This document shows, one piece after another, positions 1 to 64,000 of a stretch of DNA of 64,000 nt. Numbering within the stretch: position 1 is the first letter of the stretch; the number at the start of each line of letters is the position of its first letter. The stretch comes from Terebella lapidaria (lineage: Eukaryota > Annelida > Polychaeta > Terebellida > Terebellidae): NCBI GenBank assembly GCA_949152475.1, contig OX424558.1:40106751-40170750 (forward strand), in the 5' to 3' direction. Below the pieces are notes generated by a model. That model was not told the DNA's origin, searched no databases, and saw only the letters and a program-made list of their open reading frames with translations. A program made the translations under genes and the position numbers.

Positions 1-570
1 TATATTCGCTCCATCAAAAGTTTTTTCATTGTCATCATCAAAATCTTGTTATCAGCGGTAATAGGTTGATACATACATTTCTACCACTGAGCTGGTGTCA
101 CTTCTGGCGGACGTTAATTCTGTCCCCGAGGATACCATCAACTCAGTTGCCTTTAGGCTTGTGAATGGGTAAAGTTAAAGTTATCACATTTGATATAGCA
201 CTCTTTTCAGTCGAACTAATCCACTTTCAAAGGCACTCTACACTTTAACCCCAGTCTGAGTGATTGTACTTGGAGCAGCCACACTCAAAGCGCTCTATAC
301 AAAACCCATTATCAACCGGTACCCATTTAATCCTGGGTGACGATAGACACATTAGTGATAAATGCCTTGCCTAAAGACACTAGTGAAATAGTACAGCAGT
401 CCAACTCAAGACTCGAACCCAAGATCTTTGGAACAGTAGAACCAACTGTAGTTACACACATTTTCTGCCCCTGATGACTCCAGTGATGACGCACATTTTC
501 TGCCCCTGATGACGCCAATTGGCATCATCAAAATGTGGTTATCAGCGGTAATAGGTTGATACATACATAT
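1..570 (+). repeat. Dispersed repeat copy at the window edge
   Basis: Positions about 20-175 match 63,350-63,500 on the plus strand and 59,515-59,635 on the minus strand: the shared core has a CATCATCAAAAT motif, a ggttgatacatac motif and a segment reading accatcaactc. A second short copy of the same core lies at about 505-570. No coding potential is recognised. The family looks like a moderately diverged non-autonomous repeat; I cannot name it. Confidence 0.6.
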
Positions 571-2050
571 ATGACGGGTTCTATAATAAATGTGTGTACT
601 GATTTCTATCCTAGACCGCTGTCCTCTGAGCCAATTGACGAGGGCTTGTGTCGTGATTTCCTCATGGATATTTTCCCTTTGTCTATGGCTGACGCGGAGC
701 TCTGTAAGGGGGTGTCAGAGCCCAGGAAGTCCAACTCTCAAACAAATGAAAGCCGGGAAAAGCCCGGGCCTGGACGGTTTGCCAAATTTTATTCCCCATT
801 TTTACGCCTATTTATAGATGAAATAGTCGTGGTATACGACACATGTTTTGACACAAACAATCTAACATTTACCCAGAAGGGTGGGGCGATTACCTGACTT
901 TGTAAAGATGAAAGTAAAGCCGGTCAATTATGTATTGGCGACCCATTTCATTACTGAATGTGGATTATAAGTTATTATCTAAAGTATTGACTAATCGTCT
1001 GCGCATTGTAATACCTGATATTGTGTACATCGATCAACCTTGTGGTGTCAAAGGTTGAATCATTAGAGATAACGTACACCTCTTGCGTAATAATATAGAT
1101 AACTCCTCTCAAAAACCGATATACTGTCAGTGCTTTAATCTATCTCTATCAATCCAAAGCCTTTGATCGTGTATCACATGATTATTTATTTCAGGTATTA
1201 CGTGCTTTTGGGTTTGGGGAGATCTTCATGAAATGGGTCCGGTTGCTGTATACTGATATTTCCTCACAGGTGCTTGTTAATGGTCATCTTTCCCGCCCAT
1301 TCCCTGTGACCAGGTCAGTACGTCAGGGCTGCGGCCTGTCTCCCCTGTTATATGTACTGTGTATTGAGCCTTTCGCACTCAGGATCAGGAGAGATAGTTC
1401 TATCCATGGGCTGCTCTCGCCGATTCGTGATGTACAGTGCAAGATAAGTCAGTATGCTAATGACTCTACCTTATTAGTGACTGATTTACTGTCTATAGAC
1501 CGGGCTTTGGAGGTTTCTGGCCGATACTGTCGGGCCTCTGGGGCTCTGGTAAACACAGAAAAGAGTCGTGGCTGGGGGCCTGGGCTGAGTGTCGTGAGAC
1601 CCCCGGGGGTATGATCTGGTCCTCTGGCTCAGCCAAGTATTATGGTGTCATTCTAGGCAACGGTCAATGTGTACAAGAAGATCACGATAAGTTATAAGTA
1701 CATGTATATGGAAATTATTGACTTTGTGAAATTGAAAAGACTGGACTTGGTTTCACGTTCAACATATTTGGATGTTCTAGCATGTTGAAAGTTGTGGTAT
1801 GTGTTGCTATGGGTAATGACCCTATGCGTAGTGACCCCTTTCACAAATACAGTACTCCCGTAATTCTACTGAGTGTGTTGAGCGTGATGTACTGTATAAT
1901 GACATTGCTGATGGAGGCTTACGCCTGGTGAACATCAAATACAAGATGAAGGCGTGTGTTGTAATTCACGTCCTTGCACTGTTGTTCAGTGTGGTAATCC
2001 CAAGTGGCGATCTTATGCCATCTATTGGTTGAACCTCAGTCAGACGTGAG
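535..2050 (+). pseudogene. Tx1/L1-like LINE ORF2 reverse transcriptase remnant
   Basis: Several plus-strand frames together give a LINE reverse transcriptase. About 740-810 reads GKSPGLDGLP, the conserved start of the L1/Tx1 RT. About 1,228-1,614 has the VRQGCGLSPLLYVLCIEPFA block and then QYANDSTLL, the catalytic YADD box with the first aspartate replaced by asparagine (1,453-1,464). The usual segment with SGA and EKS follows. Frameshifts and stops separate the pieces and the catalytic residue is lost, so this is a dead copy. Related copies are at 26,120-27,660, 34,340-35,815 and 54,830-54,990. Confidence 0.75.
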
Positions 2051-2053
2051 GAG

Positions 2054-2260
2054 GTGGAGGCCGAAATCCTATCAGAATGGGTTAGGGCTGTACGGACATG
2101 TGTCCGTAATAGAATACAAAAACTCAAAGGATCAATGAATAGCAACCCAAAATCAGTACTGGGAGATTCTGATGTTCATAAATATTCGAAAAGTTTACAT
2201 GATAAATTTGTCATGATACCAGCAGACAAAGCATCAAACAACATTTTACGGTAAATACCC
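2054..2260 (+). pseudogene. Penelope-like element RT fragment (N-terminal side)
   Basis: The frame reads a segment ending DKFVMIPADKASNNI, the conserved block upstream of the RT fingers in Penelope-like elements. It closely matches the minus-strand copy at 56,616-57,212 (FVMIAADKASNNIVF). It stops abruptly where the LINE end at 2,310 follows. Only this fragment is present, so it is non-functional. Confidence 0.65.
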
Positions 2261-2309
2261 AAACATTACTTTATTCCGGAAACGATACCCGGGGGTGGAG
2301 GGGGGGGGG

Positions 2310-2649
2310 AGAAGAAGAAGAAATAAATCTTAACGGCACTTTGGGCTCAAGAAGGCCATTTCAGTGCCAAACAAGGATATAAAAGTAGTATCAAGAATGA
2401 TAAAACCGCAAGTTCTACAATTAATAATTTGTAGTGAACAGTAAAAACTTACAAGGTTATTGGTGAAGAATTGATGACTAGATCTAGACTCAAAAGCGTT
2501 GACTAGAATTTATATGCCTAAAAATAAATATATACCCCAATTTCCCGAAGGAAATTGAGGATTTTATAAATATTAAAATCCTTGAAAAGTTTGTAGATGG
2601 ACTGACACTCGTAGAACATGCGACGAGTGTCAGCCACATCTTGACAATG
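2310..2649 (-). mobile_element. 5'-truncated Nimb/I-type LINE copy
   Basis: This stretch matches the 3' end of the full-length LINE at 38,446-44,141 from its GAA-repeat tail through the 3' UTR into the last ORF2 codons, at roughly 85-90 percent identity by eye. On the minus strand it ends in the same TTC-rich tail. It breaks off at a run of about 17 guanines from 2,649 on, the apparent truncation point. Truncation at the 5' side is typical of target-primed reverse transcription. Confidence 0.8.
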
Positions 2650-4020
2650 GGGGGGGGGGGGGGGAGAAAGGTATGCAAGCTTAGGAATTTTTAAAACAAG
2701 TTTTATCAAAGATCCGTGGGAAGGGTAGGGAATGCAAATGTACAAAACGTACGAACCAGTGTATGTCAACAAAAACTGGTAAGTGAAAATGTTTATACTG
2801 GAATATTCAATCACGTTTTAAAGAGTACCCACTGATTGGTCAGAAACAGGGTTTATTCCCAACTGCACTGTCTGGCGCTATAAGGTGGGGAAAGCAAACA
2901 GAATTACAACCACACAAACTCTCCCGAAGTTAGTCCAGTCACAATGGTTGTCTCCACCTGCATTGGGCTGCAGCACCCGAGAGAAACAACACACATATAT
3001 GCAAAGGAAAACAACCAAAAAAAAACCCCAACCAACCAACCCAGAGCTGGCTGGTTCAACAGAATTGGCCAAGAGACCGGAAGGAATATGCAACCACTCG
3101 AACAGGTATCATACATAAGAATAATTAAGGAGATTTAAGCATATACTCAAATAACAGCTAAGAGATAAATTAAGATATTCCAAATTGTCACTAAATATGA
3201 TTTCAGTAACTATACCAAGGATGATGAAACGTACTGAAGGAAAACGGTAAATATGTATAGATATGTACGTTTTACTGTTTACTGTTATATTGTGTACGTG
3301 TAATAAATAATTAAAAAAATAATAGGATCAGACCGTTGCTAACACCCTGGAGCAGCTAGGGATGCGTGTATTTAGCCTTAACAGAGATACGTCAGACTGG
3401 CGACTATATGACAAGACAAGTCGGAGTCGTGTCCTTATGAAAATCAGAACAGCCGTGGTTGAGACGCCTTTGGTTGTGGAGCATGGAGGTAGGAAGGAAG
3501 CACGAGTCTTGTATTGCTTTACGTTCGATTCAGGTTCGCAACCCTCTGTGCCTCCGGTGACACTTCAGGGCATGATGCAAGGCGATACAGTGCTCTGCTT
3601 GTTTCTCGTCTGGCCACTCTGTAGCGAGGTGCGGCAACAGCCAAGGTATTATCACAAGGATAAATTCAAATGTATCGTAGCCATCATGTATGACATAATA
3701 CGATTATACGATATTATATATATTTATATTAGACCATATCATATGTACCTGTTGTTAGATTATACTTATTGTTTGACTAGGATTAGCATAGGTGTAGGGA
3801 TCCGCCAGCAACATAGATAGGTTAGGGGTATTATAATTATTCTACATTTACATATAAGCGTATTATAGAACTTCGGTTACCAAGATATTAAACATGTCTA
3901 AAGTATGGAACATGTCCAGCTATAGTATATCTATGTGTATTAAGATTATAAGGTATTAAGCAAACGTGTACGTGTATGTTCTCGAAATATAATCTATGAC
4001 AACGAGGTCACATGACCCAA
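2650..4020. other. No recognised gene; G-run and unassigned sequence
   Basis: About 2,649-2,665 is a homopolymer of G. An open frame at 3,362-3,820 translates to 152 residues without a motif I know and ends in a low-complexity AT-rich stretch. Nothing else stands out. Confidence 0.4.
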
Positions 4021-4145
4021 CATTTCATGGTATAAATAGTGGTTGTACAGCAGACCAATTCATTCAACATTCAGCAGGCTACCTGCAACATTATACAATA
4101 CGATCTTGTATATTCGACCTTGAAGAATAAAGACTTATTGACGGG
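4020..4145 (+). promoter_or_regulatory. Possible LTR-like promoter and poly(A) signal
   Basis: A TATA box (tataaata, 4,031-4,038) is followed about 90 bases later by AATAAA (4,126-4,131). This tight TATA-to-polyadenylation spacing is typical of the R region of an LTR. I could not define TG...CA ends or a second copy, so it may be a solo LTR or chance. Confidence 0.3.
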
Positions 4146-4974
4146 AACCGGTGTTGATAGTATACCACTGCAGTCCGTGGGGGTGGGTGGGTCCCAGCAC
4201 ACAGGAGCTAGAGGAAGACATGGAGGAACAAAGGTACAAGACATGCAAGGGGAAGACTTTGGCAGTTCTTCAGAGAACTCCAGCTCATCGGATTCTGACC
4301 AGAAGTGTGACATTGAAGTTAATGTCGATATTCATGCTGTTTCCCCAGTCCCCAAGGTGCCCGTTTTTTAATTTTCTCCCTCCCAGAATCCTTTTGTTCC
4401 TGCCCGAAATGGAATTTCTTTGTAGGAGGCCAAAGAATCTTGGAACACGAAGTCTCGGGAGGGAGAGGGGGGATGAGCTTGACCTGTCTGGGGCCAGGCG
4501 GGACTTGGCTGATGACAGCGAGTCTCTTTCTCGTCCGACAAACCATTGACAGACCTGCAAGAGGAGTCACGAGGAGGACCCCACTGAGCCTCTCAACATT
4601 CCAGAGACTCCGAGGTCTGGTTCTAGAGCATCCATGAGTACTCTCCCTGTTGCACATATTGGTTTGCTGGCCGTGTTGCCAGTTACCCGCATGGGCCAAT
4701 TTCCTCTTGTTCATCTCCCATCCCCATCACTGTCCCCCCCCCCGATCTCTGTCCCCCCCCCCCCACCTCAACAGGATAGACAGCATGGGAAATATGCAGA
4801 CACGGAAGATGGTCGGATTTGGGAGGACATGGATTCTTCAGCAAGTCTCCCCCTGGGCCAGTGGACAAAGATGGGGCGTAGAGGTTCACCTGTGAAAGAG
4901 CGTCCTTCACCAGAGGCAACAGTAGCTTCTACTGCCAAGCTCCGCATGAGTCAGGAAATCCACCACGTTTAACG
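4146..4974. other. Unassigned region with short open frames
   Basis: Several overlapping frames of 80-130 residues occur on both strands, one serine/aspartate-rich (4,240-4,370). Two C-runs lie at about 4,734-4,765. None has a recognisable domain, and the frames look like chance openings in GC-richer DNA. Confidence 0.35.
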
Positions 4975-6091
4975 TTGAGAGTACCAACGAGTTGATACTG
5001 AACATGCTGAAGGGAAGACAATAATAGTAATTAAGTAATAACTGTAAAGAAGGACCTTGTGACGAAGTGTCACAAGGTCAAACCAGGGATCTCCCTGAAT
5101 GCACATTTTGGATGCCAATACATCCTCACCAGCAGGGCTACTCAAGTTGTAAAAAAAACAACGAATATTTGAAGAGGGAAGTTGTGGAAAACAATGGTAG
5201 CCATGGGAAAAGGACACAAATACCTAAGATTTTGATGATGTGAAACACGGGAATGGTTCACCAAATAGATGAGACTTTAATGATGACAATCATTAATTAG
5301 GAGGGTGAACGAGGCATGTAGTATAGCACTGTGATGTTGGGGATGCCTAACACCAAATTGGAAGCTATGGCTAACAATGTTGAGGATGCTGATTGGGGAC
5401 ATAAGGATGTATGGACTCCCTACTAGAGCAGAGAAAAAGCGTCAAAAACTGACTCCGAAGTGATAAACATGGAACCATCCCAAGTATTCGGTGTGAACAA
5501 AGTCAAGTCCGTTAATATCCAATCTCAGAGTCCAGCAAAATGGATAAAATTGTACGTAAATTGATGAACCAATATAGGCCATAAGGAGGTGAAATCAGGT
5601 ATCCCAGAAAGAGTGAGCATTTCCTACCCCACAAGTGGCACCCGTCATGAATTCCAAAACGTTACCATGCAAAAGGTCTTGTTGCATGCTGGTGACAGCA
5701 ACCAGAACGTCCATAGAATTTCTTGAAAGCAGCTATCAGTCTTGGTAACACATATCCTTGTCGCAGCAGTTTATAGACTAGCTGGGAACTTCGATAGCAC
5801 TGACGATGAACAACACAGAGGCAAGGAGTGTTACAATGTAGATATATATGATGTGTATGAGGTATCAACGGGTGATAGTGGTGAGCGTCCACAACATGGA
5901 GTTAGATAGGTATAATTGACCAACTCACTGAAAGCGCTAAACATGTGGGACAGAGGTAGAGCTATATACCATTTGAAGAAGACTACCACTGCGAAACACT
6001 ATGATATACATACAAGAGAATGCTGCGGACGCTCATCATGACACACCCAATGTGTCGTTGGGTATTTATGCGCGTGAAACATGGACTTTAC
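4975..6091 (-). repeat. Dispersed composite repeat, copy D, first part
   Basis: The block with cacaaggtcaaaccaggg and catcctcaccagcaggg (5,060-5,145) recurs at 12,890-12,985, 30,000-30,095 and 33,840-33,940. Further on, the copies share a segment ending in cactatgatat (5,995-6,005). On the minus strand the unit carries a PLE RT tail (separate entry). This copy resumes at 7,112 after the TIR element inserted at 6,092. Confidence 0.7.
5590..5830 (-). pseudogene. Penelope-like RT C-terminal fragment
   Basis: The minus strand reads YRSSQLVYKLLRQGY followed by LIAAFKKFYGR, matching the C-terminal part of the PLE RT at 53,948-54,568. It is followed (5,590-5,650) by the conserved segment gggtgccacttgtggggtag, which also follows the RT tail at 11,586 and 54,583. 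Only the tail is present. Confidence 0.65.
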
Positions 6092-7111
6092 CAGCCCAAG
6101 CGAAGCGGTGCGCGTGCAAGATGGCCCACATTGGTGCTCGGGGAAAAAACAAACAAGTCACGATTATGACAGTTGTCTGGGCTGAAACACCAAATTGTCT
6201 TATTGTATTCACTCAGATACACGAGAGGACTAAATTTACCTATGACAACGCACTTGAATACCCCGAAATATTGTTGAAAATCCCCTCCAAACATATATTT
6301 AGCATTCGCTGTCACCGACCACATATTTCACCTGGAAGGGTGATGTTTATACTCTGATTTTTCTAACTCGTTTACACAGTTTTTCGCTGATTTTTTTGCG
6401 ATGCTGAATGCTATCGTTCTATAACTTGACATACTTCACCTGGGAGTCAAACGGCAAATATTTACCGAATTTCAGACCATTTCAGACGAAAATTTAAAGA
6501 GTTGGCAATCTACCCCTATGTTAAATTTAGCCCTGTCATTCAATTTCTGGGTCCGCACACAATTTCGTGCGTTTGCTCGGTTTTGTAGTAACGCAATCTT
6601 TCAAAATCAACATGTTTGCGTAGAATGCACCCCAATGTGTCATCTGGTCTAAAATTACAACAATACGTCGAATCCTGGTGGATGTAAACAGGATCAAATC
6701 CTCGAATAACTCAAATTCTCGAGATCCCGTTTTTGGCTGAAATTTAACATTGGGGTAGATTGCCAACTTCAAATATTGCGGTAGAATTTTGAAATTGGTA
6801 GAAAATTGCCGTTTGTCTCCGAGGTGAAGTATGCCAAGTTATAGAATGATATCATTCAGCATCGCAAAGATATCGTCAAAAACCGGTGTAAACAAGTTAG
6901 AAAAATCAGAGTATAGAGAGGTTTGTCAGCAATAAATCGAGGCATTTAGTAGAGTTATCATACGTAATTTGGGTCCTCTCATGTATCATCATACATAAAC
7001 AACGAACCGTTTGTGTGCCAATCCGTAAATCTGTCATAATCATGATTTGTTTGTTTTCGTCCCGAGCATCAACGTAGACCATCTCAGTTGCGCTCCGCGT
7101 CGCTTGGGCTG
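6092..7111. mobile_element. 1,020-bp TIR foldback DNA transposon, non-autonomous
   Basis: The ends are perfect 11-bp inverted repeats, CAGCCCAAGCG at 6,092-6,102 and its complement at 7,101-7,111. Homology continues inward through arms of roughly 450 bp (6,092-6,560 against 6,720-7,111). GGACTTTAC flanks both sides (6,083-6,091 and 7,112-7,120), a 9-bp target duplication; if the outer G is chance it is 8 bp. Uninterrupted paralogous sites occur at about 26,157-26,172 and 31,072-31,087. An 8-bp duplication with CAG ends would suggest hAT, a 9-bp one with long TIRs a Mutator-like element. No transposase is visible. Confidence 0.85.
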
Positions 7112-7593
7112 GGACTTTACATGCATCACGCAAACAAATCATGTACGGTGTTCCACAACGATTGTGTGTTAGAAAGAGATTATTCTTAATAAATTACATG
7201 GTAGAATGCCATAGATTTGGAACAATATATATGCATGATATGTATTACAGTTGTGGAAAACCAGAAGTTAAATTTGTAAGTAATACATTAGAAATATTTG
7301 TAATACAATACCCGTAGTTGACAATTGTAGAGGCAGACACACTGTTGGAAACAACTTGTTACAAAATGAATGTGTACATACTGACTCGAGTGAAGCCGTC
7401 TGAAAGCGGGACAGAAGTCAGTGTGTGCAGCCAGGAATCATTGGGGCGGTACCAACAATGATTACGTGGGGGAGATTGTATTTAGCATGAAAACAATGAA
7501 CTCATGGTGAGGCTCAATGGCCCGTCTTGTAGTGAAAGCATTGACTTCTCGGCCCAAGTATCACTGCGCCGGCCAAGTACCGTACACTGCTCC
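7112..7593 (-). repeat. Dispersed composite repeat, copy D, second part
   Basis: From the target duplication onward this matches 31,080-31,540, including the stretch around attacatggtagaatgccat. It is the continuation of 4,975-6,091 beyond the inserted TIR element. No gene is recognised. Confidence 0.7.
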
Positions 7594-7597
7594 TTAA

Positions 7598-7775
7598 TAC
7601 TACTCGTCCACTGCAAACATACCATCCAATCCGTCTGTCACCTTTTTAATCCTTATTGAGTATAGAGGAAGGCGCAGGATATGATATTTAGGCCACTGCG
7701 CCTTCCTCTATATTCAATAAGGGTTGAAAAGTTGACAACCGGATTAAATGGCATACATTTAGTGAACGAGTAGTA
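7598..7775. mobile_element. 178-bp hairpin MITE with TTAA target duplication
   Basis: TTAA at 7,594-7,597 and 7,776-7,779 flanks a nearly complete palindrome: TACTACTCGT (7,598-7,607) pairs with ACGAGTAGTA (7,766-7,775), and the arms continue to about 7,678 and 7,697, leaving a loop of about 19 bases. TTAA duplications are typical of piggyBac and Kolobok superfamilies. A partial relative of the right arm is at 31,545-31,625. Confidence 0.85.
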
Positions 7776-7779
7776 TTAA

Positions 7780-8781
7780 ATAGGGTGTATACATGTATCA
7801 CGAAAATTGGATGTTGGCTTTTGTTATGTATGTGAAAGCACTACTTGAACCAAACAAATTGGTCTTCACAGCATATTGATATCATGATTCCTTCCAAAGT
7901 TATGACAGTTTAAACATGTACATATTTACAGGATCTGACAACAGAGTCTGACAGCTAATTAATATGCAAATGAGATGTATGATGTCATTGACAGACTGCT
8001 TTTTAATTAGGCATTTTTAAATGGAATAATGACACCGTTTGTATCAATAATTGTTCAGCAAAACCGATTTTTTATGCTTTTTAGTTCGAATCATCAGTGA
8101 TTGGCTGGGCCAATGGACTGGCTGGGCCCTTAGCAACCATGGTTAAGGTCAATATCTAATTAAAAACAAGATATACATGTATGAAACCATTTCAGACAAT
8201 GAAGTAATGACAATATATTGAGGAATATATCATCAAAATGTCTGAACACAGCCCTTAGCGACCAATACAGGCTTGGAAAACCAGCAGTAAGAGCATCCAT
8301 TACATTCCGTTTTGTTGATCAATTCCATAAAATATAGTCGCTACCCTGTTATCTTAATCAGTTTGATACTTTCATATGGTGTTTTAACATGAATACCAGC
8401 CTTAGCAACCTGACTGCTAAGGGCCAAATCAGCCCATTGGTTGCCATGACAACCAAAATTTACATGCGCTCACTGACTATTCCTAATGAACGATATATCT
8501 AATGAGTTGTGGTGACCAGATATGAGCTTAAATACTTAATTATGGCATATAAAATAGCCTAATTGAAAAGTAAGCTATCAATGACGTCACACATCTTATT
8601 TGCATACTAATTAGCTGACAGATTTGTCAAGACTATCTGAAGAAATTTGCCGGATTTTCAATATTAAAATAGCTATAACTTTTCAACAAATCGAGATATC
8701 AACATTCTGTAAAGACTGTTCTATTCAGCTTAACGAGTGGCTTCAAATAAGCTGATATCACATTTTCGTGATATATACCCT
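7780..8781. mobile_element. 1,002-bp TTAA-flanked inverted-repeat element
   Basis: The left end (about 7,784-7,810) contains agggtgtatac then atcacgaaaat, and the right end (8,761-8,781) is its imperfect complement. The arms stay alignable inward, for example cagctaattaatatgcaaat (7,951-7,970) against the complement around 8,600-8,622, and cccttagcaacc near 8,130 against ggttgctaaggc near 8,400. TTAA flanks at 7,776-7,779 and 8,782-8,785; the first is shared with the neighbouring MITE. No coding capacity is seen. Confidence 0.7.
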
Positions 8782-9569
8782 TTAAGGCGCAGCGTATGAT
8801 ACTTGGGCCTTGGAGGTTTGTAAGGGGGGGAGGGCGCATGCTTTGCGAATGAATTTCTATTTGTGCGAGAAAAGTAAGACGGTGTAGAAATAGCTTACAT
8901 TTTGCTACTATACTCGATTTTTTAAACTCGCTTACACCGGTTTTTGCTGATATTTTTGCGATGCTAAATCGTATCTTTCTCTTTTTTTTGATTCTCTGGT
9001 TCGGCCAGGTCGCTCAACTTCCAACATTTGGAGGAGCGTCACGTGAGTTTAAAGCTGCTGCCTTCGAATGTATGCAATATTTCGTTCAAAACCATTTTTT
9101 TGTTAAACACATCTAATGCAATATAACAAAAGGTTTGCTCAATGATTTTGACGATTACAGTCCGTCCGAGTTGTCTTTTCATCCGTTTTAGTGCCCATTT
9201 TGTACATGTATTGTAAATAAACAAGCGAAGTGTATCCATCAAACCCGAATGTAAACAAACGCTCAAATCTCACTTAAAAGTTCACATCGAGTACATTTTC
9301 CAGTTCGCATGGGCATATATGGTGTAGTTATGAGAAAATAATCAGTGATATTCATGATGTGCGTGGAATTGTCAGTCTATCTCGCACATCTATCTTTGTC
9401 ATCTATCTCGCACATCTATCTTTGTTTACATCTGCGTGTGATGGATACAGGTCCTGTATTTACGCGAGAACCGCCTGTTCAAATGAGCAAAATTTCCCTG
9501 AGGACTGGTTATTTTCATTACATTTGATTATGTTTTTTTCAGTTAGTTTAGCATGTTCAATATGAAATA
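8782..9569. other. Unassigned repeat fragments
   Basis: About 8,920-8,975 resembles the inner arm of the 1,020-bp TIR element (6,355-6,420; shared gcgatgct). A segment at 9,045-9,110 (gctgctgccttcgaa) is repeated inverted at about 9,565-9,625 (ttcgaaggcagctgc), so another decayed inverted-repeat element probably spans it. A short tandem duplication of cgcacatctatctttg lies at 9,380-9,425. No gene is recognised. Confidence 0.4.
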
Positions 9570-10310
9570 TAGTTTTAAAAAAATATTGACTGGTTTCGAA
9601 GGCAGCTGCTTTAATTTTAGGAAGGTTTTTTTCCAGTACGTTTTTGTTCTGGTTAGGGATAGTATATCGTCTTGGAAATATGTTTTATATGGGAGTTCCC
9701 TTGTGATGTGTTTGAATTCTTTGCATCAAGTTAGTATATGTTCTTGGGTTTCCTCTTTAGTTTAGCATCTGCACTCATGGTTTTGGTACATTTGTTTGAA
9801 GTTTGTCTTTATTGGTAGCATGCTTGATCTTACAAGAAATATATTGGTGCAAACTTTGCGGGGGAATTTTAACATATACAGGGTTTTTTTGCCTGCTGTT
9901 ATGTTATGTTTCCTTGTTATTAGGTCATAGACTTTGAATTTTTGGTAGGCCGTGGTCAGTATCCGTTGTTTGAATGCTGCTTCGGTTTTGTGTTTACGTA
10001 AGTTTTTGCCTGGGTTTAGTCATTTTGAGTAGACGTTCTTTGTTCACGACATGTTTGGTCCAGTGGTTATCGGTGATGTTTGCTAATTTATAGGTTGGAG
10101 GGGGGGGGGGGGTTACATTCGTTTTCTGTTGGTTAAGGGTTTTGTAGTAGTGGAGTATCTTTTTCCTATTGTAGAGCGTTTGAATGTCGATTTGTTCTGT
10201 TACTATCAGTAGGATTTCTCTTGGTGTTGACTTTGGTGTTTGTATTATTCTTCTGATTGTATTATCGTGTAAGAACTTGGCATTGCTCACCTTGGGACCA
10301 AAAGGCAATT
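9570..10310 (-). pseudogene. LINE ORF2 C-terminal remnant
   Basis: Read on the minus strand, the frame from 10,308 to about 9,590 has a C-x-C pair followed by KEETQEHIL and a later cysteine, the CCHC-like tail seen after the RT of many LINEs, then a lysine-rich end. Stops interrupt it, and a run of guanines on the plus strand (10,098-10,111) translates as a proline run. The clade is undetermined. Confidence 0.45.
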
Positions 10311-10789
10311 TTCTGCAAACTTTTACCCATGAAACTGATAAAGTTAGTAATCTACTGCAATGATAAATTCCTCCTGAAAACTTTTCGTCTGCATGTCAAC
10401 AGACATTGTTTATTGACGGAAAAAGTCTATTCAGATGATTTACGCAGGGAGCGCGGGTTAGGAATGGGACCGTCCTAGCATGTAATTGGTACATCTACTG
10501 CAGCGCACGCCTGTTGAACCGGTAAATGTGAAATCAACGCTAAATGTGAAACCTAACGGTAAATGTAAAAAAACACTAACGATGAATGTGAAACCTAACG
10601 GTGAATGTAAAAACAACACTAACGGTATTAATGTGGAACGTAACGGTAAATGTGAAAATTAAGGAAATCACCCTTAACAAAACTAGGTTATTAGGCGTAC
10701 TCGGCATTGATTATCTTGTGACATGTAAATAACTGCCGACGTAAGGGTCTAGGCTACGGAAGCGTAGAAGGGCCACCCACGAATATTAT

Positions 10790-11065
10790 ATTTTTGAAAT
10801 TCCCGACTTAGTAATTCGATAATATCGACTTAGTATCTCGATAATATTGAGTTAGTAACTCCACAGTATCGACTTAGTAACTCGATAAAATCGAGTCAGT
10901 ATCTCGATAATATCGACTTAGTAACTTGACTTAAGTCACAGTACATGATGTATAGTCTGCATGTGCATATACTAAGGAAGCGTAGAAGGTTCACTCAGGA
11001 ATTTTTTTCTTTAATTCCCGACTTAGTAACTCGATAATATCGACTTAGTATCTCGATGATATGTC
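10790..11065 (+). repeat. Short tandem repeat, about 24-bp unit
   Basis: Roughly ten imperfect copies of cgacttagtaactcgataat occur in two clusters (10,800-10,930 and 11,020-11,060). Each unit contains the near palindrome tcgataatatcga. No coding potential. Confidence 0.7.
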
Positions 11066-11935
11066 CAACATATATCACTTCCTATATGCCCACAATTATT
11101 CCTAAGCTGAAAAGTCGATATTAAATGAGATATCCCAAGTTTGGTGATTATTTGGATGATATATATCCTAAGGAACTTGAAATTGAAGATACTACAGACT
11201 TCTCCAATTTTTCCAACTATTTAGACCTAAGGTTGGAGATTGATGAAGATTCTAACCTGTCAACTAGGTTGTATGACAAACGTGATGATTTCAATTTTTC
11301 CATGGTCAATTTCCATTTTCTAAGCAGCAACATTCCTATGTCGCCAGCATATGGCGTGTTTGTCTCACAAGTCACGCTATTCCAGAGCTAGTTGCAAGTA
11401 TTAGGACTTTGTTCACAGAAGTTCCCAGCTAGCCTCTAAACTGCTGCAACAGGGATATGTTTTACCAAGACTGATAGCTGCTTTCAAGAAATTCTATTAA
11501 CGTCATCACAATCTGGTTGATAAGTACACAAAATCTATTACAAGTATGCAACATGACCTTTTTGCATGTTAATGTTTTGTAATTCATGACGGGTGCCACA
11601 CGTGGGGCAGGAAATGCTCACTCTTTCCGGAACACCTGATTTCACCCCTTTATGGCCTTATAATGGTGGTTCATGAAATTCCATTTAAATTTTCTCGATT
11701 TTGCCTGACACTGGACTTTGAGATTGGATAATGAACTCGGTTTTGTTTGCTCGGATACTATATACTTGGGTATTGTTTCCATGTTTATTAGCCATTTTGT
11801 GCTCTGACCTTGAAAAAGAGGTCAAAGGTGAAATTCAAGGTCATCAGAATACTCAGCATATATCATTTCCTATATGTCCACAATTGATATCTAAGCTATA
11901 AAGTCAATAATAAGCGATATATTATCCATTTTGTC
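11065..11935 (+). pseudogene. Penelope-like RT C-terminal half with conserved 3' segment
   Basis: 11,125-11,391 encodes the block LEIDEDSNLSTRLYDKRDDF and the segment SSNIPMSPAYGVFVSQ, closely matching 54,150-54,400. Frameshifts follow, then the RT tail to about 11,570. From 11,586 the segment with cacgtggggcaggaaatgct appears, as after the other PLE tails. About 11,815-11,935 is a stray unit of the 134-bp minisatellite otherwise at 48 kb. The catalytic core is missing. Confidence 0.65.
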
Positions 11936-12325
11936 AGGTAACCTAAAAACATGTCACCCGGACATATTCTTACGCATTCTATTCCTTGTATGCTGTGGCT
12001 TGTTAGATCAAAGATACGGTAACCTAAATAGACAGATCAGTGCTGGGAACACCTGCTTTCCTGCAGAAGCGATTTGAACTAGAGTGAAACGGTTCTACAG
12101 TCGACCAGGCGGGAGTGGAGAAGGGCAGGCTATCCATTTCGATGCTATCCATTTCGGGATCAGGGTAGTTCTTGATTGTTCGTACCAGTCTGATGACTGT
12201 GAGTGGTAACTATATATTTTTTTTTCACATTTAGCGACAAGCACATAGATATTATATTTAGCGTCAAGGCATATGCCTTGGCGTTGATTTCACATTTACT
12301 GCTTCAACACACGCCCCCATAGTAC

Positions 12326-12608
12326 CTAACTTGAATTTGTCCACTTGAATTACGTAATGAACAAGGCAATATGGCAGCGCCCTACAGCAGTGAAAATCCT
12401 CGCTTGAATCGAAATTTTGTGTTTTGAAAGAAACATGTGGCGTTTCGGAAGCCAGGTTTGTGCAAATCTATTGCCGTTTGCATCATAGACATGTAATATT
12501 CCGTTAAATAGTTCTCTTGAAGCAATTTGACTGAAACAAATGCGAAAAAACGGTGTACATGAGTTAGAAAAATCAGAGTATAGTCAGGCCGCCGCATGTT
12601 AGGAACGA
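12326..12608. other. Unassigned; TIR-element arm fragment
   Basis: The end of this stretch (12,555-12,590, gttagaaaaatcagagtata) repeats the inner arm sequence of the 1,020-bp TIR element (about 6,895-6,917). The rest holds nothing I recognise. Confidence 0.4.
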
Positions 12609-13535
12609 TTACTACACCAAGAATTACACACTAAAAAGGCTGCACCCCTACAGCTCCGGACCAAAACAACAATTTGTAGGGAATGGCGGGAGTCTCAATA
12701 CTGAACGAGAGTATCGTGCAGGGTTGAAAATTATTCCGAAACAACACTAAAGCCGCCTTGATTACACCGACGAGTTGATATTGAAGGGGAGCTATCCAAA
12801 ATTGAAGAATATTGAAAACTATTAAGGAATACTGGCCATTGAAAACTTACAAATGGGAATAAACTGATTTTATCAAGTAATAAGTGTATAGAATGACCTT
12901 GTGACGAAACGTCCAAAGGTCAATCCAGGGCTCTCCCTGAATGCACATTTTTGATGCCAATACATCCTCACCAGCAGGGCTACTACAGTTGTAACGAGAG
13001 TAGTTTTAAAAAACAAGGTGGAAATTTAATAATATGAACATGTTCAATCATGTTCGGACCAGCATGATCGAAGATTTTCCCGACCGGAAGAAGAAAGTGG
13101 AAACAGATTATTTGAAGAGGAAGAGTGTGGAAAACAATGTCAACCACGGAAAAAGTACACAAATACTTAAGATTGTGATGATGTAAAACACGGGAATGGT
13201 CGACCGAATAGATGAGTCTTTAGTGATAACAATCATTAACTCGGATGCTGAATTCGAAGCCCGTGGTATAGCACTGTGATGTTGGGGACGCCTAACACCA
13301 AGTGGAAGCTTTGCCTAACATGTCTAGAATGCTAATTCTGGACGATGAACAACACCAAAGGCAACGAGTGTTACAATGTAGATATATATATAATATGTAT
13401 GAGGTAACAAGAGATGAGCGTCCACAACATGGAGTTAGGTAGGTACATTTGACCAACCGAAAGCGCTGAAACATGTTGGACAGAGGTAGAACTATACACT
13501 ATTTGAAGAAGACTGCAAAACACTATGATATATAT
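12609..13535 (-). repeat. Dispersed composite repeat, copy B, part before the gypsy insertion
   Basis: This is near-identical to 33,557-34,315, from the stretch with ctccggaccaaaacaacaat through the catcctcaccagcaggg block to cactatgatatatat. It stops exactly at the gypsy LTR and resumes after it at 26,076. Confidence 0.8.
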
Positions 13536-13854
13536 TGTAACGGTTTTGGGGCGTACCCAAAGGTTTCCCCTAGGTAATTATGTTAGTGTTTTGTGATATT
13601 ATGGTTAAATAACCGTTTATTAAGGTGTATATGTGTTTAAAGGTTCATACGGTTCCGTATTGTTAATGTTTAAAGGGTTTTCCGTCTCGGAACTTAGTAA
13701 TTTATGATGTCGGTAAAGCCGGAGACGGAGCCGGAACCGGAGACGGAACCGGACACGGAGCCGGAACAATGGAGTACAAAAACGTAATGACGTTATTTCC
13801 GGAAGGTCATGTGATCAGCCTCGTTTTCGGTTTAAAAGGTGACGTGTCAGCCAC

Positions 13855-13960
13855 TGATTGGTTCTAGAGTGTTTTTAGAAATCCGGAAAATATCAGTGTT
13901 TTGGCGGACTATGACGTCACAATAGGTTGGTCACGTGACGTGGGTCTCAGGTCTATAAAA
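13855..13960 (+). promoter_or_regulatory. LTR promoter module
   Basis: In order: inverted CCAAT box (attgg, 13,857-13,861), CRE-type TGACGTCA (13,912-13,919), palindromic E-box TCACGTGA (13,931-13,938), TATAAAA (13,954-13,960). Transcription is expected about 25-30 bases after the TATA box, and the element's own poly(A) signal is about 140 bases further. The same order and spacing recurs before the two accessory ORFs. Confidence 0.8.
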
Positions 13961-14102
13961 GCCCCCGTTTCACAGCGGACGGCGGAGTTGGTGTCCTGAC
14001 GTCGACCTGTGCAGACCCCTTCTCCCATAGCAGAGTACTCCCTTGTTCCGGATAGAGTCATCCAGATGATAGCAGTTAAGTCTTCCGACTGTGAACTTGG
14101 AA

Positions 14103-14108
14103 AATAAA
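14103..14108 (+). terminator. LTR poly(A) signal
   Basis: AATAAA; the functional copy for 3' ends is the equivalent in the 3' LTR at 25,255-25,260. A second AATAAA lies at 14,164-14,169. Confidence 0.6.
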
Positions 14109-14929
14109 CATGAAAACTTCAACCGAGTTGTTTTTCCGTGTTCGTTAGGAAACTGGAAGTTATAATAAAGTTAGTTTCCCGGAAAAGACAGTTATACGGA
14201 GTAAAGGGAGATAAGACTACAGTCGGTTAAGACCAAGTTGTAACGACGTCTTAGGGTGATCCAAGAACCCAGATCACCGAGGAAGGAGACGGAGACGGAG
14301 ACGGAGGTGGAATTCAACGGAGCAACTACGGAGGCGGTATCGGACGGAGCAGTTGCAGAGACGGGAACGACGAAGCAGTTGCAGAGGCGGTACCGGACGA
14401 CGGAGTTGCAGAGGCAGTACCTGACGGAGCGGTTGCGGTAACCGGAAGTGGGAACACTTCCGAGATACTCCATTTCAGGTGCGGTACCAAGTTGCAGGGA
14501 GGCGGAGCCAACCGGAGCAGATTGCAGTGCGGCGGAACCTGGCAGAGCGGTTGCAGTATTCGGAAACGGCAACGTTCCCGGATTCTTTATTCCAGGCGCA
14601 GTCGCAGTTTGCAGTAAGACGGAAAACGACGGAGCTGTTGCAGTAAAGCGGTTTCCCGACGGAGCAGTTGCAGTACCCGGAGACGGAAACGCCTCCGGAT
14701 CCTTACTTTACAGGTGCAGTTGCAGATTAGCAGTCGGGCAACGGTTAAGAGGTCCATTCCAGACCACGCTACCAACCTTAGAGACTTCTAGCCGGAGTTC
14801 AACCGTACAGCAGTAGCAGTTTTCCGGAGTTTTACCGTTTCAGCTCCGGTTAAACAACAACTCACCCACCTCCCTAGAAAACAGGTTCATCAAGACGTCA
14901 CAGAAGGGTGCAAACCCGTTACAACTTTT

Positions 14930-14947
14930 TGGTGGCAGCGGTGGGAT
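14930..14947 (+). other. Primer binding site, tRNA-Leu type
   Basis: TGGTGGCAGCGGTGGGAT starts six bases after the LTR. Its complement is the 3' end, including CCA, of animal tRNA-Leu of the AAG type. The leucine assignment rests on my memory of tRNA acceptor ends and should be checked against the host tRNA set. Confidence 0.8.
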
Positions 14948-14957
14948 CATCTGCAGT

Positions 14958-16235
14958 ATGACTACTAGACGGGGCAAATTGGCGGAACAGCAGCTGAAGG
15001 CAGCCGTGTCGGACACGGAGCAGCCTGTAGGAGCAGTAGGAGCTGAGCCGTTGCAGATGCCGGTTGCGGAAAAGGAAGCAGTTCGTCCTGCCGAGCGAAA
15101 GCTGTTGCAGCCGGAAATGCAAAAAGCAGTTGCAGAAGAGCCCCTTCGGGTTCCTCAAGGAGTACAGCCTGCAGAGCAGTTAGCAGAGGCGGAAATGAAC
15201 TTTCCGGACCAGGCTGGCGATCGGGAACCGGATGCGGAACCGGAAGGCGGAGAGAATTTAGTCGACAACCTGACCAGATTATTGGCGACCCAAATGGAGG
15301 TGTTTCAGCAGCACCTGGCAGTAACCGGAAAGCAGCAGCAGGCAGAAGCAGTACAACCACCAGCACCAAGGGCAGGAGTAGCCAGATTAATGACATACGA
15401 CGGAACTGATCCGTGGCCGGAGTATGAGGCTCACCTCCTTGAATACGCTCGGTACTACCGTTGGACAGCAGAGGAAAAGGCGCTGAACTTATGTGTCAGT
15501 TTGAGAGGTAACGCCCGCAGCATACTACTGGATCTGTCCGCGGAGCAGAGACGCAGCTTTGATACGGTTGTGGCGGCATTAAAACAGCAGTTTTGTCCGG
15601 GGGAGAAAACATTTGTTTTCCAGGCAGAATTGCAGTCACGGAAATTGCAGCCGGAGGAGGAGCTGTCCGAGCTGGCCAGAGACATACGGAGCAAGACGCG
15701 GCTAGCTTACCCAAAAGCAGATCCGGCAACAACAGAAGTGCTCATGAAGATGCATTTCTGCAACAGCCTGACTAACCGAGATATGCGGTTGTCGGTATTG
15801 AAAAGCCACCCGGAAACGCTGTCGCAGGCCCTGGCTTTCGCTACCGAGTATGAGAGCATCATGAAGACGGACAACAGCAGACCAGCGGAGCGACACCGGA
15901 CGAGGCAGCTGAACACGGAGCCGGAGTGGAGCCAGCAGGTGAACGAATTGCGGAAGCAAGCCGAGCAGACTCAGCAGCAGTTGGCGGATCTGATGACTCA
16001 GGTCAAGGAAGCGGTTAGCCGGCAGCAGCAGCAGCGCAGTTCCCAAGCGGATTTAGAATGTTTCAACTGTGGCCGGAAAGGGCATTTTGCCCGAGACTGT
16101 AGGCAGCCGAAGCAGCAGCAGCAGCGGCGTCAACCACAACAACAGCAGTCGCCGCGACAACAGCAGCAGCAGCCGCAGCAGCAGCAGCAACAATTGCAGC
16201 AGCCACGACAGCAGCAGCAGCAGCCGGAAAACTAG
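14958..16235 (+). CDS. gag: Gag polyprotein of the gypsy element
   Basis: 425 residues. The ATG lies 34 bases after the LTR and is the first in the frame. The N-terminal 120 residues are Ala/Glu/Gln-rich, then comes an alpha-helical capsid-like region (about 140-310, with a WPEYEAHLLEYARYY stretch and LRGNARSILLDL). A single CCHC zinc knuckle lies at residues 368-381 (C-x2-C-x4-H-x4-C), expected to bind the RNA genome. The C-terminus is a glutamine tract from CAG repeats, ending in TAG. Gag should form the cytoplasmic particle that packages RNA and carries Pol by frameshift fusion. Length and single knuckle are normal for gypsy Gag; the long polyQ tail is unusual. Confidence 0.92.
   Translation: MTTRRGKLAEQQLKAAVSDTEQPVGAVGAEPLQMPVAEKEAVRPAERKLLQPEMQKAVAEEPLRVPQGVQPAEQLAEAEMNFPDQAGDREPDAEPEGGENLVDNLTRLLATQMEVFQQHLAVTGKQQQAEAVQPPAPRAGVARLMTYDGTDPWPEYEAHLLEYARYYRWTAEEKALNLCVSLRGNARSILLDLSAEQRRSFDTVVAALKQQFCPGEKTFVFQAELQSRKLQPEEELSELARDIRSKTRLAYPKADPATTEVLMKMHFCNSLTNRDMRLSVLKSHPETLSQALAFATEYESIMKTDNSRPAERHRTRQLNTEPEWSQQVNELRKQAEQTQQQLADLMTQVKEAVSRQQQQRSSQADLECFNCGRKGHFARDCRQPKQQQQRRQPQQQQSPRQQQQQPQQQQQQLQQPRQQQQQPEN
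16103..16235 (+). promoter_or_regulatory. gag-pol overlap, presumed -1 ribosomal frameshift region
   Basis: The pol frame is -1 relative to gag and is open from just after a TAG at 16,100-16,102, so the frames overlap for 133 bases. In this overlap the CAG repeat encodes Gln in gag and Ala in pol. The last gag codons before TAG read G GAA AAC (16,226-16,232), an A-rich stretch that could allow slippage but is not a canonical X-XXY-YYZ heptamer. Pol has no ATG near its start (the first plausible codon, at 16,298, is GTG), which supports fusion to Gag. Confidence 0.7.
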
Positions 16236-19200
16236 AGCGGGTCGCGGAAAAGGGGAAATCCGGGACCCGGAAGAGAGGACACCCCCATAACCGGCAGGTG
16301 GTTCACGGACCCGGTCCCAGGGGCGAGGTGGGCATGTGTGTGACAGCCAGACTATGCGGAGAGCCAGTAACGCTGATAATCGACACCGGCAGCACTGTCA
16401 CAATGCTCAACCTACAAACCTGGGAACGGATCCGGAAACCCGGAATGAAGCTGAAGCGGTCGCCGATTCGTCTTTCAATGGTTGACGGAAGTAACATACG
16501 GACACATGGCCGGAAAGAACTCCCACTCAACATCGCAGGAGTAGCTGAGACCGTGACGTTCGAGATTGCAGACTGTGAAGACGAAGGAATACTGGGAATG
16601 GATTTCATCCGTTCCCGGATATCCGGCATAAATTTCGACCGAATGACCATGCAGATGGGCAGCCAGGAGGTGTTCCTCACCATGTTCGAGCAGACCAGGG
16701 AGCCGTTTCCGATCAACGCTGTAGCAGATTACCAAATTCCGCCGGAAACGGAACAGCTGATTATAGGACAAGCAGAGAGTGTCCGTGAAGCAGAAGGAGT
16801 ACTAGAAATGCCGCAGGAGCCTACTGAGAAAAGACCTTGGCTGATCGGGAGAACTTTATCCCGGATAAAGCAAGGAACAGTCCCGGTTCGAGTGATCAAC
16901 GTGATGGCAGAGCCGGTAATCATCAAGAAAGGAGCGCAGTTGGCGACGATGACCACCTTAGCAGCCGGTTGCAGTGTTGTGCCGTTGGCGGAGCGGAGCA
17001 GGAAGGTGCAGATTTCCACGGAGTCGGAGGCCGGGCGGAATTGGAGCGGGTACGAGAAGCTGCGGCAGTTAGCAGAGCAGACCCAGGATGCAGTGCCGCG
17101 TCATTTCCGGGAGAGAGTAACCGACCTCCTATTTCGGAATAAGCCGACCTTCAGTAATGATGCCGGAGAACTGGGGCAGACCAACGAGGTACAACATCAG
17201 ATAAACACGGGCAGTCACCGGCCGATTAAGCAGCCAACCAGAAGAATTCCGCCAGACAAGAGAGAGCTGGTGAGCAGTCTGATTCAGGAGATGAAAGACA
17301 AGAACGTCATTGAAGAAAGTAGCAGTCCGTGGGCTTCCCCGATTGTCCTCGTGAAGAAAAAGGATGGGACCACCCGGTTCTGCGTCGATTACCGGCGGTT
17401 AAATGCAGTCACGGAGAAAGATGCTTATCCGTTGCCGAGAATAGACGACACCATAGCAGCCTGTGCAGACGCCAAATGGTTCTCCACTCTCGACCTGACC
17501 AGTGGCTACTGGCAGGTCGGGATGGATGAAGACGCCCGGAAAAAGTCGGCCTTCTGTGTTCCTGGCGGCCTTTATCAGTTCAAAGTGATGAGTTTCGGCT
17601 TGTGCAATGCTCCGGGTACGTTCGAGCGGTTGATGGAGAAGGTGCTAGGCGGTTTGTCCTGGAAGACCTGCCTCATATATCTGGACGACATCATAGTCTA
17701 CAGCATGACCCTGGAGGATCACATCCGTGATCTTCAGGAGGTGTTCAGCAAGCTGAGAGAGGCAGACCTAAAAGTCAAACCGTCAAAATGCAAGTTCTTC
17801 CAGCCGGAGGTGTCCTTCCTAGGTCACATAGTCGGCAGAGACGGTATCCGCACCGACCCGGCAAAAACGGAGGCAGTACGGAAGTGGCGGACACCCACCA
17901 ACCTGACGGAGCTGCGCAGTTTTCTGGGACTTTGCTCCTATTACCGGAAGTTCGTGCCGAAGTTCTCCGAGATTGCAGCGCCGCTGAATCACTTGACGGA
18001 AAAAGGGGTGCCGTTCCGGTGGCAGACGGAGCAAGAACAGGCATTTGCAGAGCTGAAGAACCGCCTAGTATCGGCACCGATATTCGGGTACCCAAGGGAG
18101 CAAGGCCGATATATCCTGGACACGGACGCCAGTGACACCGGGCTGGGAGCAGTACTGTCACAGAAGCAGGGCAACCAGGAGCGGGTGATAACCTACTTGA
18201 GCCGCAGCCTAACCAAAGAAGAACGGAGATACTGTGTCACCCGGAAGGAGCTCCTGGCGGTTGTGTTTGCGGTACAGAAGAATAAGCAGTACTTGCTGGG
18301 ACGACACTTCCTTCTTCGCACAGATCATGGCAGTCTTACCTGGCTTATGAATTTCAAGGAGCCCCAGGGGCAGGTAGCCCGGTGGATTGAGCTCCTGAGT
18401 GAGTTTCATTTCGACATCGAACATCGTCCGGGGCGAATCCATAATAATGCGGATGCCTTGTCCAGATCCCCATGCAGCCAATGCGGAAAAATCGACTGGA
18501 AACAAGCCAAGATAGACGCCTGGAACTACGGAGAAAGGATCCGGCAGACACGAAGTGAAGAAACTCCTCAGCCCAAGCCAAGGAAGGGGGGACGCCGGAA
18601 GCGATCACGGAGATCGGGCGGAGAAGCAGAACTGACGGAGGAAGCAGTCCCAAGGAAGGCGGTTGCAGTAGCGGAGGCAGCAGCGTCCTGGAAGCCGGTT
18701 GCGGTGACGGAGAAAGCAGCGTCCCGGAAGCCGGTTGCGGTTGCGGTGACGGAGAAAGCAGCGTCCTGGAAGCCGGTTGCGGTTGCATTGACGGAGGAAG
18801 CAGTCCCAAGGAAGGCGGTTGCAGTAGCGGAGGCAGCAGCGTCCTGGAAGCCGGTTGCGGTTGCGGTGACGGAGAAAGCAGCGTCCCGGAAGCCGGTTGC
18901 GGTTGCGGTGACGGAGAAAGCAGCGTCCTGGAAGCCGGTTGCGGTTGCAGTGACGGAGGAAGCAGCGTTCCGGAAGCCGGTTGCGGTTGCAGTGACGGAG
19001 AAGGCAGTTCCAGGAAAAGCGGATGCGGTTGCAGAGCAGATTAGGCTGGCGGAAAATGCGGACCAGGATACTGTGCTGGGGCAGAAATATCGACCAGATG
19101 ATTTGCGGAGAATGCAGCAAGCAGAACCTTGGTACCCACTGGTGACGTCGCTGATCGACGGGAGCGGTACAGCTGGCAGTGCAGACTTTTCCAGTATGAG

Positions 19201-20497
19201 CAGCGAGGAGAAAGTGCTGTACGGGATGCGGAAGACCTTGCTGAAAGTCGACGGAGTAGTCTACCGGAAATGGAAAACGGCAGAAGGAACCAGCCGAATG
19301 CAGTTAATAACCCCGAAGGAGCTGAGACAGGAGATTTTCCGTCTGGCCCACCAGAGCCGGACGGGAGGACACCTCGGAAGCAGAAGGATGGCGGCTAGCA
19401 TTCGGAGGCGGTATTTCTGGCCGGCTATGATGCGGGACATAAAGCAGTGGGTGCTGAGCTGTGACGAATGTGCGTCAAGAAGTATGCAGAACTTGAAGCG
19501 ATCTCCGATGCAGAAATACCGGGTTGGAGCGCCCATGGAGAGGGTGGCAATGGACGTGATGGGTCCGTTACCTAAATCCACCCGGGGGAACCGGTACATC
19601 TTAGTAATCGGCGATTACTTCACCAAGTGGGTAGAGGCTTACCCGATGCCGAATCAGGAAGCGGTGACGGTTGCGGACATATTCGTCAACCAGTTTGCAG
19701 CGCGGTACGGTATCCCGATGGAGATACACACCGACCAAGGCAGAAATTTCGAGTCCGACTTGCTGAGAAATGTTTGCAGAATCCTGGGGATTCACAAGAC
19801 ACGGACAACCGCTTTCCGACCTCAGTCGGACGGTTTCATCGAGCGATTCAACCGGACGCTGCAGCAGATCTTGAGCCTGTACGTAAGCGAGCGGCAGACC
19901 AACTGGGATCAGCTAGTTCCGTTGGCGATGGCAGCTTACCGGAGTACCCCGCAGGAGACAACCGGGCAGAGTCCCAACTTGCTGATGCTGGGCAGAGAAG
20001 TCAACACTCCGGTAGAGTTACTGATTGGCAGACCGCCGGGAGAATCAACAGCGGAAGTAACAGAGTATGGCAGTCAGCTCCGGGAGCGACTAGAAGCGGT
20101 ATACAAGGCGGTTCGAGCGAAATCTGGCAGAGAAATGGAACGGCAGAAGAAGCTGTACGACCGGAGGAAGGTCGACAATCAGTTCCAGCCAGGAGACCGA
20201 GTGTGGATGGCGGTCAAAACACGGAAGAAGGGCAAAGCTCCCAAGTTGCAGAGGAAGTGGAGCGGTCCAAAGCTAGTGCTGAGCAGATTTACCGACGTGA
20301 CCTACGAGATTGCAGAGAGTGAAACTCGACAGAAGGTGGTTCACTTCGATTTGCTGAAACCGTATAATGGTGTCAAGCATCCGAGATGGATGAAGCGGAG
20401 AATGGCGGATTCCTGGAGGCAGACGGAGCCGCCGAAGCAGAGTAGTGTTCCGGAGACGGAACAGACGGTCTCTGAGTCGGATACGGACTCGGAGTAA
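16103..20497 (+). CDS. pol: Pol polyprotein: protease, RT, RNase H, integrase
   Basis: Residues are counted from position 16,298. Aspartic protease: active-site DTGS at 29-32, GILGMDF about 96. Reverse transcriptase: YLDD catalytic box at 461-464 (17,678-17,689), preceded by VDYRRLNAVTEKDAYPLPRI. RNase H: DTDAS at 608-612, then TDHGSLTWL and HRPGRIHNNADALSR. A tandem-repeat linker of about 130 residues (about 779-911) separates RNase H and integrase. Integrase: HHCC zinc site (H1018 to C1055-x2-C1058), then catalytic D1086, D1146, E1182 with the retroviral D-D-35-E spacing, and a C-terminal module around KLYDRRK and GDRVW. The frame is uninterrupted. Expected to be made as Gag-Pol by -1 frameshift and cut by its own protease. 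No chromodomain is evident. Confidence 0.93.
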   Translation, partial: AAEAAAAAASTTTTAVAATTAAAAAAAAATIAAATTAAAAAGKLERVAEKGKSGTRKRGHPHNRQVVHGPGPRGEVGMCVTARLCGEPVTLIIDTGSTVTMLNLQTWERIRKPGMKLKRSPIRLSMVDGSNIRTHGRKELPLNIAGVAETVTFEIADCEDEGILGMDFIRSRISGINFDRMTMQMGSQEVFLTMFEQTREPFPINAVADYQIPPETEQLIIGQAESVREAEGVLEMPQEPTEKRPWLIGRTLSRIKQGTVPVRVINVMAEPVIIKKGAQLATMTTLAAGCSVVPLAERSRKVQISTESEAGRNWSGYEKLRQLAEQTQDAVPRHFRERVTDLLFRNKPTFSNDAGELGQTNEVQHQINTGSHRPIKQPTRRIPPDKRELVSSLIQEMKDKNVIEESSSPWASPIVLVKKKDGTTRFCVDYRRLNAVTEKDAYPLPRIDDTIAACADAKWFSTLDLTSGYWQVGMDEDARKKSAFCVPGGLYQFKVMSFGLCNAPGTFERLMEKVLGGLSWKTCLIYLDDIIVYSMTLEDHIRDLQEVFSKLREADLKVKPSKCKFFQPEVSFLGHIVGRDGIRTDPAKTEAVRKWRTPTNLTELRSFLGLCSYYRKFVPKFSEIAAPLNHLTEKGVPFRWQTEQEQAFAELKNRLVSAPIFGYPREQGRYILDTDASDTGLGAVLSQKQGNQERVITYLSRSLTKEERRYCVTRKELLAVVFAVQKNKQYLLGRHFLLRTDHGSLTWLMNFKEPQGQVARWIELLSEFHFDIEHRPGRIHNNADALSRSPCSQCGKIDWKQAKIDAWNYGERIRQTRSEETPQPKPRKGGRRKRSRRSGGEAELTEEAVPRKAVAVAEAAASWKPVAVTEKAASRKPVAVAVTEKAASWKPVAVALTEEAVPRKAVAVAEAAASWKPVAVAVTEKAASRKPVAVAVTEKAASWKPVAVAVTEEAAFRKPVAVAVTEKAVPGKADAVAEQIRLAENADQDTVLGQKYRPDDLRRMQQAEPWYPLVTSLIDGSGTAGSADFSSMSSEEKVLYGMRKTLLKVDGVVYRKWKTAEGTSRMQLITPKELRQEIFRLAHQSRTGGHLGSRRMAASIRRRYFWPAMMRDIKQWVLSCDECASRSMQNLKRSPMQKYRVGAPMERVAMDVMGPLPKSTRGNRYILVIGDYFTKWVEAYPMPNQEAVTVADIFVNQFAARYGIPMEIHTDQGRNFESDLLRNVCRILGIHKTRTTAFRPQSDGFIERFNRTLQQILSLYVSERQTNWDQLVPLAMAAYRSTPQETTGQSPNLLMLGREVNTPVELLIGRPPGESTAEVTEYGSQLRERLEAVYKAVRAKSGREMERQKKLYDRRKVDNQFQPGDRVWMAVKTRKKGKAPKLQRKWSGPKLVLSRFTDVTYEIAESETRQKVVHFDLLKPYNGVKHPRWMKRRMADSWRQTEPPKQSSVPETEQTVSESDTDSE
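18632..19035 (+). repeat. In-frame minisatellite inside pol
   Basis: About ten 36-42-bp units encode variants of TEKAASRKPVAVA. A higher-order block (LTEEAVPRKAVAVAEAAASW onward) occurs twice. Units keep the reading frame. It forms a flexible Ala/Val/Lys-rich linker between RNase H and integrase and should vary in copy number between element copies. Confidence 0.9.
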
Positions 20498-21246
20498 AGC
20501 CGCAGAGGACGCAGAATTATGAGAAGACGGAGTGAGCTGTAGAGCAGGAGAAGGAGATAGCTGAGACCCTGGTAAAACGTTGAGTTCCGGCAGAGAGCGA
20601 CCGCAAGAAGTTGGAACAGTGAGCAAGTGCTGGTTCCGGAAACAGGGCGGAGAAAGGAATCAGAGCGGAAAGCGGTGCAGAGACCGGATAGAGACATCCT
20701 AGAGGTTCTGACTGGGTTGAGCACATAGTCAACCAGTCCAGGGTAGCGGCCAGGGGCCCAGAAGAACCTGGGTTAGCGGTCTAGTATCTCCAGAGAAGCA
20801 GCTACACGTCTTCCGTATTCAGAGAATTAAGACGGAAAAGTTTTCCGGCTGTAGACAACCAACCGGAGTTTCCACTTAGCAGAGACAGCAAACCGGCTGC
20901 AGATTGACAAGAAACGGAGAAACATCACCCCAGATAGGAAGGCGCCTCCTTCTGGACAGAATGTATGCAGTTTCCAGTGTCGACAAGCAGTAATACCAAT
21001 GAGCAGATATGCAGTGGACGAAGCAGTACAGATGGCGGAAACGCCCAACTTGCAGTCTAGATGTTCGTCTGAGAGGCAGATTCAACTGGCTGAGACTCTA
21101 TTCAACCCTCCTGATGGCAGAGATACTTCAAAATTGCAGATACTTCGCTCGGAGAAGCAGTTGAAAGGGAGCCGGAAAAACCCGGAGAAGCCGGTTGAGC
21201 CGGAGACGGACACCTCTCGGTTAACGGTTGAGTTTTTGCATAATTG
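20498..21246 (+). other. pol to ORF3 intergenic region
   Basis: 750 bp without a convincing gene. It continues the gcag/cgga vocabulary of the element. A 99-codon frame starts with ATG at 20,999 and ends at 21,298, inside the next promoter, and has no recognisable motif. The region could be a pol 3' UTR or hold splice sites for subgenomic RNA, which I cannot demonstrate. Confidence 0.5.
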
Positions 21247-21316
21247 TGACGTCACTCCTGAGGCAGCCAATCAGCGTGGAGCTTTTCAAATCACGTGAGC
21301 AGAAAGGGTATATAAG
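21247..21316 (+). promoter_or_regulatory. Internal promoter module before ORF3
   Basis: TGACGTCA (21,247-21,254), CCAAT (21,267-21,271), TCACGTGA (21,291-21,298), TATATAAG (21,309-21,316). The elements match those of the LTR promoter, and the E-box-to-TATA gap is 10 bases against 15 in the LTR. ORF3 begins about 230 bases downstream. Strong by pattern; activity is untested. Confidence 0.7.
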
Positions 21317-21549
21317 GGCCTTGAAATCGGGCTCTGACAGCAGTTGGAGAGCAGACCTCGAGCTGTGCACATCGCAGACAAAGTTTGGCGGAATCGAATC
21401 AAGTCCAGCATTTTCCGGCAGCAACAGATTTTGCAGTGAAAAACGACTAAGTGTTTCCCGGAAGACCACCAGTCCGGAGAAGCGGTGCAGAAGCGGTGCA
21501 GTAAAAGCGGTGCAGTAGATCGACAATTTCAGTTTCCCGGCCTTCCGGA

Positions 21550-22341
21550 ATGGCCTACTCGGCGTTCCTTGATAGACAAGATCGCGGCCGGAGCAGAGAT
21601 TGGGCAACCCCGCAGCCACTGGATTATAGCCGGCTGTGTAAGCGGTGTGACCGGATGTTTGAGAGTGCGAGGGACCGGAGACGGCATGTGTGCCCAGCCC
21701 AGAGATTTCATTGCTGTTTGTGTGCCTTCTATGGCAACCGGGCGAACGACCTTAGGAGGCATCTCCGGGAGATGCACGGGTGGAAGTACCCTTCCGGGAA
21801 CCGTCCTCCTCAGGACGAGGCCACCCTCAACCATGTGGGAACCTTTGATTCGGCCTGGCGGGGAACAGCAACGCAGTCCCGGCATAGGCGCTTCCGGCGA
21901 TTCTGCACCCGGTCACCAAGGGAGAATACAGTTCCGGAAACTTATGCGGACCAGCTTCCGTTTGGCCCTGACTGGGATGCCGGAGCAGCCGCCCCCATCG
22001 GACAACCGGAGCAGTTAGATCTCCCGGAATGGGTTCCGGATCCACAGGGCTGTCTCCGGGCAGCCGACGACGCTCCTCCGGAAAGCTGGGATCAGGAGAT
22101 GGAGCTAATTGCAGAGGCGGTCAGAGCAGTTATGCCGGATCAAGCAGACGATTGGGAGCCGGAACTGGTGACATCAAAGAAACCCGAAGAGGAAGATCAG
22201 CCGGTGGAAGACTGGGAGGCGGAGATCCGAGTGTGGGAATATAGACCACCTTCTCCCACTTCGGAGCCGGAGACGGATGAGTCGGAGTATGAGACGGCAG
22301 ATGAGGAATCCTGGACGGAAGCGAAGGCAGTGTGGCAGTAG
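21550..22341 (+). CDS. Accessory ORF3: C2H2 zinc-finger protein
   Basis: 263 residues from an ATG following the internal promoter. Near the N-terminus are two cysteine/histidine modules: residues 30-48 (C-x2-C-x12-H-x-C, a degenerate finger) and residues 55-76 (C-x2-C-x12-H-x4-H, a standard C2H2 finger). The rest is acidic and Pro-rich (about 130-260) with repeated WEPE and DWEAE-like words, resembling an activation or interaction region. No transmembrane segment or signal peptide, so it is not an envelope protein although it is in the env position. Likely nuclear and nucleic-acid binding (inference). The two-finger N-terminus is shared with ORF4, suggesting they are paralogues. Confidence 0.75.
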   Translation: MAYSAFLDRQDRGRSRDWATPQPLDYSRLCKRCDRMFESARDRRRHVCPAQRFHCCLCAFYGNRANDLRRHLREMHGWKYPSGNRPPQDEATLNHVGTFDSAWRGTATQSRHRRFRRFCTRSPRENTVPETYADQLPFGPDWDAGAAAPIGQPEQLDLPEWVPDPQGCLRAADDAPPESWDQEMELIAEAVRAVMPDQADDWEPELVTSKKPEEEDQPVEDWEAEIRVWEYRPPSPTSEPETDESEYETADEESWTEAKAVWQ

Positions 22342-22404
22342 ACGGAGGCGGTTGGCAGTTTGGCGGAGACGGAAGAAGCGGTGGCAGTTAGCAGCAACAA
22401 CACG

Positions 22405-22429
22405 AAAAAAAAAAAAAAAAAAAAAAAAA
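22405..22429 (+). repeat. A25 homopolymer between ORF3 and ORF4
   Basis: Twenty-five consecutive adenines lie 63 bases after the ORF3 stop. No AATAAA precedes it at the usual distance. It could be a captured poly(A) tail from a reverse-transcribed subgenomic RNA, or simple slippage. Confidence 0.85.
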
Positions 22430-22479
22430 TATTATTTATCCAAGAAGACCACCAGGAGGAGTTGCAGTTTGCTGAGCAG

Positions 22480-22530
22480 CCAATCATCAAGCAGATAAGC
22501 CAGTCACGTGACTTCCAGAGACTATAAAAG
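22480..22530 (+). promoter_or_regulatory. Internal promoter module before ORF4
   Basis: CCAAT (22,480-22,484), TCACGTGA (22,504-22,511), TATAAAAG (22,523-22,530), with 11 bases between E-box and TATA. ORF4 starts 77 bases after the TATA box. The flanking agcagccaatca is also close to the ORF3 version. There is no TGACGTCA here. Confidence 0.7.
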
Positions 22531-22607
22531 GGGCAGTTAGCTGTTACCGGATGCAGAAGGCAGTTTGCTGTAGCTGAGTCAACATCGACACAAAGCAGAG
22601 AATCAGA

Positions 22608-24422
22608 ATGCCGAAAGTAAAGACAACACCCCGCAAGCCCCGCCCTCACCGGTGTGGAGACTGCAACCTAGAGTTCAAGAGCAAGCACACGTTGCTCCGG
22701 CATGTCACGGAGCAGCACACAAGTGAAGTCACCGTCTTCGCCTGTCCGCAATGTGACCATTGGAGCAGACGGAAAGAGGGAACACAGAAGCATCTGCAGT
22801 CCCGGCACGCAATGGACGCAAACCCGATTCGACTGAGGGTGGGCAGAGAGCAGTTTGAGGAGAAAAGCCTCCGGTCCAAGATGACCCCACGGAAAAGCAA
22901 GAAGCCGGTAACACGGCTTGACCAGTTGTCGGATACGGAGTCGGAGTCGGGAGGTTCGGTTTCGTCCCGGACCCGGTATCGTTCCGGTACCCAGTCGGTG
23001 GCCACACTAGCAGCCGACGTTTCGTCCACGGAGGCGGAGAGCAGTTCGGAAGAGGAAGCGGAGCTGAAAATCATGGCAAGTGAAGACGAGTTGCAGGAAC
23101 CAGGAGACCCGAAGCCGGTTAAGCCGCCTGTGACCCGGAGTTCTTCCCGGAACACCTCCCGGAAAAACAGCCCTGACCCATCTCGAGGTACCGGAGCCGA
23201 TCGAGACCGCGGAAAGAAGCGGAGTCGCAGCCGTTCGCCGGATAAATCCGGACGCCATCAACGCCGAGAATATAGGAAGGAGAGCCCGGAGCGAGCCAAG
23301 GACCGAGGCGGAGAACGTGGTCGAGAGGAGAAACGACACACCCCACCCAAGTCTTCCGGAGGCAGCGTCAAGGGAAAAGGCAAGGGGGTGTATGACTACA
23401 AGTTCCGGCTGTTGGAGGAAGGTTCCAGCGGAGCAACGGCAGAAGTGGGAGTGGCGGACATTGCGGAAATGCAGAGCCGAGACGATGAGGAAGACCTTTT
23501 CCGGAGTCCACCTCCGAGAACAACTAGCAGTGGCAGAGCAGTGAGCAGTGTGATTGTCCGGCCCGGAGGCGGAGCAGAAATCAGATCCAGCGGCCGAGCC
23601 GATAGCAGAGCAGATAGCCGAGCGGACAGCAGACCCATTGGCAGATCAGGAGGCAGACCGGAGACCAAAACGGAAGGCGGAACCCGGAGCAGAGCTGGCA
23701 GTGAGACGGAGACCCGAGGATCCACGGAGCGAACTTTGCCGGCAACCATTCAAGCAGTAGCCGGAAGCAGAACCAGTTCAGCGGCTTGGGATGACGGAAT
23801 GGAGTCTTCCGCGTCTGAACGAAGCCATGCGGACGTGCAGAGAGCCCGGAGGAGTATCCTGGTAGACCAAGCCAGAGCTACACCCGGAATCCTGTCTCCG
23901 GTGGAGACCCGACCTCGACAGTCTTCCAGTGAGCGGTCCGGAAGGAGCCAAGTCCGAGCACCAACCCAGAGTCCACCCTACACATTCTACCCGTTTGGCG
24001 GTCCTTCAACTCAACCGTGTCCGTCACATTGTTTCCCGGTGAATATTGGGGGACGGAGCGCTTCCGTCTTTGCGCCCGCAGTCCCGGAGCACGCCAGATA
24101 CTATGCAGTACGTTGGGGACCGGAGCAGTGGGGGCCAGCCGAGATGAGAGACTCCGGCGTCTACGTGGAGATCATGGAGCAAAGAGAGTCACCGTTTGGT
24201 CTCGTCCCGACCCGTCAAATCGTCCGGATTCCAGATTGGTCCATCCGAGACGAACGCCTCAGGAATGGGTTCTACGTCCCGCCCCAGTGGAGCCTCCATG
24301 ATCCGGATCTTCTCCCGGTTGATGCCAGAGGAACAAGCTTCGGACGACCGTTGGTACCACAGACCTTTCCACCGCGTCCGCCGTCGGGGAGCAGTTCGCG
24401 CCGTGATACTGGTGGGCAGTAG
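22608..24422 (+). CDS. Accessory ORF4: C2H2 zinc-finger, SR-rich protein
   Basis: 604 residues from the first ATG after the internal promoter. Two tandem C2H2 fingers with standard spacing: C16-x2-C19-x12-H32-x4-H37 and C46-x2-C49-x12-H62-x4-H67. Then a Ser/Glu-rich acidic stretch (about 100-165), a basic Arg/Ser region (about 175-255, with SRSRSPDKSGR), a long Arg/Ala/Asp/Ser low-complexity segment and a Pro/aromatic C-terminal domain (about 450-590). Looks like a nuclear DNA- or RNA-binding regulator. No integrase, protease or envelope feature. Finger spacing and position match ORF3, so the two probably arose by duplication together with their promoters. I know no standard gypsy protein of this type. 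Confidence 0.78.
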   Translation: MPKVKTTPRKPRPHRCGDCNLEFKSKHTLLRHVTEQHTSEVTVFACPQCDHWSRRKEGTQKHLQSRHAMDANPIRLRVGREQFEEKSLRSKMTPRKSKKPVTRLDQLSDTESESGGSVSSRTRYRSGTQSVATLAADVSSTEAESSSEEEAELKIMASEDELQEPGDPKPVKPPVTRSSSRNTSRKNSPDPSRGTGADRDRGKKRSRSRSPDKSGRHQRREYRKESPERAKDRGGERGREEKRHTPPKSSGGSVKGKGKGVYDYKFRLLEEGSSGATAEVGVADIAEMQSRDDEEDLFRSPPPRTTSSGRAVSSVIVRPGGGAEIRSSGRADSRADSRADSRPIGRSGGRPETKTEGGTRSRAGSETETRGSTERTLPATIQAVAGSRTSSAAWDDGMESSASERSHADVQRARRSILVDQARATPGILSPVETRPRQSSSERSGRSQVRAPTQSPPYTFYPFGGPSTQPCPSHCFPVNIGGRSASVFAPAVPEHARYYAVRWGPEQWGPAEMRDSGVYVEIMEQRESPFGLVPTRQIVRIPDWSIRDERLRNGFYVPPQWSLHDPDLLPVDARGTSFGRPLVPQTFPPRPPSGSSSRRDTGGQ

Positions 24423-24674
24423 TCGTCGCAAGTCGTCGCAAGTCAAGTCGGCGCAAGGAGAAGAAAGAAGAACCGTTTCCCGGATTCTAGTATAATTAAG
24501 AGTTAAAAAGTGGGAAACGGAACAAGCAAGATATCCGGGTACAGTGACGGTAAACTAGTTAAGAGATACCAGTACCCGGATCACGGAGACAAGTTGTGTT
24601 TGATTTTACGGACAGTTTAACGGTTGACAATTTGTATATATGTGATATTGTTCTGTTCGGGACGAACAGAGTCT
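24423..24674 (+). other. Region between ORF4 and polypurine tract
   Basis: Includes gtcgtcgcaa direct repeats just after the ORF4 stop and a small hairpin ctgttcgggacgaacag (24,651-24,667) just before the polypurine tract. No gene. Confidence 0.5.
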
Positions 24675-24687
24675 AAGGAAGGGGGAG
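24675..24687 (+). other. Polypurine tract
   Basis: aaggaagggggag abuts the 3' LTR exactly, the expected plus-strand primer site. Confidence 0.9.
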
Positions 24688-26075
24688 TGTAATGGTTTTG
24701 GGGCGTACCCAAAGGTTTCCCCTAGGTAATTATGTTAGTGTTTTGTGATATTATGGTTAAATAACCGTTTATTAAGGTGTATATGTGTTTAAAGGTTCAT
24801 ACGGTTCCGTATTGTTAATGTTTAAAGGGTTTTCCGTCTCGGAACTTAGTAATTTATGATGTCGGTAAAGCCGGAGACGGAGCCGGAACCGGAGACGGAA
24901 CCGGACACGGAGCCGGAACAATGGAGTACAAAAACGTAATGACGTTATTTCCGGAAGGTCATGTGATCAGCCTCGTTTTCGGTTTAAAAGGTGACGTGTC
25001 AGCCACTGATTGGTTCTAGAGTGTTTTTAGAAATCCGGAAAATATCAGTGTTTTGGCGGACTATGACGTCACAATAGGTTGGTCACGTGACGTGGGTCTC
25101 AGGTCTATAAAAGCCCCCGTTTCACAGCGGACGGCGGAGTTGGTGTCCTGACGTCGACCTGTGCAGACCCCTTCTCCCATAGCAGAGTACTCCCTTGTTC
25201 CGGATAGAGTCATCCAGATGATAGCAGTTAAGTCTTCCGACTGTGAACTTGGAAAATAAACATGAAAACTTCAACCGAGTTGTTTTTCCGTGTTCGTTAG
25301 GGAACTGGAAGTTATAATAAAGTTAGTTTCCCGGAAAAGACAGTTATACGGAGTAAAGGGAGATAAGACTACAGTCGGTTAAGACCAAGTTGTAACGACG
25401 TCTTAGGGTGATCCAAGAACCCAGATCACCGAGGAAGGAGACGGAGACGGAGACGGAGGTGGAATTCAACGGAGCAACTACGGAGGCGGTATCGGACGGA
25501 GCAGTTGCAGAGACGGGAACGACGAAGCAGTTGCAGAGGCGGTACCGGACGACGGAGTTGCAGAGGCAGTACCTGACGGAGCGGTTGCGGTAACTGGAAG
25601 TGGGAACACTTCCGAGATACTCCATTTCAGGTGCGGTACCAAGTTGCAGGGAGGCGGAGCCAACCGGAGCAGATTGCAGTGCGGCGGAACCTGGCAGAGC
25701 GGTTGCAGTATTCGGAAACGGCAACGTTCCCGGATTCTTTATTCCAGGCGCAGTCGCAGTTTGCAGTAAGACGGAAAACGACGGAGCTGTTGCAGTAAAG
25801 CGGTTTCCCGACGGAGCAGTTGCAGTACCCGGAGACGGAAACGCCTCCGGATCCTTACTTTACAGGTGCAGTTGCAGATTAGCAGTCGGGCAACGGTTAA
25901 GAGGTCCATTCCAGACCACGCTACCAACCTTAGAGACTTCTAGCCGGAGTTCAACCGTACAGCAGTAGCAGTTTTCCGGAGTTTTACCGTTTCAGCTCTG
26001 GTTAAACAACAACTCACCCACCTCCCTAGAAAACAGGTTCATCAAGACGTCACAGAAGGGTGCAAACCCGTTACA
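24688..26075 (+). repeat. 3' LTR of the gypsy element
   Basis: 1,388 bp, same length as the 5' LTR. The differences I found are a C-to-T at the sixth base (which breaks the end palindrome on this side), one A-to-G and two C-to-T changes, with no indel. Promoter and AATAAA (25,255-25,260) are intact. All element transcripts, genomic and subgenomic, would end here. Confidence 0.95.
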
Positions 26076-27660
26076 ATATATACAAGAGAATGATGGGGAC
26101 GCTCATAATCACACACTCAATCATGTATCGTCGGATATTTATACGCCCGTGGAGCATGGACTTTACATGCATCAGACACGAATTAATCATGTACGGTGGA
26201 CCACGATTCGAGATGTGGAGTGTAAGATCTGACAGTACGCTGATGATTCCACTGTCACCGTGGCCGACTTATATCCATAGCGTGTTTCAGCTTACTGTCT
26301 GGCATCAGGTGCCCTAGTCAACAAAGAGAAGTCACGGGGGTTGTGGCTGGGGGCTCGGAGAGGCTGTCGTGAGACCCCGGCGAACCTTCAGTGGACATCA
26401 AACCTTGTTATTTTTTTGTCTTGGTTTTAAGTACATGGTTGAGAGACATAATGTTATACTCGATAAGTTCTGTGAAACGGCTGATTTGTTTAAACTTAAA
26501 CGTTTGGACATATTGTCCAAGGCTAAATCAGTGGATGTATTGGCCTGCTCCAAACTATGGTATGTTCTCCCTGCCCTCCCCTGTCCCGGTATTATGGATA
26601 CTTTCGGAAAGAATCAATGAATAAAGTTTAACGGTACTTGGGGTCGAAAAGACCATTTCAGTGCCAAACCAGAATGTACAATCACGATGAAGTTCCAAGT
26701 TCCAGACGTATATTTTTCAATATAAAATGTGGAACAACAGCACAGAGAATGTGAGTAGGGCAGTAATGTTCAATAGTTATCGGCTGGTGGGACCCAACAC
26801 GTCAACATCGAGTGGAAGCTCAAAGCCTTCATAAGCACTTACTCGAGTTGGTGTTTGGGGAAGGGTGTAAAACACGACAAACCTTCGCCACCTACTAATT
26901 GAATATTAGTCTTCGTTACTATTATCCTCATTTAACTCGTAATGAAATTTCACAATCATTTGATATGTCTCCTTTCTATATGTCTGTGTATAAATGTTTT
27001 AAACATTAAGTTGCTTTGACTGGTGTTGTGCCGGGCCACGTAATTAGTGTAGGGAGATCTATTGATCTCTTGTCAGTAGGCGTGAATACCCAACTAGGGC
27101 TGTGAGTTCATCTCCGCAGGTTGATTGGTCAGCTGCCTTCACTGCCCTGCAGTCAAAACACTTGCCACCCGATATGCGGGCGTTAGGCTGGAAGGTGTAG
27201 CATGACGTTCTCCCAGTGAACTTGGTCTTGTACCGGTTTGGCATTTCATCTAAACCAGACTGTGTCTTTTGTGCGACACCTAAGACATCCAGTCATTTGT
27301 TTGTGAACTGTGCTGTAGGAAATGATATACGGAACTGATTTTGCTTTTTGATAAAGTATGTGGAATGCCTTTCCATGTCCCTCTCTCCGTTGATATTATG
27401 CTTTATGGCAAGGTGTCCATGTGCCTTACTAAGTGGCAGAAAGACATCTTGTTGGTACTGGTCAACCTGAAGAAATTTACAATTTGGTCAGCCCGGAAGA
27501 AATTTGAGAGCCGGGATACTTCACTGGCGCCATTGTTCATGGCCTCGTTGAAGGCGCACATAAATGTACAAAGGTATCTGCTTTGTTGGAGAGATTTTGC
27601 CGTAATCTGGTTGAAATAACCTATTATAAAATAGCGTCATAATTACAGCGTATTGATTAT
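26076..27660 (+). pseudogene. Tx1-like LINE ORF2 3' half (copy B continued)
   Basis: Resumes the repeat split by the gypsy insertion. On the plus strand a broken QYADDSTV box (about 26,230-26,255) is followed by LFKLKRLDILSKAKSVDVLA and a region ending LWYVLPALPCP, typical of the post-RT part of Tx1-like ORF2. 27,341-27,619 carries a C-terminal segment. Between them, from about 26,625, a stretch similar to the Nimb-type LINE 3' UTR (ccatttcagtgccaaac) sits in the opposite orientation, an older nested insertion shared with 34,856. Multiple frameshifts. Confidence 0.65.
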
Positions 27661-27739
27661 ATGTAAGAAATTTATTTGTTTAGGTATGTAGATAGTATAT
27701 TGTTGATATATGTGCTCTGCTATCCTCCTGATGTTTTCA

Positions 27740-28330
27740 CGATCATGACTACCTGGCTCGTGTGGATCTCTGCTGCTCGCTTCCCGACCAGGTGAAGAAA
27801 GGCGGCATCCTGACTTAGTTTGTCATTAAGTTTACACCACCACTAGCGCAGGAAGACAACCCGTCGAGCATGCTGCTGGAGAGAGCTTACCTTGCTTCCG
27901 AGAGTGAACACATGGCAGACTATCGGGCACAGATCGTGAGTAATTTTGTCGAAGTGCTAAACTTTGATGGCACCAGGAAGGTATCTAAACAATAATTGTT
28001 GCTTGTATCCTGAATTGTTCAACATATTTTACCATAAGTTTATATTTTAGTTTTTATACTTCACGGATCTGCATGAAAATCTCTTTATAATTCTCATTTC
28101 AGGAAGATGTTCGAGTTCCAATCCACTCCCTGGTTACAGCAAAGTGGAGAGCCTAGCTGAGACTATGACAACTCTGGTTGTGGAGGGAGCAAGGAAGCCG
28201 TCTATACCCAGGGATGTCCGAGAGGTCATCTACCAGCATTGAGCACAGTTGGAGCCATACGACAAGGATGCGACCAAGGTTGTGACGGCATACCAAGCGC
28301 GCTGGGGACTGTGTCTTTACGGTCGCACCG
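27740..28330 (+). pseudogene. Duplicated gene fragment with apparent intron, copy 1
   Basis: An exon-like stretch ends with the translation MADYRAQIVSNFVEVLNFDG (27,912-27,971), followed by a GT donor-like sequence (aggaaggtatct), about 120 AT-rich bases and an acceptor-like tttcag before gaagatgt (28,103). A second exon-like part follows. The same arrangement with a shorter intron is at 37,480-37,950. I do not recognise the protein. Both copies contain stops or frameshifts. Confidence 0.5.
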
Positions 28331-28998
28331 ATGGGATTGATGAGGTTTGATGAGGCAAACAAATCTATCCACTCTTTCATCACTAGACATTGTAAAGACC
28401 CCACATAACTAGATGGAATATCCAAATTTTTGGAAACTGTTTCATTCGTGAAGGTCCGGAATTATGGCTAAATACACCAACCCATATAAAGAACAGCGTT
28501 TTATTCACCGCCTACAAATCTAAGATAAAACAACACTTCATTTCGAAATACTTGATAAATAATTAACTATGAAATCCAGTAATACTACCTCGATACTGTA
28601 CCTTTTTATGGCTGTATTGTATTCTCATAAACTCACGTCACTATGATCGCTTCATTATTTAGTGTTATTATTTTTTTAATTCAATTTTGGTTTGGGTAGA
28701 TTACTGCTTTTCGTTTTCCGTGTATCGTTTGCCAATAGTGTGTGTCTCCTGCCGGGGGGGGGGGGGGGGTAAAAAGGGCAATTCATTAACTCATTGTAAT
28801 GTTATATCACAAGATTGGTATGTTTCCCAGATGTAAATGTGTATATTTTTTGCTTCATGGGGTTAATACTGGCACACATCGAGCAACTGGCTCATCGTCT
28901 TCTGTACATGTGTGTGTGTAAGTGGGGACGGGAAGGGGGGGGGGGTATTTCTGTTTATGTTTGTTTTACATGTACGTGATACTGATGTTTTGCTGCTG
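28331..28998. other. Unassigned repeat; G-runs
   Basis: About 28,430-28,660 recurs at 32,341-32,560 (acttcatttcgaaatacttg). Runs of guanine lie at about 28,755-28,769 and 28,936-28,946. No gene. Confidence 0.4.
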
Positions 28999-29300
28999 TA
29001 GCGCTATAACGTGGTGGCTACATAGAAATGACACCACGGTTATAGCGTGAACGTGGTGGCAGGTTTCTAAGACAAGCGTCGTTCCTGGGTCGGCCCCCGC
29101 TGTTGAATCACATCACAGCCACGTACTAAATAGCAGGTTCCTGATCCCTGATGACCAGGGTGATGTGGCTTAACAGTGGGATATAGCTGACCTCGGGGAC
29201 GAGGTCTCTCGGAAAGGGGAAAGCACTGTGGCGTTATGACGTGGTGGCTACACAGTAGTGACACCACGGTTTTGGCGTGAACGAGCTGGCAGGTTAATAA
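28999..29300. repeat. Two copies of a short hairpin repeat
   Basis: Copy 1 (29,001-29,052) pairs gctataacgtggtg with caccacggttatagc; copy 2 (29,231-29,285) is a variant. A third copy is at 53,182-53,234 in inverse orientation, inside a LINE endonuclease remnant. This looks like a small foldback element or the end of one. Confidence 0.6.
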
Positions 29301-29504
29301 GACAATTCGGTGACACTCCAGTAATGGGGTATACCTCGCAGCGTCGTCGAACCTTACACTTTTGTGTGGTTTGTAGTACGTTCAGAAGTATATAAGTTAT
29401 GTCATGCATGTGAGCGTGATTGTCCATTTGTCCTTTTATCTGGTAATCCATGTTGACACAAGCTTGTGGTTAAGTGTTATTTCAGTTTTTCGCAGTGCTC
29501 GTTT

Positions 29505-29770
29505 GATGTGTTGTGCCCCGCCCCTGTTTTGATGTTGTGCCCCGCCCCTGCCAACCTCACGGTTGGGCTGCTCCGCCCCCCGCTCTGTGGACTGATGCGT
29601 CTCGCGTTTGCCTGGTGGACGGAGGTGGACGGCCGGCCTCACGGTTGGGCTGCTCCGCCCCAAGCGTTGCCGACTGCCGCGTCTCAGTGAGAGAAACCTC
29701 GCCGTTGCCTGGTGGACAGCCGGCCTTACGGTTGGGTTGCTCCACCCCCCTGCTCTGCTGCCAGTGTGTT
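29505..29770 (+). repeat. GC-rich imperfect tandem repeat
   Basis: Three or more copies of a unit containing cggttgggctgctccgcccc, plus two ccccgcccctg boxes at 29,515-29,550. CpG-rich against an AT-rich surrounding, so CpG-island-like. Open frames on both strands here are repeat-driven. Confidence 0.6.
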
Positions 29771-29919
29771 TGTTCTGTGGACTAAGTGTGGAAGGGAACG
29801 CCTCCCCTCGCCTGACCGCTTGTGTGCTTGGAGTGTGGAACGCTTGTGGGCTGGATGTGTGAACGATGTGTGCGGCAAGTTGATAGTGAAGGGAAGACAG
29901 TAAATAAAAGACAGAAGAA

Positions 29920-31630
29920 TAATGAAAAATATTAAAGAATACTGGACATCAGAAACTTACACACGGAAATAAACTGATTTTTAAAAGTAATAACTGTATA
30001 GAATGACCTTGTGACGAAATGTCACAAGGTCAAACCAGGGCTCTTCCTGAATGCGCATTTCGGATGCCAATACATCCTCACCAGCAGGGCTACTACAGTT
30101 GTAAAAAAACAACGAATATTTGAAGAGGGAGGGTGTGGAAAACAATGTTAACCACGGGAAAAGTACACAAATACCTTTTTGATGATGTGAAACACGGGAA
30201 TGGTCCACCAAATAAATGAGACTTTAGTGATGACAATCATAAACCTGGATAATGATCGAGGCTCGTAGTATAGCACTGATGTTGGGGCGCCTAACACCAA
30301 ATCGGAAGCTATGTCTAACCATGAGTAGGATGCTAATTGTGGACACGAGCAGTAAAAAAGCGTCAAAAACAGACTCCAAAGTGATAAACATGGAATCAAT
30401 ACCCAAGTACAAAGTAATCCCGAGCGAACAAATCTAAGTCCGTTATCCAATCTCAAAGTCCAGGGTCCCACAAAATCGATAAAATTGTATGGAAAGTCAT
30501 GAACCTCCAATATATGGCCATAAGGAGGTGAAATCAGGTGTTCTGGAAAGAGTGAGCATTTCCTGCCCCACTCGTGGCACCCGTCATGAATTCCAAACAT
30601 CAACTTGCAAAAAGGTCTTGTTGCACACTTGTAACAGATTTTGTGTACTTCTCAACCAGATTATGACGACATCCATAGAATTTCCTGAAAGCAGCTATCA
30701 GTCTTCGTAAAACATATCCTTGTAGCAGCAGTTTCGAGACTAGCTGGGAACTCCGATAGGACGGACGATGAACAACACACATACAACGGGTGTTCTAATG
30801 TAGATATATATAATATGTATGAGGTAACTAGGAGTAATCATGGTGAACGTCCACAACATGGAGTTAGGTAGGTATACTTGACCAACTGAAAGCGTTGAAA
30901 CATGTTGGACATAGGTGGAACTGTACATTATTTGAAGAGGACTACCACTGCAAAACACTATGATATATATGCAAGAGAATGATAGGGACGCTCAAAGAAT
31001 ATTTTAGGCTCTTTGGGGACGCTCATCATGACACACCCAATGTATTGGTGCATATTCAGACGCGCGTGGAGCATGGACTTAACATGCATCAAGCGCAAAT
31101 AAATCATGTATGGAGGACCACAACGATTGTGTGTTAGACAGAGATTAATATTAATAAATTACATGGTGGAATGCCATAGATTTGGAACAGTATATATGTA
31201 TCACAGTTGTGGAAAACCCGAAGTTGAATGTGTTATAATACACTAGAAATACTTGTAAGACAATACCTGTAGTTGACCATTGTAGAGGTTGCTTGATTCC
31301 CGCTAAGCAATTGTAGAGGCGGACACACTGTTGGAAACAACTAGTTACAAAATGAATGTGTGCAGCAAGAGCTATGATATACTGACGCGGATAAAGCCGA
31401 CTGAAAGGGGAACAGAAGTTAGTGTGTGCAGCCAGGAATCATTCGGGCGGAACCAACAATCATTACATGGGGGAAGATTGTATTTAGCATGAAAAAAAAA
31501 AAGCATTGACCTCTCAATCTCGACCTGGCCCGAGTATCACATCCTGCACCTTCCTCTATATTCAATAAGGGTTGAAAAGGTGACAGACGGATTAAATGGC
31601 ATTCATTTAGTGAACCAGTAGTAGGGTAAT
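29920..31630 (-). repeat. Dispersed composite repeat, copy C
   Basis: Carries the catcctcaccagcaggg block (30,070), the PLE tail (30,600-30,782), the cactatgatatatat segment (30,955) and the part homologous to 7,120-7,570. It is uninterrupted at the positions where copies B and D are split, so it serves as an internal empty-site reference. It ends in a half copy of the TTAA MITE (31,545-31,625). Confidence 0.75.
30535..30790 (-). pseudogene. Penelope-like RT C-terminal fragment
   Basis: The minus strand encodes YRSSQLVSKLLLQGYVL, then RKFYG and KYTKSV, the RT tail, followed by the conserved segment at 30,535-30,592. Only the tail is present, as in copy D. Confidence 0.65.
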
Positions 31631-31949
31631 GGGGCAGCGTATGATATTTGGGCCCTGGACGTCTCTTGGTGGGGGGGGGGGGCTCATGCTTTATGAATGA
31701 ATTTCAAGTTGTGTAAGAAAAGATAGACAGTGCAAAAATAGATCACATTTCGCTACTAATCAGGCCGCCGCGTGTTGGGGATGGTTATTTAGGAGCTACC
31801 TAAATAACCGTGAGCAGTATGTCAAGTTTAAAAACTCATTTTCAAACCTCTATCCCATAAAATAAGGTGTGCCCAGGGTTCAGTATTGGGTCCATTGCTT
31901 TTTAGCATATATTCAAACGGTATAACCACTCAATAACAAAATCAAAATG

Positions 31950-32350
31950 TGTTCTATTTGCAGACGATACAACGTTGTATTATACTCACCATAACCTTCA
32001 ACACCTATATCACATTGTTGAATCAGACATCCTCCTCATGATTAATTGGTTCCGGAGCAACAAATCATCACTGAATATTAGTGAAACTAATATAAGCTTA
32101 TTCTCCAAAAATCTGATACACAACTATATCACTCATTTGTTAAGGGTCGATACCGAATACATTACACCATCACACTCTGTTGAATTTCTTGGTATCCATA
32201 TAGACAGTGAGCTAAGTTGGAATGTTCGCATTGAACAGGTCTTGACAAAAAATTTCCAGCGCCCTTTATTATGTTGAACACTGTCAAAAACCTGTTGAGT
32301 GAAGCCCACCTCAAATCTTTATATTTCAGCCTGTTTCATTCCTATCTAAA
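31950..32350 (+). pseudogene. LINE reverse transcriptase fragment (FADD type)
   Basis: 31,957-31,968 encodes FADD, followed in frame by TTLYYTHHN, then the WFRSNKSSLNIS and VEFLGIHIDSELSW blocks typical of CR1/Jockey-like RTs. A frameshift near 32,280 precedes a YFSLFHSYLNYGIL segment. Both ends are missing. Confidence 0.65.
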
Positions 32351-33556
32351 CTATGGTATATTGTTATCCACTCTTTCAACACAAGACATTGTAAAGACCC
32401 CCACATAACCCTACAAATATAAGATAACACAACACTTCATTTCGAAATACTTGAAAAATAATTAACTATCAAATCTAGTAATACTACCTCGATACTATAC
32501 ATTTTTATGACTACATGGTATTCTCATAAACTCACGTCACTATGGCTGCTTTATTATTTAGTGTTACTTCTCAAACGCTCTCTGAGATTCTCATGGGGGA
32601 AATTCTCTTCGACTGGGGGAAAAACCTGGTTTCGAAGAGAAAATACTTTGAACGTGTGTTCTACAGAGCCCAACGTAAATAATTAAGTTAGTTAACATAA
32701 TCTCACGAATATTTTCGTCGAAGGGAGCTATTTCCTCGCCACTATCGCCGATTTACGTGAACATCAGCATGTCGGCTGGATTTGAGAATGAATACCTAAC
32801 TACGGTGTTCATTCAGACAACCGGGTATCACTTTTGTCCCTACTGTCGAGCCATCGCTCACTTCTCACGCTTATACCTTATGTCCGTGCCTAATTTTCCT
32901 TGTTCTGGAGCAGTAAAACTAGCACGTTTGTTACGTTCCATTTTCTGACAGCATCTTTACTTTTTACGGTCATATGCATTCATTTTTCGCTGTCCAACAA
33001 CGAGCTAATTTTTCGCTGAAAAACAACTTTAGGAATATTTAACATGTTTAACCAAACAACTTTACGAGTATATTGAATTTTGGGTCAAATAGAAAACGGT
33101 GCTGAATTTTATGAACAACTTGGATGTTTATTGATGGGCGTACTCGATCAGGGATACTATTCAACAGTATTCATACGAACTATACGGTACCAATTGCTTT
33201 CACATTGGTATTCGTCCTGCATGGACATCGTTGGCATATGGGCTCCAGCGGGATCAAATTGAAAGCAGTGCTAGAAATGAACGCGCTATTGACTTCTTTC
33301 ATCCGGGGAGATCTGCTTACCATTGAGTCCAACTTGTAAATATTTTGTTTACTATTCATTTCATAGTTTATGTTATTCCTTGTACATTATTTCAACGCCT
33401 TCACCGTTTGTTTCCGTTTATAATGCACAGTATAATGGGCTGGAACAATCAAGTAACAGGCACTGGCCTCTGCTGGAGTCCATAAATTGTACCTTTCTCA
33501 TGGCAACCACTGAATATGTTTATCTTCTGTGTAATTTGGAAATAAATTACTTACTT
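32351..33556. other. Unassigned; possible non-LTR 3' tail
   Basis: The first 200 bases repeat 28,430-28,660. The last bases (33,538-33,560) read aataaattacttacttatta, a poly(A) signal followed by a short TTAC-like repeat, which looks like a LINE or SINE tail. Short open frames at 32,757-33,339 match no family I know. Confidence 0.35.
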
Positions 33557-34339
33557 ATTACTACACCAAGTATTACACATTGAAATGCTGCACCCCTACA
33601 GCTCCGGACCAAAACAACAATTTGTAGGGAATGGCGGGAGTCTCAATACTGAACGAGAGTATCGTGATGGGTTGAAAATTATTCCGAAACAACACTAAAG
33701 CCGCCTTGATTACACCGACGAGTTGATATTGAAGGGGAGCTATCCAAAATTGAAGAATATTGAAAACTATTAAGGAATACTGGCCATCGGAAACTTACAA
33801 ACGGAAATAAACTGATTTTATTAAGTAATAACTGTACAGAATGACCTTGTGACGAAATGTCGCAAGGTCAAACCAGGGCTCTCCCTGAATGCACATTTCG
33901 GATGCCAATACATCCTCACCAGCAGGGCTACTACAGTTGTAAAAACAACGAATATTTGAAGAGAAAGGGTGTGGAAAACAATGTTAACCTCGGGAAATTA
34001 CACAAATATCTAACATTGTGATGGGAATGGTAGACCAAGTAGAGGAGACTTTAGTGATGACAATCATTAACTCCCATGCTGATCGAGGCCCGTGGAATGG
34101 CACTGTGATGTTGGGGACGACCTAACACCAAGTGGAAGCTATGCCTAACCATACTACTCAAAGTAGTATAGCACGGACGATGAACAACACCAAAGGCAAC
34201 GTCCACAATATAGAGTTAGATAGTTATACTTGACCAATTGAACGCGCTGAAACATGTTGGACAGAGGTAGAACTATACACTATTTAAGAAGACTGCGAAA
34301 CACTATGATATATATACACAATAGAATGACTGGGAGACG
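33557..34339 (-). repeat. Dispersed composite repeat, copy A
   Basis: Closest relative of copy B. Contains the uninterrupted equivalent of the gypsy target site: cactatgatatatatacaca at 34,301-34,320. Confidence 0.75.
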
Positions 34340-35815
34340 CTCATAATGACAGACCCAATGTATCGTTGGATATTTAGACGCGCGCGAAGCATGGACTTGC
34401 ATCAGGCGCAAATAAATCATGTATGGTGGAGCACGATTCGAGATTTGGAGTGTAAGATCTGGCAGTACGCTGATGATTCCACTGCCACCATGACCGACTT
34501 TCCATCCATCCATAATGTGTTTCAGCTTGCTGTCTGGCATCAGGTGCCCTAGTCAACGAAGAGAAGTTACGGGGGTTGTGGCTGGGGGCTCGGAGAGGCT
34601 GTCGTGAGACCCCGGCGAACCTTCAGTGGACATCAAACCTTGTTATTGATTTTTTTGTCTTGGTTTTAAGTACATGGTTGAGAGACATACTGTTAGACTC
34701 GCTAAGTTCTGTGAAACGGCTGATTTGTTTAAACTTAAACGTTTGGACATATTGTCCAAGGCTAAATCAGTGGATGTATTGGCCTGCTCCAAACTATGGT
34801 ATGTTCTCCCTGCCCTCCCCTGTCCCGGAAACATGGATTCTTTCAGAAAGAATGAATGAAAGTTTAACGGTACTTTGGGTAAAAAAGACCATTTCAGTGC
34901 CAAACCAGGATGTACAATTACGATGAAGTTCCAAGTTCCAGAAATTTATTTTTCAATATAAAATGTGGAACAACAGCACAGAGAGGGTGAAGAGGGCAGT
35001 AATGTCCAATAGTTATCGGCTGGCTGGTGGGACCCAACTCGTCAACACCGAGTGGAAGCTCAAAGTATTCATGTACACTTACTCAAGTTGGTGTTCGGGG
35101 AAGGGTGTCCTAAGCGACCATCCCTTGCAACCTACTGGGTGAATATTAGTCTTCGTTACAATTATCCTCATTTAACTCGTAATGATATGTCACAATCATT
35201 TGATGTGAATCCCCTGCTAGGGCTGTGAGTTTATCTCCGCAGGTTGATTGGTCAGCTGCTTTCACTGCCATGCAGTCAAAACACTTGTAACCTGAGATGC
35301 GGGCGCCAGGCTGGAAGGTGTTGCATGACGTTCTCCCATTGAACTTGGTCTTTTTCTGGTTTGACATGTCATCTAAACCAGACTGTGTCTACACCTGAGT
35401 CATTCAGTGTTTTGTTTGTGAACTGTGCTGTAGTAAATGATACACGTAACTGATTGTACCTTTTGGTGAAGTATTTGGAATTCCTTTACATGTCTCTTTC
35501 TGCGTAGATAGTATGCTTGATAGCAAGGTGTCCATGTGAATCAGAAAGACATCTTGTTGGTACTGGTCAACTTGAAATTTACAATTTGGTCAGCCCGGCA
35601 CAGGACAAAATTTGAGAGCCGGGATACTTCACTGGTGCCATTGTTCCTGGCCTCGTTGAGGGCGCACATAAATGTTCAAAGGTATCTGATTTGTTCAAGG
35701 GATTTTGCCGCAACCTGGCTGAAACAACCCTCGTTTGTTTCGAAAAGTCACGGAGGCAGGCTAGCCTTTGACTTAGCGTCATTATAACAGCGTACTAATT
35801 ATATGTAATAAATTT
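34340..35815 (+). pseudogene. Tx1-like LINE ORF2 3' half
   Basis: An intact YADD box at 34,466-34,477 (WQYADDSTAT) is followed by LFKLKRLDILSKAKSVDVLA and, after an inserted opposite-strand LINE 3' UTR-like stretch (34,856-35,000), C-terminal segments to about 35,760. Parallel to 26,076-27,660 throughout, so one is a copy of the other. Frameshifts and stops prevent function. Confidence 0.65.
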
Positions 35816-35819
35816 ATGT

Positions 35820-37339
35820 GTGTAGGTATGTAAATAATATATTGTGGATATATTTGTGCTCTGCTATGCCTTCTGATGTTTTCCTGTATATTTATATCCG
35901 TTGCCCTCATTTCATGCCTCAGGCGGTGTTCTCGTCTCTATGTTTGTCTCCTGGACTCAGAACCTTATTGCTTGAGGTGGTCCTCTCCCTGGGGTCTGCT
36001 TATTGCTTTCACCTACCTGGTTGGGTTTACGCCCTTGTTCTGATGGATCTCCTTCACTTTTCATGCTTCCCTGCTTGAAGGTCGAAGAGCGACCCACCTG
36101 CCGCTGTATTGTAGAATGTGTGAATGTCCGATATTTTAGTGCGAATGGGTAGGAGAGGAAAATGAAAAACAAATCGTTGTATTGTAAACAAAACAAATTA
36201 ACCAAAAATATACTTGTTGTACTGTAAAGAAAAAAAACCCCAAAAATATACTTGTTGTGTTGATATGTGGTTTCATTGAGTCCCACGTTAACCGATGCGC
36301 CGGATCAGTAGTGATCACGTTGTCGTGGTTCCACTGGGGTGAAGCCTGGTTGCCATGACACGAGAGTCGCCAAGAGTTGCTGGTCATAAGTGTCGATAGA
36401 CTGCAACAGTTTGGAAGGTGCTGTCTAGAGTCGCTGTCTCGCCGTGGTTTTACTGAGGTAACGCCTGGTTGCCATAGTGGTGTTCAGGAGTCACCGGGAG
36501 CCACCGTTGTGCCGTGTTACAGGCCAGGAACCCTAGAATTCCTCAACGAGGTGTCGCAGAGTCGCCGTCAACTCGAGGTCACTTTTGGGAGATTTTCTTG
36601 GAGTCTTTCTAGGACTAAATATCTCTGTATAACTATCAGCAGATACATGGACAGCTTCACCAACAGAGGCTGACATATGATCACGGATTTGGAGTAAATT
36701 GATCTGCTTGAGGACACTTTGTTCGTTGGTTGTTGCTGTTGTTGATTTTTGTTTTGGGTTGTACTAGCTATGTTATACTGTTTTGTTCAATTTCGCCTTC
36801 TATTAGTGTGATTGGTGTGTGCATGGTCAGTTCAAGGTTTGATTGGTGTATGATTAGGTATCGTTTGGTTTTGTTGTAAACAGTTGTTGATTTTCATCTA
36901 TGTTTACAATATATGACAGTGAATTTAGGTTTTGGGTTGGGAGTATAAAGTAATCGGGTCTATCTTCAAGGGCTTATTCCCGTTTGTAACAGGTATTTCA
37001 TGGTAGAGTATATTGGTTGGGTTTTAGTACTAGTCAGTGGGAAAGTGTTTATTGTATTGGGTTCTTTTCTTTCCTGTACAGTATAACATATATCATGTTT
37101 GTTTTATTGGTAATAAATAATTTCAACAACAAAAAAAGTTCTATCAGCTTAATATCTGTTACGTACATGTACCCCCACTGGGGTACTGCGCTATTGAAGT
37201 GATTTTTTCAAAACTTCAATATAAAAACATTGTTTTGTTTTTTTTGAAAAGGTATTTGTTCTTATCAGCCTCATATTTGATAGTACCCCACTAAGAAACT
37301 GATTTTGGGTACCATAAGAAAACACAGGGGCCTGCGTCA
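35820..37339. other. No recognised gene
   Basis: AT-rich with scattered short frames. A moderately GC-rich stretch at 36,290-36,660 contains a repeated word gcctggttgccat (36,346 and 36,469). I see no motif, TIR or tail that identifies an element. Confidence 0.35.
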
Positions 37340-37955
37340 AGATCCGGAGTCACACCATGCAGCGATTCCAGCAGTACATCCATAACAAGGAAGAACTGTC
37401 GATAAAGGTTTGCTGGCTCTCTTGAAGGACGTACTTCAGGAAACACAACCAACAAGATTTGGCGCCAGATAGAGGAGAGTCACGATCGTGACTACCTGGC
37501 GCATGTCGATCTCTACTGCTCGCTCCTCGGCCAGGTGAAGAAAAGCGGCATCCTGACTTCGTTTGTCAGCAAGTTTACACCACCACCAGCGCAGGAAGGC
37601 ATACCTTGCTTCCGAGAGTGAACACATGGCAGACTATCGGGCACAGATCGTGAGTACCTTTGTCGAAGTGCTAAAATTTGATGGCACCAGGAATGTATCT
37701 AAACAATCTGGATGGAAATCTCTTTATATTTCTTATTTCAGGAAGATGTATTGAGTTCCAATCCACTCTCTGGTTACAGCAAGGTGGAGAGCCTAGCTGA
37801 GACTATGAAAACTCTGGCTGTGGAGGGAGCAAAGAAGCCGTCTATATACCCAAGGACGTCCGAGAGGTCATCTACCAGCATTGAGCAAAGTTGGAGCCCT
37901 AACATAAGGATGCGTCGAAGGTTGTGACGGCATACCAAGCGCACTGCACGGTGGT
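37340..37955 (+). pseudogene. Duplicated gene fragment with apparent intron, copy 2
   Basis: Same exon-like segment as 27,740-28,330 (MADYRAQIVSTFVEVLKFDG), here with a shorter putative intron (about 37,697-37,740) between ggaatgtatct and tttcag. The upstream part includes frames not present in copy 1. Frames are disrupted, so a gene product is unlikely. Confidence 0.5.
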
Positions 37956-37959
37956 TATC

Positions 37960-38445
37960 CATTCACGATTCTGAGCGCGCCCACATGGATTCTAGTTGCG
38001 CGTGCCGGATTCTTCGTGTGCAGAATGGATGCGTGCCGACAACCTTTCAAAATATATCATAATTCAGCCTTCGATTTCGATCGGGGCAAAATCATCGGTG
38101 TGGCATGGGCCGAGTTGAAGGCCAATTGATAGTGACATTTTGTATTGTAACAGAGGACACGTTCATTACAGTCAGGTCAGCGGTTGTAGCATGCAACACA
38201 TGTGTGGTGATACCCCATAATATTATTGTAATTGGTGTTGAAGGATTTCTTTGAGTCGCTGGTAACGATGCTTGGCAGGCCCCCTGTGTGCCAAGAAATA
38301 TGGTCATGGGTCCCCTGAGTGTCAGGCCTGCTATAGCCAGGCGGTTGGTGGTGTTCCAGCCAAGGATATCTCCCAGGAAGTTGACATGGATGACCAGAGT
38401 TCTTCCATGTTTGACACGGTACAGGTGCCAGCAGCCGATGAGAAG
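37960..38445 (+). pseudogene. Tx1-like LINE ORF1, 5' part
   Basis: 38,266-38,445 is an open frame with CAKKYGHGSPECQACYSQ, a Cys/His cluster as in LINE ORF1 proteins. Upstream another frame holds a decayed CNRGH-like word. It runs into the 19-bp duplication at 38,427-38,445 and continues in the same frame at 44,142, after the inserted Nimb-type LINE, where the first downstream stop is TAG at 44,161. Confidence 0.55.
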
Positions 38446-38648
38446 AAGAAGAAATAAAGCTTAACGGCACTTTGGGCTCAAGAAGGCCATTTCAGTGCCA
38501 AACAAGGATATAAAAGTAGTATCAAGAATGATAAAACCACAAGTTATGCAATTAAAAATTTGTAGTGAACAGTAAAACCTTACAAAGTTAGTGGTGAAAA
38601 AATAAAGACTAGATCTAGACCCAAAGGCATTGACTAGAATTTATTTGT

Positions 38649-41600
38649 CTAAAAATAGAAATATACCCCAATTTCCCGAAGGAAATTGAGGATTTTATAA
38701 ATATTAATATCGTTAAAAACATCATGCATTGACTGACACTCATAAAACAAACGACGACTGTCAGCCAAATCTTGACAATGTACCAGGACATGTTCAACGG
38801 TCAGCCACTCTCGACAGGGCACACACACAGGGGCCTCCTCCCCACGGAGCAGGTAACCCTGAGTAAGGTATGTATGCCCTATACGAGCCCGTGACATGAC
38901 CAGTTGATCACGCCTGGACATTTCGTTTATTGGGGTACAACAACCAATCGTTGGTTTGACTTTGTGTAATTTGTTATCAACCTGCTCATCCCAGAATGAC
39001 TGCCATTCTGCGTACAAGTACGTGTGGATGAGCAGCTTGAAATTAGAATGTGGCACCCTGGAAAATGTGACGTCCAGATCAAGAGCTGCCCTGGCAGCCT
39101 TGTCGGCACGTTCATTCCCAGGAATGTCCACATGACTGGGTACCCAACAAAATACCACAACTTTATGCATTTGAAAAGTACGTTGATGTTCAGTTAAAAT
39201 ATCCAAAAGTAGAGGATGGTCAATATTACGATTCTCTATGGCTTGAAGGGCTGATAGAGAATCTGAACAAATGACAAAACCCAGTTCTCCGGACCGGCGG
39301 ATGTGGGACAGTGCTAACAGTATTGCTTTCAACTCCGCTGTGTACACTGAACACACATCAGGGAGACGTTGTTTGTATGTTCTCCCTGAGGTGACAGCGG
39401 CACAGCCTACTTTATTACCATCCTTAGAACCATCAGTATACATAAACTTAAAATTTGGATAATTTAACTGAACATCACTAAAACTACTGTGAAAATCCAA
39501 AGGGTTGATGGTAGACTTCTTCCCAATCCTGAGAGAGAAGTCAGTTATGGGAGTTTTCAATTCCCATGGTGGAACCTTTGAAATTTTTGACTCGGCTATT
39601 GTGTTCAAGTCAATGTTTAAATCCGCCAATAGGTGTTTCATGCGAATACCAAAGGTTGGTATTGCATTTGGCCTGGATTCAAACAGACGAACACACTTAG
39701 CTTTGAAAACAACATTATGGGCTGGATTGTTCGGTAGAGACTTCAGCTTGATGGTATACTGAAGTGAGAGTTTTTCCCTCCTACGATAAAGAGAGGGTTC
39801 GTTGGCCTCAACATACAGGCTCTCCATGGGAGAGGTTCTGAATGCACCGAGACACAAACGCAACCCCTGGTTATGGATAGTATCCAAAGCCTTTATGTAG
39901 GAGGGTCTGGCTGAGCCATAAACTATCGAACCATAGTCGAGCTTTGACCGGACGAGTGCTCTGTATAAACGGAGCAGCACGTCACGATCAGCTCCCCAAT
40001 CCATATGTGATACTACCTTGAGAAGGTTCAGAGCCTTGTGACACTTTGTTTTAATGTACTTGATGTGGGGTATGAATGATAGTTTCCTATCAAAGAATAC
40101 CCCCAAAAACTTGAACTGTTCCACCAAGGGAATAACTGTACCATTTAACTTTAATTCTGGTTCAGGGTGCAACTTGCGCAAATTGCAGAAATGCATGCAG
40201 ACAGTTTTCGTTTTGGAGAAGCGAAAACCGTTCCGGTCTGCCCATTTCTCAATTCGCGCAAGGCACTGCTGTAATTGACGTTCTATTGTATGCATTTGTT
40301 TTGATGAATAGCAAACAAGGAAGTCATCCACATAGAGTGAAGCATTCACTCCAGGGGACAAAATCCTTACTATGCTATTGATTTTGATACTGAACAGGGT
40401 TACAGACAAGATGCTGCCTTGAGGGACACCCTCCTCCTGATCAAACATATCGGAGAATGAAGTGCCCACCCTGACAGTAAATTTACGATTGGATAAAAAC
40501 TGAGAAATGAAGGAAGGCATACGACCACGAAGTCCTGCCTCATGGAGGTCCTTCAGGATACCGTGTTTCCACGTCGTGTCATATGCCTTCTCCAAATCGA
40601 AAAATATTGCCACCATGTGCTGGCGATTAATAAACGACTCCCGTACAGCAGTTTCCAGTCGAATAATCTGATCAGTAGTTGATCTATTATTCCGGAAACT
40701 CCTCTGGAATGGAGTGATAACTTTATTAGATTCTAGATAAAATACTAATCTAGTATTGACCATTCTTTCCATTGTTTTGCAAACACAGCTGGTCAAAGCA
40801 ATAGGACGATAATTCGTTGGGTTGGTAGGATCCTTCCCAGGCTTAGCAACCGGAATGATTGTAGCCTGTCTCCAACAACCAGGGAATGCCCCACCAACCC
40901 AAATTTTATTGAATATATTTAAAAGAGTCTGAAGTGCAGGCTCTGGTAAGTGTTTCAGAATCTGATAGTGAATCTCATCGGGCCCAGTCGCAGTGTCATG
41001 GGCCCGTTTGAGAGACTCCATCAGTTCTGACATTTTAAAAGGACAATTATAGTACTCCGTATTGTTGGATCTGAAATTGAGAGGTTTCTGTTCCTCCTTC
41101 ACTTTATAGGACTGGAAACAATCTGTATAATGAGAACTGGATGAATTATGGGATACGGTTGAACCCAGAACATCAGCAATATCCTTGTTATCGATGATGT
41201 CCCGGTTGTTCAACCGTAACTGTTTTACACCAGTAAATTGACGTTTGCCTGAAATTTTCTGGACCATGTCCCATACTTTCTTGATAGGCGTTCGATTATT
41301 GAGCTTGGAGACATACTGTCTCCAGCTATTTTTCATTGCTTTCCTCATAACTTTCCTGGTAAGAGCATATTGATGTTTATAAGCCATTAAATTTGCTTGG
41401 GTGGGGTGTTTACGAAAGATCCGGAGAGCTCTCTTCCTAGCAGAAAGAGCCTCCTGACAATCTTCGTTCCACCATGGCTTGTTCTTTTTATTAGAAAAAG
41501 CAGGGGTTTTGGGTATTGTCATTTCAGCAATGAAATGCAATACAGATGTAAATATCTCCATTGGGTCATCCTGAGTGTTTTCAAACAAGGTTGGCTGCAA

Positions 41601-42338
41601 TTCTAAATTGCAGATTCTTTTAAATTCTGACCAATCTGCCCTAGCAAGATTCCATCTCGGGATCCGATCAGGAACATAATGATCTTGCATGGACAGAAAA
41701 GTGGGAAAATGATCACTACCACACAGGTCATCACAGACCTGCCAAGTGAAATCATTAAACAACGAAGGGTGACCCAATGAGATATCAATTGCCGAAAATG
41801 TTCCGTATGCAGGATGTGTATATGTTGGAGTACCATCATTCCAAATACATAGTTCATTATCACTTATAAATTGCTCAACTACCCTGCCCTTAGCATTGAT
41901 ATCATCACAACCCCACAGATGATTATGGGCATTGAAATCTCCAACAATGATATAGGGTGAAGGTAGCTGTGCAATTAGGTCGTTCAACTCCTCCAAGACT
42001 AGGCTATAGCTTGGGGGAATATACACAGAACATAAAGTGAAGTGCTTCTGAATTGTGAGGGACACAGCAACAGCCTGCAAAGTGCTGTTAAGCTGTATGT
42101 CCCTGTGTGTAATAGTATTACTGACTAGAATGGAAGTGCCACCAACTGCACGATCATCAGCTGATGTGGCATAATGATGGTAGGATGTATATTTCCTGTA
42201 ATTAAAACTATTCTGAGGTTTTAAAAAGGTTTCTTGCAAACAAATAGCAGCAGGGCTAAAATCCTGCATGAACATTTTAATTTCATCACTATTGTGACGA
42301 AAGCCCCTACAATTCCAACTAATCAAATTATAATTCAT
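38649..42338 (-). CDS. LINE ORF2: endonuclease, reverse transcriptase, RNase H
   Basis: 1,229 residues, uninterrupted. N-terminal AP-endonuclease-like domain (about 1-220): ISWNCRG, LQETF, VGDFNAH, SDHFP. RT (about 480-760): KPGKDPTNPTNYRPIALTS, FDLEKAYDT, GVPQGSILS and the catalytic YVDD near residue 665. RNase H (about 960-1,090): YTDGSKDGN, TAELKAI, CSDSLSAL, VPSHVDIPGNERAD. C-terminal Cys/His cluster (CVPC...EHVLVHC). It nicks target DNA and copies the element RNA there. The start ATG overlaps the end of the full-length ORF1 frame as ATGA (42,338-42,335), suggesting termination-reinitiation. Confidence 0.93.
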   Translation of the reverse strand: MNYNLISWNCRGFRHNSDEIKMFMQDFSPAAICLQETFLKPQNSFNYRKYTSYHHYATSADDRAVGGTSILVSNTITHRDIQLNSTLQAVAVSLTIQKHFTLCSVYIPPSYSLVLEELNDLIAQLPSPYIIVGDFNAHNHLWGCDDINAKGRVVEQFISDNELCIWNDGTPTYTHPAYGTFSAIDISLGHPSLFNDFTWQVCDDLCGSDHFPTFLSMQDHYVPDRIPRWNLARADWSEFKRICNLELQPTLFENTQDDPMEIFTSVLHFIAEMTIPKTPAFSNKKNKPWWNEDCQEALSARKRALRIFRKHPTQANLMAYKHQYALTRKVMRKAMKNSWRQYVSKLNNRTPIKKVWDMVQKISGKRQFTGVKQLRLNNRDIIDNKDIADVLGSTVSHNSSSSHYTDCFQSYKVKEEQKPLNFRSNNTEYYNCPFKMSELMESLKRAHDTATGPDEIHYQILKHLPEPALQTLLNIFNKIWVGGAFPGCWRQATIIPVAKPGKDPTNPTNYRPIALTSCVCKTMERMVNTRLVFYLESNKVITPFQRSFRNNRSTTDQIIRLETAVRESFINRQHMVAIFFDLEKAYDTTWKHGILKDLHEAGLRGRMPSFISQFLSNRKFTVRVGTSFSDMFDQEEGVPQGSILSVTLFSIKINSIVRILSPGVNASLYVDDFLVCYSSKQMHTIERQLQQCLARIEKWADRNGFRFSKTKTVCMHFCNLRKLHPEPELKLNGTVIPLVEQFKFLGVFFDRKLSFIPHIKYIKTKCHKALNLLKVVSHMDWGADRDVLLRLYRALVRSKLDYGSIVYGSARPSYIKALDTIHNQGLRLCLGAFRTSPMESLYVEANEPSLYRRREKLSLQYTIKLKSLPNNPAHNVVFKAKCVRLFESRPNAIPTFGIRMKHLLADLNIDLNTIAESKISKVPPWELKTPITDFSLRIGKKSTINPLDFHSSFSDVQLNYPNFKFMYTDGSKDGNKVGCAAVTSGRTYKQRLPDVCSVYTAELKAILLALSHIRRSGELGFVICSDSLSALQAIENRNIDHPLLLDILTEHQRTFQMHKVVVFCWVPSHVDIPGNERADKAARAALDLDVTFSRVPHSNFKLLIHTYLYAEWQSFWDEQVDNKLHKVKPTIGCCTPINEMSRRDQLVMSRARIGHTYLTQGYLLRGEEAPVCVPCREWLTVEHVLVHCQDLADSRRLFYECQSMHDVFNDINIYKILNFLREIGVYFYF

Positions 42339-43624
42339 TCTGCAGGAATTGATGAGGATTTACATTTACCCTTGTCAATGACAAGATTAATTTTGTTTTG
42401 CTTGGAAACATCTGGAGTGGGAGGTATGACGTCAAGATCTTCCTCTTCATAACTGAGGAGATCCATGACCTCAGACTCCCCCTCCATAATGTTCCGTTGG
42501 ACTAGATTTTTTGTGGCCTTAGATTGCCGAGATGACTGATCTTTTGGTAGTGGTAAGACATTTCTTTTTAACTATTTCAGAACTGGTTTCGACTTTGATG
42601 GATTCGGTGCTGGAGTGTTCGTTGTTGCAGACGAAGCAATCTTGGGTTTTGGGGCTGGTTTAGGTGGAACCTTTGGAGTAGCTCCACCCAAGAAATGCTC
42701 CGTCTGACAACCAACCGAAGCATACGTTCTTTTGGCTACAGTGGCATAACTGGGTTGACTTCCCGAGGGAGGAGATATCGATTGCAACATCTTCCTCGCC
42801 TCTGGGAAGGAACAATTCCTTTCTGCTTTGATCTTCAGCACTTGTTTTTCACGGGACCACATGGGACAACCCTTTGAGGAAGCCATGTGGTCACCCTTAC
42901 AGTTAGCACACTGGACTTGTTGTTGGCATGAATCACCGTCGTGGCCCTCCTTGCTACATCTGTAGCAGACCTGAGAGCCACGACAGGAATTCTGACCATG
43001 ACCATATTTCTGGCACTTGAAACATCGCAGAGGGTTCGGAATGAACAGACTCACTTCGATGTTCAAGTAGCCAGCTTTGATGGATTTAGGGGGAGTCGGG
43101 CAGCTGAAAGTGAGGATGACCGTGTTGGTCTGCACAGGCTGACCATCCTTTCGGATGACTATCCGCCTGACAGCCAACACACCCTGAGACTTGAGTTCAT
43201 CAAGCATCTCCTCCTCACTTACACCTGCCAAGTCCCGAGATCGTATAACCCCTTTACTTGTATTTCGAGTGTTATGAGGAACCACCTTTATGGGAACATT
43301 GACAAGCATATTTGATCTTAAAAGATTAGTAGACTGGGCCCTCCTTGCACATTCCACAAGGAGGTCACCAGACTTCATTTTTTTAATATCTGCCAGCTCG
43401 CCAGCAAGCCCCTTCAACCCTTTTGCAATCGCAAATGGTGACAGCTTGCTTACTGGTTTGCCGGGATCGTCAGATCTAATAACCAAAAACCTAGGCCAGT
43501 TTGAAGATTGCAACTCTGTTTCCGAATCCGAATCCAGAACTCGTTTTTTATTAGTTTTTTTTTTTGAATCCGTTTTTTGAAGGGTTGTTTTTTCAGCCAT
43601 ATTGATATAGAAACATTTCATCAC
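42339..43624 (-). pseudogene. LINE ORF1: zinc-knuckle RNA-binding protein with premature stop
   Basis: Open for 350 codons from 43,624 (the likelier start is the Met of MAEKTTL, eight codons later). Three CCHC-type knuckles lie at about residues 215-275: CFKCQKYGHGQNSC, CYRCSKEGHDGDSC and a variant CANCKGDH form. A TAG at 42,574-42,572 interrupts, yet the frame then stays open to the TGA at 42,337-42,335 that overlaps the ORF2 ATG. The ancestral ORF1 was therefore about 429 codons, with one nonsense mutation, or a read-through codon, in this copy. It should coat element RNA. Confidence 0.85.
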
Positions 43625-44141
43625 CCATGCTCCCCACCCACCACGGAGCCCAACGAGGGGACACTATCCAGTGTCAGGGATACATGGGTGACATACTCTC
43701 ACAAAAGTAGCGGCTACGTCCCAGCACAGCAATTTCTTGCTGTGCTATGTATCGAAACAGCCCTTTCTACTTATGCTTGATTGACCCATGAGCCACCGCC
43801 TTCACATGTTGGATACCACTTCTAGAAAGTCGAGAAAACAAATAGTGAGACGGAGAAAGTAGATATGAATGAAGATCGATCGAATTGAAGAATGAAAATG
43901 AGTGACTGAAAGATGCTTGGGTACCAACATGGGGCAAGACATGACCAGCCGATTGATCAGATCGGGCCAATCTGACCTCCCGTCTAGGTGAAATAAGGGC
44001 CAAAGTGGTGTGTTTCAACCACCAGGATCCCGTCTTCCACCATCACGGGCTGCAACCCACGGCCAACAGGTTGCTCCTTTTAGTCGCCTCTTACGACAAG
44101 AGGAGTACTGGGGGCCTATTCTTCCCCGGACCCCCACGGGG
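43625..44141 (-). promoter_or_regulatory. LINE 5' UTR with terminal hairpin
   Basis: The first transcribed bases form the palindrome CCCCCGTGGGGG. The 5' UTR is about 515 bp and should hold the internal promoter; I see no TATA box. Confidence 0.55.
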
Positions 44142-44759
44142 GCCAGCAGCCGGTGAGAAGTAGCAGGAAGCAGCCAGGGATTTGATGGAATCCCCGAGCC
44201 AGGATTCTGCTCCTCCTCCAGGTCAGGCCGCCGTTCCAGCACCGGACACGCAGGACTCCAAGGCCGACTCCTTGGATGGCATTATTCCAGGCACACCAGG
44301 CCTGGGTAAGCTTTCTAACAAACCACCCCCGCTCATTATTAAAATGCATGATGCAAAGTCATTGTTGTCTGATGATGAGGACCAGTTTTTGTTTAGATGG
44401 TTACTATCTGTAGGGAAAGGCACCCAGGCACACTCTCTTGTCCAGCAGTCCTCCCAGTCGGGATTGTTTAGCTCCCCGACTGGCTCTCAATCTTCTGTTT
44501 TGCAGGATGGTCGGGATTGGACGCAACCGCGTGCACAGCATCATGCACGTAATCGGAGCCGCTCCGGGACAAAAATGCGAGGAGTCAGCGAGTTCCCCAG
44601 TGCTGATTCTCAACAAAAGGAAAATGCGGGCCGTCATAGGCCAAAACTGCAAAACCCGTATGATCCTTCGCAACGGGACGTTGAACTGATGTAGGTACTC
44701 ATGTGCAAACAATCATAATGGAGCACATCAAAATAGCTTCTATTAATTTACATGGTTTT
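44142..44759 (+). pseudogene. Tx1-like LINE: ORF1 3' part and ORF2 start
   Basis: After the 19-bp duplication the ORF1 frame continues with a stop at 44,161, then is open from ATG 44,185 to 44,694. The encoded segment is Ser/Pro-rich and ends with KLQNPYDPSQRDVELM. ORF2 begins at ATG 44,716 with MEHIKIASINLHG, the endonuclease start of Tx1/L1-like LINEs. It is cut after 14 codons at 44,759 by the 7.8-kb TIR element and continues in frame at 52,596. Confidence 0.75.
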
Positions 44760-44779
44760 TAGGCCAGCGGCACAGTCCC

Positions 44780-46725
44780 CAAATTTTTGAATTTAATCAA
44801 CCAGCTGTACACAAAGCTGAAACAGGTCTTAAATGAAAGATATGAATCTCTAGAACATATATAGCCCTGTTGTAATAACTTTTTCTTGTGCGGTCTGTGA
44901 AATTTTCGCATTTGATGACCCTACCATTAAATTTTCAAAGAATTTTTTTTCTCAGTCCAGTAATGCAGCAGATATGCAATATAGTCAGGAAACTTATACA
45001 AACAAATGATAATATCGATCCATATGCATTGTTTTTGGGAACAGACTCAAAACAGAACATATACTTTCAATATCTGGCGAAAGCGAAGGTGGGAACCCAA
45101 CATGGCGGCCATTTTGAACAAATCCAAGATGGCCGCCATTCAAGGCTCCTTTTCGTGATATACTGTAAAGCTATTAGCTTAGGTAATCCGCATAGTAAGT
45201 CACATATTGAACCATATTGAATTTAACATTTTTATAACGGTACTGTACCAGTCTGGACATATATATATACATAATAAGTGTGTTATTGCAGGAGAAATTG
45301 TGTTATATACGTGAAATAGGAACAGCAAATCCGCCATTATCGAAAATCCTATTTTGTGCTATATTTTTGTGAATATTTGGTCTATGAAGGTGGAAATGGT
45401 ATGCAACCCTATGTTCTCCGGGTCAAAGAATCCGGAAATCACAAAATTGAATGGATAAGATGCATATTTCCAGTCAAATATGTACATTGTTAACGTTTTT
45501 GGTAAATAATAACCCGTTCTCTGCCAATAAATATGACCATGAAGGCATGAAATACGTGCATCTGGTATTGCCGCATTCGTGTTTCAGTTTTGCGCAAAGG
45601 CACTCCCCAGTCCAAGGCAGATTGCTGCTGGCACATGTACATGCGCAGTTGTTGGTACAGCTAGGTTCACTGCCACGACATGAACACACAAGTTCCAGCA
45701 AGATTTCAGCTGATGTAGGGCCTTCGAAGAATTAGGAATAAAGGATTCCTCCCTGCCGACACCACCCATTCCCGTCTGGTGATGGTATATCTGGTCTGAC
45801 GTCACTAGCTGTCATCCAAATGCGGCATCGGTGTGCAACTTGCCTGACATGTTCCCTGAATGAAGCCTCAGTAGGTGGCAACTTCTGGACAGATACATTC
45901 TTTGCTGTCAGCTTTACCCGAAGAAAATTCGAGTCATTATAAGCATTACTGTGTTTCTTTGCTGGGTCGTACATGAGGCTGACCAACGGCCTTGATACTC
46001 CAACAGTAACCTCATGTCATGAGAAGGGTCAGGTCGGGAGGACTCTCACATCTCTATAATGCTGTCAGGGCTTTCCATGCATTCTTCTTCCCATGGCCAT
46101 AGAACGATGACACTGAATCGCACCTAATAAGAGCATGGACACCTGGAAGGCTTGCAGCAATTTCATCTGGCAGTTTCTGGCAAAATTAATATACTGGAAT
46201 GACCGAGCATCCTGCGGAGCTTCTCTTCTCCATCCAGAGATGTTGTACACTCTGCAACTGCTTGAAGTGACGCACTGCCAACACAAGAACATCTGTGTCT
46301 GTTGCTTTGATGGTGACAGACATGAAAGAACTTACTGGCTGGGCTGTGTTGTCTAGATATGTCACAATAGCAAACATTCTGATGTCGGCCTCTCCATGTG
46401 ATGATGAAAGCTCTTCAACATTTAGTTCCTCTGGACGAAATGCCACCAGCCACCAGCAAAACCTCCAGTGAGGTTCTTTTTTGTCTGGATTGTGTGACAG
46501 CTCCATAGATGTTGGGACATGATGGCTGACGTATTTGCAGAGGAATTCGGTCGAGCTAGTCTTGTTGGCCGACGATGTCATAAACTTTGTCCACTGCCGT
46601 GCGAGATGTCCATGAATCACTTAATATGATTTTAATCTACAAGCTGCAGTGATACGTCTCATTCTCTCATCCATTTTCACTGAGTTAACGTCGTCATATC
46701 GGTCGAATACGTCGACAACTACGTC
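44780..46725. repeat. Left inverted arm of the 7.8-kb element
   Basis: Matches 50,893-52,560 in inverse orientation at about 90-95 percent by eye. The part at about 46,080-46,550 (protein coding) is absent from the right arm, which instead has 51,117-51,245, including an atcaaatcaaatcaaattta stretch. Around 45,098-45,150 lie two facing copies of an atggcggccatt / atggccgccatt motif. Confidence 0.85.
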
Positions 46726-47110
46726 GAGCACTGTTGTGCTAAGCTGCCGAACGTGCCACTGTTTCCTGCATAGGTATACAGTTCATATCTGATGAACACT
46801 CAGTGGTCTGAATTTCCTCTCAACAGTTGTGTCTGTATTGTCAGCGAGGCCTTCCAGAATGTGACCTAATTCTGACTTGGTTGTTTTCTGAAGGGCTCCA
46901 TCCTCATGAAAGAGAGACGTTGGGACAGATGCGACAGGCTAAGTGAGGATTCCTTTCATGGTCAGATCTGGGCGAGCTTGAGTCAGCTGAAGAGCTCGAT
47001 GGAACACCATCTCTGGTCTGACGGAGAGCAATGTCTTCTCGCCCGATACTTTCAGTGGGGTTTTCTTTTTTAGAGACGTGAGAGTTTCAACCATGACTGT
47101 CGAATTGGGT
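45560..47110 (-). pseudogene. Unclassified element-encoded protein with FEN1/XPG-like motif series
   Basis: Minus-strand frames give, in order: an upstream part (47,100-46,770, e.g. PEMVFHRALQLTQARPDLTM), a segment with KTSSTEFLCKYVSHHVP (about 46,545), GEADIRMFA (about 46,380-46,400), ATDTDVLVLAVRHF (46,265-46,303), CDSVSSFYGHGKKNAWKAL (about 46,070-46,122) and a Cys-rich tail (45,580-45,700, CSCRG...CACTCA...CLCAK). I recall this series from many invertebrate predicted proteins of unknown function. The EAD, DxD and GCD-like order resembles FEN1/XPG nucleases of the PIN superfamily (inference). Stops and frameshifts break the frame here, and the expected GCD is RCD. Confidence 0.6.
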
Positions 47111-47139
47111 CATACATGCTCTTTTCGCCATCAGTAGAG

Positions 47140-47440
47140 GGGAGGCATTGACGAAATCGTTACAGGTGCGACACATGCTCTGGCGGACTGTCGGGCTGTC
47201 CGGGGTTCCATCCCCCGTGGCGGACCGCGGCGAGCCGGCCTTACAGTTAACACGACGGGATGGTCCTGTATCTGAGTGGTGTCCGCATGTCTGGGCTCAC
47301 TGGGCGGGCTGTTACCTGGTTAACGTTCTGATGATAGAGTAAGCATTGCGCCCTCAGTGACTTTCGGTGAGCGGACTATCCGTGAGGATCTGAGGATAGT
47401 GGGTGCACGTCCGCAATGACCTGTGGTGAGAGGACTATCC
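47140..47440 (+). other. Unassigned GC-rich insertion in the spacer
   Basis: GC-rich against AT-rich flanks. A ggttccatccc word (47,202-47,213) resembles a pol III B box but no convincing A box is seen, so a SINE is possible but unproven. The word aggatagtgg/ggatagcgga recurs near 47,390 and 47,450. Confidence 0.3.
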
Positions 47441-47529
47441 TCGAGGATCCCGGATAGCGGACGACGTTAAAACTTTACAAATATAACAGTTAATACTATA
47501 GAAAGAACTTAGGTATAGAACATTATGCT

Positions 47530-47740
47530 GAACCTGAAATAAATCTCTGTGTATGTTGATTTTTGTGTAATTTGGTAGGTTAGAGTCTTTACATGCGGTA
47601 GTAATACCAAACGAATGCAATACAGACACATGATTTGATAAGATATCCTGTTTGGGCACGGTAATGTCTTGGTATGTACTATTGGAATAAGTTTTGTTGG
47701 AAATACCCAGTTCGTCAACCAGGCACTGTATATCTGTATA
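47530..47740 (-). pseudogene. Penelope-like RT N-terminal fragment
   Basis: The minus strand reads NHVSVLHSFGITTACKDSNL followed by PNYTKI, aligning with the NHESVLVSNNI...LPSLYWIPKLHK part of the copy at 56,616-57,212. It is a small fragment that ends in a stretch of other sequence. Confidence 0.5.
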
Positions 47741-48049
47741 TTAAAGAACAAGCCGGAAGTGAGGGAAAACAGAGAGCTTTATTACAACTTCTAACTACAC
47801 AGCTCCACTAGTAAGCGCTTGCGCGCGCATAAATGAGTCATGGCAAAATATCATGCAAAATGAACAGTGAAATAACGTATGCTGATCATAGCACGCATAA
47901 AGATAAAACCCGATTAGACAGAATAGTGATAGCATCTTTTTAGATATAAAAAGTTTAAACTCCCTGCAACCATAGGAAAAACAAAAACAAAAATTAGGCC
48001 AAGGGCCAAAAATAGGTTACCGTACAATGTTTAATATTTTAGATGTTAG

Positions 48050-48965
48050 CCAGGTCACTGGTTGATTTCAAAGTCAAGAAAATATTCAGCATATATAACA
48101 TATGTTAAGCTGTAAATTCAATAATCAGACAGATATTAGCAATTTTGTGCTGTGGCCTTGAAAATGAAGGGGCAAAGGTCAAATTCAAGGTCATCAAAAT
48201 ATTCATTGTATATCATTTTCTATATCACGTCCACAATTGATTCCCAAGCCATACAGTCAATAGAGGAGCAAGATATGAGCCAGTTTGTCCTTGGACCTTG
48301 GAAATGAGGTCAGAGGTCAAATTCAAGGTCACGAGAATATTCAGCATATATCATTTCCTATATGTCCACAATTGATTCCTAAGCTGTAAAATCGATAATA
48401 AGTGAGATATTACCCATTTTGTCCTTTGACCTTGAAAATGAGGTCAAAGGTCAAATTCAAGGTCATGACAATAATCTGCATATATCATTTCCTATATGTT
48501 CATAATTGATTCCTAAGCTTTAAAGTCGATAACAAGCGAGATATTAGTCACTTTACCCTGTGACCTTGAAAATGAGGTCGAAGGTCAAATTCAAGGTCAT
48601 CAGAATATTCAGCATATATCATTTCCTAAATGTCCACAATTGATTCCTAAGCTGTAGAGTCGATAATAAGCAAGATATAAACCAGTTTGTGCTCTGACCT
48701 TGAAACTGAGGTCAGAGATCAAATTCAAGGTCACGAGAATATTCAGCATATATCATTTCCTATATGTCCACAATTAATTCCTAAGCTGTAGAGTCGATAG
48801 TAAGCGAGATATAAGCCATTTTGTGCTCTGACCTTGAAACTGAGGTCAGAGGTCAAATTCAAGGTCACGAGAATATTCAGCATATATCATTTCCTATGTG
48901 TCCACAATTGATTCCTAGTCTCTAATCTCAATATTAAGTGAGATATTAGGCATAATGTGTCTCAT
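48050..48965 (+). repeat. 134-bp minisatellite rich in AGGTCA half sites
   Basis: Six to seven units with a period of 134 bp, judged from gaccttgaaa starts at 48,428, 48,562 and 48,696. Each has tgaccttgaa, a gaggtcaaaggtcaaat stretch and ttcaaggtca. The rest of the unit (catatatcatttcctatatg through gattcctaagctg) is also conserved. Stray units are at 11,065-11,110 and 11,815-11,935. Confidence 0.9.
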
Positions 48966-49419
48966 TATAAAGCATAGGAGAATTTAACATGGGAAAGTCC
49001 CATTTGGGCCGAGTTTGGGCCAAAATGGCCCACTTCGAGCGATTCAAGCGCAACGAAATTTATAGACATCATAGGAGTACATATGAGGAGTGTTATGTAT
49101 CAAAAAGAAAAAAAGTTACTGAACAGATTTTGAGAAAATGGCCACCAAAGTCCAAAATCAGGCATTTTCCGTCGAAAATGGCCGCCTTTTCGAAAAAAAT
49201 GTGAAAATCAAAAAACTAAAAAATACCTCCTTATTGAATTATTTTTAAGTATTTTTGTGCAAAATTTCAGAAAAATTCGCCCGTAAACAAAAAAGATAAA
49301 AATGTGGACGACGACGACGACGATGGACGACGACGACAGACGACGGACGCAACGCCATGCCAATAGGTTATCGGACCATAGGTCCGGTAACCTAAAAACC
49401 GAGAAAATGAAGTGGAGGG

Positions 49420-50505
49420 AGGGTGGGGAAATACGGAAGCTCTGAAAGGACATCGTGAAAAAAAAGATATCTCGTATATACGACATATTATCTCGTATAT
49501 AAGACTTATGTATATCTCGTATATACGACATATTACCTAGTATATACGAATTGTCTGTCTCTCGTGTATATGTTATTATAATCTCATACATACGACTTGT
49601 ATATCTCGTATATACGACATAATTATCTTGTATATACGACTTATGCCTTTTTGGCGTACCTTGCAACTTGAATTTACATCGCTGGCATCTACCGTATTGG
49701 CGCGCATATAAGGACATGTCCTTATATGTGAGCATGTCCTTATATCAGGACATAAAACATGTTTTAATATGTGAATTTTTTTTTGAAATTAAGGCCTAAA
49801 CATCTGACCCACATTTTGCATGTCGCTGATCACACGTTGTGAAAAATGATGAAACCCATATATTCAGTGAAACACGTGTAGCACGTACCTATACCATGTG
49901 TGACGTATCAATCTTGAACATATAGTCTTGTGTTCTTGAAATTAAATCGTATACATGTCAAAATGTATGTGTTATAAACCTACAGGGAATTGTGTGTCAC
50001 CCAAACGGACATAAATAATTGCGCCAGAATTTATTTATGCCCTCATTTTTCAGTTTATAGAAGTGTATATAGTGTCCTTATATGTGAATGAACGGGGTGT
50101 TCTTATGTCTGGATATAAGGAAGTGTCCTTATAAGACAACACGTTTTGAATTTTTGATATATTGTGAAAACAATCCACATATAAGGAGATGTCCTTATAT
50201 GCGCTTCATTAAGGTATGGAAAACCACTGATGAAATGCGAATTGATAATTCATTGATAATTATGTCGTATATACGAGATATGTAAGTCGTATATACGAGA
50301 TATTCAAGTCGTATATACGAGATAATATGTCGTACATACGACATATACACAAGTCATATATACGAAATAATATGTCGTACATACGACATATACACAAGTC
50401 GTATATACGACATATACACAAGTCGTATACGAGATAATATGTCGTATATACGAGATATTATTTTTTTTCACCATGTCCTCTCAGAGCTTCCGTAGGAAAA
50501 GATGT
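49420..50505. mobile_element. Foldback element with palindromic TCGTATATACGA satellites
   Basis: The outer inverted repeat pairs ggaagctctgaaaggacat (49,434-49,452) with its near complement at 50,473-50,496. Inside each end are tandem copies of the 12-bp palindrome tcgtatatacga with spacers (49,470-49,650 and 50,260-50,460). Further in, gtccttatat words face each other (49,710-49,755 and 50,070-50,205). I cannot define a clear target duplication or a protein. It lies inside the 7.8-kb element's spacer. Confidence 0.65.
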
Positions 50506-50739
50506 GTGAACGCCACAACAGCAAAACGCGCAATGCGAAGGGCGGCAAAGGAGAAAAATTTAAAAACCAAAAAGGCCATTAACGGGAGGGCCGTTGGACG
50601 CCCCGGGGAAGCTGGCAGGTCCTTGGAGTCCCTGAGGACATACAACTGGCTCCAGAGATCTGGTGCCAGGTACGCGCTGGTCCGGAGTTCTTTAAATAAA
50701 ATTAATTCTGAATAAAATGCTGATAAAGTAGTTGAATAG

Positions 50740-50970
50740 AATTATTATTGATGTTGGAACGATGACCATTACCTCTCTTGTTGAGCTGTCCTTTGGTTTC
50801 TCCAATATATACGAGACGACATATAGTGCACTCAATTCCATATATGTTATTGCTAGTCTTGTAATTGATGTTTTCAAGAATGACGTAGCAAGAATGACGT
50901 AGTTGTCGACGTATTCGATATGACGACGTTAACTCAGTGAAAATGGATGAGAGAATGAGACGTATCACTG
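50740..50970 (-). pseudogene. GIY-YIG endonuclease fragment of a Penelope-like element
   Basis: Read on the minus strand: NIYGIECTICRLVYIGET followed by GQLNKR and GHRS, which matches the GIY-YIG signature (GIE...VYIGET...R...H) with the paired cysteine residues typical of PLE endonucleases. In functional PLEs this domain follows the RT and cuts target DNA. Here it is isolated and at the border of the right inverted arm. Confidence 0.65.
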
Positions 50971-52575
50971 CAGCTTGTAGATCAAAAACATATTAAGTGA
51001 TTCATGGACATCTCGTACCGCAGTGGACAAAGTTTATGGCATTGTCGTCTAACAAGACCGGCTTGACCGAATTCCTCTGCAAATACATCAGCCAGCATGT
51101 CCCAACATTCAAGGAGCGAAATCAAATCAAATCAAATTTATTTGGCTTATAACTATAATACAACACACTTACAAACACCGAAATAGCCGGGTCACCACAT
51201 AGCTTGGTAAAGCTGTCTTCCTGTGGTGCCCTGAAAAAAAAATGCATGGAAGAATGCATGGAAAGCCCTGACAGCATTACAGAGATGTGGGAGTCCTCTC
51301 GACCTGACCCTTCTCATGACAGACGACATTGAGGTTGTTGTTGGAGTATCAAGGCCGTTGGTCAGCCTCATGTACGACCCAGCAAAGAAACACAGTAATG
51401 CTCATAACGACTTGAATTTTCTTCGGGAAAATCTGACAGCCAAGAATGTATCTGTCCAGAAGTTGCCACCTACTGGGGCTTCATTCAGAGAACATGTCAG
51501 GCAAGCTGCACACCGATGCCGTATTTGGATGACAGCTAGTGACGTCAGACCAGATATACCATCACCAGAGGGGAATGGGTGGTGTCGGCAGGGAGGAATC
51601 CTTTATTCCTAATTCTTCGAAGGCCCTACATCAGCTGAAATCTTGCTGGAACTTGTGTGTTCATGTCGTGGCAGTGAACCTAGCTGTACCAACAACTGCG
51701 CATGTACATGTGCCAGCAGCAATCTGCCTTGGACTGGGGAGTGCCTTTGCGCAAAACTGAAACACGAATGCGGCAATACCAGATGCACGTATTTCATGCC
51801 TTCATGGTCATATTTATTGGCAGAGAACGGGTTATTATTTACCAAAAACGTTAACAATGTACATATTTGACTGGAAATATGCATCTTATCCATTCAATTT
51901 TGTGATTTCCGGATTCTTTGACCCGGAGAACATAGGGTTGCATACCATTTCCACCTTCATAGACCAAATATTCACAAAAATATAGCACAAAATAGGATTT
52001 TCGATAATGGCGGATTTGCTGTTCCTATTTCACGTATATAACACAATTTCTCCTGCAATAACACACTTATTATGTATATATATATGTCCAGACTGGTACA
52101 GTACCGTTATAAAAATGTTAAATTCAATATGGTTCAATATGTGACTTACTATGCGGATTACCTAAGCTAATAGCTTTACAGTATATCACGAAAAGGAGCC
52201 TTGAATGGCGGCCATCTTGGATTTGTTCAAAATGGCCGCCATGTTGGGTTCCCACCTTCGCTTTCGCCAGATATTGAAAGTATATGTTCTGTTTTGTGTC
52301 TGTTCCAAACATAATGCATATTGACTGATATTAACATTTGTTTGGATAAGTTTACTGACTATATTGCATATCTGCTGCATTACTGTACTGGGAAAAAAAA
52401 TCTTTAAAAATTTAATGGTAGGGTCATCAAATGCGAAAATTTTATAGACCGCACAACAAAAAGTTACTACAACAGGGCTAAATATGTTCTAGAGATTCAT
52501 ATCTTTCATTTAAGACCTGTTTCAGCTTTGTGTACAGCTGGTTGATTAAACTCCTTAAATAGAGCCCATTTACAG
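50893..52575. repeat. Right inverted arm of the 7.8-kb element
   Basis: Inverse of 44,780-46,725. The plus strand has the last third of the unclassified protein, including the NAWKAL region, a segment with NVSVQKLPPT and the Cys-rich tail (51,643-51,800). The motifs EAD and DTDVLVLAV are missing, replaced by a 130-bp unrelated piece at 51,117-51,245. Confidence 0.85.
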
Positions 52576-52595
52576 GTTCCACCGCTGGCCTATTT

Positions 52596-53760
52596 AGAGA
52601 CCCTAATAAAGGGGCCAGGATTTTCCAGTTCTGCAAAATAAAGAAATATGATGTTGTGTTTTTGCAGGAGTCTCATTCTAGCGATGTTGATGAGTTACGT
52701 CGCTGGGAAAAAGAAAGGGGTGGTAAAATTTTACGGTCTTTTGGTGTGCAGAATATTTGTGGTGTTGTCAAAACTTATTGACAAGTTTTTCAAGCGCAAT
52801 GTCACATCTCTTCACCATGATTTTGCTGGTCGTCCAGTGTACATCCATGTTTTGTACAACAAGTATAAATTTGTCAATGTATATTGCCCCAATGTTAGGA
52901 AATATAGGAAAAAATTTCCGTCTTCTCTTAGTGTTCATCTATATAGGAAAAAAATTCCGTCTTCTCTTAGTGTTCATCTATATAGGAAAAAATTTCCGTC
53001 TTCTCTTAGTGTTCATCTATATGGTAATGACAGTAATATTGTCGGTGGTGATTTTAATTTTGTCGAAGATCCTTTAAAGGACAAGTTTGGTGGAAAGGTA
53101 CAAAGAGGTTATGTTGGTAAAGTAGAAATGAACCAATTGTGTGATCAATATCGCATGGGGGATATATGTGTAGCTGCCAGCACGTTCACGCTATAACAGT
53201 GGTGTCACTACTATGTAGCCACCACGTCATAATGCTACATATATAGGCATTTATATCCAGACAAGTGTGAGTATTCTTGGGTTAAATATGACCAACGTGT
53301 GTCATGTCGTCTGGACACATTTTATATATCTCCTTTTTCACAGGTTCATTCTACTATAGGAACCTTTCAAGCCTCAAATCGCAGGACGGTGTCTGTTGGA
53401 ATCGCTAGTGATGTCACCGGCCGAGGAAAGTACTAACGGAAATGCAATACTTCCTTTGCTCCGGTCCGAGATAACTGAATATTGCTTGTAATTGAGATAA
53501 CTCCCCAGAATGATGGATCTAGTGTGAGGCGGACTGTAAAAATATTATTATTCGACATTACTCTCGTATTGCATATGAAGACAAACAGTCACTGGCTCTT
53601 ATTAAGGAACAAATCTCCGAGTATCACAATCTTCACTCTAGTTTCAGTCTTACTATAATGTATGATGAAAATCTTCAGGCTGAGTATGATGAAATACTCA
53701 ATAGGAGGGCTATTGAGTAATACAGTAACCATACCAACTTGTTTTCTATCACAATAAACG
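52596..53760 (+). pseudogene. Tx1-like LINE ORF2 endonuclease, continued
   Basis: Continues the frame started at 44,716. It reads DVVFLQESHS, then (after frameshifts) VNVYCPNV and IVGGDFNFVEDPLDK-like residues, the Tx1/L1 endonuclease core, and VKYDQRVSCRLDTFYIS at 53,270-53,330, the end of that domain. A linker-like segment (EYDEILNRRAIE) runs to a stop at 53,720. A small hairpin repeat interrupts it at 53,182-53,240, and a 39-bp triplication lies at 52,903-53,019. RT is absent here. Confidence 0.7.
52903..53019 (+). repeat. 39-bp triplication in the endonuclease remnant
   Basis: Three head-to-tail copies of a unit translating to YRKKFPSSLSVHL, nearly identical, each 39 bp, preserving frame. 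A recent duplication in a dead copy. Confidence 0.9.
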
Positions 53761-53879
53761 CAGTATTCATTAATTAGTATTGTCCAAAATATGTATGGAA
53801 TAGAATAAATATATTGCACCTTCATTTTATAGATGTAAATAGGCTTATTTCATTGCTTACCAAATTGATTCCAGACTTA

Positions 53880-54568
53880 TGCCACATACAAATATACTGA
53901 AATAGATTTGGTAAATATGGTTAATTTTTCTGATTGATAATATTTTTGTGGAATTTGGTGGTCGAATATTTCAACAAACTATTGGTATTCCCATGGGTAC
54001 AAACTGTGCACCATTATTGGCAGACCTGTTTTTATACTCATATGAATCAGATTTTACCCAACATTTACAACGGGGAGGTTCTAAGAAACTAACACGTAAT
54101 TTTAATTTTACTTTCCGATACATAGATGATGTATTGTCGCTAAATAATCCCAAGTTTGGTGATTGTTTGGATGTCATATATCCTAAGGAACATGAAATTA
54201 AGGATACTACAGACTCCGCTAATTTTTCCAACTATCTAGACCTGAGGTTGGAGATTGATAATGATTCTAACCTGTCAACTAGATTATATGACAAACGTGA
54301 TGATTCCATAGTCAATTTCCCTTTTCTAAGCAGCAACATTCCTATGTCACCGGCATATGGTGTGTTTGTTTCTCAACTTATACGCTATTCCAGAGCTAGT
54401 TGCAAATATGAGGACTTTGTCTATCGAAGTGCCCAGCTAGTCTCTAAACTGCTGCGACAAGGAAATGTTTTACCAAATTTTAAGAAATTCTATGGACATC
54501 ATCATGATCTGGTTGATAAATACAGCAAATCCATGTCTGCCATGCAACTAGATCTATTTTCATGTTAA
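53880..54568 (+). pseudogene. Penelope-like RT core and C-terminus
   Basis: Open from 53,948 to 54,568 (206 residues), starting FGGRIFQQTIGIPMGTNCAP, then the catalytic RYIDD (54,116-54,130), YLDLRLEID, TRLYDKRDD, SSNIPMSPAYGVFVSQLIRY and an RKFYG-like tail. The catalytic aspartates remain. The fingers and N-terminus are missing (compare 56,616-57,586), and no GIY-YIG domain follows, so this is a truncated copy. Assignment to PLE rests on the family resemblance and the GIY-YIG fragment nearby. Confidence 0.7.
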
Positions 54569-55335
54569 TTTTGGGGAATTCATGACGGGTGCCACTAGTG
54601 GGGCAGGAAATGCTCACTCTTTCCGGAACACCTGATTTCACCTCCTAATGGCCATTTTTGGGGGTTCATGAGTTTCCCTGTCATTTTTGTTTTCTCTCAC
54701 TTCGTATGCCATGACTTTCTGTCCCTGGACTATGAGATTAGATTACGGACCTTGTTTTGTTTGCTCGGAATACTTAATACTGGGTATTGATTCCTCGTCT
54801 ATTTTGATAAAGAGAGTATTATGTGGTTTAATTACCCCAATCCGAAATCTAGAATGTCGGATCTCACAGTACGCTGATATTCGACTCTTATCTTCACACC
54901 TGTTCGGTCCTTTTTTTAAATTTTCAGAATTGTATGGTTTGGCGTCTGGGGCCACAATGAATAAGGAGAAAAATCATGGGATATATCATAATCTTTACTC
55001 TAGTCTCAGTCTACTTTAGAGGTCTAATCCGGATCGACCGGCTGGGATTCCCAGGGTGACAGACGTAGAATCAATACCCAGTATTAAATATTCCGAGCGA
55101 ACAAAACAGGGTCCGTTATCCAATCTCATAGTCCGGGAACAGAAAGTCATATCAGGCATACGAAGTGGGAGAAAACAAAAATAACAGGGAGACTCATGAA
55201 CCCCAAAAAATTGCCATTAGGAGGTGAAATCAAGTCTTCCGGAAAGAGTGAGCATTTCCTGCTCCAATAGTGGCACCCGTCATGAATTCCCCAAAATTAA
55301 CATGAAAATAGATCTAGTTGCACGGCAGTCATGGA
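54531..55335. repeat. Inverted terminal repeat pair of the PLE copy
   Basis: 54,531-54,806 is repeated inverted at 55,067-55,335, roughly 90 percent identical. Each arm includes the RT tail end, gggtgccactagtggggcag (or its variant) and the part around actatgagattagattacgg. The 260-bp centre holds a piece of Tx1-like RT (ISQYAD, about 54,865). PLEs are known for terminal repeats in inverted as well as direct orientation. Confidence 0.75.
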
Positions 55336-55429
55336 TTCGGATATCAACATGATAGGTAAAGCTTACTGGTGAGATGTGCTCGAGTGCACCAAATCCGCTG
55401 ATTGTATTCCTCTCGCAGTCGAGTCGTGT

Positions 55430-55745
55430 ATGCAAAAGTAGAAATGTATACCGACAAACAGACAAATTCATATTCCAAGACCGAATCCATGGACGAATTT
55501 TACAAGATCAGTGTGAGTAGTCAAATCCGAGAGATACTAAGGTATCAAAGTCAAAGCCATGTGAATATATGGTCATACAACAAGACGTTCTTTGCTCACG
55601 CGTGTAAAAGTAGCAATGGATACCGACAAACAGACAAATTCATATTCCAAGACCGAATCCATGGACAAATTTTACAAGATCAGTGTGAGTAGTGAAATCC
55701 GAGTGATACTAAAGTATCAAAGTCAAAGCCATGTGAAAATCACAG
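55430..55745 (+). repeat. 172-bp tandem duplication
   Basis: Two copies (ccgacaaacagacaaattca at 55,451 and 55,623), over 90 percent identical, open in one frame without recognisable protein. Confidence 0.8.
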
Positions 55746-55865
55746 ACACCCAGCCAGCTGAGTGTGAGATCAGGTGCTCCGGAAGAGTGAGCAGCTCCTG
55801 CCCCGCATGCGACACCCGCTGTGATATCCACACTGGCATATTGAGACGGAAATATATGCACAAAA

Positions 55866-57586
55866 CTATAAGGATGGGATGATATCTTCCATCATATGTG
55901 TGACAGGCTTGGCGTAACCTTCAACCAGATCATAGTGAAGACCACAAAACTTCTGGAATGTCGACCTCAGCGTAGGCATTTGGTTTCCTTGTTTGAGCAA
56001 TTTCGTAGTCAGAACATGTGCTCTAACTATGAATTCCTGGTATGATGAACTTGCTCTAGCATAACGGATTAACTGGGACACGTAGACGCCATAGGCTGGT
56101 GATGCTGGGATATTACTTCTCAAAACAGGAGAGTTGATAATGGGAACATCAAAATCGTCACGTTTGTCATATAGGCCTGTATTCTGAAAGCTCACTCATA
56201 CTCATCCTCCACTCACACTCAAGTGAGGTATACTCAAGTAGGGCTCAAGGAGCACTGGAGTGTGAGTTTAAGGTCAACCTCGCTTTTCTGAGGTATTGCT
56301 CACACTCAGTTGGATTTATCCCTTTTGGTATTCACAGAGGTCACTCGAGTGTTACTCACTGGAGGGAAACTTTAGTGCAACAGATATGTTGAATTATTGT
56401 GGGTTTGGTGGTAAAAGTGTTAAAATTGGTACAATTCAGACCGAGTAGATGTATATTGATTTTAGCTATAATACAAAGCCAGGTTGACCGATTCCCGAAA
56501 TATCGCGGAAAATCTAAGATGACCACCGTCGGTCGATTAACCACAATATATTCATAGCGTCTTTTGCCATTCTTGTGCAAAAATGATTTTTGAATAATAT
56601 CCTTCAACCTCGCTTTCAGCTTAGTATGAGGGATAGTAGTGTACAGTATGGAAAAGTCATATGTTCGAATGCTGTTGACAGTGGAAAATGAATTAGATTT
56701 TTAAGGTTATGTATTAACTCTTTGGAGTTCTTCAATATCCACATTTGGTTTATACCATTTCTGGCATAAGCCATGTCACAGTATTTCTGGAGCCCTTCCT
56801 TCACTGCAGATAACAGTTCAGTTAGGAGTGATGAAAGGGGTTTAGTGGAACACACAGCAGAACCTGCATTATAACACTGTTTGTATGGACATTTGTGTAA
56901 TTTAGGTATCCAATATAAACTAGGAAGTTCCATTGCCCTCTGACTGATGTTGATATTATTAGACACCAGGACAGATTCATGGTTGTCCACCATTTCCCTT
57001 TTAGAACATAGTACAGGTGTATATGTTGGATTGCTGTATGTGCCAAAAATACCTAATTCATCAAGGAGGCATTGATAATAATATTTCTTGCAAACAAACA
57101 CAATGTTGTTAGATGCCTTGTCTGCTGCTATCATGACAAATTTCTCATGTAAACTTTGCAAATATTTATGAACATCAGGATCTCCCAGTACTGTTCTTGG
57201 GTTGTTATTCATTGATCCTTTCAGTTTTTGTATTATATTTCGGACACACGTCCGTACAGCCTTAAATTATTCTGACAGGGTTTCGGCCTGAGCCTCCTTA
57301 CGTCTAACCCACTTCCTTGTATAGTCTTCAACAGCATCCATGATCAATTTGAAAGTTGAATGGTTGGGCTTCCCGGTATTTAGGACCTTTTTTGTAATAG
57401 TTGTCTCAAAATATCATTCTCGACAATGTCCAAGTCACCTGTGACTATGTGCCCAACGGGACTATACAAGTGGGGTGATAAAGTACATGAACATGATGGT
57501 GGGTGGTTGGCCTTGAAATCATGCACATTGATATGTTTTAGTGCAGACCAAAGGTGCAGACTTGTGGTTGAATATCCTGGATGCAA
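55866..57586 (-). pseudogene. Penelope-like element, long degenerate copy
   Basis: Minus-strand order: 57,586-57,380 with VGHIVTGDLDIVENDILRQL; 57,212-56,616 with FVMIAADKASNNIVFVCKKY, SLYWIPKLHKCPYKQ and AVKEGLQKYCD; 56,607-56,480 a short KNGKRRYEY part; then, after unrelated sequence at 56,200-56,355 that replaces the RYIDD core, 56,195-55,866 with LYDKRDDF, SPAYGVYVSQLIRYARAS and the tail. It lacks the catalytic core and has frameshifts. A SINE sits just upstream at 57,613. Confidence 0.75.
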
Positions 57587-57612
57587 TTGGTCTGGTGTAA
57601 GTGTAGGAAATC

Positions 57613-58099
57613 TTTTTTTTTTTTTTTTTTTTTTTTATATTTAAATTAATTTAAATTAATAATTTTTTTAAGGGAACTTGCCTTACCACCACCCGACCAA
57701 CTTTGGTCCGCGATATTTGGTGGCGCGTCGCCGCGGTGCAGCGCCTGGCATATTTTTGGTTCCCGTGTATGTATGTAGTGTATGGACGGGATTTCCTGGT
57801 GTACTGCATTGATGGGTATTTGTAGCGCGGCCCATGACAGATCCGGGTACGCCTAGTGAACTGGGTTTCTGCCCCTTCACCACCGCCGATACACCGAGTG
57901 CAGCAGTCTACAATGTATCACCTGGTCACCATATTAGTGTCCGCTCCAGGCTGTCTGACTGAGAAGTGAGTGTAACCCTTGATCCGCTGAGTGAATTTTG
58001 ATCGCCGAGAGCGGGGCTCGAACCCGCCGACGACGAACATTGAATTCCCTTCAGCAGCGGGCGAACGACCTAGTGCGTTGCGCCACGGCCACTTCTTGT
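57613..58099 (-). mobile_element. tRNA-headed SINE
   Basis: 487 bp on the minus strand, flanked by AGTGTAGGAAATC at 57,600-57,612 and 58,100-58,112 (13-bp target duplication). The head has an A-box-like TGGCGCAACGC (58,075-58,085) and a B box GGTTCGAGCCC (58,014-58,024), about 50 bases apart as in tRNAs. A unique body follows, then an AT-rich stretch and a terminal A-run (57,613-57,636). It would be transcribed by RNA polymerase III and moved by a LINE. Confidence 0.85.
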
Positions 58100-58112
58100 A
58101 GTGTAGGAAATC

Positions 58113-58454
58113 AAAGGACTACCACGTTCTTTAAAATAAACGGATATATTCCATTTAACTTTTTTTTATTGTGGAGGATATTGCTGACGTTGATAACATC
58201 TATACCCTTTTTTCAAATTTAATTTTCAGAAAAGATTTTGGTTCCTGAGACTTTCCACGTATACACACAGGGTTAAATAACCTGTGTGATGCTATGTCTA
58301 ATATGATAGAATTCAATTGGTATTCAGTACAAATATTTCTTGATGTAGCTCTGTCCAAACACTCCCGATACAGTTGGTGGAGTACCGTAAGCGGAATAAC
58401 AAATAATTTGGTCCTTATATGATGTATACCAAGTGCAAATGATACATTATGTAT
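58113..58454. other. Unassigned, probably PLE 5' flank
   Basis: Continues the sequence interrupted by the SINE. No frame or repeat recognised. Confidence 0.35.
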
Positions 58455-58972
58455 TGCTGCGTTCCATTCATGTCGTTCAAATAGTGATCACGGGTTTCCC
58501 AGTAGTAAAAACCGTTTCATTCACGTTACGACTGGTGAATTCCCATTTGCACAAGTCGTGAAGTGGAGTCGGATTTTCAGACTCGATTTGCACGAGTATG
58601 AAAAACATGGCGGCAAGGGGAGGGATTTTGTAAGAAAGCAACATATAAAATGGAGAAACTTTGCTAGTTTTACCTATTATCATGCATTCATGTTTGAAAT
58701 GGTAAAATACTAAACATTGAAATGAAGATTTGACTTTTTCCATAAAATTATCAAAAATTTTTTTTTAAACTTTTTGATTATTTTTGGCCTGAGTTGGTTA
58801 AAAAATAATAGAATAATGAGTGTCACAATTACTTTCATTTACAAGGTCTCATTTTTAACCATCTATACTTGAAGGCAATTTGTATGTGTTTTGCCAATGG
58901 AACGCTTTGAACTCGTACTGCACCACTTCCCACTCGTGGTCACCATTTGTACGACTTGAATGGAACGCAGCA
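58455..58972. mobile_element. 518-bp TIR element
   Basis: TGCTGCGTTCCATTCA (58,455-58,470) is matched by its complement at 58,957-58,972; arm similarity extends about 60 bases inward (e.g. gtgatcacggg against a complement near 58,935). TAT on both sides (58,452-58,454; 58,973-58,975) is a possible 3-bp duplication. No coding region; non-autonomous. Confidence 0.7.
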
Positions 58973-59254
58973 TATATCTGGACGATTATAATGTCGGTGT
59001 CCATGGCTACGTTTTCATGGCTAACATGGAGATCTATAATCATCAATGGTACAATTCATGTGATACTATTCATAAAACTATGTCTCGGTTCATCATCCAT
59101 GGGTATACATGTACCTCTCTTAATGAAGGTTGCGTAGTCTTGATGATTTTTTACCTTTATGTTTACATCATTAATGAATAGGGGAGCGGCTCATTACAGT
59201 GCTTGGTTTGTTAATGTTATGCCCTGTTGAGGACCTGAGGCTCAAACCAAGGTT
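58973..59254. other. Unassigned
   Basis: Short open frames only; nothing recognised. Confidence 0.3.
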
Positions 59255-59640
59255 CAAATGTATGTATCAACATATTACCGCGTATAGCAAGATTCCGATG
59301 ACGACAATAAAAACCCAATATGAAACACTTTCAGAATAGAAACAAAGCCCGACCAAACTTTTATATCTGAAGCCACACTGGCGTCATCAGAAGCAGACAG
59401 TGTGTAAATATAGTTGTTTCTACTGTACACCAGATGGAATTAGTGCACAACTGCCCAACAACTTACTAAAACAATTTGGAAATCCGAAACGAACCTCATG
59501 AAATAGGTGTATGACAAGTACATGGGTGCCCAATTATAAGCCAAAAGGCTACCGAGTTGATGGTATTCTCGGGGACAGATTTAACCTCCGCCAGCAGTGA
59601 CACCGGCTCAATGGTAGAAATGTATGTATCAACCTCTTAG
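59255..59640 (-). repeat. Dispersed repeat, inverse copy of the window-edge family
   Basis: The complement of 59,515-59,635 matches 60-170, and the part around gttgtttctactgtacacca matches the complement of about 63,015-63,040 and 63,600. About 75-85 percent identical by eye. Confidence 0.6.
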
Positions 59641-59900
59641 ATCAAAACTGTTAATGTTTCGGAATTCACGACGGGTGCCCCACGTGGGGCAGGAAATGCT
59701 CACACTTTCCGAAACACCTGATTTCACCCCTCTATGTCCATATATGGGGTTCATGAAGTTCAGTAAATTTTTTTCGATTTTGCCACAAACCGGATTTTGA
59801 GATTGGATAATGGACTCGTTTTTTTCGCTCGGATATTGTTTATACTTGGGTTATGTCTCCATGTTTACCTTAAGTCTGTCTGGCTTGTGAAAGCTAGACT
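59641..59900 (+). repeat. PLE-associated conserved segment
   Basis: Contains gggtgccccacgtggggcag (59,674-59,693), here a perfect TGCCCCACGTGGGGCA palindrome, then gaaatgctcac and the ttgagattggataatggact block also found at 11,720 and 54,735. There is no RT tail before it. Confidence 0.55.
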
Positions 59901-61135
59901 CAAATTTCGGATCAAGACTGAGCGATTTAAAAGCAGTCGAGTTGCACACGCTTCGCTCAAGGCAGCTTACGTGAGTCAGGCTTGCTACAACTTGTACATG
60001 AACCTAGCATTTTGCTTGATTTTTTGTCTGTCAGTAGAGGATCTTATTATCTTATTCTGCTGATTGAAATTATGTCAGGGAAACAAAACTACAACGACCT
60101 CGGCAGAAATTCGCTTTCGGAATTTGTGGAAAGAACAAACAAAAATATCATCGAGAGCAAGAGAAATGGTGAACGAATGGTAACCATAAAAAATTAAGCC
60201 TGGGTACAGATAAAACAGTGTGATAAACAAGTCCATGACAAAAATATTTCCTTATTTTGCCTATAACGTGGCTCAACGTAATAGATAATGCACTGGTCGG
60301 TTGTACGATAATACTATCAGATCGAGGCGAAAATAATCAAATACTACTCACGATAACACCGTTTATACATCATATTTGACCCCTAGAAAAAAAAGTTATA
60401 TACAGTAAAATTAGGACCGGAGGTCTTGTTGGTTATCCGTCTAATTCAGAAAAATGATGATTCGGTCCAAGTTTGGCCAATATGAAACATTTCAAACAAT
60501 TAATTTCAAATGTGGTGTATACTCATTGAAAAGAGATTTCTAGTGATAAGTAGTTAGTATGCCGAATAAGACGAAAAATAATTTCGCCTTATCAGCTTTT
60601 CAATGCCATCAATATCGTGCATCCTCTCAATATACTCCGCCATGTTTACAGACAAGTTGTATATGTACACACTGAACCGGTTCACTTCGTTATGATATCT
60701 TAAAACATAGCTTGTATTGTATTTGCATGCATTAAACCTACCCTGACCAGGTTCAGATGTAGAGCTTACATGTAGCTTGAACCTCCACTTCATTTAAGCT
60801 TGACATCTGCAATCCAAAACCTTGGCTTAAGCTCAGCTTACTCCTTGTTAACCCTATCCCAGGTTTAAACCAGACGTCCGCAACCAGGCATCACCATCCT
60901 CTATTCAGTACATAACTCTGCTACCAGTTCGAGACGCAACCAGGCAACCATGGTGTGGTATTTCACACTTGTGCCTGATTGCATGTGGAACGATCCGATT
61001 TTGGCGTAAACATTGGTTGGCATAGCCTACCCAATCGCTCACAGATTTGCATCGTAACCATGGTAACCGACAATATTCTTACAGATATTATCTTTCGTGT
61101 CACAAATCACATTTTCACCCGTTTTGTGATGCCGC
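59901..61135. other. No recognised gene
   Basis: AT-rich sequence with frames shorter than 90 codons. A Leu/Val-rich frame at 59,797-60,063 and a minus-strand frame at 60,554-60,793 match nothing I know. Confidence 0.3.
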
Positions 61136-61495
61136 TTGAAAATTATGCTGGGTCCTCTGATGATGTTTTGTTCACAATCCTGTGAAATTCCTCATCCTAA
61201 AGGTGTCTGGATCGAGGAGGACTACCCGACAGAGATTGAACGTCGCCGTAAGATGATGTGGCCCTACCTAAGAGACGCCTACGGAGGAGATCCCGCAAAT
61301 TCCCAAGCCAGCCCCTCGGCTTTCATACGACTAGACAAGCTGTACATAAACAATCAACAGTTCACCCACGATATGCTCATAGTTCCACAATATATATGAT
61401 CGAGTGTTGGACCCACCACCAACGAGGTCCTCTAGTGATGTCAAGGTCTTCTTCCACGAGCCGAGCCCACTCTAACTTTCACAAGTGCTGATTCT
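61136..61495 (+). pseudogene. LINE ORF1 C-terminal fragment with possible NADAR-like start
   Basis: 61,170-61,399 encodes GVWIEEDYPTEIERRRKMMW and then LDKLYINNQQFTHDM, a pattern I know from the C-terminal domain of LINE ORF1 proteins. About 40 bases on, VKVFFHEPSPL and, after a one-base shift, SNFHKC resemble the opening of a NADAR/YbiA-type domain (VFF...SPLSNFHPC). The frame is broken and the domain is not complete. Confidence 0.45.
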
Positions 61496-62922
61496 AGAAT
61501 TATCTTGACCGATATCAGACCACTTTCCAATCTGAGCTTGCATGAAAGGGATGAAAGCAAAAGTCAACAAGGAACCACTTGTATTTATTCACATACCAAT
61601 CGATTCAGAGAAAATCAAGCGTTTACCGATGCGTTATACTCCACGCGGTGACACGATCTATTCTATAATAAGGGAGTAAATGACAGCTACGAATTGTTCA
61701 TTGAAAATTTTCAAACAGAACTGGATTCAATTGCCCCTCAAAAACTGACAAAAATTAATCACAATGCAATATCAATGAACCCTGACACCCACACTTCTCA
61801 AGTCCGAAAGAAAACGCCACAGGTAGGCAAACTATAGAAAAGCCGCCGGTTATCATAAGGACTCGCCAGGACTCCTATTCCTTTTGCGGATGACGCCACA
61901 CTATTCATAAAAGGTATTGATCTACAAACTATGAATTATCTGTGAACCCCTCCAAAACACTGAAAAATGCTCAGAATAATGCTGCATTATATGACCTCTT
62001 CATTGATGAAGTAAAATTAGAAAGAGTCCAAATGACGAAAGTTTTGGGTATATGAATTGATGCGCGCCTAAAACGGGGATATCATGCTGACCTTTGTAAG
62101 AAAAATAGAAATGAATGCATATATGCAATCAATATGTGCAATCATAGATTATCGGAAAACCACTTAAAAACCATCTACTATAGTTGAGTTCACCCACATT
62201 TGTTATATGGAATCCGGCTCTGGGGATATACCTATCAGAAACATCTTCAGCCGATAAAGGTGCTACAAAAAAATGCAATTAGAGCTATAACGAACGCTAT
62301 ATATACTGATCCCACTTCTCCGTTATTAAAAAAAAACTTCATTCATGTTCATTATATCATATACTTAAGTTTGAATGAGTATTTTAATATTCATGTATGA
62401 GTTTATCAACAATAATATACCAAATCCGATGCAAAACTTATATAAATTCCATTTTGAAACGCATGGTCATGATACTAGACACTGCCCTGATCCCTGTCCT
62501 CCAAAAGTAAACATGGACATAATGCGAAAAAGTATTTTGTACATAGGTCCCTGTTCATACTTAAAACTGAACAATAATATCAATTGAGCAAAATTCTAAG
62601 CTCATCTTTGAGACCAAACTGAAAGAGAGTATATTTTTTAACAAACACAAACACCAATTCCACATAAAAAAGATAATCCTCACAGATTTCATCTTTCACT
62701 ATTTCAGAGTAAATTTTATCCATATTTCTCGGTCTTGTGGATATAACATGACATAGTGACAGTGCGATTGGCTCAGGTGATTCTAGCCGCACGGCTACAG
62801 ATTATGTCTTTGGGATCACCTGGAATGTGCATTCTATATTCTAATACGAGTCAACTGATGGTATTGCTTGTATATGTATACATGTAATTGACACATCCGA
62901 ATAAAATACCTACCTACCTACC
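61496..62922 (+). pseudogene. LINE ORF2 remnant with 3' tail
   Basis: A linker-like segment (61,660-61,790), FADDATLF (about 61,885), then from 62,200 LYGIRLWGYTYQKHLQPIKV and RAITNAIYTDPTSPL, the post-RT region of CR1/Jockey-like LINEs. Several frameshifts, and the RT palm is mostly gone. The 3' end has AATAAA (62,900-62,905) followed by TACC repeats to 62,922, a microsatellite tail. Confidence 0.65.
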
Positions 62923-62929
62923 TCATGAC

Positions 62930-64000
62930 CGAAGAGAGGTCAGGAAATGAAACGCCCTGACTGTGTTGTGTTGGTGTTAATAAGTTGTTGGGCAGTTGTA
63001 TACTAATTCCATCAGATGTACAGTAGAAACAACTACATCTAACACACTGTCTGCCCCTGATGACGCTAGTGTGTTTTTGGATAAACTATTTGGTCGGGCT
63101 TTATTTCTGTTGCAAAATGTTGTATTTTACGTTTGTTATTGGCGTCATCAAAATCTGACTGTATTGGTGGTAATAGATTGACATGATTGATACCTACATT
63201 CATACCACTGAGTCGGTGTACAGTAGAAACAACTACATTTAACACACTGTCTGATGACGCCAGTGAGTCTGACGACGCCAGTGTGTCTTTTGATAAACTA
63301 TTTGGTCGAGCTTTGTTTCTGTTGCAAAATGTTGTATTTTACCTTTGTTATTGGCATCATCAAAATCTGACTGTATTGGTAGTAATAGATTGATACCTAC
63401 AATCATATCACTGAGTCGGCGTCACTGCTCACGGACGTCAAATCTGTTCCGGAGGACACCATCAACTCAGTAGTCTTTTGGCTTGTGATTGGGTACCTAT
63501 GTACTTGTCATGCACATATTTCACGGGGTTTGTTCCGGATTTCTGCATTGTTTTAGTAAGCATGGTAAGTTGTTGGGCAGTTGTGCACTAATTCCATGTG
63601 GTGTACAATAGGAACAACTACAATTACACACTGTCTGTCCCTGCTGGCGCCAGTGTGGCTTCAGATATAAAAGTTTCGTCGGGCTTTGTTTCTATTCCGA
63701 AAGTGTTTGATGTTACGTTTTTTATTGACATCATCAAAATTTAGTTATAAGCGGTATAGGTTCCAATTCATAAAATCATTCACCGTAATTTCAGGATCTG
63801 TGGTATCATTGGGAATGATGAATTTTGCATAGTGCATGAAACTTACTGCAGGCAGTACACATCGTAAGGCTATGAATGCAAGTATCAATCTATTACCACC
63901 AATACAGCCAAATTTTGATGATTCCAATAGCAAACTTAAAATCCAACATTTTGCAATAGAAACAAAGCCCCACCAAATAACTTACCAAAAGACACACTGG
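62930..64000. repeat. Tandem and inverted copies of the window-edge repeat
   Basis: Direct copies of about 220 bp start near 62,990, 63,210 and 63,580 (tgtacagtagaaacaactac; cagtgtg...gataaactatttggtcgggc). About 63,730-64,000 is the same family inverted (complement of ttggtaagttatttggtggg at the window end). Short frames encoding LFGRALFLLQNVVFYV appear twice but are repeat-driven. The window ends inside the repeat. Confidence 0.75.

What the first reader, a model, noticed from the sequence alone, without database searches (positions are those of the whole stretch)
20999..24422. Gypsy element with two extra C2H2 zinc-finger ORFs in the env position
Between pol and the 3' LTR, where some gypsy elements have env, this copy has two uninterrupted ORFs of 263 and 604 codons. 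Both begin with C2H2-type fingers (ORF4 has two perfect C-x2-C-x12-H-x4-H units; ORF3 one perfect and one degenerate) and neither has signal peptide or membrane segments. The shared layout suggests duplication of a captured regulator gene. I know no standard gypsy lineage with this arrangement.
Basis: partly seen in the sequence, partly recalled or inferred. Interest (0 to 1): 0.92.

Follow-up and report, generated by a model that had tools for sequence, protein, structure and literature searches.

The report
Retrotransposon with two self-promoted regulator genes
A young, abundant Ty3/gypsy-type jumping gene in an unnamed eukaryotic genome carries two extra zinc-finger genes, each behind its own promoter-like sequence that copies the layout of the element's main promoter, as if it ran its own small gene-control circuit; the proteins are kept by selection but their job is untested.

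Summary
Between pol and the 3' LTR lie ORF3 (21550-22341, 263 aa) and ORF4 (22608-24422, 604 aa), each starting with two C2H2-type fingers. They are not a quirk of this copy: the genome holds at least 73 ORF4 copies. Of 47 others aligned (found by ORF4, so its presence there is by construction), all 46 covered also have ORF3. Both genes are under purifying selection (omega 0.37 and 0.16; reverse transcriptase 0.19); ORF3 lineages at dS 0.40 show dN/dS near 0.15. Inside the element such modules occur only there; none arose in 3000 shuffles. Each ORF's ATG is the first downstream, and in this copy AATAAA occurs only in the LTRs. This predicts nested transcripts, as in foamy viruses. ORF3 (fingers plus acidic tail) looks like a transactivator; ORF4 (fingers plus SR-rich region) may act on chromatin or RNA. 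Function is inferred. Duplication of one captured gene is not shown. One pol-sampled copy lacks ORF3 and ORF4's fingers, so the genes may act in trans.

The parts
13536..14923 (+). 5' LTR (TGTAACGG...CCGTTACA); promoter CRE 13912, E-box TCACGTGA 13931, TATAAAAG 13954; AATAAA 14103 and 14164
   Evidence: 4 mismatches to the 3' LTR over 1389 aligned bases; motifs
14930..14947 (+). primer-binding-site-like TGGTGGCAGCGGTGGGAT (fits a eukaryotic tRNA-Leu 3' end; recalled)
   Evidence: sequence; tRNA match not tested
14958..16235 (+). gag, 425 aa, one zinc knuckle
   Evidence: PF00098, 3.2e-07
16298..20497 (+). pol: protease, RT, RNase H, integrase; -1 frame relative to gag, open back to 16103
21247..21316 (+). 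internal promoter P3 (inferred): CRE TGACGTCAC 21247, GCAGCCAATCA (CCAAT at 21267), TCACGTGA 21291, TATATAAG 21309
   Evidence: in 47 covered rows TATAWAAG 47, TCACGTGA 47, CCAATCA 46, CRE 45
21550..22341 (+). ORF3, 263 aa: one degenerate and one canonical C2H2 finger (aa 30-78), acidic tail (aa 136-263: 37 D/E, 7 K/R)
   Evidence: open for 233-270 aa in 44 of 47 covered rows; omega 0.37 over aa 1-230
22405..22429 (+). A25 tract about 95 bp before the P4 TATA box; longest A-run 17-45 in the 48 rows
22476..22530 (+). internal promoter P4 (inferred): GCAGCCAATCA (CCAAT at 22480), TCACGTGA 22504, TATAAAAG 22523
   Evidence: CCAATCA 48, TCACGTGA 47, TATAAAAG 47 of 48 rows; 452 genome matches to the P4 core with up to 2 mismatches, 0 to the reversed pattern
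22608..24422 (+). ORF4, 604 aa: two C2H2 fingers (aa 14-68), basic Ser/Arg-rich middle, Pro-rich C-terminal part
   Evidence: at least 73 copies; 604 aa or longer in 43 of 48 rows; omega 0.16, fingers 0.04
24675..24687 (+). polypurine tract AAGGAAGGGGGAG
   Evidence: sequence
24688..26075 (+). 3' LTR; CRE 25064, TCACGTGA 25083, TATAAAAG 25106, AATAAA 25255 and 25316 (predicted shared 3' end of all transcripts)

Best explanation
This is a young, abundant Ty3/gypsy LTR retrotransposon that has become 'complex' in the retroviral sense. Besides gag and pol it carries two regulatory genes, ORF3 and ORF4, in the env position, and each is transcribed from its own internal TATA promoter with the same layout as the LTR promoter. 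SHOWN by sequence: the two genes, their selective constraint, the three like-built promoter modules, first-ATG placement, and (in this copy) AATAAA signals in the LTRs only. INFERRED: host factors for the shared sites (recalled: bHLH-ZIP factors for TCACGTGA, CREB/ATF for the CRE, NF-Y for CCAAT) fire all three promoters, giving three nested RNAs that end in the 3' LTR (genome, ORF3 mRNA, ORF4 mRNA). ORF3, a nuclear protein of two fingers plus a strongly acidic tail, then activates the element's promoters in trans, as Tas does in foamy viruses. ORF4, with fingers plus an SR-rich region, acts at the same DNA or on its RNA, for example against silencing or in splicing and export.
For: Promoters: on the + strand of the element TATAWAAR occurs at 4 places only (two LTR promoters, 21309, 22523), and TCACGTGA at 4 places only, 18-23 bp before each of them. 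The part between the LTRs has two such modules; 0 of 3000 dinucleotide shuffles had one (1 of 3000 with the shorter CACGTG); the other 51.5 kb of the window have none. P3, P4 and LTR promoter are alike pairwise: 0 of 1000 shuffles and 0 of 892 other element windows reach any of the three scores; LTR-P3 stays significant with motifs masked. No ATG between TATA+30 and the ORF3 ATG in 46 of 47 covered rows, nor before the ORF4 ATG in 48 of 48. AATAAA on the + strand of this copy only in the LTRs. In 20498-22607 the two acceptor-like sites lie 591 nt and more before ORF3; GTRAGT occurs once in the element, inside pol. Genes: at least 73 ORF4 copies, 7 of them with a stop. ORF4 N 61, S 156, omega 0.16; ORF3 aa 1-230 N 69, S 72, omega 0.37; RT 0.19 in 18 of 20 copies. 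ORF3, not used to choose the copies, shows dN/dS 0.14-0.17 in the six most divergent pairs (dS 0.40) and 0.12-0.25 over aa 1-160 in the 7 of 46 copies with more than 8 differences from this one. Tail charge -30.
Against: No RNA, protein or binding data. Copies for the ORF4 ratio were picked by ORF4 protein score, which lowers that ratio. Promoter motifs are not clearly more conserved than the noncoding DNA around them (distinct changes per kb: P3 69, ORF3 leader 100, spacer 127, P4 plus leader 114, tail 94); the family is too young to tell. P3-P4 and LTR-P4 likeness is not significant once motifs are masked. Two short fingers specify little DNA on their own. Codon usage did not mark ORF3 as coding. 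One copy (L033) has an ORF3 tail out of frame, ratio 0.86. One copy with a 1452-aa open pol frame lacks about 21303-23540, i.e. the P3 TATA, ORF3, P4 and the ORF4 fingers, so the genes are not needed in cis. AATAAA occurs between 21339 and 24687 in 2 of 48 rows. P4 lacks the CRE.
Confidence: 0.55

Rival explanations
1. ORF3 and ORF4 are real accessory genes but are made from spliced or read-through LTR transcripts; the internal TATA modules are by-products or minor.
For: Extra ORFs in LTR elements typically come from spliced messages (PMC5408684 passages), and the 5' LTR promoter drives env-like genes (PMC7264820 passages). Two acceptor-like sites lie 591 and 728 nt before ORF3.
Against: Two complete LTR-like modules at a fitting distance before each ATG; no MAGGTRAG donor in the element, GTRAGT once at 18399; weaker donors were not scored.
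Confidence: 0.2
2. The proteins are not transcription factors: the fingers bind the element's RNA or host proteins and serve packaging, nuclear export or escape from silencing.
For: ORF4 has an SR-rich basic middle. Only two fingers each. The Drosophila MDG1 gypsy group has an accessory protein, sORF1, with a predicted helix-turn-helix and a likely early role (PMC11952523 passages).
Against: ORF4's fingers match DNA-binding CTCF chains best in the PDB, and two-finger DNA binding has a precedent in tramtrack (recalled; listed as 2drp, E 0.0044). ORF3's acidic tail suits activation.
Confidence: 0.3
3. One captured host regulator with its promoter was duplicated in tandem to give ORF3 and ORF4.
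For: Same N-terminal finger layout; weak finger similarity; P3 and P4 alike, with GCAGCCAATCA 42/43 bp and TCACGTGA 18/19 bp before TATA.
Against: No significant similarity outside the fingers; P3-P4 likeness not significant once motifs are masked, whereas LTR-P3 remains so.
Confidence: 0.25
4. A host gene stretch carried only by this copy, or junk frames without function.
For: No outside homologue of ORF4.
Against: At least 73 copies, 452 matches to the P4 core, strong purifying selection.
Confidence: 0.02

Closest known systems
Foamy viruses (spumaretroviruses): LTR plus internal promoter, transactivator Tas
   Same: An internal promoter before regulatory genes near the 3' end; there the regulator feeds back on LTR and internal promoter (PMC7390438 passages)
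   Different: Here Ty3/gypsy pol order, no env, two internal promoters, C2H2 regulators. Foamy internal promoter and LTR show little sequence relatedness, whereas here the three promoters share motifs in register
Bdelloid rotifer LTR elements with captured ORF3 (Juno, Vesta, TelKA)
   Same: Gypsy-like elements with non-env ORFs after pol
   Different: There GDSL, DEDDy, coiled-coil or transmembrane ORFs; the words zinc and promoter do not occur in the main text of that paper
Plant Retand/Grande elements with extra ORFs between pol and 3' LTR
   Same: Long pol-LTR region, accessory protein predicted to bind DNA; Grande gene23 has its own promoter
   Different: Plant; antisense orientation; TRP28 domain, not C2H2
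Drosophila MDG1 group (412 and kin) with sORF1/sORF2
   Same: Gypsy-group elements with two accessory ORFs
   Different: There small helix-turn-helix and transmembrane proteins, mostly upstream of gag, thought to depend on the primary start site
CTCF fingers 6-7 (solved structures; finger numbers recalled)
   Same: ORF4 fingers: best PDB match, x4 His spacing and similar linker
   Different: Only two fingers, no other CTCF feature; membership not claimed

Membership tests
Ty3/gypsy LTR retrotransposon (Metaviridae) | pol order protease-RT-RNase H-integrase | tested here: met
   Pfam order in the 1399-aa frame
Ty3/gypsy LTR retrotransposon (Metaviridae) | two LTRs with TG..CA ends, polypurine tract, primer binding site | tested here: met
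   the primer tRNA itself is recalled, not tested
Ty3/gypsy LTR retrotransposon (Metaviridae) | RT clade within gypsy | not tested
   no reference RT set was used
Errantivirus-type gypsy with env | third ORF is an envelope with signal and membrane segments | tested here: not met
   no hydrophobic segment; C2H2 fingers instead
Foamy virus-like internal-promoter regulation (works like) | internal promoter upstream of regulatory gene | tested here: inconclusive
   sequence modules strong; no RNA data
Foamy virus-like internal-promoter regulation (works like) | encoded protein activates LTR and internal promoter | not testable with these tools
   needs a reporter assay
C2H2 zinc-finger proteins | C-x2-C-x12-H-x3-5-H units | tested here: met
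   Pfam matches all below curated cut-offs, PDB match 1.5e-17 for ORF4 aa 1-80 summed over a multi-finger chain
CTCF | eleven-finger array (recalled) | tested here: not met
   two fingers only in ORF4

The most novel reading that the evidence does not exclude
A Ty3/gypsy element that evolved a three-promoter, self-regulating gene circuit on its own: two zinc-finger regulators, each behind an LTR-like internal promoter, that act in trans on all copies, so that intact copies drive deleted ones.
Probability: 0.3. Interest if true: 0.85.

Novelty: new variant of a known kind. Interest (0 to 1): 0.72.

Why it matters
Retroviral complexity (regulatory genes, second promoters, feedback) is usually seen as a trait of vertebrate retroviruses such as foamy viruses and lentiviruses (recalled). 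An env-less gypsy element with two selected regulator genes and three matching promoters would be an independent origin of that logic. Its many young copies make it testable by RNA mapping and reporter assays. It could also show how retroelements take up DNA-binding proteins and escape silencing.

Tried and rejected
Homologue searches: ORF4 against about 5.8 billion proteins gave nothing at E 0.001 among the 7991 candidates scored, nor its C-terminal part at E 1 among 224 candidates. ORF3 gave one hit among 456 candidates, P0001, 177 aa, 93% identical over 71%, from an 868-bp ENA contig, too close to inform on origin. Viral contigs with pol, ORF3 and ORF4 and bacterial/archaeal contigs with pol: none. 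AlphaFold models from single sequences were unusable (mean pLDDT 42 and 39), so no fold search was made. Codon usage against gag-pol did not separate coding from other frames for ORF3 and hardly for ORF4. Promoter footprint: no clear excess conservation. tRNA and Rfam scans of the window: none. Only open-licence PMC is covered, Repbase was not searched, and papers were seen as listings or found passages, none whole.
Full report
WHAT IS THERE. The window holds a complete Ty3/gypsy-type element at 13536-26075: two LTRs of about 1388 bp with 4 mismatches over 1389 aligned bases, TGTAACGG/CCGTTACA ends and a polypurine tract; gag 14958-16235 with one zinc knuckle and pol 16298-20497 with protease, RT, RNase H and integrase. 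The sites on both outer sides are AT repeats, so a target duplication cannot be fixed. Three of the four C2H2-pattern matches in all six frames of the window lie in these two frames.

THE MISSED FEATURE. Each extra ORF has its own promoter-like module. On the + strand of the element TATAWAAR occurs at 13954, 21309, 22523 and 25106, and TCACGTGA at 13931, 21291, 22504 and 25083: the two LTR promoters, one TATA 241 bp before the ORF3 ATG and one 85 bp before the ORF4 ATG. A CRE (TGACGTCAC) stands in the LTR and P3, and GCAGCCAATCA in P3 and P4 with CCAAT 42 and 43 bp before TATA. The part between the LTRs has two modules; of 3000 dinucleotide shuffles none had one (one had it with the shorter CACGTG); the other 51.5 kb of the window have 16 TATAWAAR on both strands and no module. 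The three promoters resemble each other pairwise (P3-P4 64, LTR-P3 47, LTR-P4 48; 0 of 1000 shuffles and 0 of 892 control windows each). With the named motifs masked (a severe test, since masked letters cost points) only LTR-P3 remains significant (0 of 1000; P3-P4 200 of 1000, LTR-P4 203 of 1000).

TRANSCRIPT LOGIC. AATAAA occurs on the + strand of this copy only in the LTRs (14103, 14164, 25255, 25316); between 21339 and 24687 it occurs in 2 of 48 rows. Between TATA+30 and the ORF3 ATG no other ATG stands in 46 of 47 covered rows; before the ORF4 ATG none in 48 of 48. Acceptor-like sites (9 of 12 pyrimidines plus YAG) in 20498-22607 lie only at 20822 and 20959; GTRAGT occurs once, at 18399, and MAGGTRAG nowhere in the element. 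The reading is nested transcripts with one 3' end. This is inference: no RNA was seen.

OTHER COPIES. The genome search scored 73 ORF4 copies (of 2925 first-look candidates), 98-100% identical, 7 of them with a stop, and 107 RT copies (of 11206 candidates), all 99-100% identical and without stops. Both lists hold best-scoring copies only. The P4 core pattern matches 452 times with up to 2 mismatches, its reversed control 0 times. I aligned 47 other copies with this one (48 rows), all chosen from the ORF4 list, so that ORF4 is there by construction. ORF4 is 604 aa or longer in 43 of 48 (one of them has lost its stop) and ends early in 5. ORF3 reaches 233-270 aa in 44 of 47 covered rows and ends early in 3; one row (L043) is not covered because of my coordinate slip. 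P3 motifs in the 47: TATAWAAG 47 (37 TATATAAG, 10 TATAAAAG), TCACGTGA 47, CCAATCA 46, CRE 45. P4 in 48: CCAATCA 48, TCACGTGA 47, TATAAAAG 47. Mean pairwise difference is 1.1% in ORF4 and 2.6% in the first 600 bases of ORF3, with a maximum of 8.6% there.

SELECTION. Counting distinct changes against this copy with the observed mutation spectrum: ORF4 N 61, S 156 (omega 0.16, p 6e-38; fingers 0.04), ORF3 aa 1-230 N 69, S 72 (0.37, p 3e-9; fingers 0.16); RT 17000-18400 N 18, S 40 (0.19) in 18 of 20 fetched copies, two having no match in the fetched stretch. The choice of copies by ORF4 score biases the ORF4 figure down; ORF3 was not used in the choice. Among 44 rows with ORF3 of 230 aa or more, 487 of 946 pairs exceed dS 0.08 with mean dN/dS 0.27; the six most divergent pairs (dS 0.40) have 0.14-0.17; against this copy, 14 of the 15 copies with dS above 0.04 have 0.20-0.26, and L033, whose tail runs out of frame, 0.86. 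Over aa 1-160 the 7 of 46 copies with more than 8 differences give 0.12-0.25, while their ORF4 differs by only 1.5-2.4%. So ORF3 has several older lineages, seemingly exchanged between copies, and all constrained.

COPIES WITHOUT THE GENES. To lessen the bias I used RT-sampled copies. Of 107 RT hits, 24 have a listed ORF4 hit 5.07-5.38 kb downstream (the ORF4 list is cut off, so this is a floor). On contigs C1-C4, where the list of exact P4 matches appears complete, 17 of 39 RT hits have one 4.1-5.3 kb downstream. Of the other 22, one has an ORF4 hit (C2:59996319). I fetched 4 more: three have the ORF4 start (97.3-98.3% identity) and a P4 with a small change; the fourth lacks about window 21303-23540, thus the P3 TATA, ORF3, P4 and the ORF4 fingers, but keeps the P3 CRE, CCAAT and E-box; its pol frame is open for 1452 aa. 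The remaining 17 were not looked at. Deleted copies therefore exist; their share is not known. This fits genes that act in trans.

THE PROTEINS. ORF3: basic finger part (+9.8 for aa 1-85), then aa 136-263 with net charge -30 (37 acidic, 7 basic residues). Its tail varies in length between copies, mostly in frame. ORF4: fingers aa 14-68, basic Ser/Arg-rich middle, Pro-rich end. Its fingers match CTCF chains best in the PDB (ORF4 aa 1-80: 1.5e-17 summed over the whole multi-finger chain, 8ssq; the single best stretch 3.2e-06, fingers 6-7 by my recalled numbering), then PRDM9 and Helios chains, with tramtrack at 0.0044. ORF3's best is also CTCF, at 0.0044. That is likeness of fingers, not proof of descent. 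ORF3 and ORF4 share only the fingers.

MECHANISM AND COMPARISON. The best fit is a foamy-virus-like layout: in those viruses an internal promoter with basal activity makes Tas, which then activates both promoters (PMC7390438 passages). Here two internal promoters share the LTR's motifs, so one host factor set could fire all three, and ORF3 is the better candidate for the activator. LTR elements with extra ORFs in the passages I read carry other proteins and, where sense-oriented, are described as relying on LTR transcripts or splicing. My searches listed none with this arrangement; the library is partial and Repbase was not available.

VERDICT. The extra genes are real, multi-copy and selected; the internal promoters are strongly supported by sequence; regulation by the two proteins is a reasoned proposal. 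A new variant of a known kind.

Noticed in passing
window 38649-43624 (-): Non-LTR retrotransposon with open frames: 1229-aa ORF2 with endonuclease, RT and RNase H and a 350-aa upstream ORF1 with CCHC-like motifs by eye (no Pfam match).
   Followed up: partly
window 18633-19034: Pol carries a 42-bp tandem array (about 9 copies) coding a repeated peptide between RNase H and integrase.
   Followed up: no
window 22405-22429: Poly(A) run between ORF3 and P4, longest A-run 17-45 in the 48 aligned rows; may be a captured tail or a nucleosome-poor stretch before P4.
   Followed up: partly
L014, L015, L016, L017, L018, L019, L045 against the window: ORF3 is more diverged than its neighbours in the same copies: mosaic exchange between element lineages is likely.
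   Followed up: partly
L073 1-1781: Deleted copy; the junction falls just after the P3 E-box, with 8 bases that align to both sides, suggesting template switching at a short repeat.
   Followed up: partly
P0001: ORF3 relative on an 868-bp ENA contig, 93% identical with a 10-residue in-frame gap.
   Followed up: partly
window 48106-48953: 134-bp satellite, 6.3 copies.
   Followed up: no
window 53948-54568: RT-like fragment, possibly Penelope-like (Pfam RVT_1 0.0031, below cut-off; the Penelope label is recalled).
   Followed up: no
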